NCBI GenBank assembly: GCA_036873755.1
Contig: JAVTVY010033801.1
Coordinates: 1-64,000 of the forward strand
Length of the DNA: 64,000 nucleotides
Reading direction: 5' to 3'
From: Hanleya hanleyi
Lineage: Eukaryota; Mollusca; Polyplacophora; Lepidopleurida; Hanleyidae
The notes below the pieces were generated by a model. It did no database searches. It had not been told where the DNA came from and saw only the letters and a list, made by a program, of their open reading frames with translations. This document shows positions 1-64,000 of this stretch, piece after piece (the first letter of the stretch is position 1; each line of letters opens with the position of its first letter). A program made the translations under genes and the position numbers.

Positions 1-900
1 ACGTCGTACGGCTTAAATTTCCCACCAAAACAATAAACCTAAATATATTTGTCGAATGACATGTACAGAGTGCGGGCCTCGGGACTAACATTCCACCAGC
101 AGAATCCTACCATATACAGATAATAAATTGGAACAATATGCAAGACGTGGTAAAACTTGACGACGTCTGGCGACTAAAAAGAAACCATATGACTCGACAG
201 GAAAACTTCACTCGGCACCTCACATTCAGACCCAACGTAGCCTAGTTGTTCATGTGGAGGCTATGAAGTATCTACACGTCCCCTATCACCGGCTTAAGCG
301 GAATTAGATACGCTAGCTCGCGAGCTGTGATGACAGATCAGCTCATGCAAATATCTCATCTGATGTTAATGGATGATCATTGATGACGTCTGATGGAATA
401 AACGCTCCAACATGGGGTAAACATGGTAAATGCAAGAATACCCAGAAAAACTAACCAGCATTGCCTGACGTCGTACGGGTAAATTTCCCACCAGCACAAT
501 AACCTACATATATTTGCCAAACGTCGATTGGCAAATTATGAACTACGGATCACAAATGTATGTCGATTGTTCCGACACTCATACACTGAGCCTGGCTGTA
601 CAATTATGTAATTTCATGTATGAACGAGTACAAAATCGAATCGAGTTATATGATATATCCTTGTTGGTGTTGTTCGACTGTGCTGTGTCACACATTTGGC
701 GGATGGCAGTTCAAAGCTTGGAGCTTCACCAGTTATGTGCAAGATCAGATGTTGCTGTCAGAATCGACCGAGCAGTCGCGAAAGGGTTTAGGCCTACCGT
801 TTGACGTCATCGTAAAAATCGAAAAAATACTGCTCAATCTGGTAGCATGACAAACTGGTAGCATGACAAACTGGCAACATAGTCAGTCAGTGGCAACAAA
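1..900. repeat. Flank start with a short repeated segment; no gene
   Basis: Positions 1-57 and 470-526 are near-identical: both begin ACGTCGTACGG and continue through AAATTTCCCACCA and ATATATTTG. The stretch between them and up to 900 shows no convincing coding sequence; the open frames at 514-850 have no recognisable motif. It may be part of the end of a preceding copy of the large flanking repeat, but I cannot pair it with the other copies. Confidence 0.45.
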
Positions 901-904
901 TTAA

Positions 905-1930
905 AATAGTTTGACACGGTTACTTTTTTCTTTTCTCGCTCTTCATCTCCTTCTCTGCCGCTCCACTCCACTTCTTTCCGATTCACCTCACTCCTGCTCT
1001 CTCGAACCATCATCCTACTCCTCTTTCGACTTCTCATACGCTTGTGATGATCTCCTGCCCCCACCAGCCTTCCCACCCATATTTCAATTTCTCAATCTCC
1101 ACTGAATCTCCCCACAGCCTTGCTTTGAAGCATCCACACACCTTTCGACTCTTTCACGCTATCGTATATTCTTTCGACACCTCCATTGGACTTCCCTGCC
1201 GTCTTCATCTTTCACCCCTCCCTTTTTGAATGTTTTTTAGTCCTCCCACTCATCCTTCCTCAGTTAATTCTTCACAGTGATATAAAATGGAACGTGTTCT
1301 TGGAGGAAAACAAGTGTTCTGTTATGTGTTACCTGTGTAGGTGTTGTGTACGACGTTCAACAGTCTTGCCACAATTCTGCGACCAACATAACTTTCCGTT
1401 AACAAAGCCGATATAAATCCGCCTTGTAATGAATATTCCTACACATTGTTCATTAGTTATTGATGGATGGCATGTCTAGAGTGAACTGTTTTAACAGTAT
1501 GCCCATTTTGTTATGCCGTGCTCAATATTTCGCATGACGACCATCTTTTTGGAATATGGATGAATAAGACAGGTATATTACTCGGATCCCTGCACTCTTA
1601 CTATTCGCATTACTATTCGCATGAAACACTCTAAATGAGACAAGACGAGAAATTGAGTTTATTGAGACTTTCCTGCACACAGTCGCCATAATCCTCTTTG
1701 ATGCATTGCTCTGTAACGGATTCCGATGGCAGAAAGCAGAACCAAGTAAACAGTGGGACAATTTCGCTGTCACAGGAAGCCTTAAGTGAGTATTCTCAAC
1801 TTGGGCTCAATGCTATCCCTCAACGGACAAAGTATATGTGTTCTCGCATTCTATTGATTTCCAGTCTCGACGTATTAGATTGATGGTCGTCCACGATCTA
1901 TTCTCTCCTAGTGTCTTAATAGTGCAGCGG
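905..1930. repeat. Large flanking repeat, segment A, copy 1
   Basis: This stretch is repeated, diverged, at about 20000-21200, 54950-57050 (with 58938-59070) and 60500-62710. Shared landmarks are a C/T-rich tract with TTCCGATTCACCTCA, the block CAATATTTCGCATGACGACCATC, GATGCATTGCTCTGTAACGG and ATTAGATTGATGGTCGTC. No reading frame is conserved between copies, so I treat it as non-coding repeat DNA. Open frames here are short and differ from copy to copy. Confidence 0.75.
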
Positions 1931-1939
1931 CTAACCGAC

Positions 1940-2825
1940 CACTTTGGCTAGAATTGTTCAAATTACGATAGGAGCATGAAATTTGGTGTAGAGGTACTCT
2001 GGCAAAAGTGGATCAAATAACGATTGGTACCCAAGATAGGAACCAATGGAAATACTGTCAAAATGGTCGCCATTTCCAAAATTCTGCCGCTCGTATCATA
2101 AAGTCTGCCTCTGCGTCAATTTTTGGTACTCCATCTTTATTCTGTTCATGACTTAATGATGCTGTATTTCAGTACGTTCTGTATATACGCTTTGTAAGTT
2201 ACAAACTCGTGTATTAGCGTATATTCATCTCTCTATCTCTTAAATAACTCCTGTATATAATCCTCGACTGCTACTTTTGAGGCTATATATATATGTATGT
2301 TTTATTCACCGCCTCTAAGCTCGAAAGACCCTATTTAGCATCTACATGTCATTATACTTCTTACTTATTCTTACCATTTATGCCGTTTTACTATGTATAT
2401 ATTCACGTACTCATTCGGGATATATCAAGCCCTCTGGGGTTTTATTCCCGCCACATATGCGGCCATCAACTCTAAAATATAACACTATTCTTATACTATA
2501 CTGCTGTACATATATGGTGAATAAACTCAATTCAACTCAATTCAATTCAAAATGGCGGCCAAATATATAGCTTATTATTAGCAAGTACATTTTGCCAAAA
2601 GTGTTCAAATAAAGATAGAAGCATGAAATTTGGTGTAGAGGTACTCTGATACATGTCGATAAAATAACGATTGGCACCCAAGATGGCTGCCATTTCCAAA
2701 ATGGGGGCCAAACATCTACATGTAGCTGTAAGCAAGTACATTTTTCTAAAACTGTTCAAATAAAGATAGATGCATGAAATTTGGTGGAAATGTACTCAGT
2801 GAAAATACAGTGAAAAACGATTGGT
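1940..2825 (+). repeat. Roughly 155-bp tandem repeat, three units
   Basis: Units begin near 1950, 2590 and 2745. Each contains TTCAAATAAAGATAG or a variant, GCATGAAATTTGGTG, a GTACTC block, AACGATTGG and a GCCATTTCCAAAATGG core with a YY1-like GGCGGCC flank. Allowing for the inserted sequence at 2083-2547, the units are contiguous. No coding sequence is seen. Confidence 0.7.
2083..2547 (+). mobile_element. 5'-truncated non-LTR retrotransposon (LINE or SINE) 3' end
   Basis: This 465-bp segment interrupts a unit of the 155-bp tandem repeat. It is flanked by a 6-bp direct repeat CAAAAT (2077-2082 and 2548-2553), has an AATAAA signal at 2520-2525, and ends in a short repeated tail of CTCAATTCAA type. 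A target-site duplication, a polyadenylation signal and a simple-repeat tail are the hallmarks of target-primed reverse transcription. No reverse transcriptase frame remains, so the family is unknown. Confidence 0.65.
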
Positions 2826-3415
2826 GACTGCACTATTTGTAGGACGAGAAATTATAGATATACGAGATGGAACCCATGCTATCTCATCGAAATGACAATT
2901 TTTCCAAACATGGCAACCATAGGAAAATGAGGGACTCGAAATGACTGATAACCGGTTATTTAATACTTATTGAGATAGACAGAAGGCGACGTTTTGTCTC
3001 AAACTAAATTTCAAGAAGTACAATTTGAAAATCGGTGGAGATCATTGAAGATCTTAATTACTGAGTAGTTATATCCAATTACAACACATATAAGGGAAAT
3101 GGGAAGAGGTGCCGACATAGTGGCAGAGCCACATGACTTCACAGTATAGTCTTCCGGTTAACCTATTCTAAAGCACATACCAAGAACCTAACGATTCGTG
3201 ATATGTGTTGTATCTCAGGTACGCTTTTATTGTACCTGTTCATGTGGCAACAAGTCACAATCATGTCCATGTTAGCCAATGTACTGCCTTTACATACATA
3301 TGGTATATCTCACCAGTTCTTCTGAATTTGACTCTGTATACATGCATAAAGCGATGCACTTCATATGTCAATGAATGTTCTACCAATTTGAGATATGTAT
3401 AAAAAAAAATCTTTT
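2826..3415. other. Unassigned stretch between repeat segments
   Basis: AT-rich DNA with no recognisable gene, RNA or repeat paralog found by eye elsewhere in the window. The 65-codon open frame at 3205-3402 has no recognisable motif. Confidence 0.3.
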
Positions 3416-3419
3416 GAAA

Positions 3420-5600
3420 ACGACTTGAAAATTGATGTCGATGAAGGAAAACTCGATCAGCGATTAGGATTTTACGTCAGAAAAATGTATTGTCTGAATC
3501 ACTGAAATATTGACTGATTCTGTCTCCAAAGACACTATTTGGATTTGACCTTGGTTCTTAATTATAGCAGCTTTGTAAAGAAGGATCGCATATTTTGATT
3601 TCCATCCATAAAATAAATAAAAACTTTGCCTGAAAGACGTCGTTGTTGTTTTTGTTTGATAACTGTTTGATAACGGCGAATTTCCGCACAATATATGCCA
3701 TAACTGCAACAACCGGTACGCCAAGTTTGGCTTAATATTTTTTGTATTGAATGACAACAGATTACACGAGAGAGAAAGACATTTGCAAGTAAGATATAAA
3801 ATCGCGATCCAATTTGTCCACGACAGAGGGGACCCCGTCAACGAGACGAGCTTATTCAAAGGACAATATTGACGGTTTGCGAGTAATTATGGTTACAGCA
3901 GCAAAACAAACAAACCCTAAAAACTGACATTTCTCATGGATATCGAAAGCTTGATTAGCCCTCTCGAAAATTAGGATTCTATACCAGCGTAACATTACAT
4001 AAAAACCACTATACATGTATGTCCATGAAGATTGTGGACTGAATTTATTCCTCACTAGTCAAATATGCGTTGCTTGCTTTTATCTCCCTGAATCACAAAT
4101 CGACTAGCTACCGTTTTTAAGTGAGTCCAATATCCTTCTATATAGACCAGGAGAGGCCGATTTAGAGGGATTTTTTTAACATCATGTCGTAGTGTGTACC
4201 AATTTACAACTGGGAATAAACCCTCAGATTTCTGACCATGATTTCCTGGGTCTGGTGTGAGATCCATTCCTTTGCTTTAGATCACTGAGAAATAAATTTA
4301 TTTACGGGCTATCACAGCATCTGATTGGGGAACCAATTTCTACTCCATCGTTGCCAGTTGGCCTTATCAGTTCAGGTGCAGATTAGAAGAAGCCGTGCAC
4401 TGTCGGAGACTTATTATTCCAGATTATTGGAATTGGCTTTCGATTGATGCTCAATTTACCCCCTCTACAGAAGCTCCACGACTGATACTAAAATGCCACT
4501 CCACGCAAACAATTCAATTTTGTAGCAGCCCTTCGATCTGCCAGCTATACCGCTCATGAATAGAGCAGACCGTCAATTATACGATCGCCGTCTCCAGCGA
4601 TGTAACGTTCTGGCGCGAAGATGCCCTCGTTTGTTGTTTTTACAGCGCTATTCACTCGCTTCAACTTGATCCTGATTGATGATGAGCTAACATGATAGCC
4701 TTCTCAAGTAATCAGATGTTTTGCATTAGCAATTGATCATAATTATAATATAATCACCACTGATATTTCAATGAAACTAAATGATATTTCAGCGCTGTTA
4801 TTTAATTTACGTTGATATTCGACAAGAAACAAATCAAGTATTATATACATCAGAAAGTTAAATACTTGGTAATTTCTGCAGAACTTGTGCATCAGTTTGT
4901 TGGTGCATCATTTAATATATCGCTCGATTTAAGAATGTATATGTTTACCACGTTTACTTCATATATGTACTCGGTATATTCTCCGTTTTAAATGCTCGTA
5001 TATCTGTGACGTAGTTACACGGCTCCCAATAAAGATCAAGTAATGAGTTCTGGCATTTTGGAAATAGTCTACCTAAGAAACATTAACGGAGATATAAGCG
5101 ACTTTGTTGGAAACTCGAAGTTGTTGAAGTAAATTGTCTTGGATGAGCTCCAGCAGATGTCTAAAGGGGAACATTCTTAATTATGAATACCGGAAGTTGA
5201 ATTCCTGATGTGTTTTTTCTCAACTCGTGAACCATCGTACCCCAAATTCCCTGTTGGGACTGCATTCTTTTGATCGATCGATGGTTAATCGATTCGATGG
5301 TGCACAAGAACAAGCCGTACAGTAATGACCCCCAGCTTCCAAGTGGCAAGCCATCTAAGGTATCATTGTTTTGCGTAGAATCATCGGCCTCTAGGGCATA
5401 TCTGGTCTTGTCTTGGCGAACAGACGATAATATGACACTCTTCTTCTGACACCGCGTTTCGTACGATTATCAATACGGGCCACTGATGATATCCAGCATC
5501 AGCCGATTCTCTCCGATGCTCTGCCGTGAAATTTGATTGATGAAAAACGAAATATCATTTGGAGAGAGTGGTTTCTATCCTTGAAGTTATTAACTATACA
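3420..5600. repeat. Large flanking repeat, second segment, copy 1
   Basis: Colinear with about 21650-23650 and, for its first part, with 63170-64000. Shared landmarks include ACAATATATGCCATAAC, TATTGACGGTTTGCGAGTA, ATTAGCCCTCTCGAAAA, GACTGAATTTATTCC and GTCCAATAT. Copies differ by substitutions and small indels that break every open frame, including the 131-codon minus-strand frame at 3464-3859, so no gene is called. Confidence 0.75.
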
Positions 5601-6625
5601 TATAATTATACGTTCCTCCTGTATGACGTAATACAATACCATTGACAGTATGGAGCTATTCGGGAATGCTTCCAGATTTCGGAATACGGTTCTCTGTGTC
5701 TTTCTTTATTAACTTTTCTTTATTGTCCATCAGTACCGGCTTAATAATAATATAAAATGGGTCTGCTCGATAATCAGTAGCGTAATTATTAATATATTTC
5801 CTCTGGTTCATGTCTCGAGGAACCTAATGATCACCTTGCTGGCCTCCTACCAAGCCGGTATTGATCCAAATCTATTGTGAGATTTTTAATGTACCTCATA
5901 AGCCATTGTTGTTCTGGCATTCTGCATCTATGCACGCGTGGAAAAGTGGATCTTCAACAGGAAATCTTTCCTATGTATAATTTGGAACGAGACAAAGTAT
6001 GGTAGAACAAGGTAGAACACATCGTAATCAAACTTCATGGTTTTTAATGGTTTTTTTACCACGTAAATTTGTCCTTCGCATATGCGTATGCCATAATTGT
6101 CCCAATCGATCACACCAATTACATGTACATCTACCAAATCAGGAAAATGAATATGACTGAATGGTCTACATGTGCCTATGGAGTTTAAGTTTATTATTCC
6201 TTATATTAAATGCATGGCCTAACCATCTAGTGAATGCCAAATTGGTTTCCAGCAACACAAATCAGCTGTCAGATACAGGTCCATCGCATGATATCTGTCC
6301 ATAGCAGGCGTTGTGCTTTTCTGCTGTCCCAACATTTATGATTGTGTCACAAATGTGATTTTTGGTGTGGATAGCCTAGCATTGGGACTCTGTTGAATGA
6401 AGCATCAGCAAAGACATGCTAAATGAACCCTGCTGCATATCGTTATTGATGGAGCCTACAGAAATATGTTATAGGAATATATACACGTATGAGGAGTTTA
6501 CTTCCTGTTATTTCAGTTGAACTATGAGTATTCCCTGCGTAATTACCTACGTAACTTACATCTCTCGTATCCGTCCTAGGAAATAATTATGTGTTAATTA
6601 CTTCTCTAATTCTTCGCAGACCTTT
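5600..6625. repeat. Repeat segment B, copy 1
   Basis: Near-repeat of 7560-8590 in the same window: both run from an ATTATACGTTCCT block through GGAGCTATTCGGGAATGCTTCCAGATTTC to TACACGTATGAGGAGTTTACTTCCTG. A third copy is split by insertions at 23900-24041, 25204-25794 and 39022-39240. The point matching the 24042-25203 insertion is the TTAA near 5738. Confidence 0.75.
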
Positions 6626-6631
6626 TTTTTC

Positions 6632-7500
6632 AGTGCAGACAGCAGAAGCAGTATACAGTATCTGCAACGATGCACTCTCTGGTCCAATATGTTCCAAAGA
6701 AACAATGAGCAATTTTCGGTTTCGTAATCTTTAGTAATCTCTGATTCCTTGTTAATTTCCGACTTTGGAATCATTGATAATTTTCGAATTCAGGATGTGA
6801 GATATTTTCCGAGATCGGAATCTTTGTCCAATGAAGTACTGTTGAAATGGAGGTATGTTCAGGAGACAGTTGAAGTACAATCCTGTCGTGTATTCTTGTC
6901 TGCCACACAGCTGGTATGAACTCACATTGATCAAGGCATGTATGTCTATAGACTGTAAGCCATAGCAAAGACCTTGAGAACTACGTACTGCTAGTGTTGT
7001 TCTCTATCAATTAAATCGACGGTTGAGTGTCGATGTACCTGGGGATATGGACAGCTGAATACATGCCATAGCTAGTGTTAATGTCTTCACACCTGCAGTG
7101 TGGCGATATCAGTCCGAGGAATAATCGATTTAATCAACACTGGCAATTACACATCTTTTACAGGACACCCAGTATTGATTTTAAAACGGTATTTTCACCT
7201 TCAAAACTCCAGTACGAATAGTGTTCGACTTGAGTGCGCGAAACTTTTACGCGCACGACATTCCTTTGATCTTCTTGTCCAAATTGTAACTTTGCATGCC
7301 TAATCTTAAGGTCGCATATTGTGAAAGTAGAACAATTTGGTAGATATCATTTATATTTTTTGGATATACTTTCTCAGTAAAATCATGGTTGCGGGGTTTT
7401 TTTTGATGATGCCACGTTTGTATAAAATAAGGTGTTGAATTATCAATATCAGCAGCTCAAACTGATCACACAATGTGTTGTCGCAAACAAATCAAAGTGA
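6632..7500. repeat. Repeat segment C, copy 1
   Basis: Begins CAGTGCAGAC, followed by a run shared with 10660 (AGTATACAGTATCTGCAACG), and is repeated at 10648-11940 and 43840-44880. Landmarks include TGGAGGTATGTTCAGGAGA, TCTGCCACACA and TCAATTAAATCG. It lies between the two B copies. No conserved reading frame. Confidence 0.7.
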
Positions 7501-7559
7501 TGCAAAGTTTTTATTTCAATCTGGACGCGAAGACGTCATAAGAGAGCAATAAAGTCATT

Positions 7560-8590
7560 AGCTATATATAATTATACGTTCCTATTTTATGGCGTGATAC
7601 AATGCCATTGACAGTATGGAGCTATTCGGGAATGCTTCCAGATTTCAGAATACGGTTCACTGTGTCTTTCTTTATTGACTTTTCTTTATGGTCCATCAAT
7701 ATCGGCTTATATCGGGTAATTGTTAATATACTTCCTCTGGTTCATGTCTCGAGGACTCTAACAATCGCCTTACTGGCCCCCTACAGAACCACTATTGATC
7801 CAATGCTATTGTGAGATTGTTTGTCTACATCCTAAGACATTGTTGTTCTGTCATTCTGCAATTATACACACGTAGAAACGTGCGTCTATAACCGGAAATC
7901 TTCCCTATTTCATATTTATAAACTTGGAGCACGATAAAAGATATTAGAAAAAGGTGTAATGCATCGAATTCAATCTTTATGGTCTGTCTTCGGACAATGT
8001 CTTTAGACCATGACCGACGAAAATTTGTCCTTCTCATGTGCGTATGCCATAATTATACCAATCGTCCACACCAACTACATGCACATCTTCCAATTCAAAA
8101 AAATGATTATGACTGAATGGTCTACCTTTACCATGGATTTTAAGTTCATTATTCCCCAATAAAATGCATGGCCTAACCATTCAATGAATGTCAAATTGGT
8201 TTCCAGTAATACAAATCAGCTGACAGATACAGGTCCATAGCGTGTCCATAGCAGGTGTTGTGTTTTTCTCTGCAGTCTCGACATTTGTGGTTGTGTCACA
8301 AATGTGATTTTTCAGTGTGGATAGCCTAGAATTGGGACTCAATGGAGCATCAGATAAGACATGATATATGAACCCTACTGAATATTGTTATTGATGGAGC
8401 CTACAGACATATGCTATATGAATACATACACGTATGAGGAGTTTACTTCCTGTTTATTTTAGCTGTACTCTCTTTTATGACTATTCCCTGCGCAATTACG
8501 TATGTAATTTACATCTCCCCTATGCGTTCTAGGAAATAAGTATGTGTAATTTAGTTCTCTAAGTCTTCTAAGACCTCGGTACACTGGCTT
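7560..8590. repeat. Repeat segment B, copy 2; holds the empty Polinton target
   Basis: Direct duplicate of 5600-6625. At 8360-8365 it carries the hexamer CATGAT followed by AT, in the same sequence context that flanks the Polinton insertion (25789-25794 and 39016-39021). It is therefore a paralogous unoccupied site. No gene. Confidence 0.75.
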
Positions 8591-8965
8591 CGTTTACACG
8601 GATACTATTGCTTACGAGAAATTATCCGTAATAGTATTAGTAAGAATTCATAAATTTTACTTCTGTAGAATTTATATGAAAAGTTTTGTCAGCATGACCT
8701 TAACAATCCTTTATATTGGATTCCTGCTGACGGCTACATTATTCTTTCTCTCGAAAACTATTTCCATACATACAAATTGATTCTTGTGGGCTATACTCCA
8801 TAACAAATTGTCTTATCTATAATACTCTATTTTGTATGGAATATTCCACCACAATCATACCAGAGAAAGAGTCCATAACTTTTTTTAACTATTCAACTAT
8901 CCATTTATATGTGATGGAGTATTCCACCGGTGTAATATAGTGCCGGAATATTCCATCAAGTTTTA

Positions 8966-10634
8966 AGGGGGGATAATACCTGAAAAATAATTTGAACTTT
9001 TATTACAGAGTGCCTTAAAAATGTGAAATAAATGAAAAAATAATTGGAATATTCTCTTCGAACTTTCACGTCTACCAGACACGTCTATGAGAAGGTCAAA
9101 TATGCAGCAATTCGGGGAACTACCCGAACGATGCAAAACCTACAGGCCTTCAAAATCTACCAATGGAAATGGCAATCGAAATATGCTTTGATTATGCAAT
9201 ACATACATTTTACGATACTCATTATAACAATAGAGAGGTGATAAAACAAGTGGAATGTGTGAAATACCCACGATACAGCGGAAACTACAATCTAAAGACT
9301 GTTGAAAGTGTAGGCTTTTTCAAAATCTATGCTTCCATGACACCCTGACCAACAAGATTTTCACCTGGAATTATGGGTACTTCATTTGGAACGCAATGTT
9401 GTTGTTTTTTGGGCAAGAATTACTTAATCTACAGAAAAGGCAAACGAATGACAGCTGTTGAATAATGAAGTTTACGTCTCCAAATTACGTGTGACATACT
9501 TGCCAAAAACACAGGTGCAAGGAATGAACTGAAATATTTACCTTTCATCACGCAAAATTCCACATGTTTAAAATAAGTTCCCGCCTCCTGAGCTATGATG
9601 GGGCAGTGATGGGGACAAATCTCTGTGTGAAGTGTCATGCGCCAAACTTTTCAAGAATATATTTCTATATTGTTCGAAATGAATATTGTGTTCCTTGTTA
9701 CATTGAAATGATAAAATATATATTCCTTCATGTGTGGTGTTTAGAAACTGTAATAATGACTATTTCATTTAGGGACTATTTCCCGGACCTGCCGATCATT
9801 GCGGAGTTAGCAATTTGCAGTCAACCTCGCCACCAGGTGTCGCTTTCCGCAGAGGGAGTACAGAACAACAACAAAGCACAGACATTGAGAGAATTGGTCT
9901 CTTTCGTGAAGATTATGAAGATATTATGTCGTAAAAGGTGAGTATGACGTATTTCTAAGGTGTATGAAACATTTCTGTCCTATGTTATGTTCGTATCGAG
10001 CACTAAAAATGAGTTATGCGCCTTGAACTTATGTTTACAACTGCAGTCTCTGGAGCACGTTGTTGTATTGTTATGGTAATAGATACTCCATATAGGGTAT
10101 GCAAGCAGTATTGTGGGGAAACCTGTCCAATTTTAACCCTTTGACCTATGTGGATATTTTTCACGTGTAGTTTGAGAGGTGAGTTCTATAAATTCATCAT
10201 TCTGTTTCACTGAAAGGGGTGAATTTGGATTCATTAATATTCATGGCGGCGTTTGAAAAAGTCCCAACAACAAAATGGTGACCTCCAATGTTTCATTTCC
10301 TCTTATGTCCTGTTTTGTTTTTCACTTTTGTAGGTATTTCTCTTCCCCCACTCCAGTAACCATCTGTTGATGACTTCTTGGAACCTTCCAATCTGTGTTT
10401 TATTCCAATTTTAAGCAACTCTTGGATTATCCTTCTGCTTAAACCAGTGACAGTCCAATTCGGTAAGTTCTGTTAAACCTATATTATTCGTGCTACCATT
10501 TTTGCAACATTTACAGCCAAGTCTATCATCTATGAAAATTGCAATGGGATACTTAAATTATTTGAGGAATTATTACAAATTTATGAAATGACTCTGTCTA
10601 AATTCTGGATATTATTTTTCTGGTGTTATCCCCC
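8966..10634. mobile_element. Candidate 1.7-kb inverted-repeat DNA transposon
   Basis: The left end reads AAGGGGGGATAATACC followed by GAAAAATAAT, and the right end read on the minus strand gives AAAGGGGGATAACACC, then an A and GAAAAATAAT, so imperfect terminal inverted repeats of about 30 bp. The element lies between repeat segments B and C, where the second copy of the array has a different insertion. It contains short open frames (9564-9941 is the longest, 125 codons) with no recognisable transposase motif, so it is probably non-autonomous. No target duplication was recognised. Confidence 0.5.
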
Positions 10635-10647
10635 TTTGAGTTTGTTT

Positions 10648-12490
10648 CAGTGCAGACTGCGAAAGCAGTATACAGTATCTGCAACGATGCACTCTCCGGT
10701 CCTATATGTTCCTGGAGCAATTTCCGGTTTCGTAATCTTTGGTAATCTCTGATTCCTTGTTAATTTTCGAGTTCGGAATCTTTGGTAAATTTCGAATTCA
10801 GGATGTCTGGTATTTTCCAAGATCCGAATATTTGGTAATTTCCGAATTAGTGGTATATAACCTTACGACCTGGTAGACTTAAAGATTGCCATTTTGGAAA
10901 CGATGGACTATATGCACTCACAACCCTTTAACACCACTTTTGATTCCTACGACCTATATTTTGGTTGTCTTAATATAACAAGACAAGTACCTTATGTGTT
11001 TGTCAAAGAAAGGTATATATCCGTCATAAGTCAATAGGAAGTGTAATTAATGAAACATATAGTCAAGAAGAATAGATGAAAGAAAGAAGAGAAGTGCCCT
11101 CGTTAAAAAACAACAACAAAAAACCAACAAAGAGTAACCTCTTAATCAGTAGAAAGTTTTAAGTTGGGGAAATCAATCCGTATTTATCTTTGTGGCAAGC
11201 AAATGCAAGACAAAGTAGGTCTGAGACTCCCGTCAATAGTTGAACACGTTCTGAGCCAGGAAACGGTACAATGAAGTGCTGTTGATATGGAGGTATGTTC
11301 AGGAGATAGCTGAAGTACAATCCTCTCGTGTATTCTTTTCTGCCACACATCTGGCGTGAACTTGTTTTGATCAAGGCATGTATGTCTCTGATATGTCTGT
11401 ACACAGTAAGCCATAGCACAAACCTTGAGAATTACGTACTGCTAGAGTGTTGTTTTCCATCAATTAAATCGAAGGTTGAGAGTCGATGTACCTGATGATA
11501 GGGACAGCTGAGTACATGCCATTGCTAGAGTTAATGTCTCTACACCTGCAATGTGGCGATATCAGTCCGACGAACAATCGATTTCATCAACACTGGTGAT
11601 TACACATCTTGCACACGATACCCAGTATTGTCTTTTTAACGGTATTTTCACCTTCAAAGCTCCAGTACGAATATTTTTCGACTTGAGTGTGGGAAGTTTT
11701 CACGTTTACGACATTCCTTTGAGCTTCTTACCAACTTAGAACTTTGCATGCCTAATCTTAAGGTCGCATGTTCTGAAAGTAGAACAATTTGGTAGATATC
11801 GTTTACTATTTTTGGATAGTCTTTCTCAGTAAAGCAGGGTTGCGCTTTTTTAGATGATGCCACGTACGTATAAAATGATTTACCAATGCCATCTCCTGCA
11901 ACTAATCATCCAGTGTGTTGTCGCAAACAAACCAAAATTACAGAATTTGTTTTGGAAAGTTGTATCAAATACCAGATTATCTGGCTATTGAATGGATATA
12001 ATAATTAACCCAACACCTGACAAATTCATTTTAATCCAGCCCATAAACAACGACTAATGAGTCGTATAAGTACATTCACTTTAATTGATGTATGTCGAAC
12101 TCGAGGTATAATAAGCTCCTATGACGTACATTTGTTTGAAGCTAATGCCGCACCCCTGTCATAATGACGTATATACATGTAGCTATCCATGTATATATAT
12201 ATAGCTTAATTATCGATCACATCCTCCGAATCCAGATCACTGATCTGCTAATCTTATGCAATCTGATGCTCTTGTCAAATTTGGTAGGACTCGAGCAGAT
12301 GATCGTCCTGAGATATACTGATGCACTCCATGTCTGATTATGTGGTGTAAGTAGGTAACGTACTTTATACTGGACGAATCTTGTACTCAAGCGGCAGTTG
12401 TGGAACAGGTGCTGTATCAGCGACAGCTTCCGAACATGTATGCATCTACTCTTTATGAGGACACATGTTATACCGGTAAACCCATAAAAT
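10648..12490. repeat. Repeat segment C, copy 2, with downstream segment
   Basis: Matches 6632-7500 in its first part and 43840-45224 plus 46716-46980 over its whole length. The site TATCGATCACATCC near 12210-12226 is the uninterrupted counterpart of the LINE insertion at 45225-46715. No reading frame is conserved between copies. Confidence 0.75.
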
Positions 12491-14918
12491 TTACCGTTTA
12501 GTTTTTACCTGCGGCACGCAGGTCTACGAGAGGCTCGCGTTCTTGTTGTTCTTGTTGTTCTTGTTCTTCTTGTGACTTTTTGAAATACGCATGCGCTAAG
12601 AGAGTGTGATCTCTGCCACACTTTTCTTTTCAACCTCCGATATCACATGACAACCCTGTCTTCAGGCACATTTGAATTCATTTGCAACTATATTTGGTGG
12701 AATGAATTATTGCTTCGTTGAATTCCATTCAGACATCAATTCTCTTACGTCAACACGCTAAAAAAAAGCTGTCGATCGACACATCAGTCATTGTTTTCAG
12801 ATATTACCATTTTCACTGAACAGTAATTACACGTATATAATTTTTAAGATCCTTGAATTGACTATATACCAAGGAAGATGAGCCGCAACCGTGTCAGTGG
12901 TTCGGCTAATTTGCATACAGTGATAGGCGACTGCCTTAGTAAGTTGAAAAATAAGTTAACTACATCTATAACTCATTTTATCTACCCAATCTAGATAATT
13001 CACAAATTGGTGAAGAAGTAGATAAGCAACGCATTGTCATTATGATTAACATTGAATAATACTTGGTATCAAATTATAGATCATGCATCATAAAAACAAA
13101 CGCAACAATTACGTTTCAGAAGTTAGGGACAAACTCACCAACTTTCGTCGAATAAAGATGTTTAACTTATAGAAATGACAATTTGGTATCATGTTTAACT
13201 TTATCGCATATATGGAAATATGTTTTGAAAGGAAGAATAAGTTAACCCTCTGTGGGAATCGAAACAATGACCCTCCAATCACTGGAGATGAACTTACTGT
13301 CTTAGCGAAACCGACTCATTGATAATACTCAAAACTGACTTTATGCGCAACTGTTTTTTTTATACAGAAATCACTATTTTGTATTTAATGAGTTAGACAA
13401 CCCTATGAGCGAACAATACATCATAGTTACAAGTATGAACTTTGGCACATGGCTATTTTGAATGGTCCTCTTTCGGAACACGCTCTCTATCCTCATTCTC
13501 GCAAGCCAGGGACTCGCTTCGCTGGTATTGATGTTCTCGTCCTCTTCGGCACTCAGAATCCCTTTAGATTCACTCCCGTGGATTCAATACTTATGTGTAT
13601 CAGCAGATAATGGGCAGAAACATATTGCATTTCACATCATTCTCTCAAGTCAGAGCCCATTTCGGCTAGAATTTACTGGTTCTACACTTCACAATTTACG
13701 TTACTTTGTCAATCAGTTTTACGAATGGAATTACGTCATATATTAGCAGATGCTGACTATAAAAGCGATCTGTTTGACCTCGTTGTCAAAAGCTTGGGCC
13801 TTATTTCCCGGAGGAGTTTTTGAGTTTGATACTTAGATGCCTTTCATATTGACTTTAACTTGGCAGCCGTTTTCGTGAATGCAATAATTGATGTACCAAA
13901 AGATAATAACGAGAATTCGACATAATTCTCTTGCACACAAACCTTGTTCAGTGAACTAGCCCTGACATTTCGAACATAAATCACCTTCGGAATGAATTAG
14001 TGACAAACATATTCGCGAATTGAGTATAGGGAGATATCCATAGATACTGATTAGAAATGTTTCTTATTTGCAGAATTTTATTTTTAAAAAAAGAAATTAA
14101 TAAAATAAGCAACCTTCAAAAAGGCTTGGTCGAACATGAGATGATATTTCCTAAGAATTAAATAGTTAATCATTTATATAGAAGGAGCAAACCATTGACT
14201 TGCTGCATGGAAAAGAGTGTCAAGGTATTCAGTTTGCAGATGATAACACACGTAAATGCAGAAACTTAATTAATTATTCTAATCAAATATCAATACTGTC
14301 ACAGGCCTCAATTTGAATAGTGAAAAGTGTAACTATGCCCCTTGGACAGTTGGGTAAAGCCTTCAACCCCCTTCCATAGTTTCACAGATCAAAGAGATGG
14401 ACCTGATACTAAATTCATTGAAAATTAACTTAAGGAAATATAAATTTTCCAGTTTGCTCGGCAAAGTAAGCGAGAAGGGTGACTGAAGCGCGTCGATTTT
14501 CGCGCTACGATTAAATCCTTGAAATTTATTTGGATTTCCAAATATTTGAAAGCTTTTTTTATTTGCAAAAAGCAACAGCTGAACCGAATGTTTTGAAACT
14601 TGGCATACATGATACTTGTACCAAGACATTGCCAAAGCGATCATTGTGACTTCGTCTGTCAATTCAAAATAGACGGCACGGACTAGTCAAAACCGTTGGA
14701 TTTTGAACGGGGAAAGTGAATATACATATATTGTATCAGACCTATTACGCAATTCCTACAATTGTGGGTTAGAAGTTGAAAATTACTTCCCTTGGCATGA
14801 AAACACTGGCAGATGGCGCTTGTTCTACATTTACCACTATCTCCGCTGATATGCCTTTCACTGTATTATTGCCACTGCCGCAGGTTTTGACTACAATGTA
14901 GTCATTTCTCACTTGTTT
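12490..14918. other. Copy-1-specific 2.4-kb stretch, unassigned
   Basis: Absent from the corresponding position of copy 2 (near 46985), so it was either inserted in copy 1 or deleted from copy 2. It starts with a TTGTTC-type microsatellite (12541-12572) and has only short open frames (13462-13746 is the longest at 94 codons, with no motif). I saw no inverted repeats at its edges. Confidence 0.35.
13245..13330 (-). repeat. Possible tRNA-derived SINE head fragment
   Basis: Read on the minus strand, this has an A-box-like start around GAGTCGG and, about 45 bases on, TTTCGATTCCCAC, close to a tRNA B box. There is no tRNA acceptor pairing or CCA end and no clear SINE tail, so it is at best a fragment of a tRNA-derived SINE. 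Confidence 0.25.
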
Positions 14919-14919
14919 G

Positions 14920-17250
14920 AAAACTAATACCTGATGGCAAGTTTTAGGTGGAATTGATTGCAGCCATATTGATCGCAGATGACAGTTGCCACGAATTACA
15001 TCGAGATTAATGTAATTGTTGTATTTCCGAGACACTTTCTCCTTCTACCTTTCACTAATATGATACATTTTATTTGCCGGATGTGCCACTCGTGACAATT
15101 TAGCTATCTCTCAACATGAACTTCTGCTTGCACTTATACATGGGGTGTTGAGAGAATTATATACCAATTGCATGTAGCCTATGACCAAAAAAAAATTAAA
15201 CCTACACGAATAATTTGAAAAATATAATATGATGCCAACGCTGAATGGCAGACACCTGGAATTAGTTTTTGTGCGAAATTGCCTGATCGTGTTTCGAGGT
15301 TACTTCGGCTCGCCGTACGCCATCGAGATAAGTAAAAATGGCATCTGCACCGCCGTTCGATTGCTATCACCTGGTATAACCTATTTCACGTTCTTATATA
15401 TTGCCTCAATAATTTATGAGAGATTATACCATATGGAAACTCTTCCGAGATGATATATAGTTGTCAGGGAAACCATTTAAACAAGATTAGTACGTGTAGT
15501 TATTTTAGCTAGTGAACCTATTTCACCACAAGATCCTGGCATATTAAGACTTACTACTCTATTGCAATAACAACTGCATAATTCAAATATTGCCTGGACT
15601 GGGGCGAAGGACACGCATAGTATCCTGTGTTTGATAACATCTACCAATGGACATTTTGAAGTGCAACCACTAAATTTGATTTCTACACATTAAGATCAAA
15701 AAGCATATTGCAACATTCCTAATAATTATATCCCTAATTTTAAGTACCGGAATTTCGAATTATTAATATTATTACAGTAATATTCTGACTGACCACTGTA
15801 CAATCTTGGTCGAATGTGACCATACTTTTGTGGGGTGGTCGAATTTTATTGCCAGTCATAAAACATTGAAAAGATTGAATGATTAACTTCTGTATTATAT
15901 TATCTAATGTCTACTCAATATATTTCTGGTTTTTTTCATCACGACATAATTACTCGCTCTGGAGATAAACTGTCAAGCTAAATATGACCAACTGAAGACA
16001 AAGATAGACATAGGGAGCATGCGAGAAGCAGAAGTTGAAGCTAAATGTCTAAGAACAGTCTGGCAACGATGCACGAAACTAGAGGAAAATCAGCAGGACT
16101 CCGTGACCATCAGAAGTTGAAGCTAAATGTCTAAAGACATTCTCGCAACGATGCACGAACTAGACGAAAATCCGCAGGATTCCGTGACTAATTTTCCAGA
16201 GCTAAATTGTAATGATTGTTTCTATATCAGCAAAATGTGCTGAAAAAAATGGGCTCTCAGAAATTTGGGCAGTTTTCGATAGCGAGCAAAATTCAAAATG
16301 ACCGTCTAAAATCTAGCAAATGTCATATGTCTGCTCATAGTTTATGTATTTGACGTAGAAAAATGAAATTATTGATAACAAAATCATTTCGTACAACCGC
16401 ATGACTTTTGGCGGGATTGAAATGCCAAATTATGCCAATTTCCAGATGGCCGCCAGTAGTTTACAGTGTGGATTTGGGCTAGCAGAGGGAGGTGTAAGTG
16501 AGGAGGTGCATTTTGCGGATAGTCCCGGTCATTTGATTTGGGACTGGTCTGAACGTGTTCAGGGATGTACATCTTTACTGGAATTGATGTCATCCCACAC
16601 ACGGGCATTTGCATAGTAGTACGTAAACCATACACTAAATCTAGATTGTGGAATAATTCCTGTCATGTAAGTTCAGGACATGTCGGAAACATCTTCAGTG
16701 GTTGTCCTTGTGTACCGAAAGTGATGTCAAAGCGCATACGTGGACTTGGATATTAGTATATAAACGACAATTAAGGTAGGCTTGGAGGCATGTTGTGGCT
16801 TACTAACGGCGTTAGGGTTGATGGCGGTGTGGCTGGACTTCTGGGGGGATTTTGAAATTCCGTAAGAAGTTGTATTGGCAGCGATGTCATCAGTAGATTT
16901 GAAAGTGCATTTTCGACGTGATTTGTGTGTTCTGGTGAGATGTAATTAGGTGCCGCAAAAGTGTGAGTTTGAACTTGGGTGTAAAACGTACTATCAGTAC
17001 CGTATAGTAGTTCGTGAGTACAGCCAGTCAAAAAGGGTTGGCATACTACTAACATGACTGGAGTGAGACCATCAGTGGTTTAGACACGACGCTTTTGCTC
17101 TGGGCTGTGGTGGAGGTGGTACGGTTAATGTGAGTATGGACTTGTCTTCACTATCCTTTCCATGTAACGGAAGTGATGCCATCAGACGACTGTGCCCCCA
17201 GGGTTTAACATAGTAAGCATATTCGATGTAGGATTCGGTGTGGGTGTGAG
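14920..17250. repeat. Repeat segment D, copy 1
   Basis: Colinear with 46980-47835 plus 52410-53900. Shared landmarks are GGAATTGATTGCAGCC or a variant, AATTTGAA, CATATGGAAACTCTTCCGA, GTGTTTGATAACATCTA, TTTACAGTGTGGATTTGGGC and CTTTACTGGAATTGATGTCATC. The join near 15575 is the uninterrupted counterpart of the 47836-52410 insertion. No conserved open frame. Confidence 0.75.
16027..16196 (+). repeat. 84-bp tandem duplication inside segment D
   Basis: Two adjacent units each contain CAGAAGTTGAAGCTAAATGT, GCAACGATGCACGAA and TCCGTGAC. The paralogous place near 52860-52930 has only one unit, so the duplication is specific to this copy. Confidence 0.7.
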
Positions 17251-17399
17251 CTGTGTGGGCTGACTCTATGACCAGCCCGGGTGGAACTCGGATTCATCGT
17301 GTCATGTTGGTCGGTGACGTCGTTGTAGGGCATGGTATGGGTATACGGGATTGGGTGACTAAGGTCGTGTGAAATTCGAAGGATAGGGAACATGAGTGT

Positions 17400-17468
17400 T
17401 TTACATACTACTCAACAGTATATCGTTATTGATGGAGTGTGCAGAAATATGCTATGGGAATACATACA
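17400..17468 (+). repeat. Fragment of repeat segment B
   Basis: TATCGTTATTGATGGAGTGT to AATACATACACA matches 8376-8440, and resumes at 18269 with AGTATGAGGAGTTTAC. The 800-bp GGTA/TACC patch therefore interrupts a B-type segment. Confidence 0.6.
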
Positions 17469-18268
17469 CAGGCAAACTTTCACCGTTCAGTACCGTTCAG
17501 TTCTGTACCAATTGGTACCGTTCAGTTTCCTGTTGGTAACCTCCAGGTAACTTGTTGGTACTGCACGAAAATTCAGGATTGGTACCGTGAAGTCCTGACT
17601 GAGCAGTACCGTGCAGTTACCAATCAGCCACCACTTGGTAGTATATGCCAGGTTCTTTCCAGTTACCTACCAGTAACTGATTGGTAACCAATTGGTAGCC
17701 ACAACGATCCCAACTTTGCAGTACCATGCTGTTCTGACTTGAAGGCTACTGGTCAGTTACTGGTTGGTAACCAATAGATTATACCATAAATGAAATGTGT
17801 GGTAACTGATTGGTGACCGGTTGATACTGTCCAGTTACTGATTGGTGACCAACTTGACAACTGAACAGTACCACAAGGGGACCTTTCCTATCAGTACCAA
17901 CCAGTACCAAGAGGTATTGGCAGGTAAGCAGAAATTGGTTGGTAGCCGTTCAATAACTGAGCTGTAACCAATTAAGGTACTGAAGTGTTACTGCATTGTT
18001 ACCAACAGGTACCAAGTGTGGAAAATTGGGATGGTAACATAGCGGTAACCCATTGGTAACTGATTGATAACTGCATGGTAGCCAATCAGTAGAAAATTCA
18101 TGGGATCCAATAGGTGACCAATCAGTACCCGGTTGGTTACCGGTTGGTATTGATCAGTTGAAAACTGAACGATACCGCAAGGGGACCTTTCCTACCAGTA
18201 CCAATCATTTCTCCACCAACCAGTAGCCAACCAGTTGCTGAATGGTACTGATTGGTGACGGCTTGCCA
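17469..18268. repeat. GGTA/TACC-motif-rich cryptic repeat, 0.8 kb
   Basis: Dozens of overlapping copies of short motifs such as TTGGTAAC, CAGTTAC, CAGTACC and CCAATTGGTA fill the stretch on both strands; many are self-complementary (ACCAATTGGT). A longer internal repeat of roughly 300 bp is visible: ACCACAAGGGGACCTTTCCT near 17871 and ACCGCAAGGGGACCTTTCCT near 18174. It has no open frame of note. It interrupts a segment-B fragment, which suggests insertion or expansion within the repeat. Confidence 0.75.
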
Positions 18269-19225
18269 GTGTACAAGTATGAGGAGTTTACATACCTAAG
18301 TTCGCCGCCGGCGAAAACAGAGGTAATGTGGTGACTACTTAAACGTCTTCACCGCAACGGCGCCATAGTGACCGGAATCGGAGCCGAGCGTCGTTGGTTT
18401 TGTTTGTGATATAGAAATAACCATTAAAATTTACCTTGTCACGGAATTGTATTGATTTTCCTCTACCAAACAGTGGATATAGTGGTTGTGGTGCCTGATC
18501 AGGGTGGCTAGTTTTGATCTCAGTTCTCCCTACGCTTTACAGCGACAAAGTACGTAGATGTCATTCTTTTTGTGAAGGGTGGCTGAGGGATGGATATGTT
18601 CTATCAAAGACCGTATGCGATGTTTGTATATGGTGGTATGGATGTGTGTCGATCTCCAGTAATCTAAGTTGCTATACTGAGATTGGGCTGTGTGCAGTTC
18701 ATATCTGTACGTTGTTACTTGTGAATATTGTTCATTATTTGAGAGTTTGTCTCTGTAATAATTTGAATGCAACATATGATTCCAAATCAGTCGAATTCTT
18801 TATAATATATTTGAAATGTTATCAGGTAAGTGCTACATACTGGCCATAATATATTGTTATGTTTATTATGATATATTTGATGCTACTTTGGAGTGACAGG
18901 TGGGAATGGGAATTCTTAGCGGGCGTATGTGGGTGAATGTTGTTTGTTTTAATATATCGCCGGATAATATTTTCGAGTTGATCCTAAAACATTCCTCTAT
19001 TTGCATGGTTCATTCTATCCGGTGTCCTGCATGACTGGATATAAGGATACAGTGAATCTATTTTGGTTTGATGTACTTTGAAATTTCGGTGCTCAAAGTC
19101 CACACGATATTGTACATGTGACTGGTAAAGGGCAAGAAAGTCAGAAAATACACGCAACCAAATTATGTTGATATCATTTATCTATGTACTAATGTAAGCA
19201 TCCTCTCAATCCTTGCAGTTTATAT
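18269..19225. other. Unassigned stretch at the end of repeat unit 1
   Basis: No paralog was identified by eye elsewhere in the window except a few bases of segment B at its start. The 111-codon open frame at 18514-18849 has no recognisable domain. Nothing else is seen. Confidence 0.3.
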
Positions 19226-19229
19226 AAAC

Positions 19230-21210
19230 ATTCCGCCATTGTCAGAGCTGTAGCCTCTCGTTGTCGGTGTGAAACTTTCTGAATGCGCACACTCTCTTAG
19301 TCGATTATTATTGACACAGAAAAAGTTTATCTGTATACGAGAGCGATGAAAATGCAAATAGATTATCACAGAAAAGTATATACTTAAGAATACTGATCAG
19401 CGATACGGATTTGATATTTTTGGAACATCATGATGTCTTGCCGGCATCATTGAAAACTGTTGACCGCTTCTCTGTTGCAGGAAACAAGCATATGTGTATG
19501 TATACTATGATTGTCTTTTTGAATTTGGTGCTAATACTGTTATATGTAATATGGAATAGGTCTTTGGATTATGGACGCGGATATTCTCTAATGGACGACG
19601 GCTGAATTACGAATGACGGACCAGACGCTTGTAATTCAAACGCTAAACTATTCGAAAGTTTGAATGTCCTGGCTTTATCTGTGCTAATCTCATTTGTATT
19701 TCTTGGTTGTGTTTATCATGTGTATTGATAGAGTATTTGACTGATAGTTGCTTGCTTGAAACTCGTTTTTGGGGGGGAAATAATTGCATTTCCGAACGTT
19801 AGGTACCGCAACGGTAGTATAGTTTCACTGTCCTTCTCTGTTACAAAGAATAAGGATACTCGCGAACAATTCCACAATTAGATTCCTAAAAATATCAAAT
19901 ATTTGACAAGGTTTTTACACGAATAGTTACTGAGTGTGTTATTATTGTTCTATATCAAAATGGTTTCTAATCATGGGTCATTCAGTTGACCCTATAATAC
20001 CATGGCGACACCAAGGCGACACCCAGGCAAAGAAGGACAAACCAGGGGTATTGGAAGGGAGAAAAGCATGAGCTTCTACATACATCTGTACGTAATCAAA
20101 AACGAATTCTCATTCTCTACTGAACCCTTCCCACACCCGTCATCGGAAGCATCCACGCTCCTTTCGACTCCTTCACACTATAATGTTTCGTCACCATTGG
20201 ACTTTTCTACAATATTCCTCTTTCAACTCTTTGTCTTGATTGTTTTTTAGTCTTCGACACTCATCCTTCCTCGAGTCCGCACTTCTCCTTCGATTCCTGA
20301 CTCATCCTTTGTCGCACAGCCGATGTCTTGCAATGTGATCCGATTTTGATCGCTTAATGCAGAATCACGACGATGTGCGCCGTCATTAACATGATGATAA
20401 TGCGATATTTTAGAAACGCACTGATCATTCCTTGTGATGAACTACCACAGGACTCTTTGTCAAATTTCCAGAACATGGAGCTCCATATCAATAAATTGTT
20501 TTTCTCCAGCACTATGATTGTGTTAATTCTGCACAGGGACATAGAATGGAACACAACGTGTTTTTGGAACTAAACAGGAGTTCCTTTGCCGCTCAGTTAT
20601 GTGTTACTTCTATGGATGTTCAATATTCTTGCCACAATTCTGCGACCAACATAATTTTCTGTTAACAAAGCCGACATTAATCGGACTTGTGATTAATATT
20701 TCTCCACACTGTGCATTAGTTATTGAAAGATGGCACGTCTAAAGTGAATTATTTTGACAGTATGGCCATTTTATTATGCCGTCCTTAATATTTCGCATGA
20801 GAAGCATCTTTTTGGAATATGAATGAATAAGACAGCTATATTACACGGCTCCCTGCACTCCTAATATCGCATAAAACTGCGGGCGCTAAAAAAATCCACA
20901 GCTGAGACTCTTATTGAGACGAGACGGGAAATTGAGTTTATTGAGACTTTTTTGCTAACAGTCGCCATAATCTTCTGTGATGCATTGCTCTGTAACGGAT
21001 TCCGATGAGAGGAAACAGAACCAAGTCAACAGTGGGAATGTTTCGTCGTCACAGGGAACCTTAAGGGAATATTCTCAACTCGGGTTCAATGCTATTCCCC
21101 AACGGACAAAACGTATATATTCTCCGATAAGAGTCTATTGATTTCCAGTCTTCGCGTATTAGATTGATGGTCGTCAACGATCTATTCTTTCCGCCTGTCT
21201 TGAAGCTAAG
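19230..21210. repeat. Large flanking repeat, segment A, copy 2
   Basis: Starts at CATTGTCAGAGCTGTAGCC and matches 54009-57050 and 59679-62710, and 905-1930 in part. Near 20380-20395 it reads through CGCCGTCATTAAC and then ATGATGAT without interruption. This is the empty-site counterpart of the LINE fragments at 55441-56384 and 60967-61910. Confidence 0.75.
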
Positions 21211-21478
21211 AAATATTTTCATCTTAGACTGGTGGGACATTTCTTAATTAAAGCTTAGCTGCAAAACGAAGGGTTGTACGGATGATTTATTTGCAGGAAT
21301 TCGAAATATCGATATCTCTAGAATAGGGGTCAGAGTGATGGTCAACTAATCTGGGGAAAGTTTTCACTCCATATTCGATACTAAGGGAACACTGACAATG
21401 GTCTTGATATATGTGCAAGCTATAATAATGCATAGCAGGATTCTTGGTCATCGTGATGTTCAAATGAAGGCAAGACAG

Positions 21479-21645
21479 AGACGACCACGGCATGACGGGG
21501 ATGATCGCTGGATACCTGAGACGATCAAAGCCAGACTGTTATGACAAAAGCGTAACTAAGCTGAACAGAGCGTGAAGGAGATAATTACGACGTGACCTTG
21601 ATGATCACGGCGTGACCGAGATGATCAGCAGCCTTTGTTAAATAT
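21479..21645 (+). repeat. GCGTGACNNAGATGATC minisatellite, copy 2
   Basis: About six imperfect units of roughly 24 bases with the core GTGAC...GATGATCA. Better-preserved versions lie at 59360-59515 and 63010-63165. The array is part of segment A in each copy and is not coding. Confidence 0.65.
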
Positions 21646-21649
21646 AGCA

Positions 21650-23650
21650 GCCTTTGTTAAGGAAGATTATATATTTTGATTTTGATCCGTCAAATAGAAC
21701 CTTTGCCGTGGTGACTTCGCTGATGTTTGACCTCAAGTCCGAGCACTGGTTGATTTCAGAACTGTTTGCTTTTGTTCGCCTCTGGCATCGTGTTTCCGGA
21801 CAATATATGCCATAACCGCAACAACCAGCACGTCAAGTTTGAGCTAATTCTATTTGTATTGAACGACAAGAGAGTAAATAAGAGGGAGATACATTTCCAA
21901 GTAAGACGTGGAATCGATCAAATTCGTCCACGAGATAGCTGATTCCGTCTACGAGACGCGCTTTAATCAACGGACAATATTGACGGTTTGCGAGTATTTA
22001 CAGTTACGCCAAGAAAACAAAAAAAACTGTAAACAGGTGTTTCTCATGGATGTACAAAGCATGATTAGCCCTCTCGAAAAGTAGAATTCCATATCAGCGT
22101 AACATGAGAGAAAAGCCATAGAAAATGAACGTATGAATAGACTGAATTTATTCCTCGACTAGTCGAATATCCGGTGATTGCTTTTGCCGTATTGAATTAC
22201 AAATACACTCTATAGTTTTTAACCTTCTGTATACAGAAGCCGATTTAAGATTTTTTTTATACGAAAATATGACACTACAACGTGATGCCGTCAGTAATAT
22301 GTACCAAGTTAAACTGAAAATAAACCCTCAGAACCCTGACCATCTCTGCAGTGCGATCCATTCCGTTGCGCGTGATCAATCCCAAATGAATCTAATTAAG
22401 TTTAATCATAGCATCGGAACAGGGAGTCAATTTATAGGCCATATGTGTCTCTTGGTCTTACCAGTATAGGTGCGCGTTAAGACGAAGCCGTGTGCTGTCC
22501 CAGACGTATTATTCTAGATTATTGGACTGGCTTTCGATTGGTGCCCATTTTATTCTCCTATACAGAAGCGCCACGACGGATAGTAAAATTCCAGTGCACC
22601 CAGACAATTCAATTATCTATGACGCTCATGAATAGAGCAGACGGGCAAATATACGATCACCGTATCCAGTGTTCTAACGTTCTGGTGCTAAGATTCCCTT
22701 GTGTGTGTGGTTTCGGAGCGCTATTCGCTAATGATGATGAGCTAGCATAATATCATTCTCAAGTCATTATATGCTGTTTTATAATGAAAGGACGTTTGCT
22801 GCAATTCATAGAATTATAATATAATCATCACTGGTATTTCATTTAAACTAAATGGTATTTGAACGTTGTTGTTTAATTAACGTTTGTATTTGGCAAGATA
22901 CAGACAACGTCTTCTATACATCAGAATGTTGTTTACTTAGTATTTTTTTGCAGAACCTGTGCATCTGTGTGTCTGTCCATCCTCTAATATATCTTTCAAT
23001 ATCTCGATTTAAGAATGTACATGTTCGCCACTTTTACTGTATACTTGGTATATTCTCTGTTTAAAGTTCACGTATATATCTGACGTAGTTAAACGATTCC
23101 CTATAAAGCTGAAGTATAATGATTTTTATCGTTTTGAAAACGGTCGTCCTTGAAAACATTAACGAAGATATAATCGCCTTAGGTGGAAACACGAATTTTA
23201 AGTAAATCTTCTTGGTTGAGCTCGAACAGTTGTGTGAACTTTCTTGATTACAAGGAGTATGCGATGCTGAATTCCCAAATGTATTCTCTACCCGTGAACC
23301 ATCGCGCCTACAATTCCCTGTTGGGACTGGTTTCTGCTGAACGATCGACAATGGTTGATCGAATCGATGGTGTGCAAGATTGAGCCGCACAGATATGGTT
23401 CCCAGTTTCCAGTACTCATATCCAAACCATCACTCTTTCACATGGACTCATCGCCCTTTGGGGCATACCTTATCTTTTCTTGGCAAACAGACGATAATAT
23501 GGCACGCTATTCCTGACATTCCATTCCACAATAACATCCGTCCGGGCCACTGATGATTTCCAGCATCAACCGACTCTCCCCGAGAAGGTTCTGCCGAGAA
23601 ATTTGATTACTGGAACACGAACTATCATTTGGAGGGAGTGGATTTTGTCC
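21650..23650. repeat. Large flanking repeat, second segment, copy 2
   Basis: Colinear with 3420-5600 (ACAATATATGCCATAAC, TATTGACGGTTTGCGAGTA, GATGATGAGCTA, CGATCGAC-type blocks). Open frames here, including 23061-23390 on the minus strand, are not conserved in the other copy. No gene. Confidence 0.7.
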
Positions 23651-23879
23651 CTAAATAAATTTAAGCCCGAAGACGTGGCCTGCTGCCTTACCCAAAAGCC
23701 GATTATTTGTGCGATGGGGCATAATGCTCATCCTACTTATATCGGTATACTATATGTTGCAGAAACGTCCGAACTTCCATGAAACAATGTCTACTACATA
23801 CCGCAATGTATATTTATGTAGCTTGTGTTATAGTGCAAATGTTGCATTGATGCCAATTCTTTTTTATTTCAGTCTAGAC

Positions 23880-25788
23880 TCGATGACGTCACAATAAAGC
23901 AACTAATTCATTAAATATAAAGAATTATATGTTCCTCAGTATGGAGCGCTTTGGGAATGCTTCCATGTTCCGAAATATGGTTCACTAGCGCTGTGTCTTT
24001 CTTCAATGCCTTTTCTTTACGGTCCAGCAGTTTCGGGTTAAGGATAGCTATCCCCTTAGAGGCAGTTTTTGCACTCCCATGACAATTTGTCGTCTGTATC
24101 AATAAGTATACAAGATAACCATAATAAACTATATATTTTATGAAAGCATACATCGTAGGGATTCCAACTATATGATTTGTATAACTGACGCTGCTACTGT
24201 GTAGAAAATATTCCAATTTTAAAAAATTAAAATGAAAACAATAGCGTCCATTTTTCAATTGAAATTTCATGAAAACTGTTGGTCTTGTTTCAACTTTGAT
24301 GGTATACCTTGGTAGGAGACAATTCGAACTAGTAAACTCTGTCTCATTTTTTTTAATTTTTGCCTGGTTTTGTTTTTATAACTATTTTACTAAAATAAAT
24401 TGAAAAAAATGTACTTTTTTACGGTCGTTTGTCTTAAAAGTTGCATAATTAAAAAACGAAGCCGAACTTACGAAAAGTGAGATAAAATTTTCTAGATCAC
24501 CTTATAAGTAACAAGCATGCCAAATTTCAAAAGCGTAGCATGGATACTTTTCGAGAAATAAACGTTTGAATTTCGGATTTTGTACAAAAATGAAAGGCCA
24601 GAAATCGGCCAAAATGTGTCCAGCTATACATCTGATGAATTAATCCCTATTTTATGCTTGAATTCTATTGTCAAATACATTTTAATCTGTCTAATGGGAC
24701 CTACTCGAATTCCTGTTTATTCTGGATAACTATTACACTATTTTTTTTTCATCATGTCGGTTTAAAGTCCAATTTAAACTTAAAAAACCTGCTAAAACTT
24801 GTTCACACCTGTGTAGATTACTGCACGGCGGGTGTCTGAGTGAAGTGTCACTGTCATAATTAGAAACAAAAATAAGGATGTTTGCATGGTTTTGATCAGA
24901 AGGGGGTACATTAATGTAAATAAGTAGGACTAATAGATAATTAGCTTACCATAATACTGCGGAAATGAGTTTTGAAAAAGGGAAATTTAACAGACAAAAA
25001 TAATAGTAGCCAAGCCCAAGCTAAGGCAATCTGTTTAATTGTTCCAGGGCCTCGGAAACTAAATTTTTAATCCTAATATTGAAGCACTTCTATTTATAAT
25101 TTTTATTTCATTTTTTCACCAAATGTTAGAGGAAATAGTGAATATTTGAATGAAGAAATAAAAAAAAATGACCAATTTTGACCCTCTAAGGGGATAGCTA
25201 TCCTTAACGATAGTGTAATATGAACCCTGTACGATAATCAAAGAAGTAATTGTTCACGTTTTTTCTTTAGAACACGGCTCAAAAACTCTTTAATGGTCTT
25301 CGTTCTGAGCTCCTATAAAACCATTATCGATCCAAGATCCGGTATTGTGAGATATTTATTCTGCTTTCTTGACCAATGATGTATCACCATTTTACAAGTA
25401 TACCCACGTGGAAACGGGGTCTGTAACTAGAAACCCTCCACATCACATTTATATAAGCTGGAAGCATGATAAAAGATATTGGGACAAGGTATAATGCCTT
25501 TTTATCATGATCACAACTGGATGTTCCATAATTATTTTCAATCGTTCACACTAATTACATGTACGAGACCAAGATATTTTCGGCTTCGGATTATTGGCTG
25601 AATGTCCACATTGGCCTGACCATCCAATCAATGCCAAATTCGTTTTCAACAATATAAATCACCTTCCAGATATAGGTATATAGCGCGATACTCTGTCCAT
25701 TGCAGACGTTGTTTGTGGTTTACTGCAACTTGTGTAACAAATGTGATGTTGAATTACCCAGAATTGATGAAATGAGTATCATAAAAGG
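23880..25788. repeat. Repeat segment B, copy 3, interrupted
   Basis: Matches 5600-6625 and 7560-8590 but is broken by the TTAA element at 24042-25203 and by the Polinton at 25795-39015. It resumes after the Polinton at 39022-39240 with TTTATTTCCTGTTACTTCAA and AATCTCCGCAGACCTCGG. Confidence 0.7.
24042..25203. mobile_element. 1.16-kb TTAA-site non-autonomous transposon
   Basis: Flanked on both sides by TTAA (24038-24041 and 25204-25207). The two ends are inverted copies that begin GGATAGCTATCCCCTTAG and extend to about 21 identical bases. The first twelve bases of each end, GGATAGCTATCC, are themselves a perfect palindrome. The paralogous sequence near 5738 has a single TTAA and no insert. 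The interior is AT-rich and non-coding. TTAA target choice points to a piggyBac or Kolobok-type transposase supplied in trans; which one cannot be decided from the ends alone. Confidence 0.8.
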
Positions 25789-25794
25789 CATGAT
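25789..25794. repeat. Polinton target-site duplication, left (CATGAT)
   Basis: CATGAT directly precedes the AGTAGT terminus and is repeated directly after the ACTACT terminus at 39016-39021. Six base pairs is the duplication length typical of Polinton integrases. Confidence 0.93.
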
Positions 25795-27816
25795 AGTAGT
25801 ATAGTGTACCACTTTCGAGCCAACTTTCACCCGGATGTAGTGACGTCACGGGGAGGCTTTGAGGAGGAACTAGTAGCGCCATCTGTACACTCTGGACGCA
25901 AGGGAGACAACTCGATCTGCCAGAGTTTGGCCGCCATCTTGAATTTTGTGGAAAAGGGGATGTATTCCTCCGCGGTGATGCGGTCTGGCGGTGATGCGGT
26001 CGAGGAAGAAAGCTTCCGCGGAGAAAAAGTAGTCCCTAGACTGGAAATACGCTGCATGGTCCGATTGGGTCGAGTGAGGTATCAAAGTGAAGCATTCGTG
26101 AAGGGGCATCTAATGGGCTGGGTGTGGGGTTGAAATATCGGCATTCTGCGCATGCGCGGTGGCCGAAGGGTATGGAAATAGACGTTTTGGAGCTAGGGGA
26201 GCCCCTAATGGGCCAATGGGGTCGAGTGAGGTATCCATGTGAAGCATTCGTGAAGGGGCATCTGATGGGCTGGGTATGGGGTTGAAATATCGGCATTCTG
26301 CGCATGCGCGGTGGCCAAAGGGTATGAAAATAGACGTGCTGGGATCTAGGGGAGCCCCTAATGGTCCAATGGGGTCGAGTGAGGTATCAATGTGAAGCCT
26401 ATGTGAAGGGGCATCCAGTCATGGGTGGGTGCATGTAAAATTTTTCCTGAAAAAAAACACCGGAACACGGACTTTATCGAAAAATCCGGGAAAATGCCTA
26501 TATGGGGTATGGGGGGTATATAGGTCGCCGGGCTTAACGGGGCTTGCCTATCAATAGAGTTATCTCCCCCTAGTTCCAGGGTGGGTGTATGTAAAATTTT
26601 TCCTGAAAAAATACGGAACACGGACTTTATCCTAAATTACGGGAAAATGCCTATATGGGGTATGGGGGGTATAGGACCATCCTGGGAAACCTACTTCTCG
26701 ACATTTGCGGTATAGGTTGTGGGGGTCTCGTTTTCTTAGTCTCATCATTTAGAACACGATAGGAAGTGTCGCGGAGCGAAACGGTGAAATTTTTGAAAAC
26801 AGTCACCGAGACCCATATAGTCCCATACTGGGGGTATAGGACCAATGTTTGTCCCACTGGGAAATCTACTTCTATATATTTGCGGTATGGTTGTTTGGAT
26901 TTGTTTTCTTAGTCTCGTCAAGACAAACATGATAGGAAGTGTCGAGGAGCGAATCGGTGAAATTCTTGAAAAAAGTCACCGAGACCCATATAGACCCATA
27001 TAGTCCCATACTGGGGGTATAGCACCAATGTTTGTTCCACTGAGAAACCCACTTCTAGACATTTGCGGTATGGTTGTTTGGATTTGTTTTCTTAGTCTCG
27101 TCATTTAGAACACGATAGGAAGTGTCCCGGCACGAAACGGTGAAATTTTTGAAAAAAGTCACCGAGGCCTGGGTAGGCTCATATAGACCCATATACTGGG
27201 ATATAAGCCCAATGTATGTATAAATCCATACGGGGTGGACATGTTGGAGTCTAGGTGAGTCCCTGGTGGTCCAATGGTGTCATATGAGGTCTTATTTTGA
27301 AGCTCTCATACAGGAGCACTTGACTACACTAGTGGTTCGTACGTTGTCAATAGTCTGCGCATGCGCAGCCTGGCCGTAGTAGAGAAAGCAGTCATTTTGG
27401 GGGATGGGTGTGGGTGTGTTTGGGTTAGAGATGGGCTATTCACGGTTCGAATGGGTCGTGTGAGGTATCCATGTGAAGCCTAGGTAATGGAGCCTCTGAT
27501 GGCGTGGATGTGGGGTAGACATAGGGTCATTCTGTGCATGCGCGGTAGCCCAAGGGTATGGGCATAGACGTGTTTGGGGTCTAGGTGGGCCCCTCATGGG
27601 CCTATTGTGTCGAGTGCGGTATCCATGTGAAGCCTAGGTGGGGCAGCATCCACCTGGACTAACATTCACGTGGTTTGGTGGGTCTGCATGACGTCACTTC
27701 CGGTTTGGGTGAATGCTCAAACACAACCTCCAACTTTCTCGGCCCCGGCCCAGCCCCCCAGCGCGCGCGCGCGGGTTCTCCGGCCGCAGCGCGCGCGCGT
27801 TCTCCGGAAGTGCGCG
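25795..27816 (+). repeat. Polinton left terminal inverted repeat
   Basis: Near-identical, in inverted orientation, to 36715-39015. It is built of tandem modules: units of about 151 bp at 26068-26420, two units around CGGAACACGGACTTTATC (26450-26640), and three units of about 172-182 bp around TTTCTTAGTCTCGTC (26736, 26908, 27090). It holds four copies of the palindrome TGCGCATGCGC or a close variant (26147, 26299, 27356, 27533) and GGCCGCCATCTT at 25930. The inner edge is a CG-dinucleotide tract. Its length is unusual in making up, with its partner, about a third of the element. Confidence 0.93.
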
Positions 27817-28033
27817 GGTTGTCCGAAAATGGCGGATACGTTGACCGGAAAGACCCGAAGGTGAACGCCATTGTGGAAAACCCCCACAGACAGGTCAGTA
27901 CATGCATTCCTATGATGTTCACGCATAATAAAAGGATTGATCTGTAATCTGCTCTCTTTTTTGGACTAACCCATCAGAATAGTACGTATCATGGAGTACA
28001 CCCGACGTCTAGGCGCCCATGTGTGACATGGTC
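27817..28033 (+). other. Polinton left leader region, no clear gene
   Basis: Unique DNA between the left inverted repeat and the first TATA box. An open frame at 27675-27947 crosses the repeat edge and is followed by a splice-donor-like CAGGTCAGT at 27891-27899, but nothing supports it as a gene. An AATAAA on the plus strand at 27928-27933 could end a short transcript from the repeat. Confidence 0.35.
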
Positions 28034-28040
28034 TATAAAA
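28034..28040 (+). promoter_or_regulatory. TATA box (TATAAAA) of the tail-anchored protein gene
   Basis: TATAAAA lies 47 bases before the ATG at 28087. TATA-like boxes recur at similar distances (34-58 bases) before several other start codons of the element. Confidence 0.65.
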
Positions 28041-28086
28041 CACGTCTCTCTGGATCCTACACCTTCATTTCTACGGTTGCAGAGCC

Positions 28087-28413
28087 ATGACGGAGATCCA
28101 GCCCTATGCGAGTCGCATTTTACAGCATGCCACCGTGGTGAATTCACTCTCGGGTTACCGAGCAGTGGTCCGGTCCATGTTTGCAGATGGCGACGACAAC
28201 GAGGGGCGCCGCAAGATCCTGAACGAGTTCACAGAAGCGGTCCTCGACAGAGTGCACTCGATGGAGAGGTGTGCCATCACTCACCACTACTGGACTATGA
28301 CAGCCATCCTTGATGCTCGGGCTATGGACCAGGAGCGCTCACGCCGGAACCAGCGACGGCTGGTTGGCCTAGTCATGGTCTGTGCCCTATTGACCCTGGC
28401 GCTGTGGCATTGA
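28087..28413 (+). CDS. Small tail-anchored membrane protein, Polinton-encoded
   Basis: A 108-residue protein of unknown function. The first 85 residues are polar and look helical (for example RRKILNEFTEAVLDRV), followed by a basic stretch (ERSRRNQRRL) and a hydrophobic C-terminal segment (residues about 90-107, LVGLVMVCALLTLAL). That layout predicts a tail anchor with the bulk facing the cytosol or virion interior. It is the first gene after the left inverted repeat, is preceded by its own TATAAAA box, and is intact. A role in virion membrane or host membrane interaction is possible but unsupported by any motif I recognise. Confidence 0.65.
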   Translation: MTEIQPYASRILQHATVVNSLSGYRAVVRSMFADGDDNEGRRKILNEFTEAVLDRVHSMERCAITHHYWTMTAILDARAMDQERSRRNQRRLVGLVMVCALLTLALWH

Positions 28414-28427
28414 CAGTGGGACCTGAC

Positions 28428-28435
28428 TATAAATA
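28428..28435 (+). promoter_or_regulatory. TATA box (TATAAATA) of the first PC4-like gene
   Basis: TATAAATACGAG lies 58 bases before the preferred ATG at 28486; the same TATAAATACGAG stands before the paralogous gene at 29046, so the promoter was duplicated with the gene. Confidence 0.75.
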
Positions 28436-28485
28436 CGAGGGTCAGACAGAGTGTGTGTCATTCACCGTTCGTCATTGGATCAAGC

Positions 28486-28965
28486 ATGTCACCCGTCCTA
28501 CGAGCCATCCTTCCCTTTACACCCCAGGTGGGGTTACACGTCTATGAAGATAAAGTCACCCTCGTGGAAGACCGTGGAGATGTTTGCTGGTCGCGCGCTG
28601 AGACCGTATCGAATACGGTTACGCTACCCCGTGACGGCTGGACCAAATTTAAACGGGTGTTGAGCGGCGAGCTCGACGGACACCTCATCCACATAGACAA
28701 TGCCATCTACGTACACCGTGGACCCTTGTTCCCACGCCTGGGCCGCTACCAAGACCCTACGCGAGGCTTCACCCTAGACCCCGATCTGTGGACAGCCTTC
28801 GAGAAAGTGGTGCCTATCGTGGACCAGCTGTTTACACCGGACGAGCGGTCATCAGACGAGTTGGAGTGGGCTCGTGCCCTGAGAGAAGCGGCGGCAGAAC
28901 CCAATGAACAAATGTCTAGCCATGAACCAGACGACGATGCCATTGATTACCCGGCTAGACTTTGA
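28486..28965 (+). CDS. PC4-like protein, paralog 1 (putative ssDNA-binding)
   Basis: The start at 28486 (MSPVLRAILPFTP) is chosen over the in-frame ATG at 28453 because it aligns with the start of the neighbour at 29046 and gives a normal TATA-to-ATG spacing. The 159-residue product is clearly paralogous to the next gene: both share a GWTKFKRVLSGELDG core, LHVY.DKV before it, and an L.PDLW.A...V..VD motif plus SSDEL after it. The pattern of beta strands, then L..x.GW..F helix, then a second FTLDPDLWTAFEKVVPIVD unit recalls the PC4/p15 single-stranded DNA-binding fold, possibly in two units. That assignment is my inference. The acidic C-terminus (EPDDDAID) is specific to this copy. Intact. Confidence 0.7.
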   Translation: MSPVLRAILPFTPQVGLHVYEDKVTLVEDRGDVCWSRAETVSNTVTLPRDGWTKFKRVLSGELDGHLIHIDNAIYVHRGPLFPRLGRYQDPTRGFTLDPDLWTAFEKVVPIVDQLFTPDERSSDELEWARALREAAAEPNEQMSSHEPDDDAIDYPARL

Positions 28966-28998
28966 CCACCCGATCCTTTGATCTCACGGGGTTCTCCC

Positions 28999-29006
28999 TA
29001 TAAATA
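28999..29006 (+). promoter_or_regulatory. TATA box (TATAAATA) of the second PC4-like gene
   Basis: Identical in sequence and setting (TATAAATACGAG) to 28428-28439; 40 bases before the ATG at 29046. Confidence 0.75.
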
Positions 29007-29045
29007 CGAGAGACAGTCAGATCTGGTACCATTCACGTACTGACC

Positions 29046-29504
29046 ATGACGGAGCATATAATACGGGCGTCTCTCAGCTTGACCCCCGAGGTTTTCCTGC
29101 ACGTGTATGCGGATAAGGTCGATATCATGGAGGAAGTGGGAGACATCTGTGATGCAGACCCTACACAACCGTGCCCCACCCACATTCGTCTGTCCCGGCA
29201 GGGCTGGACCAAATTCAAACGGGTGTTGTCTGGTGAACTGGACGGCGACCTCATCCACTTGTGTCACGATGTGTACATCCGACGCGGCCCTTTCTTTGCT
29301 CAATTGGCTCGGCTAGATGGAGGTACAGTGCATTTTACCCTTCACCCTGATCTATGGTCTGCATTGGAAGATGCCGTGGTAGATGTGGATGAAGTGCTTA
29401 TCAAGCGGTCATCAGACGAGTTGGACTGGTCATTTACCATGGACACTGTGGAAGCCACGAAGAAAATCAGAAAGAAACTCCGGCCCAAGATATACCCGTT
29501 ATAA
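29046..29504 (+). CDS. PC4-like protein, paralog 2 (putative ssDNA-binding)
   Basis: A 152-residue tandem paralog of the preceding gene. It keeps GWTKFKRVLSGELDG (about residues 57-71), the preceding strand pair (LHVYADKVDIMEE), the RRGP strand and the FTLHPDLWSALED helix. The C-terminus differs: basic and lysine/arginine-rich (KKIRKKLRPK) where paralog 1 is acidic, suggesting divergence of partners. The same tentative PC4-like reading applies. In an element without a DNA polymerase, a retained pair of putative single-stranded DNA-binding proteins would be notable. The TAA stop lies inside the next gene's TATA box and overlaps an AATAAA signal (29504-29509). Confidence 0.7.
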   Translation: MTEHIIRASLSLTPEVFLHVYADKVDIMEEVGDICDADPTQPCPTHIRLSRQGWTKFKRVLSGELDGDLIHLCHDVYIRRGPFFAQLARLDGGTVHFTLHPDLWSALEDAVVDVDEVLIKRSSDELDWSFTMDTVEATKKIRKKLRPKIYPL

Positions 29505-29509
29505 ATAAA
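29500..29509 (+). promoter_or_regulatory. Combined stop codon, TATA box and polyA signal
   Basis: The ten bases TATAAATAAA contain the stop codon of the PC4-like paralog (29502-29504), a TATA box (29500-29507) for the integrase gene starting at 29544, and AATAAA (29504-29509) for ending the upstream transcript. Confidence 0.7.
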
Positions 29510-29543
29510 CGATAGAGCCAGGGTCCATCATCATTGTGTCACC

Positions 29544-30615
29544 ATGAAGCGCTGGGAGAAGGTGTTGGATAACTTATACTACAGCCCCGACAGTCCGGCG
29601 GCCTATAGTGCATTGTCGGCTCTCTATCGAGCGGCCAAACCCCAGGGGATACAACGTGCCCAAGTCCGAGATTGGTTAAGAAAACAAGACACCTATACCT
29701 TACATCGATCTGTCCGTCGCCATTTTCTACGGAACCGGGTCATCGTGGGAGGAATAGATGCCCAGTGGCAAGCGGATTTGGTCGATATGAGCGCCTTTGC
29801 CAAACACAACGATGAGAATCGGTATATCTTGACGTGCATCGATATCCTATCGAAGTATGCGTGGGTGGTACCCATCCGGACGAAAACGGGGGCGAATCTC
29901 ATAGCGGCGTTCAAAGATATCTTCAAGACCGGGCGCAAACCTTTGTATTTGCAAACCGACGAAGGCACGGAATTTCTCAACAGACCGTTCCAACAGTTTC
30001 TGAAAGCCCAGAAGGTGTTTTCTTCCATACGTACAACGAGACCAAGGCTTCCGTGGTGGAAAGGTTCAACAGGACATTCAAAGGCCGCATGTATAAATAT
30101 TTCACCTATAAGAATACAAGGCGGTACATCGATGTTCTCCCGAAACTTGTGAGTGGTTACAATCGAGCCTATCATCGGAGTATAGAGAGAGCCCCCATTA
30201 CCGTGACCCAACGCAATGAAGCCCAAGTCCGGCGTGTCTTGTACCCCAGACAATCGCAGCGAACGCCGAAGGCGGTGTACAAGGTCGGGGACCCTGTACG
30301 GATCAGTAAAGTCAAAGGTCAATTTGAGAAAAGTTACTTGCCCAACTGGAGCGATGAGCACTTCTTGATTAAACGGCGCCTACCCCAACAGCAGCGAGTC
30401 TATGAACTGGAAGATCTTCAAGGGGAACCGTTGCTAGGGACGTTTTACGAGATGGAATTACAGCCTGTCGTAAAACACAGCAAGACTACTACACGGTGGA
30501 GCAGATTTTGAAAACGGAACGTCGACGTGGCAAACTGTTTCATTTCGTCAAATGGCAAGGCTGGCCCAGTTCCTTCAATTCCTGGGTCGCTGCCAACCAG
30601 GTGAAACGACTATAA
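29544..30615 (+). pseudogene. Polinton DDE integrase with C-terminal chromodomain, two frame breaks
   Basis: Retrovirus-type (rve) integrase that inserts the linear element and makes the 6-bp duplication. The first frame (29544 to about 30020) carries an N-terminal helical region and the catalytic aspartates in QADLVDM (residue 78) and LQTDEGTEF (139). The second (to about 30475) carries the catalytic glutamate in SVVERFNRTF and the C-terminal Arg/Lys-rich region. The third (to 30615) is a chromodomain with YTVEQIL, FVKWQGWP and NSWV, expected to bind methylated histone tails and steer integration. Breaks fall at a T4 run (30018-30021) and an A4 run (30472-30475), each a -1 change, so they may be decay or base-calling errors. 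The total size, about 357 residues, is normal for a chromodomain-bearing Polinton integrase. Confidence 0.92.
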
Positions 30616-30616
30616 A
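30611..30616 (+). promoter_or_regulatory. TATA box (TATAAA) containing the integrase stop codon
   Basis: TATAAA precedes the ATG at 30648 by 37 bases; its TAA (30613-30615) is the stop codon of the chromodomain frame. This supports both the chromodomain end and the start of the next gene. Confidence 0.65.
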
Positions 30617-30647
30617 GCCAGACACCACTGCCGTCATCCTTCATTCC

Positions 30648-31258
30648 ATGTCCGACCACAGTGCTTTGGACAAACAGCAGCTGCCTCTGAACACAGCGTC
30701 TCCCAAAACGCGCAAAGCGCAAGTGGGCTTTGTGGTGATACTGCTAACCCTGCTGAGTGTGTTGTACGGAGGTGTGTTTACGACGTAGCCTATGTCAGCA
30801 CGCTACGTAACCAACTGAGAACACCAGCCATCAGTGAAACCAGTCTACAGATAGCACCAGTCAACCCCGTATCGAGCCCAGTCACCACCACACCCCGTGT
30901 ACAAGCCACGTCGAGCTCCACACCAAGCTCCACATCTACACCAAGTACACCCAGTACGTCTGAAGACCCACCGGATTTCATCCCTCACAGTGAAAAGACA
31001 ACGACGACGGACGTTGTACCCACCACCACCATCATCACTCGCAGTGAACAGACAACGACGACCGACGTTGTACCCACCACCACCACCACTCCAGTTCACT
31101 CGTACGAAATTTACAAGAGCGGGTTACCACGACAACGGATACAGCTCGAACCATGGACCCTCGGTGGCAGCATCCCTTCACGTGTCTCATCGCAGGACCG
31201 ACGGGCTCCGGCAAAACGCACTTCGTCCGGAAGCTCCTTCAACACGCCGACAGCATGA
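30648..31258 (+). pseudogene. Membrane-anchored Ser/Thr-rich (mucin-like) protein, one frame break
   Basis: The first frame (30648-30788) encodes a short polar N-terminus (about 25 residues) and one membrane segment, VGFVVILLTLLSVLYGG. A -1 break near 30777-30785 leads into a frame without stops to 31258 that continues the protein: about 120 residues rich in Ser, Thr and Pro, with a doubled 17-18-residue repeat (SE.TTTTDVVPTTT, 30988-31092). This is the layout of a type II membrane protein with a heavily O-glycosylated stalk. The C-terminal part overlaps the first 106 bases of the ATPase gene in another frame. It could serve as a surface or attachment protein, or be a scaffold; no domain identifies it. 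The continuity across the break is inferred from composition and spacing. Confidence 0.6.
30988..31092 (+). repeat. Tandem 51-54-bp repeat in the Ser/Thr-rich frame
   Basis: Two adjacent units, each containing CAGTGAA, AGACAACGACGAC and GACGTTGTACCCACCACCACC, encode SE(K/Q)TTTTDVVPTTT in the frame of the mucin-like stalk. In-frame expansion suggests the stalk frame was translated when the repeat arose. Confidence 0.75.
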
Positions 31259-31760
31259 TCACCCCACCATTGCCCGAGTCGTGTGGTGTTATGGAGAATG
31301 GCAGGAAGCGTATGCAGCAATGCCCCACATCACGTTCGTGGAAGGCCTACCCAACCTGGCCGATTTGGAACCGGACACCTTGGTGGTTCTGGATGATCTC
31401 ATGGCGGAGACGGATGCGCGGGTCACCCAACTCTTTACCAAAGGCAGCCACCATCGACGGCTCAGCATCATCTACATTGTGCAGAATCTGTTCAGTAAAA
31501 ACAAAGAACATCGGAACATCAGCTTAAATGCCCACTACCTGGTGGTCTTCAAAAACCCGAGAGATACCACTCAACTGCTGCACCTGGCGAGACAGATGTA
31601 TCCCGGCCGCACACCGTTTGCGTTGGAAGCCTTTAAAGATGCCACAACCCCTCAGCACGGGTATATGCTCTTCGACCTCAAGCAAGCCACCCCCGAACAC
31701 CTTCGACTACGGACCGGCATCTTTCCCGGGGAGGACCACCACGTGTACATGCAAAAATAA
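31153..31760 (+). pseudogene. FtsK/HerA-type genome-packaging ATPase, one frame break
   Basis: The packaging ATPase of Polintons and related viruses, which pumps DNA into the capsid. The first frame holds a short N-terminus and the Walker A motif GPTGSGKT (residues 15-22). A -1 break near the C4 run at 31262-31265 leads to the second frame, which carries VVWCYGEWQ, the Walker B stretch TLVVLDDLM, the sensor-like IIYIVQNLF and the conserved YLVVFKNPRD. Combined length is about 202 residues, normal for the family. The start ATG follows no TATA box, so it may be translated from the transcript of the preceding gene, with which it overlaps. AATAAA at 31819-31824 probably ends the transcript. Confidence 0.92.
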
Positions 31761-31818
31761 TGTGAACACAACCACAGTGGCGCCCCCAGCTGCAGTGTGT
31801 GTGTTTGATGATGGAGAT

Positions 31819-31824
31819 AATAAA
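31819..31824 (+). terminator. PolyA signal after the ATPase gene
   Basis: AATAAA lies 59 bases past the ATPase stop, in the gap before the next gene's promoter. Confidence 0.55.
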
Positions 31825-31872
31825 AAGAATGAATACCACAGCAGGGTTGACTTTATCTCTGTTCTCTGAGGA

Positions 31873-31881
31873 AGATAAAAA
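31873..31881 (+). promoter_or_regulatory. TATA-like box (AGATAAAAA) of the core-protein gene
   Basis: AGATAAAAAGG lies about 35-40 bases before the tandem ATGs at 31915 and 31918, the same spacing as the other boxes of the element, but with G at the second T position. Confidence 0.45.
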
Positions 31882-31914
31882 GGGCAGAGTTGTGAGTTCT
31901 GCCATTAGTTGTAC

Positions 31915-32259
31915 ATGATGTCTGCGCGAGTACGGAAGCACGCTCCCACGCTCCGTGTATTGAAGACGGCCCCACCCGAGTTGGTCCGAACCATTGTACG
32001 CGGTGCGGACCCTGACCTTGTACGCTGTCTGTGAGAGATCGGATACAACCTGTTAAAAGGCAACGTACCACTGACTCCGGCTCAGAAGACCAAGTTGGCC
32101 GAACATAAGACAGGTCTCCGAACCCTAGTCCAGAAGCGGGTCCCTCAAACACAAAAGAAAAAGGTGTTACAGAAAGGCGGCTTTCTCGGGGCCATCTTAG
32201 CACCGTTGGCCGCTTCGGTGTTGGGTCCAGTATTGGGTGGACTCTTCGGCCGACAATGA
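31915..32259 (+). pseudogene. Small Polinton core/membrane-active protein, one in-frame stop
   Basis: An otherwise open 114-codon frame interrupted by a single TGA at 32032-32034. The N-terminal half is helical (ELVRTIVRGADPDLVRCL), a basic middle follows (TLVQKRVPQTQKKK), and the C-terminus is a glycine/alanine/leucine-rich hydrophobic segment, GGFLGAILAPLAASVLG, then GGLFG. This layout is familiar from small Polinton proteins placed next to capsid genes and resembles amphipathic, membrane-active virion proteins; the exact role is unknown. It overlaps the next gene by four bases (ATGA at 32256-32259), indicating one transcript and coupled translation. The nonsense codon is a substitution, so it is unlikely to be an indel-type sequencing error. 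Confidence 0.75.
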
Positions 32260-33095
32260 ACCACACGAAAAAAATGGTCCTCGTCGAACCACGATTCCTT
32301 CAAAACCTCCAATCGCCCTACCCTGTCCCACCTACGGTGAAGACCATAAACACCCTCGATGGAGAGATGCAACAGATCTTACAGAGACCGGGGTTAAGCG
32401 ACAGTGAGAAAGTACAACGGTACAATGAGACGCTTCAAAGGTACATGACGTTCATGGACCAATACAAAACCCTCTCTACCCCACCACTAGCACCACCACC
32501 ACCACGTGACACACCGCCGACCTCAGCACCGCTCCAACAGCCGCCATTACCAGGGGTACCACCCACAGCCCCACAGTGGGTGGAAGACGAAGTCCTGAAG
32601 AGTGTACCTGCATCGTTCAAGAAACAAGCTGGCCTGGTATTACAACGGGTGAAACAGAATCCAAACATGACTTGGAATGATAAAGGCGAACTACTGGTAC
32701 AGAATCAGGTGGTCCCCGGGACCCACATGACGGATTTAGTGAATGATCTGATGCGTAAACGCAGGTCGCACACGGATCCTCGAGGATGGGAGGTCTTTGC
32801 TCAAGGCTTGAAAGACATGCATGTACCACAGGAATTGATGGGGAACCCCCACCGCTGGGCCTTTATGCAGCGAACCCAGCAATCGCCGAGTGGCCCACTA
32901 CCTTCTTGGGAATCCGACTGGGAACCGGAGTCACCCCCCAAAACTCCACCACCACAACGGGCACCTTCTTTTCAGACCTTTAAAAAACCACCCTTGATCA
33001 GGACACCCCACATCTCCAGAGCCCGGACACGTAGCAAGTCAACGCGACGAACACGACGCCGGACACAACCGCCCAAGGCCTGGAACACCTATTAA
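32256..33095 (+). CDS. Conserved Polinton protein with Pro-rich linker and Arg-rich tail
   Basis: Intact, 279 residues. The N-terminal region (1-70) is helical with a heptad-like LDGEMQQILQRPGLSDSEK stretch; residues 72-106 are a proline-rich linker; residues 107-205 form a compact domain with LKSVP...KKQAGLVLQRVKQNP, W..KGEL and DLVNDLMRKRR...GWEVFAQGL...VP.ELMGN..RW; and the C-terminus is proline-rich, then arginine/serine-rich (TRSKSTRRTRRRT). The arrangement matches a widespread Polinton protein usually found beside the capsid genes; its function is not known to me. The basic tail suggests nucleic-acid contact in the virion. M7 (32274) is an alternative start. Confidence 0.75.
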   Translation: MNHTKKMVLVEPRFLQNLQSPYPVPPTVKTINTLDGEMQQILQRPGLSDSEKVQRYNETLQRYMTFMDQYKTLSTPPLAPPPPRDTPPTSAPLQQPPLPGVPPTAPQWVEDEVLKSVPASFKKQAGLVLQRVKQNPNMTWNDKGELLVQNQVVPGTHMTDLVNDLMRKRRSHTDPRGWEVFAQGLKDMHVPQELMGNPHRWAFMQRTQQSPSGPLPSWESDWEPESPPKTPPPQRAPSFQTFKKPPLIRTPHISRARTRSKSTRRTRRRTQPPKAWNTY

Positions 33096-33097
33096 AA
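33090..33097 (+). promoter_or_regulatory. TATA-like box (TATTAAAA) containing a stop codon
   Basis: TATTAAAA lies 39 bases before the penton-like gene ATG (33129). Its TAA (33093-33095) is the stop of the preceding gene, the same overlap as at 29502 and 30613. Confidence 0.5.
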
Positions 33098-33128
33098 CCA
33101 ACAGCAGCAGCAGGACAGCTCAGTCGCC

Positions 33129-33917
33129 ATGTTTTACCTCACTCTACCTAGTAACAGTTCGCTGGATGTGTTTCCTGACAACACCGTGGCCAAGTACGTA
33201 ACCCAGTTACCGCAACCGTTGCATTTACCTGGGCGCTGGGAATGTGGCCTCGTGGATATCCAATACCCTTACTCGTGGTACAACGTACGAGCCAATGAAG
33301 TGTGGTACGACGTGACCTACGAAGGAAAAGACACCCGACTCACCCTCCCCGAGGGCCAATACGATACTCCCAAGGAGTTCATGGGTGGGCTGTCAAGCCT
33401 GTTGCATTATAAGGCTCTACGGGAGGTCACGAATACTTCAAAACCCATCAAAGCCTATCCCTTCAAGAATCACGTGAACTTCGATTACAACGCACACAAC
33501 GACAAGGCACAGCTTATCGTCACCGCCAACGCGAGTGTGGTACTGAGTCCTATCCTACAGCAAATGCTGGGTTTCGATCTACGGACGTTCGCTGGTCCCA
33601 CCGCCCACCAAGGCGAGATCCCGATGGATATGAAGTCGGGTACGTACGGACTCTACGTCTACTCGGACGTGGTGGACAACCACATCGTGGGCGATATCAA
33701 CACACCTCTGTTACGGGTGGTGCCCATTTAAAAGTTGTATGGAGATCAAGTCACCCACAGTTTCACCCACATGCTCTACCTGCCCGTACGACAAACACAC
33801 ATCAACACGATCACGGTGGATATAAGAGATGACACGGGACGACCGGTGGCATTCGAACGCGGGAAAGTGGTGGTGACACTTCATTTTCGACAAGCACGTG
33901 CTCCCCACTTTGTATAA
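33129..33917 (+). pseudogene. Penton-like minor capsid protein, one in-frame stop
   Basis: Single-jelly-roll minor capsid (penton) protein of Polintons. The N-terminus (FYLTLPSNSSLDVFPDNT) and LPGRWECGLVDIQYPYSWYN are characteristic, as are HVNFDYNAH, LQQMLGF, GLYVYSDVV...VGD...PLLRVVP and the C-terminal ITVDIRDDTGRPVAFE followed by GKVVVTLHF. The frame is continuous to 33917 except for one TAA at 33729-33731, just after PLLRVVPI; the rest of the protein follows in the same frame. Full length would be about 262 residues. The stop could be decay or could yield a truncated product. The final stop overlaps the start of the next gene by one base (TAATG). Confidence 0.9.
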
Positions 33918-34321
33918 TGGAGGTGCCTTACGAGTGCGATGCACGCAGCTATATGGACTATTATGCCCAACAGGCCGGGGGTGGCTTTCCGGTTTTTAGT
34001 GGTGCACGCATGCAACGTGGACATGGACTGGGGAACATACTCGGGAGCATCGTCAAAACGTTCCTGCCCTTGGTGACGCGTGGGGTGAAAGCAATGGGCA
34101 AACAAGCGGTACGCAGTGGACTGCAAGTGGCCGGTGATGTCTTAGGGGGTACGGCACCCAAAGAATCCTTGAAACGGCGGGCCAAAGAAGCGGGAGGCGT
34201 CTTGGTGGCCAAAGCACAACGCACCGTAAGGAATAAAAGACCTGCCCCACCGAGACCACGCACCAGTCCACGACCCACCCAGCGACGACGCACATCGAAG
34301 ACCCGGGATATCTTTTCTTAA
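33917..34321 (+). CDS. Adenovirus pVI/pX-like minor virion protein
   Basis: Intact, 134 residues. After a short N-terminus (DARSYMDYYAQQAGGGFPVFSG) there is a glycine-containing sequence, QRGHGLGNILGSIVKTFLP, then an amphipathic region (VKAMGKQAVRSGLQVAGDVLGG) and a strongly basic, proline/arginine-rich tail. This layout is that of Polinton and adenovirus-like minor core/membrane-lytic proteins, which sit inside the capsid and help DNA condensation and endosome escape; such proteins are often matured by the virus protease. YYAQQAGGG and MQRGHGLG contain small-residue sites that the downstream protease might cleave, which is an inference. Start ATG overlaps the preceding stop, so translation is probably coupled. 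Confidence 0.85.
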   Translation: MEVPYECDARSYMDYYAQQAGGGFPVFSGARMQRGHGLGNILGSIVKTFLPLVTRGVKAMGKQAVRSGLQVAGDVLGGTAPKESLKRRAKEAGGVLVAKAQRTVRNKRPAPPRPRTSPRPTQRRRTSKTRDIFS

Positions 34322-34323
34322 AC

Positions 34324-35635
34324 ATGTCCTTGATCCACGCCGAGTCCTGCCCCTCCACCAACAGTGAATTTGATTTGTGGACCGTGCCGCCCACACAGAC
34401 CAGTGTCGAACAAGGATTATGGGTGGAGCATCTCCGCTGTCCAGCATCAACGCAACAGGGCCCATCGAGTTCACCATCAGTAATGCGGATACGGCCTATG
34501 TGGATTTAGCCCATACATACTTGCATGTGAAAGCCAAGATCGTCAATGGAGATGGCACCAGAATCGCCGACCAAGCAACGGTGGGCCCGACGAATCTCTG
34601 GCTGCACTCGATGTTTCAACAGGTGGATATTTTCTCAGCGACAAACTCATCAGTGACTCGACCAACACGTACCCCTATCGAGCCTACATCGAGACGCTGT
34701 TGTCGCATGGACGAGAGGCTAAAAAATCTCAACTGACAGCCGCTTTGTTCTACCAGGACAGAGCCGAGCACATGGGCGCAGAGAACGACAATACGGGATA
34801 TAGCAAACGGAAGGCTTTGACCGCGAACGGCGTCTCGGTGGATCTCATAGGTCGACTGCACGCAGATATGTTCATGCAAGACCGATACCTCTTGAACAAG
34901 ATCCCCATCAAAATCCGACTGATACGGGCGCCTCCGACCTTCGCTTTGATGGCCACTAACGTAGAGGCGCATGCAGCTGACTATAAGATTGTCATCGAAG
35001 ACGCAGTCCTGTATGTCCGAAAAGTGAAACCGAATCCAGCCGTTCGATTGGGATACATGAAAGCCTTGGAAACAAAACCAGCCCAGTACCCTATCCGACG
35101 TGTACAAACCAAAGTGTTCTCTGTGTCTGCTGGAAATATGAGCGCCAACAAAGAAAACCTGTTCCTGGGGGAACTACCCAAGCGATTGATCCTGGCCTGT
35201 GTGGAAAATACCAGTTTCAGTGGAGCCTACCCAGAGAATCCGTTTGACTTTAAACATTTCGGCATCAATTTTGTGGCCCTGCATGTGGATGGACAACAGG
35301 TGCCAGCCACGGCCTTAACCCCGAACTTTGGGCGCGCGAATTTCATTCGAGCCTATCAGAGCCTGTTTACAGCCACCGGTCAAATCAACCAGGACGAAGG
35401 GAATTTCATCAGTCGGGAGGACTACGGGAACGGATACACGTTGTTCTGTTTCGATTTGACCCCTACCTTAGAGAACGACCATCAGCTGGCCCTCGCCAAG
35501 CAAGGCAATTTACGGTTGGAAATCCACTTTCAACGAGCCCTCCGGAGCACCGTCAATGTGATCTGCTACGCCGAGTTTGACAACATCATTCAAGTGGACA
35601 AGGCGCGCAACGTGCTGTGTGACTTCTCCACCTAA
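34324..35635 (+). pseudogene. Double-jelly-roll major capsid protein (hexon), two frame breaks
   Basis: The largest virion gene, encoding the trimeric major capsid protein of Polintons. The first frame (34324 to about 34430) has FDLWTVPPTQTSVEQG; the second (to about 34633) has GPIEFTISNADTAYVDLAHTYL and NLWLHSMFQQVDIF; the third (to 35635) has STNTYPYRAYIETLLSHG, ALFYQDRAEHM, the middle IRLIRAP and YKIVIEDAVLYVRKVK, and the C-terminal LRLEIHFQRAL and NVICYAEFDNIIQVD. Both changes are -1; the second is at a T4 run (34630-34633), the first in a C/T-rich stretch near 34425-34436. Combined length is about 437 codons, toward the short end for the family. The gene follows the pVI-like gene by two bases. 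Confidence 0.92.
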
Positions 35636-35636
35636 C

Positions 35637-36110
35637 ATGGATACAGACCAGATAACCACCGTGCTGGAGAATGACCCAGAGACACGTATGGTGTTTCAAG
35701 GGGTGTTCGCCCGAGATGTGTTCCCATTAGACCGTATGTATCCTGCTGCTTACGTTCTCAACACGGACCCGATGGATCGGCCCGGTGAACATTGGGTGGC
35801 CGTGTACTTGACAGAAGCGCAGGGCGAATACTTTGACCCGTACGGCCTGCCACCCCGCCATCCCGATTTAACAGACTTCATGGATCAAGGCACAGAGACG
35901 TGGTGTTGGAACAGTCAAACGTTGCAAAGCCTGACCAGTAGCGTGTGCGGACAATATTGCTTGTTTTACCTGTACCATCGATGCCGGGGAAGACCCTTAT
36001 CTACCATCGTACAGATGTTTGACGAGTACCCCAAGGCCGAGGACCGCGATGTACTCGTATATGACTGGGCCGCCCATCATTTCAATGTACAAGCCCCGTT
36101 CTGGGCTTGA
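35637..36110 (+). CDS. Adenain-like cysteine protease (virion maturation)
   Basis: Intact, 157 residues, starting two bases after the capsid stop (the in-frame upstream codons belong to the capsid gene). Catalytic residues are visible: His52 in GEHWVAVY, the acidic residue Asp67 in YFDPYG, Gln97, and Cys104 in SSVCGQYCLFYL, with the Gln-to-Cys spacing of seven seen in adenovirus proteases. Length and order match Polinton proteases (C5/Ulp1 clan). It probably cleaves the pVI-like protein and other virion components. The last codons (FNVQAPFWA) are encoded by the first unit of a tandem repeat that continues past the stop (36080-36254). Confidence 0.93.
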   Translation: MDTDQITTVLENDPETRMVFQGVFARDVFPLDRMYPAAYVLNTDPMDRPGEHWVAVYLTEAQGEYFDPYGLPPRHPDLTDFMDQGTETWCWNSQTLQSLTSSVCGQYCLFYLYHRCRGRPLSTIVQMFDEYPKAEDRDVLVYDWAAHHFNVQAPFWA

Positions 36111-36254
36111 ATTCTTTCAATGTACACACGCCCGCTGTTCTGGGCTTAAGTTTACAAGCCCCCTCTTCTGGGCTTCAGTTCTTTCAATGTACAAGCCCGC
36201 TGTTCTGCGCTTCAGTTCTTTCAATGTACAAGCCCCTTGTTCTGGGCTTCAGTT
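36080..36254 (+). repeat. 37-bp minisatellite seeded by the protease 3' end
   Basis: Five imperfect units of about 37 bp (one shortened) built from TTTCAATGTACAAGCCC, TTCTGGGCTT and CAGTTC. The first unit is the protease C-terminal coding sequence including its TGA; the others extend into the 3' untranslated region. Confidence 0.8.
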
Positions 36255-36290
36255 TTCACGTGGTTGTTCTCACGTTGTTGTTGTTCACTG

Positions 36291-36296
36291 AATAAA
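36291..36296 (+). terminator. PolyA signal of the capsid/protease transcript
   Basis: AATAAA follows the minisatellite 180 bases after the protease stop, and is faced at 36333-36338 by a minus-strand AATAAA, marking convergent transcription. Confidence 0.6.
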
Positions 36297-36332
36297 AAAT
36301 GAGATCTCACCAAAAAACCCTGTCTTGTGTGT

Positions 36333-36338
36333 TTTATT
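36333..36338 (-). terminator. PolyA signal of the minus-strand small gene
   Basis: TTTATT on the plus strand is AATAAA on the minus strand, 45 bases past the stop of the small frame at 36383-36514. Confidence 0.45.
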
Positions 36339-36382
36339 CATAATACATAAATGCCCAATGTGGAGATTCAGTCAAACTGAAA

Positions 36383-36514
36383 TCAGTGGTGTAGGATGGG
36401 GCCAAAATGTAACCCATCAATGTTAGAATGCAAGAGCACTATAGTAAAATAGAGAGCCAATGAAATCAGCCCACAGACCAAGTACGTGTTTTGGTCTAGG
36501 TTTGGAGCGGCCAT
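36383..36514 (-). CDS. Putative small single-pass membrane protein
   Basis: A 43-residue frame starting MAAPNLDQNTY, then one hydrophobic segment (LVCGLISLALYFTIVLL) and a short polar tail. The start at 36514 is preferred because it has a good context (GAAATGGCC) and lies downstream, on the minus strand, of CCAAT and a TATA-like TTTTAAAATA (36590-36625); the frame itself is open further upstream to 36817, into the right inverted repeat. A minus-strand polyA signal follows. It would be the only leftward gene of the element. Very short frames with hydrophobic content arise by chance, so this is tentative. Confidence 0.4.
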   Translation of the reverse strand: MAAPNLDQNTYLVCGLISLALYFTIVLLHSNIDGLHFGPILHH

Positions 36515-36714
36515 TTCATTGAGGTGCGTGTAAAGGAAGACGGTGAGAGAAGACTCGTCCAACACGTATAGATTAAGTTTATTACTATAAGTTCTATGTA
36601 TTTTAAAATCGCTGATTGGTCCAAATGGAACTGCCCATCCTTCCCAGGTTAATTTACAATTCCCTTTTCTTTGACCTTTTGATCCGACATGCTTCCGCGC
36701 ACTGCCGGTGATGA
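36515..36714 (-). promoter_or_regulatory. Possible leftward promoter region beside the right inverted repeat
   Basis: On the minus strand this has GGACCAATCAGCG (a CCAAT box) followed by TTTTAAAATACATAG, then about 85 bases to the ATG at 36514. It adjoins the GC-rich inner edge of the inverted repeat. Confidence 0.35.
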
Positions 36715-36734
36715 CGCGCACTTCCGGAGAACCC

Positions 36735-36792
36735 GCGCGCGCGCGCTGCGGCCGGGCCGGGCCGGGCGGGCCGGGGCCGGGCCGGGGCCGAG
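36735..36792 (+). repeat. CG-dinucleotide and G-run tract at the inner edge of the right arm
   Basis: CGCGCGCGCG is followed by repeated GGGCC/GGGGCC with at least four G-runs of three or more within 35 bases (36751-36786), a sequence able to form a G-quadruplex and Z-DNA. The left arm (27740-27800) has a shorter, rearranged version. Confidence 0.7.
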
Positions 36793-37528
36793 AAAGTTGG
36801 AGGTCGTGTTTGAGCATTCACCCAAACCGGAAGTGACGTCATGCAGACCCACCAAACCACGTGAATGTTAGTCCAGGTGGATGCTGCCCCACCTAGGCTT
36901 CACATGGATACCGCACTCGACACAATGGGCCCATGAGGGGCCCACCTAGACCCCAAACACGTCTATGTCCATACCCTTGGGCTACCGCGCATGCGCAGAA
37001 TGACCCTATGTCTACCCCACATCCACACCATCAGAGGCTCCATTACCTAGGCTTCACATGGATACCTCACACGACCCATTCGAACCGTGAATAGCCCATC
37101 TCTAACCCAAACACACCCACACACCCCCCAAAATGCCTGTTTTCTCTACTACGACCAGGCTGCGCATGCGCAGACTGTTGACAACGTACGAACCATTAGT
37201 ATAGTCAAGTGCTCCTCCATGAGAGCTTCAAAATAAGACCTCATACGACACCATTGGACCACCAGGGACTCACCTGGACTCCAACATATCCACCCCGTAT
37301 GGATTTATACATACATTGGGCTTATATCCCAGTATATGGGTCTATATGAGCCTACCCAGGCCTCGGTGACTTTTTTCAAAAATTTCATCGTTTCGTGCCG
37401 GGACACTTCCTATCGTGTTCTAAATGACGAGACTAAGAAAACAAATCCAAACAACCATACCGCAAATGTCTAGAAGTGGGTTTCCCAGTGGGACAAACAT
37501 TGGTGCTATACCCCCAGTATGGGACTAT

Positions 37529-37804
37529 AATAACTTATAATAACTTTTTTATTGACACATCAACGCAGTCAGCAGACTGGTAATATAGTCATACAAATAA
37601 GAAGAACAAGTTGCCAAACATGACAGATGAATACAAGAGGAATAAAAGCAATATTCACATGACGCAAAGCTGACATAATTCAATAACCTTAGGCCCTATC
37701 AATCTGACACATGTATATATACTATTAGCTTGATATGATCCGGATATTTCACACTGCATGAAGGAAATTATTGATCTCGTAACTTTTCGCAAGCAAGCAA
37801 GAGT
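37529..37804 (-). mobile_element. Short insertion in the right inverted repeat, probably a LINE/SINE 3' end
   Basis: Interrupts the block ...AGTATGGGACTAT/ATGGGTCTATATGGG that is continuous in the left arm. On the minus strand it ends CAATAAAAAAGTTATTATAAGTTATT, that is an AATAAA signal followed by a short repetitive tail, as in 5'-truncated retroposons. No coding remains. No clean target duplication was found. Confidence 0.55.
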
Positions 37805-39015
37805 ATGGGTCTATATGGGTCTCGGTGACTTTTTTCAAAAATTTCACCGATTCGCTCCGCGACACTTCCTATCATGTTTGTCTTGACGAGACTAAGAAAA
37901 CAAATCCAAACAACCATACCGCAAATGTATAGAAGTAGGTTTCCCAGTGGGACAAACATTGGTGCTATACCCCCAGTATGGGACTATATGGGTCTCGGTG
38001 ACTTTTTTCAAAAATTTCACCGTTTCGCTCCGCGACACTTCCTATCGTGTTCTAAATGACGAGACTAAGAAAACGAGACCCCACAACCTATATTGTTGTC
38101 GAGATGTCGAGAAGTAGGTTTCCCAGGATGGTCCTATACCCCCCATACCCCATATAGGCATTTTCCCGTAATTTAGGATAAAGTCCGTGTTCCGTATTTT
38201 TTCAGGAAAATTTGTACATACACCCACCCTGGAACTAGGGGGAGATAACTCTATTGATAGGCAAGCCCCGTTAAGCCCGGCGACCTATATACCCCCCATA
38301 CCCCATATAGGCATTTTCCCGGATTTTTCGATAAAGTCCGTGTTCCGGTGGGGTTTTTTTCAGGAAAAATTTTACATGCACCCACCCATGACTGGATGCC
38401 CCTTCACATAGGCTTCACATTGATACCTCACTCGACCCCATTGGAGCATTAGGGGCTCCCCTAGATCCCAACACGTCTATTTTCATACCCTTTGGCCACC
38501 GCGCATGCGCAGAATGCCGATATTTCAACCCCACACCCAGTCCATGAGATGCCCCTTCACGAATGCTTCACATGGATACCTCACTCGACCCCATTGGCCC
38601 ATTAGGGGCTCCCCTAGCTCCAAAACGTATATTTTCATACCCTTTGGCCACCGCGCATGCGCAGAATGCCGATATTTCAACCCCACACCCAGCCCATTAG
38701 ATGCCCCTTCACGAATGCTTCACTTTGATACCTCACTCGACCCAATCGGACCATGCGGCGTATTTCCAGTCTAGGGACTACTTTTTCTCCGCGGAAGCTT
38801 TCTTCCGCGACCGCATCACCGCCAGACCGCATCACCGCGGAGAAATACATCCCCTTTTCCACAAAATTCAAGATGGCGGCCAAACTCTGGCAGATCGAGT
38901 TGTCTGCCTTGCGTCCAGAGTGTACAGATGGCGCTACTAGTTCCTCCTCAAAGCCTCCCCGTGACGTCACTACATCCGAGTGAAAGTTGGCTCGAAAGTG
39001 GTACACTATACTACT

Positions 39016-39021
39016 CATGAT
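39016..39021. repeat. Polinton target-site duplication, right (CATGAT)
   Basis: Perfect match to 25789-25794; the unoccupied paralogous site at 8360-8365 has it once. Confidence 0.93.
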
Positions 39022-39257
39022 ATCTTAACCATTTTGTAAACTGTTATCGTTCGAGACTACAGGAATACTTTACGTGAACGCATTTAGAGTTTTATTTCCT
39101 GTTACTTCAACTGTACTACATGTATATTTTATTACCATTCCCTATCCATTACGTATGTTATGTACAACTGTAGTATCTGTTCTGGGATATAATTAGGTGT
39201 AATTTATTTCTCTTAATCTCCGCAGACCTCGGCACACTGGTTTGTTATACTCATATT
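39022..39257. repeat. Repeat segment B, copy 3, right part
   Basis: Continues segment B after the Polinton: TTTATTTCCTGTTACTTCAA, ATTACGTATGTTATGTACA and CAGACCTCGGCACACTGG match 8440-8595. Confidence 0.65.
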
Positions 39258-42200
39258 AGTCCATGGGCCAGAGTCGAAACTGGTACCATCTGAGGTGGCA
39301 AATTCTAGTAATGTCTTTTGAAGAAGTATATGAATGTAGATGTTACCCATATGTGATAACCGTTGCAGATCGGTAGCTTAAGGGTAGTATACTAAGCCTT
39401 TTCAAGCCTACCCCTTTCTCGCTTCTAAATCCAAACTTGAGGGGTGGGGTAGGGTCCTTCGGATATTTTTCATATGCTTCCCTCTAGAGATCTAAAATTT
39501 CGCACACTTTGGACATAGGTGCTCTTCTATTAAAACAAGTAAACATCATGTCACATAAGCATTTGGTGACGTCACAGTGATGACCAAGTGAGCCATATAT
39601 TCTCATTTTTGTCCATTTTTAAATTGATTTTTTCAAATTCTGCTGGTACTACATAGCATGGCAGATTCAATTCATGTTCATTGAAGAGGTATTTCTATGT
39701 AGATGTTACCCGTATGTGATAACAGTTGCAGATCGGCAACTTATGGGAAGTTATAGCACACTTTCAGAAGCCTATCCCGCCCCATTCTGAACCCAAATAT
39801 GGGTGGTGGGTTATGGTTTCTCGAATATTTTTATCATTCTCGCCGCTAGAGGGCTGAAATTTTCCACACATTACATTTAAGTCCTTGTTTAAAAAAAAAC
39901 AGTAAACAGAAATGAACAAAATCCCTTGATGACGTCACTATGACGTCATAAATCGGAAAACCAGTTTTTGCCGGCCTTTCAGTCTATTTTCAATACATAC
40001 TTCCTATTTAGTTGATACCATTTGAGGTAGCAGATTCCACCAATGTTTCCTAAAGTGATATTATTATGTAGTTGCTACCCTTTGAAGATCAGTTAGCTTA
40101 AGGGTAATTATAGCTCGTTTTATAAAACCGGACTTTATCCTTACTCCAAGTCAAACATTGTAGGTGTCAGAGTATGACCCACCAGATATTTTCTTCAAAC
40201 CTATGTCTAAAGGGTTAAACGATTTTACCCTATACATTTTAGTCCTATGCTATTATAAAATGCTAAATAATATGATAAAACGTTCAACTACATCGTCGTA
40301 TCTCGCCGGAGTGACACATATATCTTTTTCATTATAAGTGTTTGTGAGCTGGAGGTGTTGTTCCGATTTTTGGGGGAATGAGGACAGTAAAATTAAAATG
40401 ATATCCCATCCATTAAATAATATTAGGTTCTTCTATGCAAAAACGTGCCAAACGATGTGAGTGCGGGGCAAATGTAACTCATCGTAATGTTGAATAAAAA
40501 TGGACTACCGATTGCTGTGTGTCCACCCCAAATACATACTGGGAACTTGGTAATATCCCGCCACAGCGTGAGAACTTGAATGTGTATTAAGAACGAAACC
40601 AGAATCTTGTTGGCAGGAGTAAAATATCGAATATGCGACAGGTATAGAGTGCTATAACATCAGCGTGGGCGATTGAAAGCATACGCGCTGTTCGGGTCAA
40701 GTTTTCAACGTAGATAAACTCAGGTAACTTCACCACCGCGTTTTGATGCGGTATTATATAGGGTACAGCCAGTGGATGGAAGAGATAAAGGAATTGTATA
40801 AGATTTAACTACCAAAGCCACCAAGAATTCAAATCTGGAGACTATTCTGTTCAATTCAATAAAATGCGTCTGACTGTTTTTTTTTCAGAAGGATATCATT
40901 TCTAACCATAATTGCATGGTATGTGATGTAAAATGCATATCAAACTATTGCACCAATCCAGAAACGAAAATTTTCAAAAGTATTGATGAGGCTGTATGAA
41001 GATTTTAGTACACAAACAATATGAACGTTCAACCAGATTTGATGATATGAAACGAACATCATAATGTCTTTAATTTCAGCATCATTTCAAACGGTTTTCA
41101 ATTTTATTTGCCTAAAATACTACCTTGCTATGCCTGTTTAGAATTTTGTGTTATTAGTGTTTGGGTAAGGGCTTTCGACTATTGATGCAGACATTCCATA
41201 AGAGTCCAACATGATTGTATCACCATCACAAATCTCTAGAACCGACTGTATGCAGGAAAATGTGCAATTAAGACATGTTGGTTTGATGATCCTGGTGGTT
41301 TACTGATGCAAGGATCATTCATCATTTATATAATGGTATATAGCTCAACCTATCACAGACCCGATTTCAAAGGATTTAGCTGCATTCAACTTCTGAACAT
41401 TTTTTTCAAACTGCCTGGTCATCCATGTGTCAAATTTTAAGGCAAATCATTTCACCATAATGGTACATGGGCAGTTAGTTTAAGTGGAAGTGAAATAATT
41501 CCTGGGCATTGTTATCGAACTATCCGCCAATGCAGCTGACGATATAGGCATAGCCTCTGCATCAACGCTGGCATTTTTCATGTTCCACTAGAGATTTTAG
41601 CAGAATATATGATACTCCCTTTCAGCAACTATCCCAGTCGAGTATGGTCACAGCCTGTTAGTCCAGTTTCAGGTTTGCGGCATTTCACAATCGAGTATCA
41701 ATCCGATTGTTGACGAAGCCTATGACGACGTTACCACGTATGCATAGTTCTCTTAACATACTCGTTTATATACATTTAGGTGCGAATCATCATAGCGAAT
41801 ACCATGGACTACCTTAACACTCATGAGACGAGTTGACATTCTTTTAAACAGCTAAATATGAAGTGGTCTTGTGGCGCTTATGCTCGGCTGTAATGCCGAA
41901 TGACGCACACTGGGATTCTGACCTCAGCGTCGGACCCCTGTGACCGTTGATCAAAGCAAAGCGAAACACTTGATTGGCTGACAGAGTAGGCGACGTCATT
42001 CATGAATTATTTACGTTTGTCAAGGCCGTTTGCCAGGGCTCCCAACAGTAGAAGAGATAGGGGAAGTGAATGATCTTGTAGCCGGGGTGGAATCACCAAG
42101 GAATTACCTTTTTGGTGTCTTGAATATCTTACCACCATCAGATTCCTCGGTAGGTCTATCATGTGTGTTTTAATACGATATGAATACTCTAACACGTTAT

Positions 42201-43809
42201 TGATGGTATGAGATTTTCTGCATTTCTATCTTCTTTTGCAATCTCTGGAAGAGGCACTTGAGCATGCATTTATGCAGCTCCCAGCAGACAGCAGCTTTCA
42301 GGGGATGATGCCCAGATGCAATAGTGGCATCACTATCTTCTGCAAAGCGTTAGAAGGGCAATTTTTGTGCATTTTAAGAAGCAAACATGGCATTTCAAAT
42401 ACAGATATCTACCAAATATGACCATCTTTAGCTATGAAACAAATTTGCAGGCGGCACCATCGAGTGGATCATCCGTTAATCACTCTTGCATGACAAAAGC
42501 ATAAAATATGATGGGATGCCACGAAAGACCAACCTGTATTAGCAAACAATCGGGGACCAAGATAGAAAGAAAGGGTAACGTCTTAGACATGATGCAAATT
42601 CTAAGATGGCCAGCAGTAGCTCATTACAATGAGTGACATGTTGTAGTATTTGTAAATTTAGAAGGTATTTGTATTCATCGCCGAATATGGTAGATTAAGA
42701 GGAAAATTCCATTTCGTCAGATTCATACCAATAATGACAGAAGAACAAAATCCCAAAATTCGATCAAAATTATCATCATTATTATTCAGCCACAGTGACG
42801 TCATGACAGCATCAAATGAAGGTTTCAATGGATGCTTCGATGAAAAAGGGCATGGAGGTTCAGGTTGGAAATTTTCAGCTCTCTAATCATAATGGAAATA
42901 TGAGAATCCAGAAGGGTCCAGAAAATGTACTATAACAACCCATAAACTACCGATATACAACGGCTATCACACATGGATAGTATGCATGCAAATACCCCTT
43001 ACAAAATATGAACCGAATCTTTTACCTCAAGATATACCAGCAAAATTGGAAAAACATATTGAAAATAACAAAAAATTGAAAAACAAATTATTGTTCATGT
43101 TATGACGTCTATTTGACGTAAAAAAATGATCATTTCAAACCAGGTTAACTTGTTTAGGTACGCGTATAGCTCATGTGCAGAAGGGGGGGAAGTTATAGCT
43201 CTCTGTCAAGAGGAATAATTAAAATATCCAAGAAATCATACCCCATCCCCCAAATTTGAGTTTAAAATGTGATGGGAGAGGGTTCAGAAGGTGTGCCATA
43301 ACTACCACTACGCTACTAATCTGCATGCATTATCCCATATGGGCAAAATCTACATAAAAATGCCTCTTCAATAACATTTACCAAAGTTGATATGTCACAT
43401 GGTGCCAACAGAATTGGAAAAACAATTAAAAAACTAACTAAAATTTCGATAATAACTGCTGCGACATGTTATAACGTCACTATGACGTGACAAAATCGCA
43501 ATATTAAGATAAGCTAAGTTGTGCCATTGAACCAGGCCCTGCCCCCAAAGTATGTAAAGTTTCAGCTCTCCAGCGACAGAAATGACTAATATATCCGAGG
43601 AAGCATTCCCCTGCTCCCATTGTTGAATTCGGAATACGGGCAGGGGCGGGGTTAAGAAAGTGTGTGTTGTTATCCTTAAGCTACCGATCTGCAACGATTA
43701 TCACATATGGATAACATCTACATGCATGTACCTTTTCGAAAAACATTACTAGAATTTGCCACCTCGAGTGGTACCGATCGGTGAAATTTGGGGTCTTGGC
43801 CCATGGACT
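39258..43809. mobile_element. 4.5-kb foldback-type element with tandemly repeated arms
   Basis: The ends are inverted (AGTCCATGGGCC at 39258 and GGCCCATGGACT ending at 43809). The left arm contains three diverged units of roughly 370-400 bp (starting near 39283, 39640 and 40015), each with a GTAGATGTTACCC...ATGTGATAAC...GCAGATCGG-AGCTTA block, a gene-like GAGGG(C/T)TGAAATTT block and TGACGTCA sites; the right arm has the same units inverted (near 43660-43780, 43330-43430 and 42940-43050). The middle (about 40870-42600) has no recognisable transposase. Long arms made of tandem repeats are typical of foldback elements. No target duplication was clear. The corresponding position in repeat unit 1 (about 8590) lacks it. 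Confidence 0.7.
40300..42600. other. Interior of the foldback element, no gene recognised
   Basis: Only short open frames (42007-42195 minus and 42236-42421 plus, about 60 codons each) with no motif. If a transposase ever existed here it has been lost. Confidence 0.4.
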
Positions 43810-43839
43810 ATATATAATTGTAATGTAATGTCAGCTCTC

Positions 43840-45224
43840 TTTGATGATGAATGAGTTCAGGATCTTTGGTAATTATACGAGTTCGGAATCTTTGGGAATT
43901 TACGCGTGCAAGATATTCGGTAATTCCCAAATTAGTAGTACATGTCATTAAGACCTGGAAGACAGAATGGCCGCCATTTTGGAAATGATGAACGTAAAAT
44001 CGGACTGATCGAACAAATCTCTACATAGATGGTAAATTAGCATTCCGGCATTAAGCCTACAATGAACCCACAAAAAAAACTTTTGCAGTTTTAAACACCT
44101 GTTTTCTATTTTAAAAACACCATCTGTGTTGTGTATTAACACGCAACTGTTGTTTTCGTAACACAACACCAGTAATTTCTGCGCCTATCGAATAAAAGTA
44201 TAATTCCAATGGAGGTCGAAAGACTGTGCATGAACGAAAGTTAATGACAAGAAGAAGAGATAAAAGGAAGTGTGCGCATTAAAATCAGAGAGTATCTTCT
44301 TAATCAGTAGAACGTTTTACCTTGGGTACATCAATCGGTATTTATCTTAGTGCCAAACAAATACAAGACAAAAATATTTCTGAGACTCCCGTCGATAGAT
44401 AAACACAATTCTGAGTATGAAGATGGTACAACGAAGTGTTGTTCATATGGAGGTATGTTTACATGAGATAGCTGAAATACAATCCTCTCGTGCATTCTTG
44501 TCTGCCACACAGCTGGCCTGAACTCCATATATCGGTGAGTGGAAATAAGTCTATGATATGTCTGTATACAATACAATAGCATACTCCTTGAGAACTACGT
44601 ACTGCTAGTGATCTGATCAATTAAATCGGCGGTTGAGTGTCGATGCAGCTGATGATAAGGACACCTGAGTACATGCCATTACTAGTGTTAATATATCTAC
44701 ACCTGTAATGTGGCCATATCAGTCCGACGAGCAATCAATACCACCAACACAGGTGATTACACACCTTCTGCACGATACTCAGTATTTTTTACATTACAGT
44801 ATTTTCATCTTCACAGCTCCAGTACGTGTAGCTAGTGTTAGACTTGAGGTTGTGAAGATTTTCCCTCGTAAACAAATCAAAATAAACTAATTTCTTGTGG
44901 AGCCTGACAAGTTATATCAAATACCGGATTATCTGGTTGTTAAATAGATATAATAATTTAGCCATACACTTGTCAAATTCGTTTTTAATATAGCCCATAA
45001 ACACCTACTAATAAGGCAAATTACTCCTTGTTAATTAAATCGATACATTTATATTTACCATATATCTCAGCCAGACATTCCTGGTTACTTTTTAATGATG
45101 TACGTCGAACTCGAGGTATATTGAGCTTCTATGACGTACATTTATTTTGAGGCTAATGCCGCACCCCTGTTATAATGACATATATAGTTATTCATATATA
45201 TATAGCTTCAGTATATCGATCACA
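43840..45224. repeat. Repeat segment C, copy 3
   Basis: Matches 10740-12220: GAGTTCGGAATCTTTGG, TCTTAATCAGTAGAA, TGGAGGTATGTT, TCTGCCACACA, GTCCGACGA, GACGTACATTT and TATATATAGCTT. It ends at the LINE target duplication GATCACA (45218-45224). Confidence 0.7.
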
Positions 45225-46715
45225 CCAGAGCGGTTATTTTAACTGACTCTTTAAGTGCCTTACAAGCCTTACTCAATTTTACTTGGAATCAGTCATCTGG
45301 TATAATATATGAAATATTACATATTCTCTCTGATATGCAAGTAAACAATATTAATGTTTACTTGGCATGGATACCTGGGCATTCAGGAATACAAGGCAAT
45401 GAATTGGCAGACCATCTTGCCAACCAAGCACGGTCATTTGACACTGTGTCAATTGATATCGGTCTTACCTTATCAGAAGCAGTGTCTTGTTTATATCCCC
45501 ATTTTAATTCGCTATGGCAAGATCTTTGGGATAATTCAGATAAAGGTCGATTTTATTATAGATTCCAACCTTCCATTAAAGGTGGTGTTTTAGATTTACA
45601 GTCACGTTGGACTGAAGTACTTATGTTTCGACTTTTAGTTGGTCACATTCCACTTAATTTTTATCTTCATAAGCGAAATATTCATGATAATGGTTTATGT
45701 GACTCCTGTGATTTTGAAGAAACTATTAGTCATTTTTTACTTAATTGTACTCGGTATGTAAACCAACGACAATTACTTTTTGAGGAACTTATACTGGCTG
45801 GTGATTTTAACCCAACTTTGGATTCTATGTTGAATCCCCCTAAAAACAGGGATAAAGTGTTTGCGGCACTGTCTAGATTCATGATACGATCTAAGAGATT
45901 TTAGTGAAAGTTTTGCAACTATTTCTTTTTACTAGACACCCGCAATTTTTTATATTGGTTTTACCATTGTGTTATAGAGTTTAATATCTAGTCTAGGTTA
46001 CTCTAATGGTACATGCATATAATTTTTAGTTTACAAAAATGAGCTGAGGACTATTTGATACCAATTCAATATATATTTTCTTATTGGTGGTTAAAAATTA
46101 TCACTGCTCGATTAAAAGAGCACATTTTAAAAGATATCCATGCTCCTTCTAATTGGATATTAGTGTTTGATGATACCATTGGAGGTCATCATTCGCGGTA
46201 TTTTTTCGGGAGGAGTATGGATGTTATATCAATTATTGTTTTTAATTATCCACCTGCTCATCTTAATTATATATCGAGTTAAATAAAGTTATAGTCAAAA
46301 ACGAAATATGCATGTACTATTTTGGCCTTTTTAATTCAGTTTTATATTATTTTATAAATAGGGTCGTTGGTGTATTATGGTTGTTGATCTGATTATTTCC
46401 CCTTCCTTTTATGCCTATAAATAAAGCCTTTGGAGTCTTTTCCTATATGTTGTTTTTATTAGCATATTCAATCTAGTCAATTATATATAATTTTCTTTTC
46501 TTTAGTCTATAAATACACTTTAGCTATTTATACAGACATCTGTCTAATTTTCTCAATATATTTTCCCCGTTGCTTTTTTAACACACCGTTTTTAACACTT
46601 TTTATTGTGTTTTTAAAATCAGTTTTATTTTTTATTACCTCAATGCAATGATACTGGCGCGCATAATCCAAACAGATTGCATGCGCCATCCAAATTCAAA
46701 ACTGACTGACTGACT
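45225..46715 (+). mobile_element. 5'-truncated LINE with RNase H domain (I/Nimb-like)
   Basis: Flanked by a 7-bp direct repeat GATCACA (45218-45224 and 46716-46722); the empty site exists at 12210-12226. It contains the end of the second open frame (45227-45904), a long AT-rich 3' untranslated region, and a terminal (ACTG)n tail (46701-46715). The element is severely 5' truncated: reverse transcriptase and endonuclease are missing. Confidence 0.88.
45227..45904 (+). pseudogene. LINE ORF2 C-terminal part: RNase H end and zinc knuckle
   Basis: The open frame begins at the truncation point, before the first ATG (45335). It contains the RNase H motifs VILTDSLSALQAL (with its catalytic Asp) and VYLAWIPGHSGIQGNELAD (His and the final Asp), then a C-terminal domain with the Cys/His pattern CDSCDFEETISHFLLNC. 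RNase H plus this zinc motif is typical of I-clade LINEs (I, Nimb, Outcast, R1-like). The frame is open to its natural stop, so the insertion is fairly young, but it lacks the N-terminal enzyme domains and a promoter. Confidence 0.88.
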
Positions 46716-46722
46716 GATCACA

Positions 46723-47835
46723 TCCTCTGAAGCCGGATTATTGATCTGCTAATCTGATACAATGTGATACTCTTGTCAGATTTGACAGAACTCTTGCAGA
46801 TGATCGTCTCAGGATATAATGATGCACTCCATCACTGATTATGTGGTGTTAAGTAGGTAGCGGCACTTACTGGTCAGATCTTGTGCCCCAGCGGCAGTTG
46901 CCGAACACGTGTTGTACCAGCGATAGTTTTCGAACATGTATGCATCTACTCTTTATGCGGCCACATGTTATAACTGTAAACCCGAAAACTGATACATGAT
47001 AGCAAGTTTGAAGTGGAATTCATTGCAGCCATGTTAATCCCAGCTGACAGTTGCCTCGACTTTCAGCGAGATTATTGTAACTGTCACATTTCCCATACAC
47101 GTCCTCCTCTGACCTGTGTACCGGTACTCTGAATATATTACCGGTCTGATCCAATTATATTCCGGGAACCGTGGATTATTGATACGCCTTAAACCGCCAC
47201 CCCACGCCCACCGTTTCTCTAGAAAGCTTATGAAGGCTGAAGTTAACTTGCTTAGGTTATTCGTCAATCGGTACTTTCGTGAATTACCTTGAATGAAGCT
47301 CGATGTAAAGGCGTAGTGATATCCTCAGATATGATACATGTTATTTGGCGGATGTGCCCCTCACGGCAATCTAGCAATCTCTCAACATACCCTTCTGTTT
47401 GCATTTATGCACGGGGTGCTATGATAATTATATAATATATAATATTATATAATAATTATATTAAACTTTCACGAATAATTTGAACAGAAATATGGTGCCA
47501 ACGCTGAAATGGCTAACACCTGGAATAAAGCGCCTGGTCGCTCTGAGGTGTTGAGCCGGCTCGCCGTAAATCATCGAGATAACTACAAATGGCATCTGCA
47601 CAGTCATTCGATTGATATCACCTGCTATAACCTACTTTTTACGTTCTTACATGCATATTTTGCCTCAAGACTTTATAAGTGTTTCTACCATATGGGAACT
47701 CTTCCGAAATGATATATATATAGTTGCCAAGTTAATCGTTTAAATAATATTAGTGCGTGTTGTTATTTTAGCGAATAAACCTATTTCACCCAAAGATCTT
47801 GTCATATTAAGACTTACTACTTTATTCCAATGACT
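46723..47835. repeat. Segments C-end and D, copy 2, left part
   Basis: Resumes from the LINE with TCTGCTAATCTGATACAATG (compare 12246) and passes directly into segment D (GTGGAATTCATTGCAGCC, compare 14949). The 2.4 kb present at 12490-14918 is missing here. No gene. Confidence 0.7.
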
Positions 47836-48054
47836 ACGAAATTTAAAAAAGTCGGTTGGCGGGTGGGCACGGTTTCCTGTTGCTTCAATGCATTTTGCTG
47901 AGAAGCAACAGGATCTTGATAATGTGATGTCTAGCACTGTTATATAACTTGTCTTTATTGCACCATGTAAGCGTCCTGTCTGTGTCTTGTGTGCTGTCCT
48001 CAGTGTTTTATACGGTGGATGAAGGGTGTGATGCCATGCTGTATAGTCCATGAT
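47836..48054. other. Left fringe of the 47.8-52.4 kb insertion
   Basis: Absent from the uninterrupted copy at 15575. Starts AAATTTAAAAAAGTCGGTTGG. It may be the head of a SINE into which the inverted-repeat transposon later inserted, with the SINE's 3' end at 52330-52406, but the two halves cannot be matched with certainty. Confidence 0.3.
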
Positions 48055-51000
48055 CTTGTGTAGCTAAAATCGTGCCCATATGCATTTTCGGGTATAGTCG
48101 CTGTAACTTTCAGGGAATGTTCTTCAAGTATCAGAGAATTCAAAATCACTTGATACCATTTTTTTCCTTCACCATTATGGCGGCCATATTGGATTTCAAA
48201 ATGGCCGCCATCTGGAACACGTTTTTAAAATATTTCTGCTCCATGGTCAGACAGACTCGATTTTAGTGTCTAGATATATGTTTTAATGCATGCTGGGTCT
48301 ATTTATATGATGGTTGATATATTACATCGAATCAGATTCGATATTTGAGCTAAGTTCGAGTGTATGATATATAAACAGCATATAGCGCAAGTGAAATGCA
48401 TACCATTATATCTGTTTGAGAGCTCTGGGATACATGTGCAAAATTAAAATCAATTCGTGATCGTTTCCTGTTGGTCCCTGCATGGATAACCTGATCACAC
48501 TAGCTATAAAATATAGATGGCACTGATATAAAACTATGGAGGAATATCTGAGTAATTAATTTCATATAGATGGCGCTTGTCAGGTTAGCCAATGCCGTGC
48601 TACAGAACATCAATAAACACAGCGTGTTTGGTCCATGTGGTATTGTGCAAGGTCGAGCTATTCGTGCTTCTGCAGAAATGTTGACAAGATAGTTGACACA
48701 TTTGACGGAAAGGCGAGTTTCCATGCAATGGCAGCCAGTGTATATCAACCAATATGTGTTGGAGAAACCGTGGGAGAGCCACTTGATCTATACGAAGTTT
48801 CTGCTGGTGGGCTTGTGGGTGTTCCCAGCACATGCGTGAGCTTCTGAAATGTGACGTAGAAGGCAGTCCAAAACCCCGGTTCAGTCCGCACTACACATCG
48901 TACAAAGTGGGTACTTATGTTTAACATTTTAATGGAGCGATGAAGCGTGATCTTTGTTGGATGATGTCAAGGTATTTCAATCGTTGTTCCCAAGCATTTG
49001 TTTCAGAGTCGTCCGTCGTAGCACATCAAACAGTTATCTCTGACGAAGACACGATTCCTGCTGTGAATGTTGTTGCGAATGTTAGTACTGTCTTGTCAGG
49101 TACTGGGCAAGATATGGCTCCAATTACTGACGTATCTGATATGCGCCCCGTGTCTGTGGAGCGCAAGTGCCCATCAATTTCAGGTGAAGCCTCTTGACAA
49201 TTGGACCCCCAAGTAGTCTCTTTAGTGTCTGAACATGAGACGGCATAGAAGTTAGCAGTGTGTACTGCATACAACAGTCTTTCATCCGCACCTCATTCCA
49301 TGAATCATTCTTCTTTGACCATTGATAACGCATTTACTCTGCCTATCATCAATGCTTCATCACACGAATGGCCTACTCTGGTTACCACACTTTAATATCT
49401 GGCAACAACAAAAAACTTGTTATCACGTTTGACATGGATCTATACAAACGAGTTTAAAAGTTGGAATATTTGGATCTGCGATTCAGAGACCAGTTTGTTA
49501 TATGTTCAGGTGCATTCCGCATACCATTGTGTGCTCTCAGATGTTTGGGAAGGGCCATGGAGGGAAGTGACATTGACGAGGCCTGGGTAGAACAGGTATG
49601 TTCAGATCTGTGACTTTTAATCAGATGTTCAAGAGGCTTGTGTATCAAAACAGAGGGTTCGGGAATCGCATGCACTCCTATTGGCCACACTCGAGTCACT
49701 AAATATAGAGAAACAGCCCAAGAGTTGATGCTAAGCACAACAAATGTCCAATTTTCAAATGAGCGGGAATGTACATGCCACAGGTTTTGACTTTGTTGCA
49801 ATTTCAGCGTACCACTCGTCAAGGTGACTGGTTCCTGTATCTGTCGTCCCTTGACATGCTTGAAAAGCTCTGTGTGTATTTCTTTCTGCATATGACAGGC
49901 TTGACTATGCACAAAATATTCCAGAGTACATTGCAAGAATGTGTCAGCTTCAGACAACTGATCACGAAATCTGGCGTGACTTTCTGTCGCATGAATTTAC
50001 TGTCAATACTTCCAACCAGATACCGTTTACTCACATTGGCCTGGATCATGCTCAAGAACTTGTGAACAAAAATCTTAAAGGTCAGGGTGCTGTTGGGGGT
50101 ATCACCCAGTCTCTCGCTACCATTCTGAGGTTCTGCGTGTGTGCACCTGAATTGGCATGAATTGCTAATGAAACTGAGGCCATGGCTGACTTGAAAAAGA
50201 CCAGAACAACGGTGCACCATGAGCTAAATGAGTCAACTACTATCAGACAAAGAAAAGGCTTTAAAAATCTTCTGGCACCATGTGAAATTTCAAGGGTGAC
50301 GAAACAGAGATGGTTAAGATGGTCAAGAATGAGATAGTTTCAAAATCTGTGAAGGAAAGCATATTGTCTTGTGAACGTACTGAGAAATCTGCAATGGAAA
50401 AAATTGTGGATGAAAGGATATGTTGGGACACAAATCTGTGGGACGAGATGACAAAATGTAAGCCACTCTCGTGGAATTCCACAGCCAAGGAAGTCAAACT
50501 TCATACAAAATCTGACGTTTCAACCCTTCGGCCAACTTCTGGCCTAATGTCTAGACTACTTATTGTAGCACGCTCATCCCGTGAAGTAGATATGGAGGAG
50601 GTGATTGGTAATGATGAATTCACCACAGTAAACTGGACACTTATGAGGCCGGATGGCTCTGTGCACCCAACGTCAGACAAAAGTTCGGTGATAACTGCCT
50701 TAGAGAACTTTGCAGGGTCACATCTAGAGGATAGCCAAGGACATCCTGTCTCAGATGTCATGGATGACATGTTGCCCGTGATTCCACTGATTCGCAGCTG
50801 TGTCTAGTTATAGATGGCATGGCCGCTGTACAAGAGATCATGGCTGTATATTCATTTGAAAACTGCAAAGCCCTTGGCAATTAGGCGTACGTTGAGTTCA
50901 TAGACGTCAAATCACTTAGTTACCATTCTGTTTAGGTGATTGTTAACAACTACACCGTCGATGATTCAGCACAGGGGCAGTAGGGCGCAGTCAAAGGACT

Positions 51001-52320
51001 ATAATGTAGAAGATACTACGAAAATTTCAGGTTCGAAATCATTTCTTGGAAGCCCGGCTACCAAAGATTCGTTGACATTCTACCTGGCGCAGAAACTTAT
51101 AGGTCATTCTAAAGCGTGCATGAAAATTGCCACACGTAAACATGTGATGTCCAACCACGCTGGCTGCGTCACTTCCAGTGTGAGCGAACAAGAAGAGGCC
51201 GATACGTTGATGATGTTGCATGCAGTGGAAGCAAGTAAAGCTGGATATACTGTTCATATCTACAGCCAAGATACAGACGTTTTGCTACTTGCTCTGAGAT
51301 GCGTGCCCTTTCTTGACCAGAAATGTGCCATGCTGATGGGCACCGGTGATCGACGACGGCTCCTTTTTCTCCAAACCATTTATGACGATATAGGACCGCG
51401 AATAGCAAACGCACTATGCAAATGGCATGCCCTCACTGGATGTGATACCACAGTAATAAGAGGAAAATCCAAAAAGCTTGCTTAGAAGCGTTCCTGAAGG
51501 CAGATACCAAGACTGTAGATTCAATAGCTGGTCTTGGATGCGAAACTGAACCTTCCGACGATACCTTAACCATCAACACGTGAAGCTTGGGTAGAACATA
51601 TCCGGCGTGCTCACTGGCAAGCTTCTGTCTGGGAGCAGGACCTTTTCCACCCAGTACTTTCCGATCCCCTAAAGCTTGGATGGGTGATAGAAGAAAACAG
51701 GCTTGTACCTCTATTATCCAAGGTTGCACCAGCCCCTGCAGCAGTTGTTAGTAAGGTGTACTTGTGGTGCCAGTAACCCAAGCTCAACAAATAACAGCGA
51801 ATCAGGTAGATCTTCATGTCGATCAAAAACATTGGTCTGCACAGAACTATGCCGGTGTGAAACAGAATAGGAGCATTGCCAAAACCTTAACAGTTACGTT
51901 GACCCAGATGATCCAATATGATCTCAGAAACTGCACAAAGGCATCCATAAAGATCCAAAGGGAAGGGAGAAGTGGGGCGTCCAACCTGAAGATAATGTTT
52001 TTGACAGTGGCGGCCATTTTGAATCTCAATATGACCGCTATAATTTTTAATTAGTATATCTAATCATATTACGTGATTACTGACTAAAACAGTGTGCCAC
52101 AGAATCCAAAATAGACGTTCATATTTTGTGTGTAGATGAATAACCGGCGATATAGACGACAAATTTGCTTGAAAATGGCGGCCATTTTGAAAAACAAGAT
52201 GGCGTCAGTTCAGCCGATAGAAAAAAAATGGTATCAAGTGGTTTTGTATATGCTGCTGTCTGAAGAATTATCCCTGGAAGTTACAGCGACTATACCCAAA
52301 AATGCATATGGGTTACACAA
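48055..52320. mobile_element. 4.3-kb inverted-repeat DNA transposon with decayed gene
   Basis: Ends are imperfect inverted repeats about 110-130 bp long: CTTGTGTA..CCCATATGCATTTT and GGGTATAGTCGCTGTAACTT at the left, the same inverted at the right (52230-52320), both followed inside by ACTTGATACCATTTTTTT and then AAAATGGCCGCCAT. The interior (48620-51560) is a mutated gene described separately. Target duplications were not found. A related uninterrupted site is at about 15575. Confidence 0.72.
48620..51560 (+). pseudogene. Decayed transposon-derived gene with PIN/XPG-like nuclease region
   Basis: Scattered frames read, in order, TFDGKASFHAMAASVYQ (about 48695), LEYLDLRF...CSGAFRIPLCALRCLGRAMEGSDIDEAW (49465-49590), an FTHIGLDHAQELVNKNLKGQG region (50027-50090), a 165-codon frame (50310-50807), and EQEEADTLMMLHAVEA followed by YTVHIYSQDTDVLLLAL and WHALTGCDTT (51185-51455). 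The last part, with acidic residues spaced as E..D and D.D, resembles the PIN/XPG nuclease fold. The order is that of long uncharacterised proteins common in mollusc and cnidarian genomes that I take to be transposon-encoded. Many stops and frame changes show it is dead. Assignment to an Academ-like (XPG-bearing) transposon is a guess. Confidence 0.6.
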
Positions 52321-52329
52321 GCTGACAGA

Positions 52330-52406
52330 CTGCTTAGTGCTTAGTTGGCTCGTCGAGATATAGCTGAAATATTGTTGAAAGCGACGTTAAATTCTATTCA
52401 CTCACT
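52330..52406 (+). repeat. Mollusc-type SINE 3' end
   Basis: ATATAGCTGAAATATTGTTG followed by AAGCGACGTTAAA and a TTCACTCACTC tail has the form of the conserved 3' region of tRNA-derived SINEs that are abundant in molluscs (a TGAAATATTG core, a CG-GTTAAA block, a CACTC repeat tail). It is this match that suggests a mollusc, probably a gastropod. Confidence 0.55.
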
Positions 52407-52409
52407 CTT

Positions 52410-53990
52410 GTACTGGGTTGAACAACACGCACATTATCCTGTGTTTGATAACATCTATGAATAGACATATTGAAGTGCAACCATTGAATTTGATTTTCTA
52501 CACGTTAAGCTCAGAATATGATAGCATATTGCTACATTCCTAATAATTCGATCCCTGATTTTAAATAGCGGAATTTCGAATTATTAGAATAAATTAATAT
52601 TCTAACAGACCACTGTACACGCTTGTACGACGGCGACCATACTTTTGGGGGGTAATCGAAATTCATTGCCAGTCATGTTTATAAAAGATTGAATGATTAA
52701 GTTCTGTATTATATCATCTAATGTCTAATCAATATATTTCTGTTTACAGGCAAGAGTCGTTCCATCACGATAAATATATCGCGATGATCTGTCCAGCTAA
52801 ATATGACCATTTGAAGACACATATCGACATAGGGAGCATGCGAGATCCAGTACAGAACAGAAGTTGAAGTTAATCGTGAGAAGACATTCTCGCAATGATG
52901 CAAGAACTAGAGGAAATTTAGTAGGATTCCGTGACCAATTATCCAGAACTAAATTGTAATGGTTGTTTGTATATCAGAAAAATGTACTGAAAAATGGGCT
53001 TGGAGGACCATCTCGACAATCTGAGCAATTTTCGCTAGTGGGCAAAATTCAAAATGGCCGCCTAAATCTAAAAAATATCATATCCATGCTCATTGTTTAT
53101 GCATTTGACCTCCAAATATGGGATAATAGATCAAAGAAAATTATTTCATACAACCTCGTGAATTTTGGCGGGGTTAAAATGCCAAATAAGGGCAATTTCC
53201 AGATGGCCGTCAGTGGTATACAGTGTGGATTTGGGCTAGCATGAGATGTAATTGAGGCGGTGCATTTTGTTCCCGTCATTCGACTTTGGGACTGGTCTGA
53301 ACATGTTCAGCGATGTACATCTTTACTGGAATTGATGTCATCCCACACATCTGCATTTTGATAGTAGTATATAAACCACATATACCTTAGTAATGAAGAT
53401 AACTTAGCGTGAGGTGATGTGAGGTGAAGATAGATTGTTGGATAATTCCGGTCATGTAAATTCGTGAAAGGTCATAATGTTCTGGATATGTCCTTGAATT
53501 TTGTACCGCAAGTGGTGGTGGCTTACCAACGGCTGGGCGATAGGATTATTGGGGGTGTGGCTGGACTTCTGAGGAAATTTTGAAAGTTCGCTAGAGATTG
53601 TATTGGAATTGATGTCATCAGTAGTTTTGAGAGTGCATTTTCGCCGTGATTTGTGTGTTTGGTGGTGTAATTAGATGTGGTAAGAGTGTGAGGTTGATCT
53701 TTGACCTTGGGTGTAAAACTGACGTACAACCATAACCGTACAGTAATTCGTGTGTACAGACAGTCAAAAAATGGTTGACATACTTCTCACATGACTGGAG
53801 CGACATTTTCGATGTGGGCTGTGGTGAAGGTGGTACGGTTAATGTTTGCACTTGTCTGCAGTATCCTTTCCATGTAACGGAGGAATTACCCATTTAATTT
53901 GAGACCATTATCTATACTGTTTAATAAATATCAGATGCTGCCCATTTTTCTCCGTTCACACGTCTGACCCACAGTAGCTATGTAATTCGT
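52410..53990. repeat. Segment D, copy 2, right part
   Basis: Colinear with 15610-17180 (GTGTTTGATAACATCTA, CAGTGTGGATTTGGGCTAGC, CTTTACTGGAATTGATGTCATC, GTATCCTTTCCATGTAACGG). No gene; the open frames are not conserved in copy 1. Confidence 0.7.
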
Positions 53991-55440
53991 GCAGGTTATG
54001 TAGACATTCTGGCATTGTCAGACTTTAGCCTCCTATTGTGGATGTAATAGTCTCTGACTTTGCACACTCAATCTTCTTCGATTATTATTGACACAGAAAA
54101 CGTGTATCTGTATACGAAAGGGATGAAAATGCATATAAATTATTACAGACAAGTATTGTAACGCTCAACTATTCGAAAGATAGAATTCTCTGGCTTCATC
54201 TGTGCTATCCTGCCATTCCCTTCCGTGCGGTAGCGGATAATATTGATTGTCTAAAAGCCATGCACACAAACTGTCCACCTTGTGTTCGACTCGAATTAAT
54301 CAGATAATATCAGCTGATGTGCGCTAAAAATTAGGCTAGCCGATTAAAGGCGCGTTAGAAAGTCAAAATATTACAACGGTGTTTGCGATATATGTGGTGT
54401 ATGCCATCACCCATGAATCAGTCTAACAGAAATGAGTCGTTAATTGGAAGTAGGTTCTGACCACTGATGTTTAATCTCATTTGTATTTCTTGGTCGTGTT
54501 ATTTTTGCTGCTTATTTTGATGTGTATTGAGCATTTGACTGATATTTACTTGCTTTAAACTCGAATTTTGGTTTTTTTTAAATAATTGTATTACCGGTAG
54601 TTAGGTATGCTACGGTAGTATAGTTTCACTATCGTTCTCTGTTACAAAGAATAAGGACAATTTTGGATTTAGAATACTATAAATATCTAATATTTGTCAA
54701 GGTTTTTACACAGATATTTACAGAGTGTGTTATTATTGTTCTATATGAAAATAGTTTCTAATTTTTGGTCAGTCAGTGGACCCTAATATCATGGCGACAC
54801 ACATTACAAGCGTCTAGTCCGTCATTCATAATCCAGCATTAGAGAATATCCGCGTCCATAATCCAAAGACCTATTCCATTTTCCATATAACAGTATTAGC
54901 ACCAAATTCAAAAAAACAATCATAGTATACATAAACATAGGCATATCTGGGCAGTGCAAAGAAGGACAAGTGAGGAGTATTGGAAAGAAGAAACGAATGA
55001 GCTTCTACATGCAGCTGTATGTAATCACAAACTAATCCTCACAAGACTTATTTTTGCTTATTTCGCTCTTCGCCTCCTTCTCTTTCGCTCCACTCCACCT
55101 CTTTCCGATTCACCTCATTCTGCTCTCTCGAATCATCATCCTACTCCTCTTTCGATTGCTCGTCCTCTTCTGATGACCCCTTGCCCCCTCCGGCCCTCCC
55201 ACACCTATTTCGACTTCTCATTCTCTACTGAATCGTTCCCACGCCCATCCTTCGATGCATCCACAATCCTTTCGACTCTTTCACACTAGATTCTTTCGAC
55301 ACCGTCATAGGACTTTCCTGCATTCTTCCTCTTTCACCTCTTTCTCTTGAATGTTTTAGTCCTCCGCACTCATCCTCCCTCTTGCAATGTGATCCGATTT
55401 TGATCGCTTACGACAGAATCGCGACGATGTGCGCCGCTAT

Positions 55441-56384
55441 TCAGTTTCAGTTTTATTAGGAATCCATGTCAGTTATATCAAGTGTTTTACAATGGAGACA
55501 ATAACATTAAAAATATAGCAAACAAAAAATACATACATGGAAAAACAATCACCCAATATAAATGTACATATCACAGTTATATCACTTACACTACAGTGGT
55601 TTTATCACAGACAATCATAAGTTTAAACAAGCGTTGGTACCTGAGCCATTACAAATTTACGACTTTTGAATTTAAAATTAGTGTATGTTTTTGAGAACTG
55701 GATATCACCAGGCAGCTCATTCCATGCTCTGGTTGCATGAAATTTAAAAGAATTCTTGTGACATTTGTCGACATATATATTCAGTTTGGCACTGGCTCTT
55801 GTAAAATGCCGGGTCATATTTGTTAACAATGGAAAACGTTCTGATAAATGTGGAGGCGCCAGGTTGTTCACAATTTTCCACATAAGTGTACATCTATTGA
55901 ATATTATACGTTGATGTACACTTGGAAATTTGAGCTCAGAAAGCAAGTCATGTGCGTGACTCCGGGGGTGACTGTCGAGAATAAGACGCATTACCCTATT
56001 CATTGTAATCTGCGAATATGAGTGATAGGTGTATGCACCCATACATTAGAGCAATAGTCGAGATAGGGCAATACGAGCCTGTGGTATAGGGTTTGACGCG
56101 TTTTGATAGGATTAAATGGCGAGATTTTCTTGAGAACTCTAGCAGCTCCATTTAGTTTTGATACAGACGAATTGAAATGATCTTTGAATTGCATGTTTTG
56201 GTGGACAGTAACCCCGAGATAGTCTATAGTCGTGGTTTGGGAAATGTTAGTTTCATCAACATCCAAGGACAGTGTACAATCTGTGACACTACTACGTTTT
56301 GCACTACTGCATATAATCATACATTTGGGGTTTTTCCGCATTAAGACTTAACCTGTTAGCTCTCAGCCAATCATAGACAGAGGT
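55441..56384 (-). mobile_element. 5'-truncated LINE fragment (CR1/Jockey-like), third copy
   Basis: On the minus strand it carries the last part of a reverse transcriptase ORF and a 3' end with AATAAA and an ACTGAAACTGAA tail. The older copy of the host repeat (near 20391) lacks it. It was present before the 54-64 kb tandem duplication, since the fourth copy has it at the matching place. Confidence 0.75.
55623..56341 (-). pseudogene. LINE reverse transcriptase, C-terminal region
   Basis: Two overlapping frames. The first (56341-56000) has IDYLGVTVHQNMQFKDH, then TRQTLYHRLVLPYLDYCSNVW, the conserved thumb-and-beyond region of CR1/Jockey-type LINE reverse transcriptases. The second (56042-55623) continues with MNRVMRLILDSHPRSH and the C-terminal FHATRAWNELPGDI. 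A frame change lies at about 56000-56040, and the same change is found in the fourth copy. The catalytic YADD region is missing because of the 5' truncation. Confidence 0.8.
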
Positions 56385-57259
56385 TAAAATGATGATACCG
56401 CGAAATTATATGAACGCACTGTTCATTCTTTGTGATGAACTACCACAGGACACTTTGTCAAATTTCCAGAAACATGGAGCGCCATATCAAAAAATTGCTT
56501 TTATCCAACACTATGTTTGTGTTAATTCTCCACAGGGATATAAAATGGAACACAACGTGTTTTTGGAACAAAGCAAGTGTTCCGTTGCCGGTCAATTATG
56601 AGTTACTTGGTTGCTACAGCCTTGCCAACATTCTGCGACCAACATAACTTACCGTTAACAAAGCATAAATCGGCCTTGTAATTAATATTTTTTCACACTG
56701 TTCATTAGTTATAGATAGATTGCATGTCTAGAGTGAACTATTTTAACAGTATGGCCATTTTAATTTGCCGTCTTCAATATTTCGCATGACGACCATCTTT
56801 TGGAATATGAATGAATACGACAGGTATATTACACGGCTCCCTGCAGTCTTACTATCACATAAAACTGTAAGCGCTAAAAAGATTCCACAGCTGAAACTCT
56901 TATTGAGACGAGACGGTAAATTGAGTTTATTGAGACTTTTTTGCTAACAGTCGCCATAATCCTCTGTGATGCATTGCTCTGTAACGGATTCCGATGATAG
57001 GAAACAGAACCAAGTCAACAGTTGGAAAGTTTCGCCGTCAGAGGAAGCCTTAAAGGTCAACCCAAACGGAATTTTGTTTGGTCTAAAAATCCTTAAAAAT
57101 CATAGTTCATACTTCACTTTGTATGAAAAAAATATTGAAAAAATTCTAATCTGATCAGAAACACACGTAATATGGGAGCAAAGTGGGCTTTTCCACACTT
57201 TCACAGCTGGGTTGATGACGTCACGCAGGGAAGTTGCCTGAGAAAAAACAGCGGATAAC

Positions 57260-57541
57260 ATGGAAAGCGAGTGCAGTCAGAGCTCCGGTTCAGATGTCGA
57301 TTCGAGCGATATCAGCTGCTTAGATGGAAATATTTTTCGCCAAGAAGATGAAATAGACATAGAGGAGGATGATGACGGGCAAATTAACAGTTGTTTGCAG
57401 ACCAACGGCGGAATTCAGCCCTATCAATTTGAGCCGTACGGCTCCGATTCTGACAGTGACAATCACTCTGACAACGTGGAACTCGACGACGACAGGATTC
57501 GGAGAGGTCGTTTGTTGAATACAGATTGGTATGCAACTTGA
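57260..57541 (+). CDS. First exon of a P2X7-C-domain-like protein (in the TTAA element)
   Basis: The 93-codon frame is Ser/Asp/Glu-rich at its start (SECSQSSGSDVDSSDIS), acidic in the middle (DEIDIEEDDD), then has GGIQPYQFEPYGSDSDSD and RRGRLLNTDW. It is followed at 57529 by a splice-donor-like TTG/GTATGC, so the stop soon after may be in an intron. The PYQFEP motif and the W that follows are typical of invertebrate proteins with a P2X-purinoceptor-7-like C-terminal region, often associated with mobile elements. That match is from memory of the family; the Cys-rich domain itself is not found downstream. Confidence 0.5.
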   Translation: MESECSQSSGSDVDSSDISCLDGNIFRQEDEIDIEEDDDGQINSCLQTNGGIQPYQFEPYGSDSDSDNHSDNVELDDDRIRRGRLLNTDWYAT

Positions 57542-58320
57542 CTGGAAACCTTATTATCGTCATCTATAAGACCAAATGTCCATATATTTCAAACTGTATT
57601 GAATGTAGAACGATTCTGTGATGTAACGAACGAGCACATCTGTGTTGTTATTGTTGTTACTGACCGAGGCAGCCTTTTCGAAGGGATAAACTCCGGGATT
57701 CGGCAGTATGGACAGTAAACTGTTGATAACTCTACTGATATACGTCCGACTTGAATTTTGTTTGTTTTCCCATAATCCCCATGAAATACCAATTTCAGAA
57801 TTATATAGTTTGATAAAAAAACTTTGGACATTCATGGCGAAAAGTAAGCCGTGGTGAGTGGATCGGCATTCACATTTGCTCAATTTTCGACAAATTACCT
57901 CAATTAAATTGAAATCGAATGATATTCCCACAATCTCAAATGTCCAGGGATTATGAAAGTATAATTATCACTTCTGTATCTACAGCCATTCACTCCAATT
58001 GGTGTTTTTTATTTATTTACTTATCAAACGTATATATATTTATGAAAGATCATTTTATTATTATTATTAAATAGTATATAATTTAGATAATTTATTTGCG
58101 TGAAGTTTGTGCCAACATTTGGCTAAAAACGCATACATAGAATGAATAAAATTGAACATACAAATACAGACATTAAGACACATTGGAACAAATGGTTAAA
58201 CGTGTATATATGAAATAGAGACTCATCCAGTCTAACCTGTAGGTGCTCAAGCAACAAATGCCACGCGAGAGCGAGCAGGCCATGTACAGCCGTCCCCCTG
58301 CCCGAGGCCTCGCTTGCAGG

Positions 58321-58666
58321 CTAGGTTCGTTCAGCCGATGTCCGTGATAGATTCTCATTGTCCGATTTCTTTGCCGTCACATTCTGATTGTTCTTACGTT
58401 TGATAGTTGGAATAGCTGTTCTCTTTAGTTTTGGTTTGTACCCGAATTCAACTGCTACGCTGTAGATGTCCTCGAATGATGTCTTTCTGTCAAAATGTGC
58501 CGAGCAAATTATACGAGTACTGGCTCGGGCCCTCTTTCCACACTCTCGTGTTGCGTACAAATTTCGTCCAATTTGCAGCGATTTTCTCGTCTTTGGGCCA
58601 CAAATGAATACTAACACCGTCATCTGTAGTAAAACTGCAACCTCCCACTACACAACGTCGCGGCAT
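58321..58666 (-). pseudogene. THAP-domain remnant with one frame change
   Basis: The minus-strand ATG at 58666 starts MPRRCVVGGC, the first Cys pair of a C2CH THAP zinc finger, with WP.D.....W..FVRNTR after it. A frame change near 58550 leads into the frame that holds ICSAHF (the second Cys and His), then KPKLKRTAIPTI, matching the conserved C-terminal end of THAP domains. A basic tail follows. THAP fingers are DNA-binding domains of P-element and Kolobok-type transposases. The product would be a truncated DNA-binding fragment. Confidence 0.75.
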
Positions 58667-59359
58667 ATTTAAAAAATGATGCCCCGATACTCCGAAAATC
58701 TCCAGAAATCAGCAGCTACATACGACCGTGGTATACGGCTTTAACATAGAGAATACAAGACGGCTTCCCTCCGTGACGTCACAGCTGGAATTGACAGGAG
58801 AGCGATTTTCACCTTTCAAACGGCAATATCTCGCCAACCAGACTGCACAAAATTATGAAAAAAATATCATTATTTTCAGAATCGAAAGGACTATTTTTTT
58901 ATATTTTTGACCTCAGAGCGTTTGGGTTGACCTTTAAGGGAATATTCTCAACTTGGGCTCAATGCTATCCCTCAACGGACAAAGGATATGTATTCTCAGA
59001 AAAGATTCAATTGATTTCCAGACTTGATGTATTAGATTGATGGTCGTCCACGATCTATTCTCTCCGCCCGTGTTGAATATTTGGCTCTTAGACTGGTGGG
59101 AAATTTCTGATTAAAGCTTAGTCGCAAAACGAATGGTTGTATGGAAGATTTATTTCCAGGAATTCGAAATATTGATATCTCCAGAATAGGGGTCAGAGTG
59201 GAGATCAACCAATTTGTGGAAAACTTTCACTCCACTAAGGAAACTGATATATGTTTCACACTGGCAATGGTTTTGATATATGTGCAAGCTATATTAATGT
59301 ATAGAAGGATTCTTCGTCATCATGATGTTCAAATCAACACACACGATGAAGGCAAGGCT

Positions 59360-59515
59360 GGGACGACCACGGCGTGACTGGGATGATCACCGGATACCCG
59401 AGATGATCAAAGCCTGACTGAGATGACAAAAGCGTGACTAAGCTGGACAAAGCGTGACTGAGATTATTGCAGCGTGACTAAGATGATCACGGCCTGATCG
59501 AGATGATCAGCAACC
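59360..59515 (+). repeat. GCGTGACTGAGATGA minisatellite, third copy
   Basis: Six to seven units of about 24 bases with the core GCGTGACTNAGATGATCA. Also at 63010-63165 and, more diverged, at 21479-21645. Confidence 0.7.
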
Positions 59516-60966
59516 TTTGTTAAATATAGCAGCCTTTGTTAAGAAGCATCATATATTTCGATTTCGATCCGTAAAATAGAACCTTTGCCATAGTGACGTC
59601 GCTGATTTAATGACCTCAAGTCCACGCACTGAGTGATTTCAGAACTGTTTGCTTTTGTTCGTCGCTGGCACCGTGTTTCTGGCATTGTCAGACTTTAGCC
59701 TCCTACTGTCGGTGTAATACTCTCTGACTTTGCATACTCAATCTTCTTCGATTATTATTGACACAGAAAACGTGTATCTGTATACGAAAGGGATGAAAAT
59801 GCATATAGATTATTACAGATAAGTATTGTAACGCTCAACTATTCGAAAGATAGAATGCCCTGGCTTCATCTGTGCTATCCTGCCACTCCGTTCCGTGAGG
59901 TAGCGGATAATAGTGATTGTATAATAGCCATGCACACAAACTGTCCACCTTGTGTTCGACTCGAATTAATCAGATAATATCAGCTGATGTGCGCTAAAAA
60001 TTAGGCTAGCCGATTAAAGGCGCGTTAGAAAGTCAAAATATTACAACGGTGTTTGCGGTATATGTGGTGTATGCCATAACCCATGAATCAGTCTAACAGA
60101 AATGAGTCGTTAATTGGAAGTAGGTTCTGACCACTGATGTTTAATCTTATTTGTATTTCTTGGTTGTGTTATTTTTGCTGTTTATTTTGATGTGTATTGA
60201 GACAGAATTTGACTGATATTTACTTGCTTTAACTTCGAATTTTTTTAATTTTTTTTAAATAATTGTATCACCGGTAGTTAGGTATGCTACGGTAGTATAG
60301 TTTCATTATCGTTCTCTGTTACAAAGAATAAGGACAATTTTGGATTTAGAATACTATAAATATCTAATATTTGTCAAGGTTTTTACACAGATATTTACAG
60401 GGTGTGTTATTATTGTTCTATATGAAAATAGTTTCTAATTTTTGGTCAGTCAGTTGACCCTAATATCATGGCGACACACAGGCATATCTGGGCAGTGCAA
60501 AGAAGGACAAGTAAGGAGTATTGGAAAGAAGAAACGAATGAGCTTCTACATGCAGCTGTATGTAATCACAAACTAATCCTCACAAGACTTTTGCTTATTT
60601 CGCTCTTCACCTTCTCTTTCGCTCCACTCCACCTCTTTCCGATTCACCTCATTCTTCTCTCTCGAATCATCATCCTACTCCTCTTTCGATTGCTCGTCCT
60701 CTTGTGATGACCCCTTGCCCCCTCCGGCCCTCCCACACCTATTTCGATTCTCTACTGAATCGTTCCCACGCCCCTCCTTCAATGCATCCACAATCCTTTC
60801 GACTCTTTCACACTAGATTCTTTCGACACCGTCATAGGACTTTCCTGCATTCTTCCTCTTTCACCTCTTTCTCTTGAATGTTTTAGTCCTCCCCACTCAT
60901 CCTCCCTCTTGCAATGTGATCCGATTTTGATCGCTTACGACAGAATCGCGACGATGTGCGCCGCCA

Positions 60967-61910
60967 TTCAGTTTCAGTTTTATTAGGAATCCATGTCAGT
61001 TATATCAAGTGTTTTACAATGGAGACAATAACATTAAAAATATAGCAAACAAAAAATACATACATGGAAAAATAATCACCCAATATAAATGTGCATATCA
61101 CAGTTATATCACTTACACTACAGTGGTTTTATCACAGACAATCATAAGTTTAAACAAACGTTGGTACCTGAGCAATTACAAATTTACCACTTTTGAATTT
61201 AAAAGTAGTGTATGTTTTTGAGAACTGGATATCACCAGGCCTCTCATTCCATGCTCTGGTTGCATGAAATTTAAAAGAATTCTTGTGACATTTGTCGACA
61301 TATATATTCAGTTGGCACTGGCTCTTGTAAAATGCCGGGTCATATTTGTTAACAACGGAAAACGTTCTGATAAATGTGAAGGCGCCAGGTTGTTCACAAC
61401 TTTCCACATAAGTGTACATCTATTGAATATTATACGTTGATGTACACTTGGAAATTTGAGCTAAGAAAGCAAGTCATGTGCGTGACTCCGGGGGTGACTG
61501 TCGAGAATAACACGCATTACCCTATTCATTGTAATCTGCGAATATGAGTGATAGGTATATGCCCCCATACATTAGAGCAATAGTCGAGATGGGGTAACAC
61601 GAGCGTGTGGTATAGGGTTTGACGCGTTTTGATAGGAATAAATGGCGAGGTTTTTTTGAGAACTCTAGCAGCTCTATTTAGTTTTGATACAGACGAATTG
61701 AGATGATCTTTGAATTGCATGTTTTGGTGGACAGTCACCCCGAGATAGTCTATAGTCGTGGTTTGGGAAATGTTAGTTTCATCAACATCTAAGGACAGCC
61801 TACAATCTGTGACCCTAATACGTTTTGCACTACTGCATATAATCATACATTTGGGTTTTTCCGCATGAAGACTTAACCTGTTAGCTCTTAGCCAATCATA
61901 GACAGAGGGT
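60967..61910 (-). mobile_element. 5'-truncated LINE fragment (CR1/Jockey-like), fourth copy
   Basis: Duplicate of 55441-56384 with the same ends, AATAAA and ACTGAAACTGAA tail. It has additional small deletions, including one in the C-terminal frame near 61310-61330. Confidence 0.75.
61150..61846 (-). pseudogene. LINE reverse transcriptase C-terminal region, duplicate
   Basis: Same motifs as the copy at 55623-56341 (IDYLGVTVHQNMQFKDH, TLVLPHLDYCSNVWGH, FHATRAWNERPGDI), in broken frames with extra indels. Non-functional. Confidence 0.75.
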
Positions 61911-63009
61911 TAAAATGATGATAGCGCCAAATTATATTAACGCACTGATCATTCTTTGTGATGAACTACCACAGGACACTTTGTCAAATTTCCAAAAACA
62001 TGGAGCGCCATATCAAAATAAAAAAATTGCTTTTATCCAACACTATGTTTGTGATAATTCTCCACAGGGATATAAAATGGAACACAACGTGTTTTTGGAA
62101 CAAAGCAAGTGTTCCGTTGCCGGTCAGTTATGAGTTACTTGGTTGCTACAGTCTTGCCAACATTCTGCGACCAACATAACTTACCGTTAACAAAGCATAA
62201 ATCGGCCTTGTAATTAATATTGCTCCACACCGTTCATTAGTTATAGATAGATGGCGTGTCTAGAGTGAACTATTTTAACAGTATGGCCATTTTAATTTAC
62301 CGTCTTCAATATTTCGCATGACGACCATCTTTTGGAATATGAATGAATACAACAGGTATATTACACGGCTCACTGCTGTCTTACTATCACATAAAACTGC
62401 AAGCGCTAAAAAAATTCCACAGCTGAAACTCTTATTGAGACGAGACGGTAAATTGAGTTTATTGAGACTTTTTTGCCAACAGTCGCCATAATCCTCTGTG
62501 ATGCATTGCTTTGTAACGGATTCCGATGATAGGAAACAGAACCAAGTCAACAGTTGGAATGTTTCGCCGTCAGAGGAAGCCTTAAGGGAATGTTTTCAAC
62601 TTGGGCTCAATGATATCCCTCAACGGACAAAAGATATGTATTCTCAGATAAGATTCTATTGATTTCCAGTCTTGATGTATTAGATTGATGGTCGTCCACG
62701 ACCTATTCTCTCCGCCTGTCTTGAATATTTTGCTCTAAGACTGGTGGGATATTTCTGATTAAAGCTCAGCCGCAAAACGAACGGTTGTATGGAAGACTTA
62801 TTTCCAGGAATTCGAAATATTGATATTTCCAGAATAGGGGTCAGACTGGAGGTCAACCAATTTGTGGAAAGCTTTCACTCCACTAAGGAAACTGATATAT
62901 GTTTCACACTGACAATGATTTTGATATATGTGCAAGCTATATTAATGTATAGAAGGATTCTTCGTCATCATGATGTTCAAATGAGCACAAACGATGAAGG
63001 CAAGGCTGG

Positions 63010-63165
63010 GACGACCACGGCGTGACTGGGGTGATCACCGGATACCCGAGATGATCAAAGCGTGACTGAGATGATAAAAGCGTGACTAAGCTGAACAAAG
63101 CGTGACTGAGATTAATGCGGCGTGACTAAGATGATCACGGCCTAATCGAGATGATCAGCAACCTT
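63010..63165 (+). repeat. GCGTGACTGAGATGA minisatellite, fourth copy
   Basis: Duplicate of 59360-59515, with the same number of units within reading error and a few substitutions. Confidence 0.7.
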
Positions 63166-64000
63166 TGTTAAATATAGCAGCCTTTGCTAAGAAGCATCAT
63201 ATATTTTGATTTCGATCCGTAAAATAAAACCTTTGCCGTGTTGACGTCGCTGATTCAATGACCTCAAGTCCAAGCACTGAGTGATTTCAGAACTGTTTGC
63301 TTTTGTTCGTCGCTGGCACCGTGTTTCCAGACAATATATGCCGTAACCGCAACTACCAGCAGGTCAAGTTTGGTTTAATTTTATTTGTATTGAACGACAA
63401 GAGAGTACACCAGAGGAAAAGATATTTCCAAGTAAGACGAGCAATCGATCAAATTTGTCCACGAGAGACCGGGTCTCGTCTACGAAACGCGCTTTAATCA
63501 ACAGACAATATTGACGGTTTGTGAGTAATTAAAGTCACTGCGGCAAAACAAACAAACCTTATAAACAGGTATTTCTCATGAATGTATAAACTCTGATTGG
63601 CCCGCTCGAAAATTATAATTCAATATCAGCGTAACATGAGAGAAATGCCAATAATGCCAACGTATGCAGAGACTGAATTTGTTCCCGACTAGTCGAATAT
63701 CCGGTGTTTGCTTTTATCGTCGAGAATTACAAATCGACTCGCTATACTGTTTTAAGTGGGTCCAATATCATTCTATACAGACCAGGAGAGTTCGATATAC
63801 GTTTGTTTTATAACATAAGGCTATGACACTGCAGCGTGATGCCGTAATATGTATAGATCGAATTCAGACTCATTTATTCATTTATTCTCCGGTCAGACAG
63901 TGGAAATGATTGTTTGAGTCAATAATATGTCCAAGATTCCTTGTTTCTAGATTGGGTCTATTCATTTGCTTTAGAGCAATGGGAAATACATTCATTTAAG

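What the first reader, a model, noticed from the sequence alone, without database searches (positions are those of the whole stretch)
25795..39015. A complete Polinton with a full virion gene set but no DNA polymerase B
Seen: both ends, target duplications, inverted repeats, integrase, ATPase, major and minor capsid proteins, pVI/pX-like protein and protease. Known: Polintons are named for their self-encoded protein-primed polymerase B, around 3 kb. Seen: the core from 27.8 to 36.7 kb has no unassigned stretch that could hold it and no polymerase-like frame. Inference: this is either a lineage that borrows replication from a helper Polinton or the host, or a copy that lost the gene by deletion. 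A recurring polB-less form that still carries capsid genes would be a virion-encoding satellite, a state I do not know to be described.
Basis: partly seen in the sequence, partly recalled or inferred. Interest (0 to 1): 0.87.

Follow-up and report, generated by a model that had tools for sequence, protein, structure and literature searches.

The report
Polinton family lacking its own polymerase
The window holds one decayed copy of a virus-like DNA element that carries genes for an integrase and a virus shell but no DNA polymerase, and the same polymerase-less form recurs in many copies in its host genome, so it probably spread by borrowing the polymerase of related elements there.

Summary
25795-39015 is a Polinton with a perfect 6-bp target duplication, about 2-kb inverted repeats, integrase, packaging ATPase, capsid proteins, PZ, PW and protease, and no PolB. 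This copy is decayed: integrase, ATPase and major capsid gene are frame-broken and the minor capsid gene has a premature stop. PolB-bearing Polintons of the same 2.48-Gb genome carry polB antisense, just 3' of the protease (7 of 10 contigs fetched). Here that place holds about 0.6 kb, then the right repeat. This is no private deletion: in 40 of 40 scored genome matches the protease runs on into this segment; in 35 the match reaches the repeat, with no gap over 233 bp. Six copies have six different target duplications, and copy-specific ends matched left to right. A polB-less form therefore multiplied and inserted repeatedly. All six keep AGTAGT/ACTACT ends, a motif ascribed to protein-primed replication and shared by polB-bearing neighbours, so replication in trans by their PolB is the best explanation. 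Whether the capsid genes still served it (a true satellite) or rode along is not shown. The tandem genes before the integrase are probably PC4/PUR-like ssDNA-binding proteins. New variant of a known kind.

The parts
25789..25794 (.). left target-site duplication CATGAT
39016..39021 (.). right target-site duplication CATGAT
25795..27816 (+). left terminal inverted repeat, starts AGTAGT; holds tandem arrays
36715..39015 (-). right terminal inverted repeat, ends ACTACT; 276-nt stretch at 37530-37805 absent from the left TIR
28087..28413 (+). ORFa, 108 aa, hydrophobic C-terminus by eye; weak relative (2.7e-6) in polB-bearing element C3529
28453..28965 (+). PC4/PUR/Whirly-like protein a (170 aa)
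   Evidence: positional counterparts in polB-bearing elements match PF02229
29046..29504 (+). PC4/PUR/Whirly-like protein b (152 aa), 48% identical to a over 135 aa
29541..30594 (+). rve integrase with chromodomain, broken: similarity runs in three frames
31153..31760 (+). packaging ATPase, broken: two frames
32035..32259 (+). small conserved ORF before PZ
32256..33095 (+). PZ-like protein
33129..33911 (+). minor capsid (penton-like) protein with a premature stop at 33729-33731
33917..34321 (+).
34324..35635 (+). major capsid protein, broken: three frames
35577..36110 (+). adenain-like protease
36111..36714 (.). polB-less junction: short segment (GC 0.40 in 36291-36714) with opposed polyA-type hexamers (+ 36291, - 36338) where polB-bearing relatives carry antisense polB

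Best explanation
This is one decayed member of a polB-less Polinton family. An ancestor with the usual local gene order (PC4-like gene, integrase, ATPase, PZ, mCP, PW, MCP, protease, then antisense polB) lost polB between the protease and the right TIR. The shortened element then kept multiplying and inserting with its own TIRs. Shown: absence of polB at a defined place, a shared junction in many copies, separate insertions, retained AGTAGT/ACTACT ends matched within each copy. Inferred: replication was protein-primed, with PolB (terminal protein included) supplied in trans by polB-bearing Polintons in the same nucleus, which share the terminal motif; integration was by an integrase of the family's own type; the PC4/PUR-like proteins coat or unwind single strands during copying.
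For: Gene order minus polB equals that of polB-bearing Polintons of the same genome: PRO lies next to antisense polB in 7 of 10 contigs fetched, with the whole series from integrase on in 5 of them, and a PC4-like gene before the integrase in the 4 looked at. Junction 35500-36850: in 40 of 40 scored matches (window included) the protease runs on into the junction segment at 91-100% identity, 35 reach the TIR, no gap between neighbouring pieces exceeds 233 bp; read directly in C19673 and C8367 and in C37384 and C8146. Six copies with six different TSDs, 5 perfect and 1 at 5 of 6. Terminal positions 7-27 agree left to right in 19-21 of 21 within a copy (five copies) but only 5-14 of 21 between copies, so each copy's two ends were matched before it inserted. 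The (AGT)2//(ACT)2 end is given in PMC8097293 as the most common end of vertebrate Mavericks, and such repeats as serving the jumping-back step of protein-primed replication (passages); the polB-bearing elements C27644, C41386 and C18969 have it too, with perfect TSDs. PolB-bearing Polintons are plentiful: 164 PF03175 matches, 84 of 1723 candidates scored.
Against: No helper pair is shown. TIR interiors of polB-bearing elements in the fetched stretches do not match this family's, so a helper would have to act on the short end alone. C18518, polB-bearing, starts AGTAGA instead, and for C2308 no end pair was found in what was fetched. In 5 of the 40 junction matches the listed match stops 47-48 bases short of the TIR. 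C8367 holds about 2.2 kb more than the window between integrase and PZ, not read. C19269's interior was not resolved. Copies read are decayed. Genome counts are lower bounds: 40 of 5162 candidates scored.
Confidence: 0.72

Rival explanations
1. Hitchhiker: same replication in trans, but the element is a defective-interfering-like deletion product whose virion genes were idle passengers during a short burst. (This is a variant of the best explanation, so the two odds overlap.)
For: Differences from sibling C8367 are about what post-insertion decay alone would give: 20 of 992 bases in the MCP piece, 11 of 471 in PRO, 13 of 455 in the non-coding junction; synonymous to nonsynonymous codons 7:11 in MCP and 3:7 in PRO, against 2.6% between the window's own two TIRs.
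Against: The window's two MCP frame breaks are absent from C8367, where the similarity runs on in one frame and shifts elsewhere, so those breaks postdate the split of the two copies. TIR identity to the window down to 87% among the 40 main TIR matches speaks for more than one moment of amplification. Protein b shows some excess of synonymous change (21 synonymous to 18 nonsynonymous codons summed over three siblings).
Confidence: 0.4
2. Host-driven: the family replicates with host DNA polymerases or an unrecognised replicase of its own, the PC4/PUR-like proteins acting as recruiting factors.
For: No polymerase family among 92 frames; the P-loop families hit belong to the packaging ATPase. The PC4/PUR-like gene is doubled here, where the four polB-bearing elements read have one gene (231-308 aa).
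Against: The PC4-like gene also sits before the integrase in polB-bearing elements, so it is no substitute for polB; AGTAGT ends are kept in all six copies.
Confidence: 0.15
3. Private deletion: only this copy lost polB after insertion.
For: This copy is decayed and the missing gene's place is a short AT-richer segment with an opposed polyA-type hexamer.
Against: The junction recurs in 40 of 40 scored matches and in four copies read directly.
Confidence: 0.01
4. Copies multiplied only as parts of duplicated host DNA.
For: Junction identities are high, up to 98-99%.
Against: Six different TSDs and flanks in six copies.
Confidence: 0.02

Closest known systems
Polintons/Mavericks (class Polintoviricetes) of animals
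   Same: rve integrase with chromodomain, ATPase, PZ, mCP, PW, MCP, adenain-like protease, TIRs, 6-bp TSD, (AGT)2 ends
   Different: no pPolB found; 13.2 kb here, against about 17 kb mean for intact vertebrate Mavericks (PMC8097293, passage)
Tlr1 and polinton-like viruses
   Same: capsid genes without ordinary pPolB; Tlr1 also has an rve integrase (PMC11071308, passages)
   Different: those described encode another replicase (pPolB-S1H, PolA-S3H or AEP-S3H); none was found here
Adomaviruses and meldviruses with adenovirus- or adintovirus-type virion genes and no PolB
   Same: animal-associated, adenovirus-like virion genes without PolB (PMC11071296, passages)
   Different: in the passages seen, these lack integrase as well or carry other replicases; one adabscovirus has no discernible replicase but is circular
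Non-autonomous transposons and satellite viruses (recalled, no call)
   Same: depend on an enzyme supplied in trans
   Different: MITE-like elements lose most genes and satellites such as phage P4 borrow capsids; this family keeps the virion genes and lacks the polymerase

Membership tests
Polinton/Maverick | rve integrase with chromodomain | tested here: met
   (broken in this copy)
Polinton/Maverick | TIRs, 6-bp TSD, (AGT)2//(ACT)2 ends | tested here: met
   motif from PMC8097293 (passage)
Polinton/Maverick | MCP, mCP, ATPase, protease | tested here: met
Polinton/Maverick | own protein-primed PolB | tested here: not met
   window; copies: polB absent from its usual place. So it is a polB-less derivative, not a self-synthesising Polinton
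Polinton-like virus (PLV) | replication module other than pPolB; mostly no rve integrase | tested here: not met
   rve integrase present; no other replicase found
Tlr1-type element | rve integrase plus a large Tlr1-like helicase protein | tested here: not met
   longest frame in the core is 383 aa, within MCP; helicase-family hits are weak and fall on the P-loop of the packaging ATPase
Virion-encoding satellite | lacks a recognisable replicase yet spread repeatedly | tested here: met
Virion-encoding satellite | replication depends on a helper; own capsids are used | not testable with these tools
   needs particles or expression data
PC4/PUR/Whirly ssDNA-binding fold (28453-28965, 29046-29504) | tandem beta4-alpha modules like Pur-alpha, MRP1/2 and Whirly | tested here: inconclusive
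PC4 (PF02229) | Pfam match | tested here: not met
   none for the window pair; of four positional counterparts in polB-bearing elements, 3 are over the cut-off and 1 below it

The most novel reading that the evidence does not exclude
A true virion-encoding satellite of animal Polintons: a lineage that builds its own capsids and integrates with its own integrase but relies on co-resident Polintons for protein-primed replication, the mirror image of satellites that borrow capsids.
Probability: 0.33. Interest if true: 0.88.

Novelty: new variant of a known kind. Interest (0 to 1): 0.74.

Why it matters
Polintons are defined by making their own polymerase. A capsid- and integrase-bearing form that recurs in tens of copies without it suggests that polB can be supplied in trans in the nucleus of its host, and it offers a way to ask whether Polinton virion genes are kept for virions: if capsid genes stay under selection in copies that cannot copy themselves, that is indirect evidence for particles, which PMC8097293 says have not been observed (abstract as shown in the listing).

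Tried and rejected
Rejected: private deletion; duplication of host DNA as the source of the six copies. Rejected on the way: I first took the integrase-before-ATPase order and the PC4-like pair for marks of a special polB-less lineage, because L001 has the integrase between PZ and mCP. One search showed that the order is normal in this genome, and searches showed that a PC4-like gene at that place is too.

Led nowhere: viral-contig scans with MCP, the PC4-like pair, mCP and PolB (no relatives); the 16-base TIR end in viral contigs (five contigs, no element proteins in them); protein searches with protein b and with the pair (none); an MCP tree (window on a long branch, uninformative); Rfam and tRNA scans (nothing). 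The PC4-like pair showed no sequence similarity to its positional counterparts in polB-bearing elements (best E 0.71). The codon-position test between copies has too few changes to show selection: protein a 14 synonymous to 34 nonsynonymous codons over three siblings, protein b 21:18, ORFa 8:34. In the structure comparison of protein b unrelated folds score nearly as high. L002, mussel-symbiont MAG DNA, has a decayed integrase upstream of ATPase and no PolB hit, but its element ends were not found, so it is not counted as a polB-less relative. For the a/b pair NG86 gave dN 0.40 with dS not estimable; differences by codon position 48, 28 and 79 over 124 codons.
Full report
What is there. The element spans 25795-39015 (13,221 bp). 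It is flanked by the 6-bp duplication CATGAT and has inverted repeats of about 2 kb, alike at 1960 of 2012 aligned bases. Its ends are AGTAGT and ACTACT. The core reads, all on the + strand: ORFa, two tandem paralogues (48% identical over 135 aa), integrase with chromodomain, ATPase, a small ORF, PZ, mCP, PW, MCP, protease. An MCP search gave 1202 proteins at E <= 0.001 among 2061 candidates; the few named ones among the 120 listed include proteins of the snail Littorina saxatilis and of two sea cucumbers.

No polB. None of nine PolB probes (one from the MAG contaminant L001, eight from the host genome) hits the core or the window at E <= 0.1, while all nine hit the broken PolB of L003, at 1.3e-35 to 1.5e-7. 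Of 118 six-frame stretches of at least 54 aa in the element, 92 were scanned with Pfam; 25 of the 29 families hit at E <= 0.05 are shown and none is a polymerase. Weak helicase-type hits (for example Viral_helicase1 at 0.048) fall on the P-loop of the packaging ATPase. Pfam alone would not do: it misses the three L003 fragments.

State of this copy. By comparison with L001 and with the MCP relative P0001, the integrase lies in three frames, the ATPase in two, the MCP in three, and mCP has an in-frame stop. The two PC4-like genes, PZ, PW and the protease are open frames. The copy is a decaying fossil, not a working element.

Where polB belongs. In the host genome PF03175 rings 164 times, with 84 of 1723 candidates scored. 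I fetched stretches of ten contigs with such matches. In seven (C18969, C27644, C41386, C18518, C3529, C2308, C6973) the protease gene is followed by antisense polB; in the first five the whole series integrase-ATPase-small ORF-PZ-mCP-PW-MCP-PRO-polB is seen. In C14261, whose contig ends soon after polB, and in C4967 and C28015 no virion genes matched in the stretch fetched. So the order in the window is the normal local order without its last gene. The window's place for it, 36111-36714, is a short segment, AT-richer in 36291-36714 (GC 0.40 against 0.50-0.57 in the coding core), with polyA-type hexamers facing each other at 36291 (+) and 36338 (-); two more on the - strand lie at 36583 and 37553.

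Is it only this copy? No. The first 601 bases of the TIR match 59 places (40 of 5780 candidates scored). Five other contigs carry the two ends facing each other, about 13-15 kb apart: C8367, C19673, C37384, C8146 and C19269. I read the protease-to-TIR side in four of them. Window sequence runs on through protease and junction segment (main pieces 92-96% identical) into the inner TIR, with no unmatched gap above about 0.22 kb: C19673 and C8367, C37384 and C8146. The stretch fetched from C19269 fell in repeat sequence and says nothing. The PC4-like pair was read in C37384 and C8146 and in C8367; the stretch taken from C19673 stopped short of it. Between the read parts, C37384 and C8146 leave about as much room as the window does (about 6.0 and 6.2 kb against 6.1 and 6.6 kb), C19673 less; C8367 has about 2.2 kb more between integrase and PZ, not read, short of a polB of about 3.3 kb unless other genes were lost there. 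A genome search with 35500-36850 gave 40 scored places out of 5162 candidates, the window included: 13 match in one piece into the TIR (12 to base 1341 or beyond of 1351, one to 1271), 22 reach it in two or more pieces, and 5 (C1166, C3462, C38867, C33354, C10483) have listed pieces only up to base 1168-1169, 47-48 bases before the TIR; main pieces are 91-100% identical and no gap between neighbouring pieces exceeds 233 bp. None of the 39 other contigs appears among those listed for PF03175, but both lists are cut. Of the contigs in the TIR list only C19322 is also in the PolB list, and there the polB lies outside the element that the TIR opens.

Separate insertions and matched ends. Six copies have six target duplications: CATGAT, GGGGCA, TGCAGT/TGCAGC, AGCATG, AACGAA, TAGCTT. 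Just inside the constant AGTAGT the next 21 bases differ strongly between copies (5-14 of 21 alike in the ten pairs with full data) yet agree within a copy (19-21 of 21 in five copies; in C19269 only 4 bases were readable, 3 alike). The two ends of each genome were therefore made alike before insertion, as expected of replication that copies one end from the other. In the copies whose junction was read, this happened in genomes that already lacked polB at its place.

Mechanism. PMC8097293 (passages only) ties the end repeats to the jumping-back step of protein-primed replication. Of five polB-bearing elements whose ends I looked for, three have the same AGTAGT ends and perfect target duplications (C27644 15,683 bp, C41386 15,316 bp, C18969 18,502 bp), C18518 starts AGTAGA, and for C2308 no pair was found in what was fetched. 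TIR interiors in the fetched stretches do not resemble this family's. I infer that PolB of such elements copied the polB-less family in trans, acting on the terminus. That is inference: no helper pair was shown.

Satellite or hitchhiker? The window's two MCP frame breaks are absent from C8367, so they arose after the two copies parted. But differences from C8367 (2.0% in the MCP piece, 2.3% in PRO, 2.9% in the non-coding junction) are about as large as the 2.6% between the window's own TIRs, so nearly all may postdate insertion, and selection in the polB-less state cannot be judged. I give the satellite reading 0.33.

What is known. PMC11071308 (passages) describes PLVs that mostly lack pPolB and rve integrase, and Tlr1 with integrase and a pPolB-helicase fusion. 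PMC11071296 (passages) reports adenovirus-type virion genes in genomes lacking recognisable PolB and integrase. PMC8097293 mentions Mavericks with polB fragmented by stops and frameshifts (passage). PMC10328495 and PMC8905726 were seen in passages only. I found no description of a multi-copy, integrase- and capsid-bearing, polB-less Polinton family in the listings; the library lacks most subscription papers.

Noticed in passing
L002 4208-5094 and 7211-8188: A Polinton fragment in a mussel-symbiont MAG contig carries two diverged integrase copies, one before ATPase and one between PZ and mCP, and no PolB hit in 20.9 kb.
   Followed up: partly
L001, L002, L003: Polinton DNA, presumably of animal hosts, sits in contigs filed as bacterial MAGs (tubeworm and mussel symbionts, Breoghania).
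   Followed up: no
G000 C28015 7834-11450 and 25002-28551 (L033-L035); C4967 17606-21209 and 29337-32946 (L031, L032): Pairs of polB genes in opposite orientation, about 14 and 8 kb apart, with no virion-gene matches in the fetched stretches: perhaps a polB-bearing, capsid-less counterpart.
   Followed up: no
window 37530-37805: 276-nt AT-rich stretch present only in the right TIR, probably a later insertion.
   Followed up: partly
window about 36600-36610: Sixteen of the 40 junction matches carry 217-233 extra bases here, eight of them exactly 221 after base 36609, which looks like a subfamily mark; C8146 has about 0.21 kb there too.
   Followed up: no
six copies, TIR positions 7-27: The outermost bases of the TIR are very variable between copies yet matched within each copy.
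   Followed up: partly
window 45206-45904: RNase H and (below cut-off) zf-RVT domains, as in a LINE-type retrotransposon.
   Followed up: no
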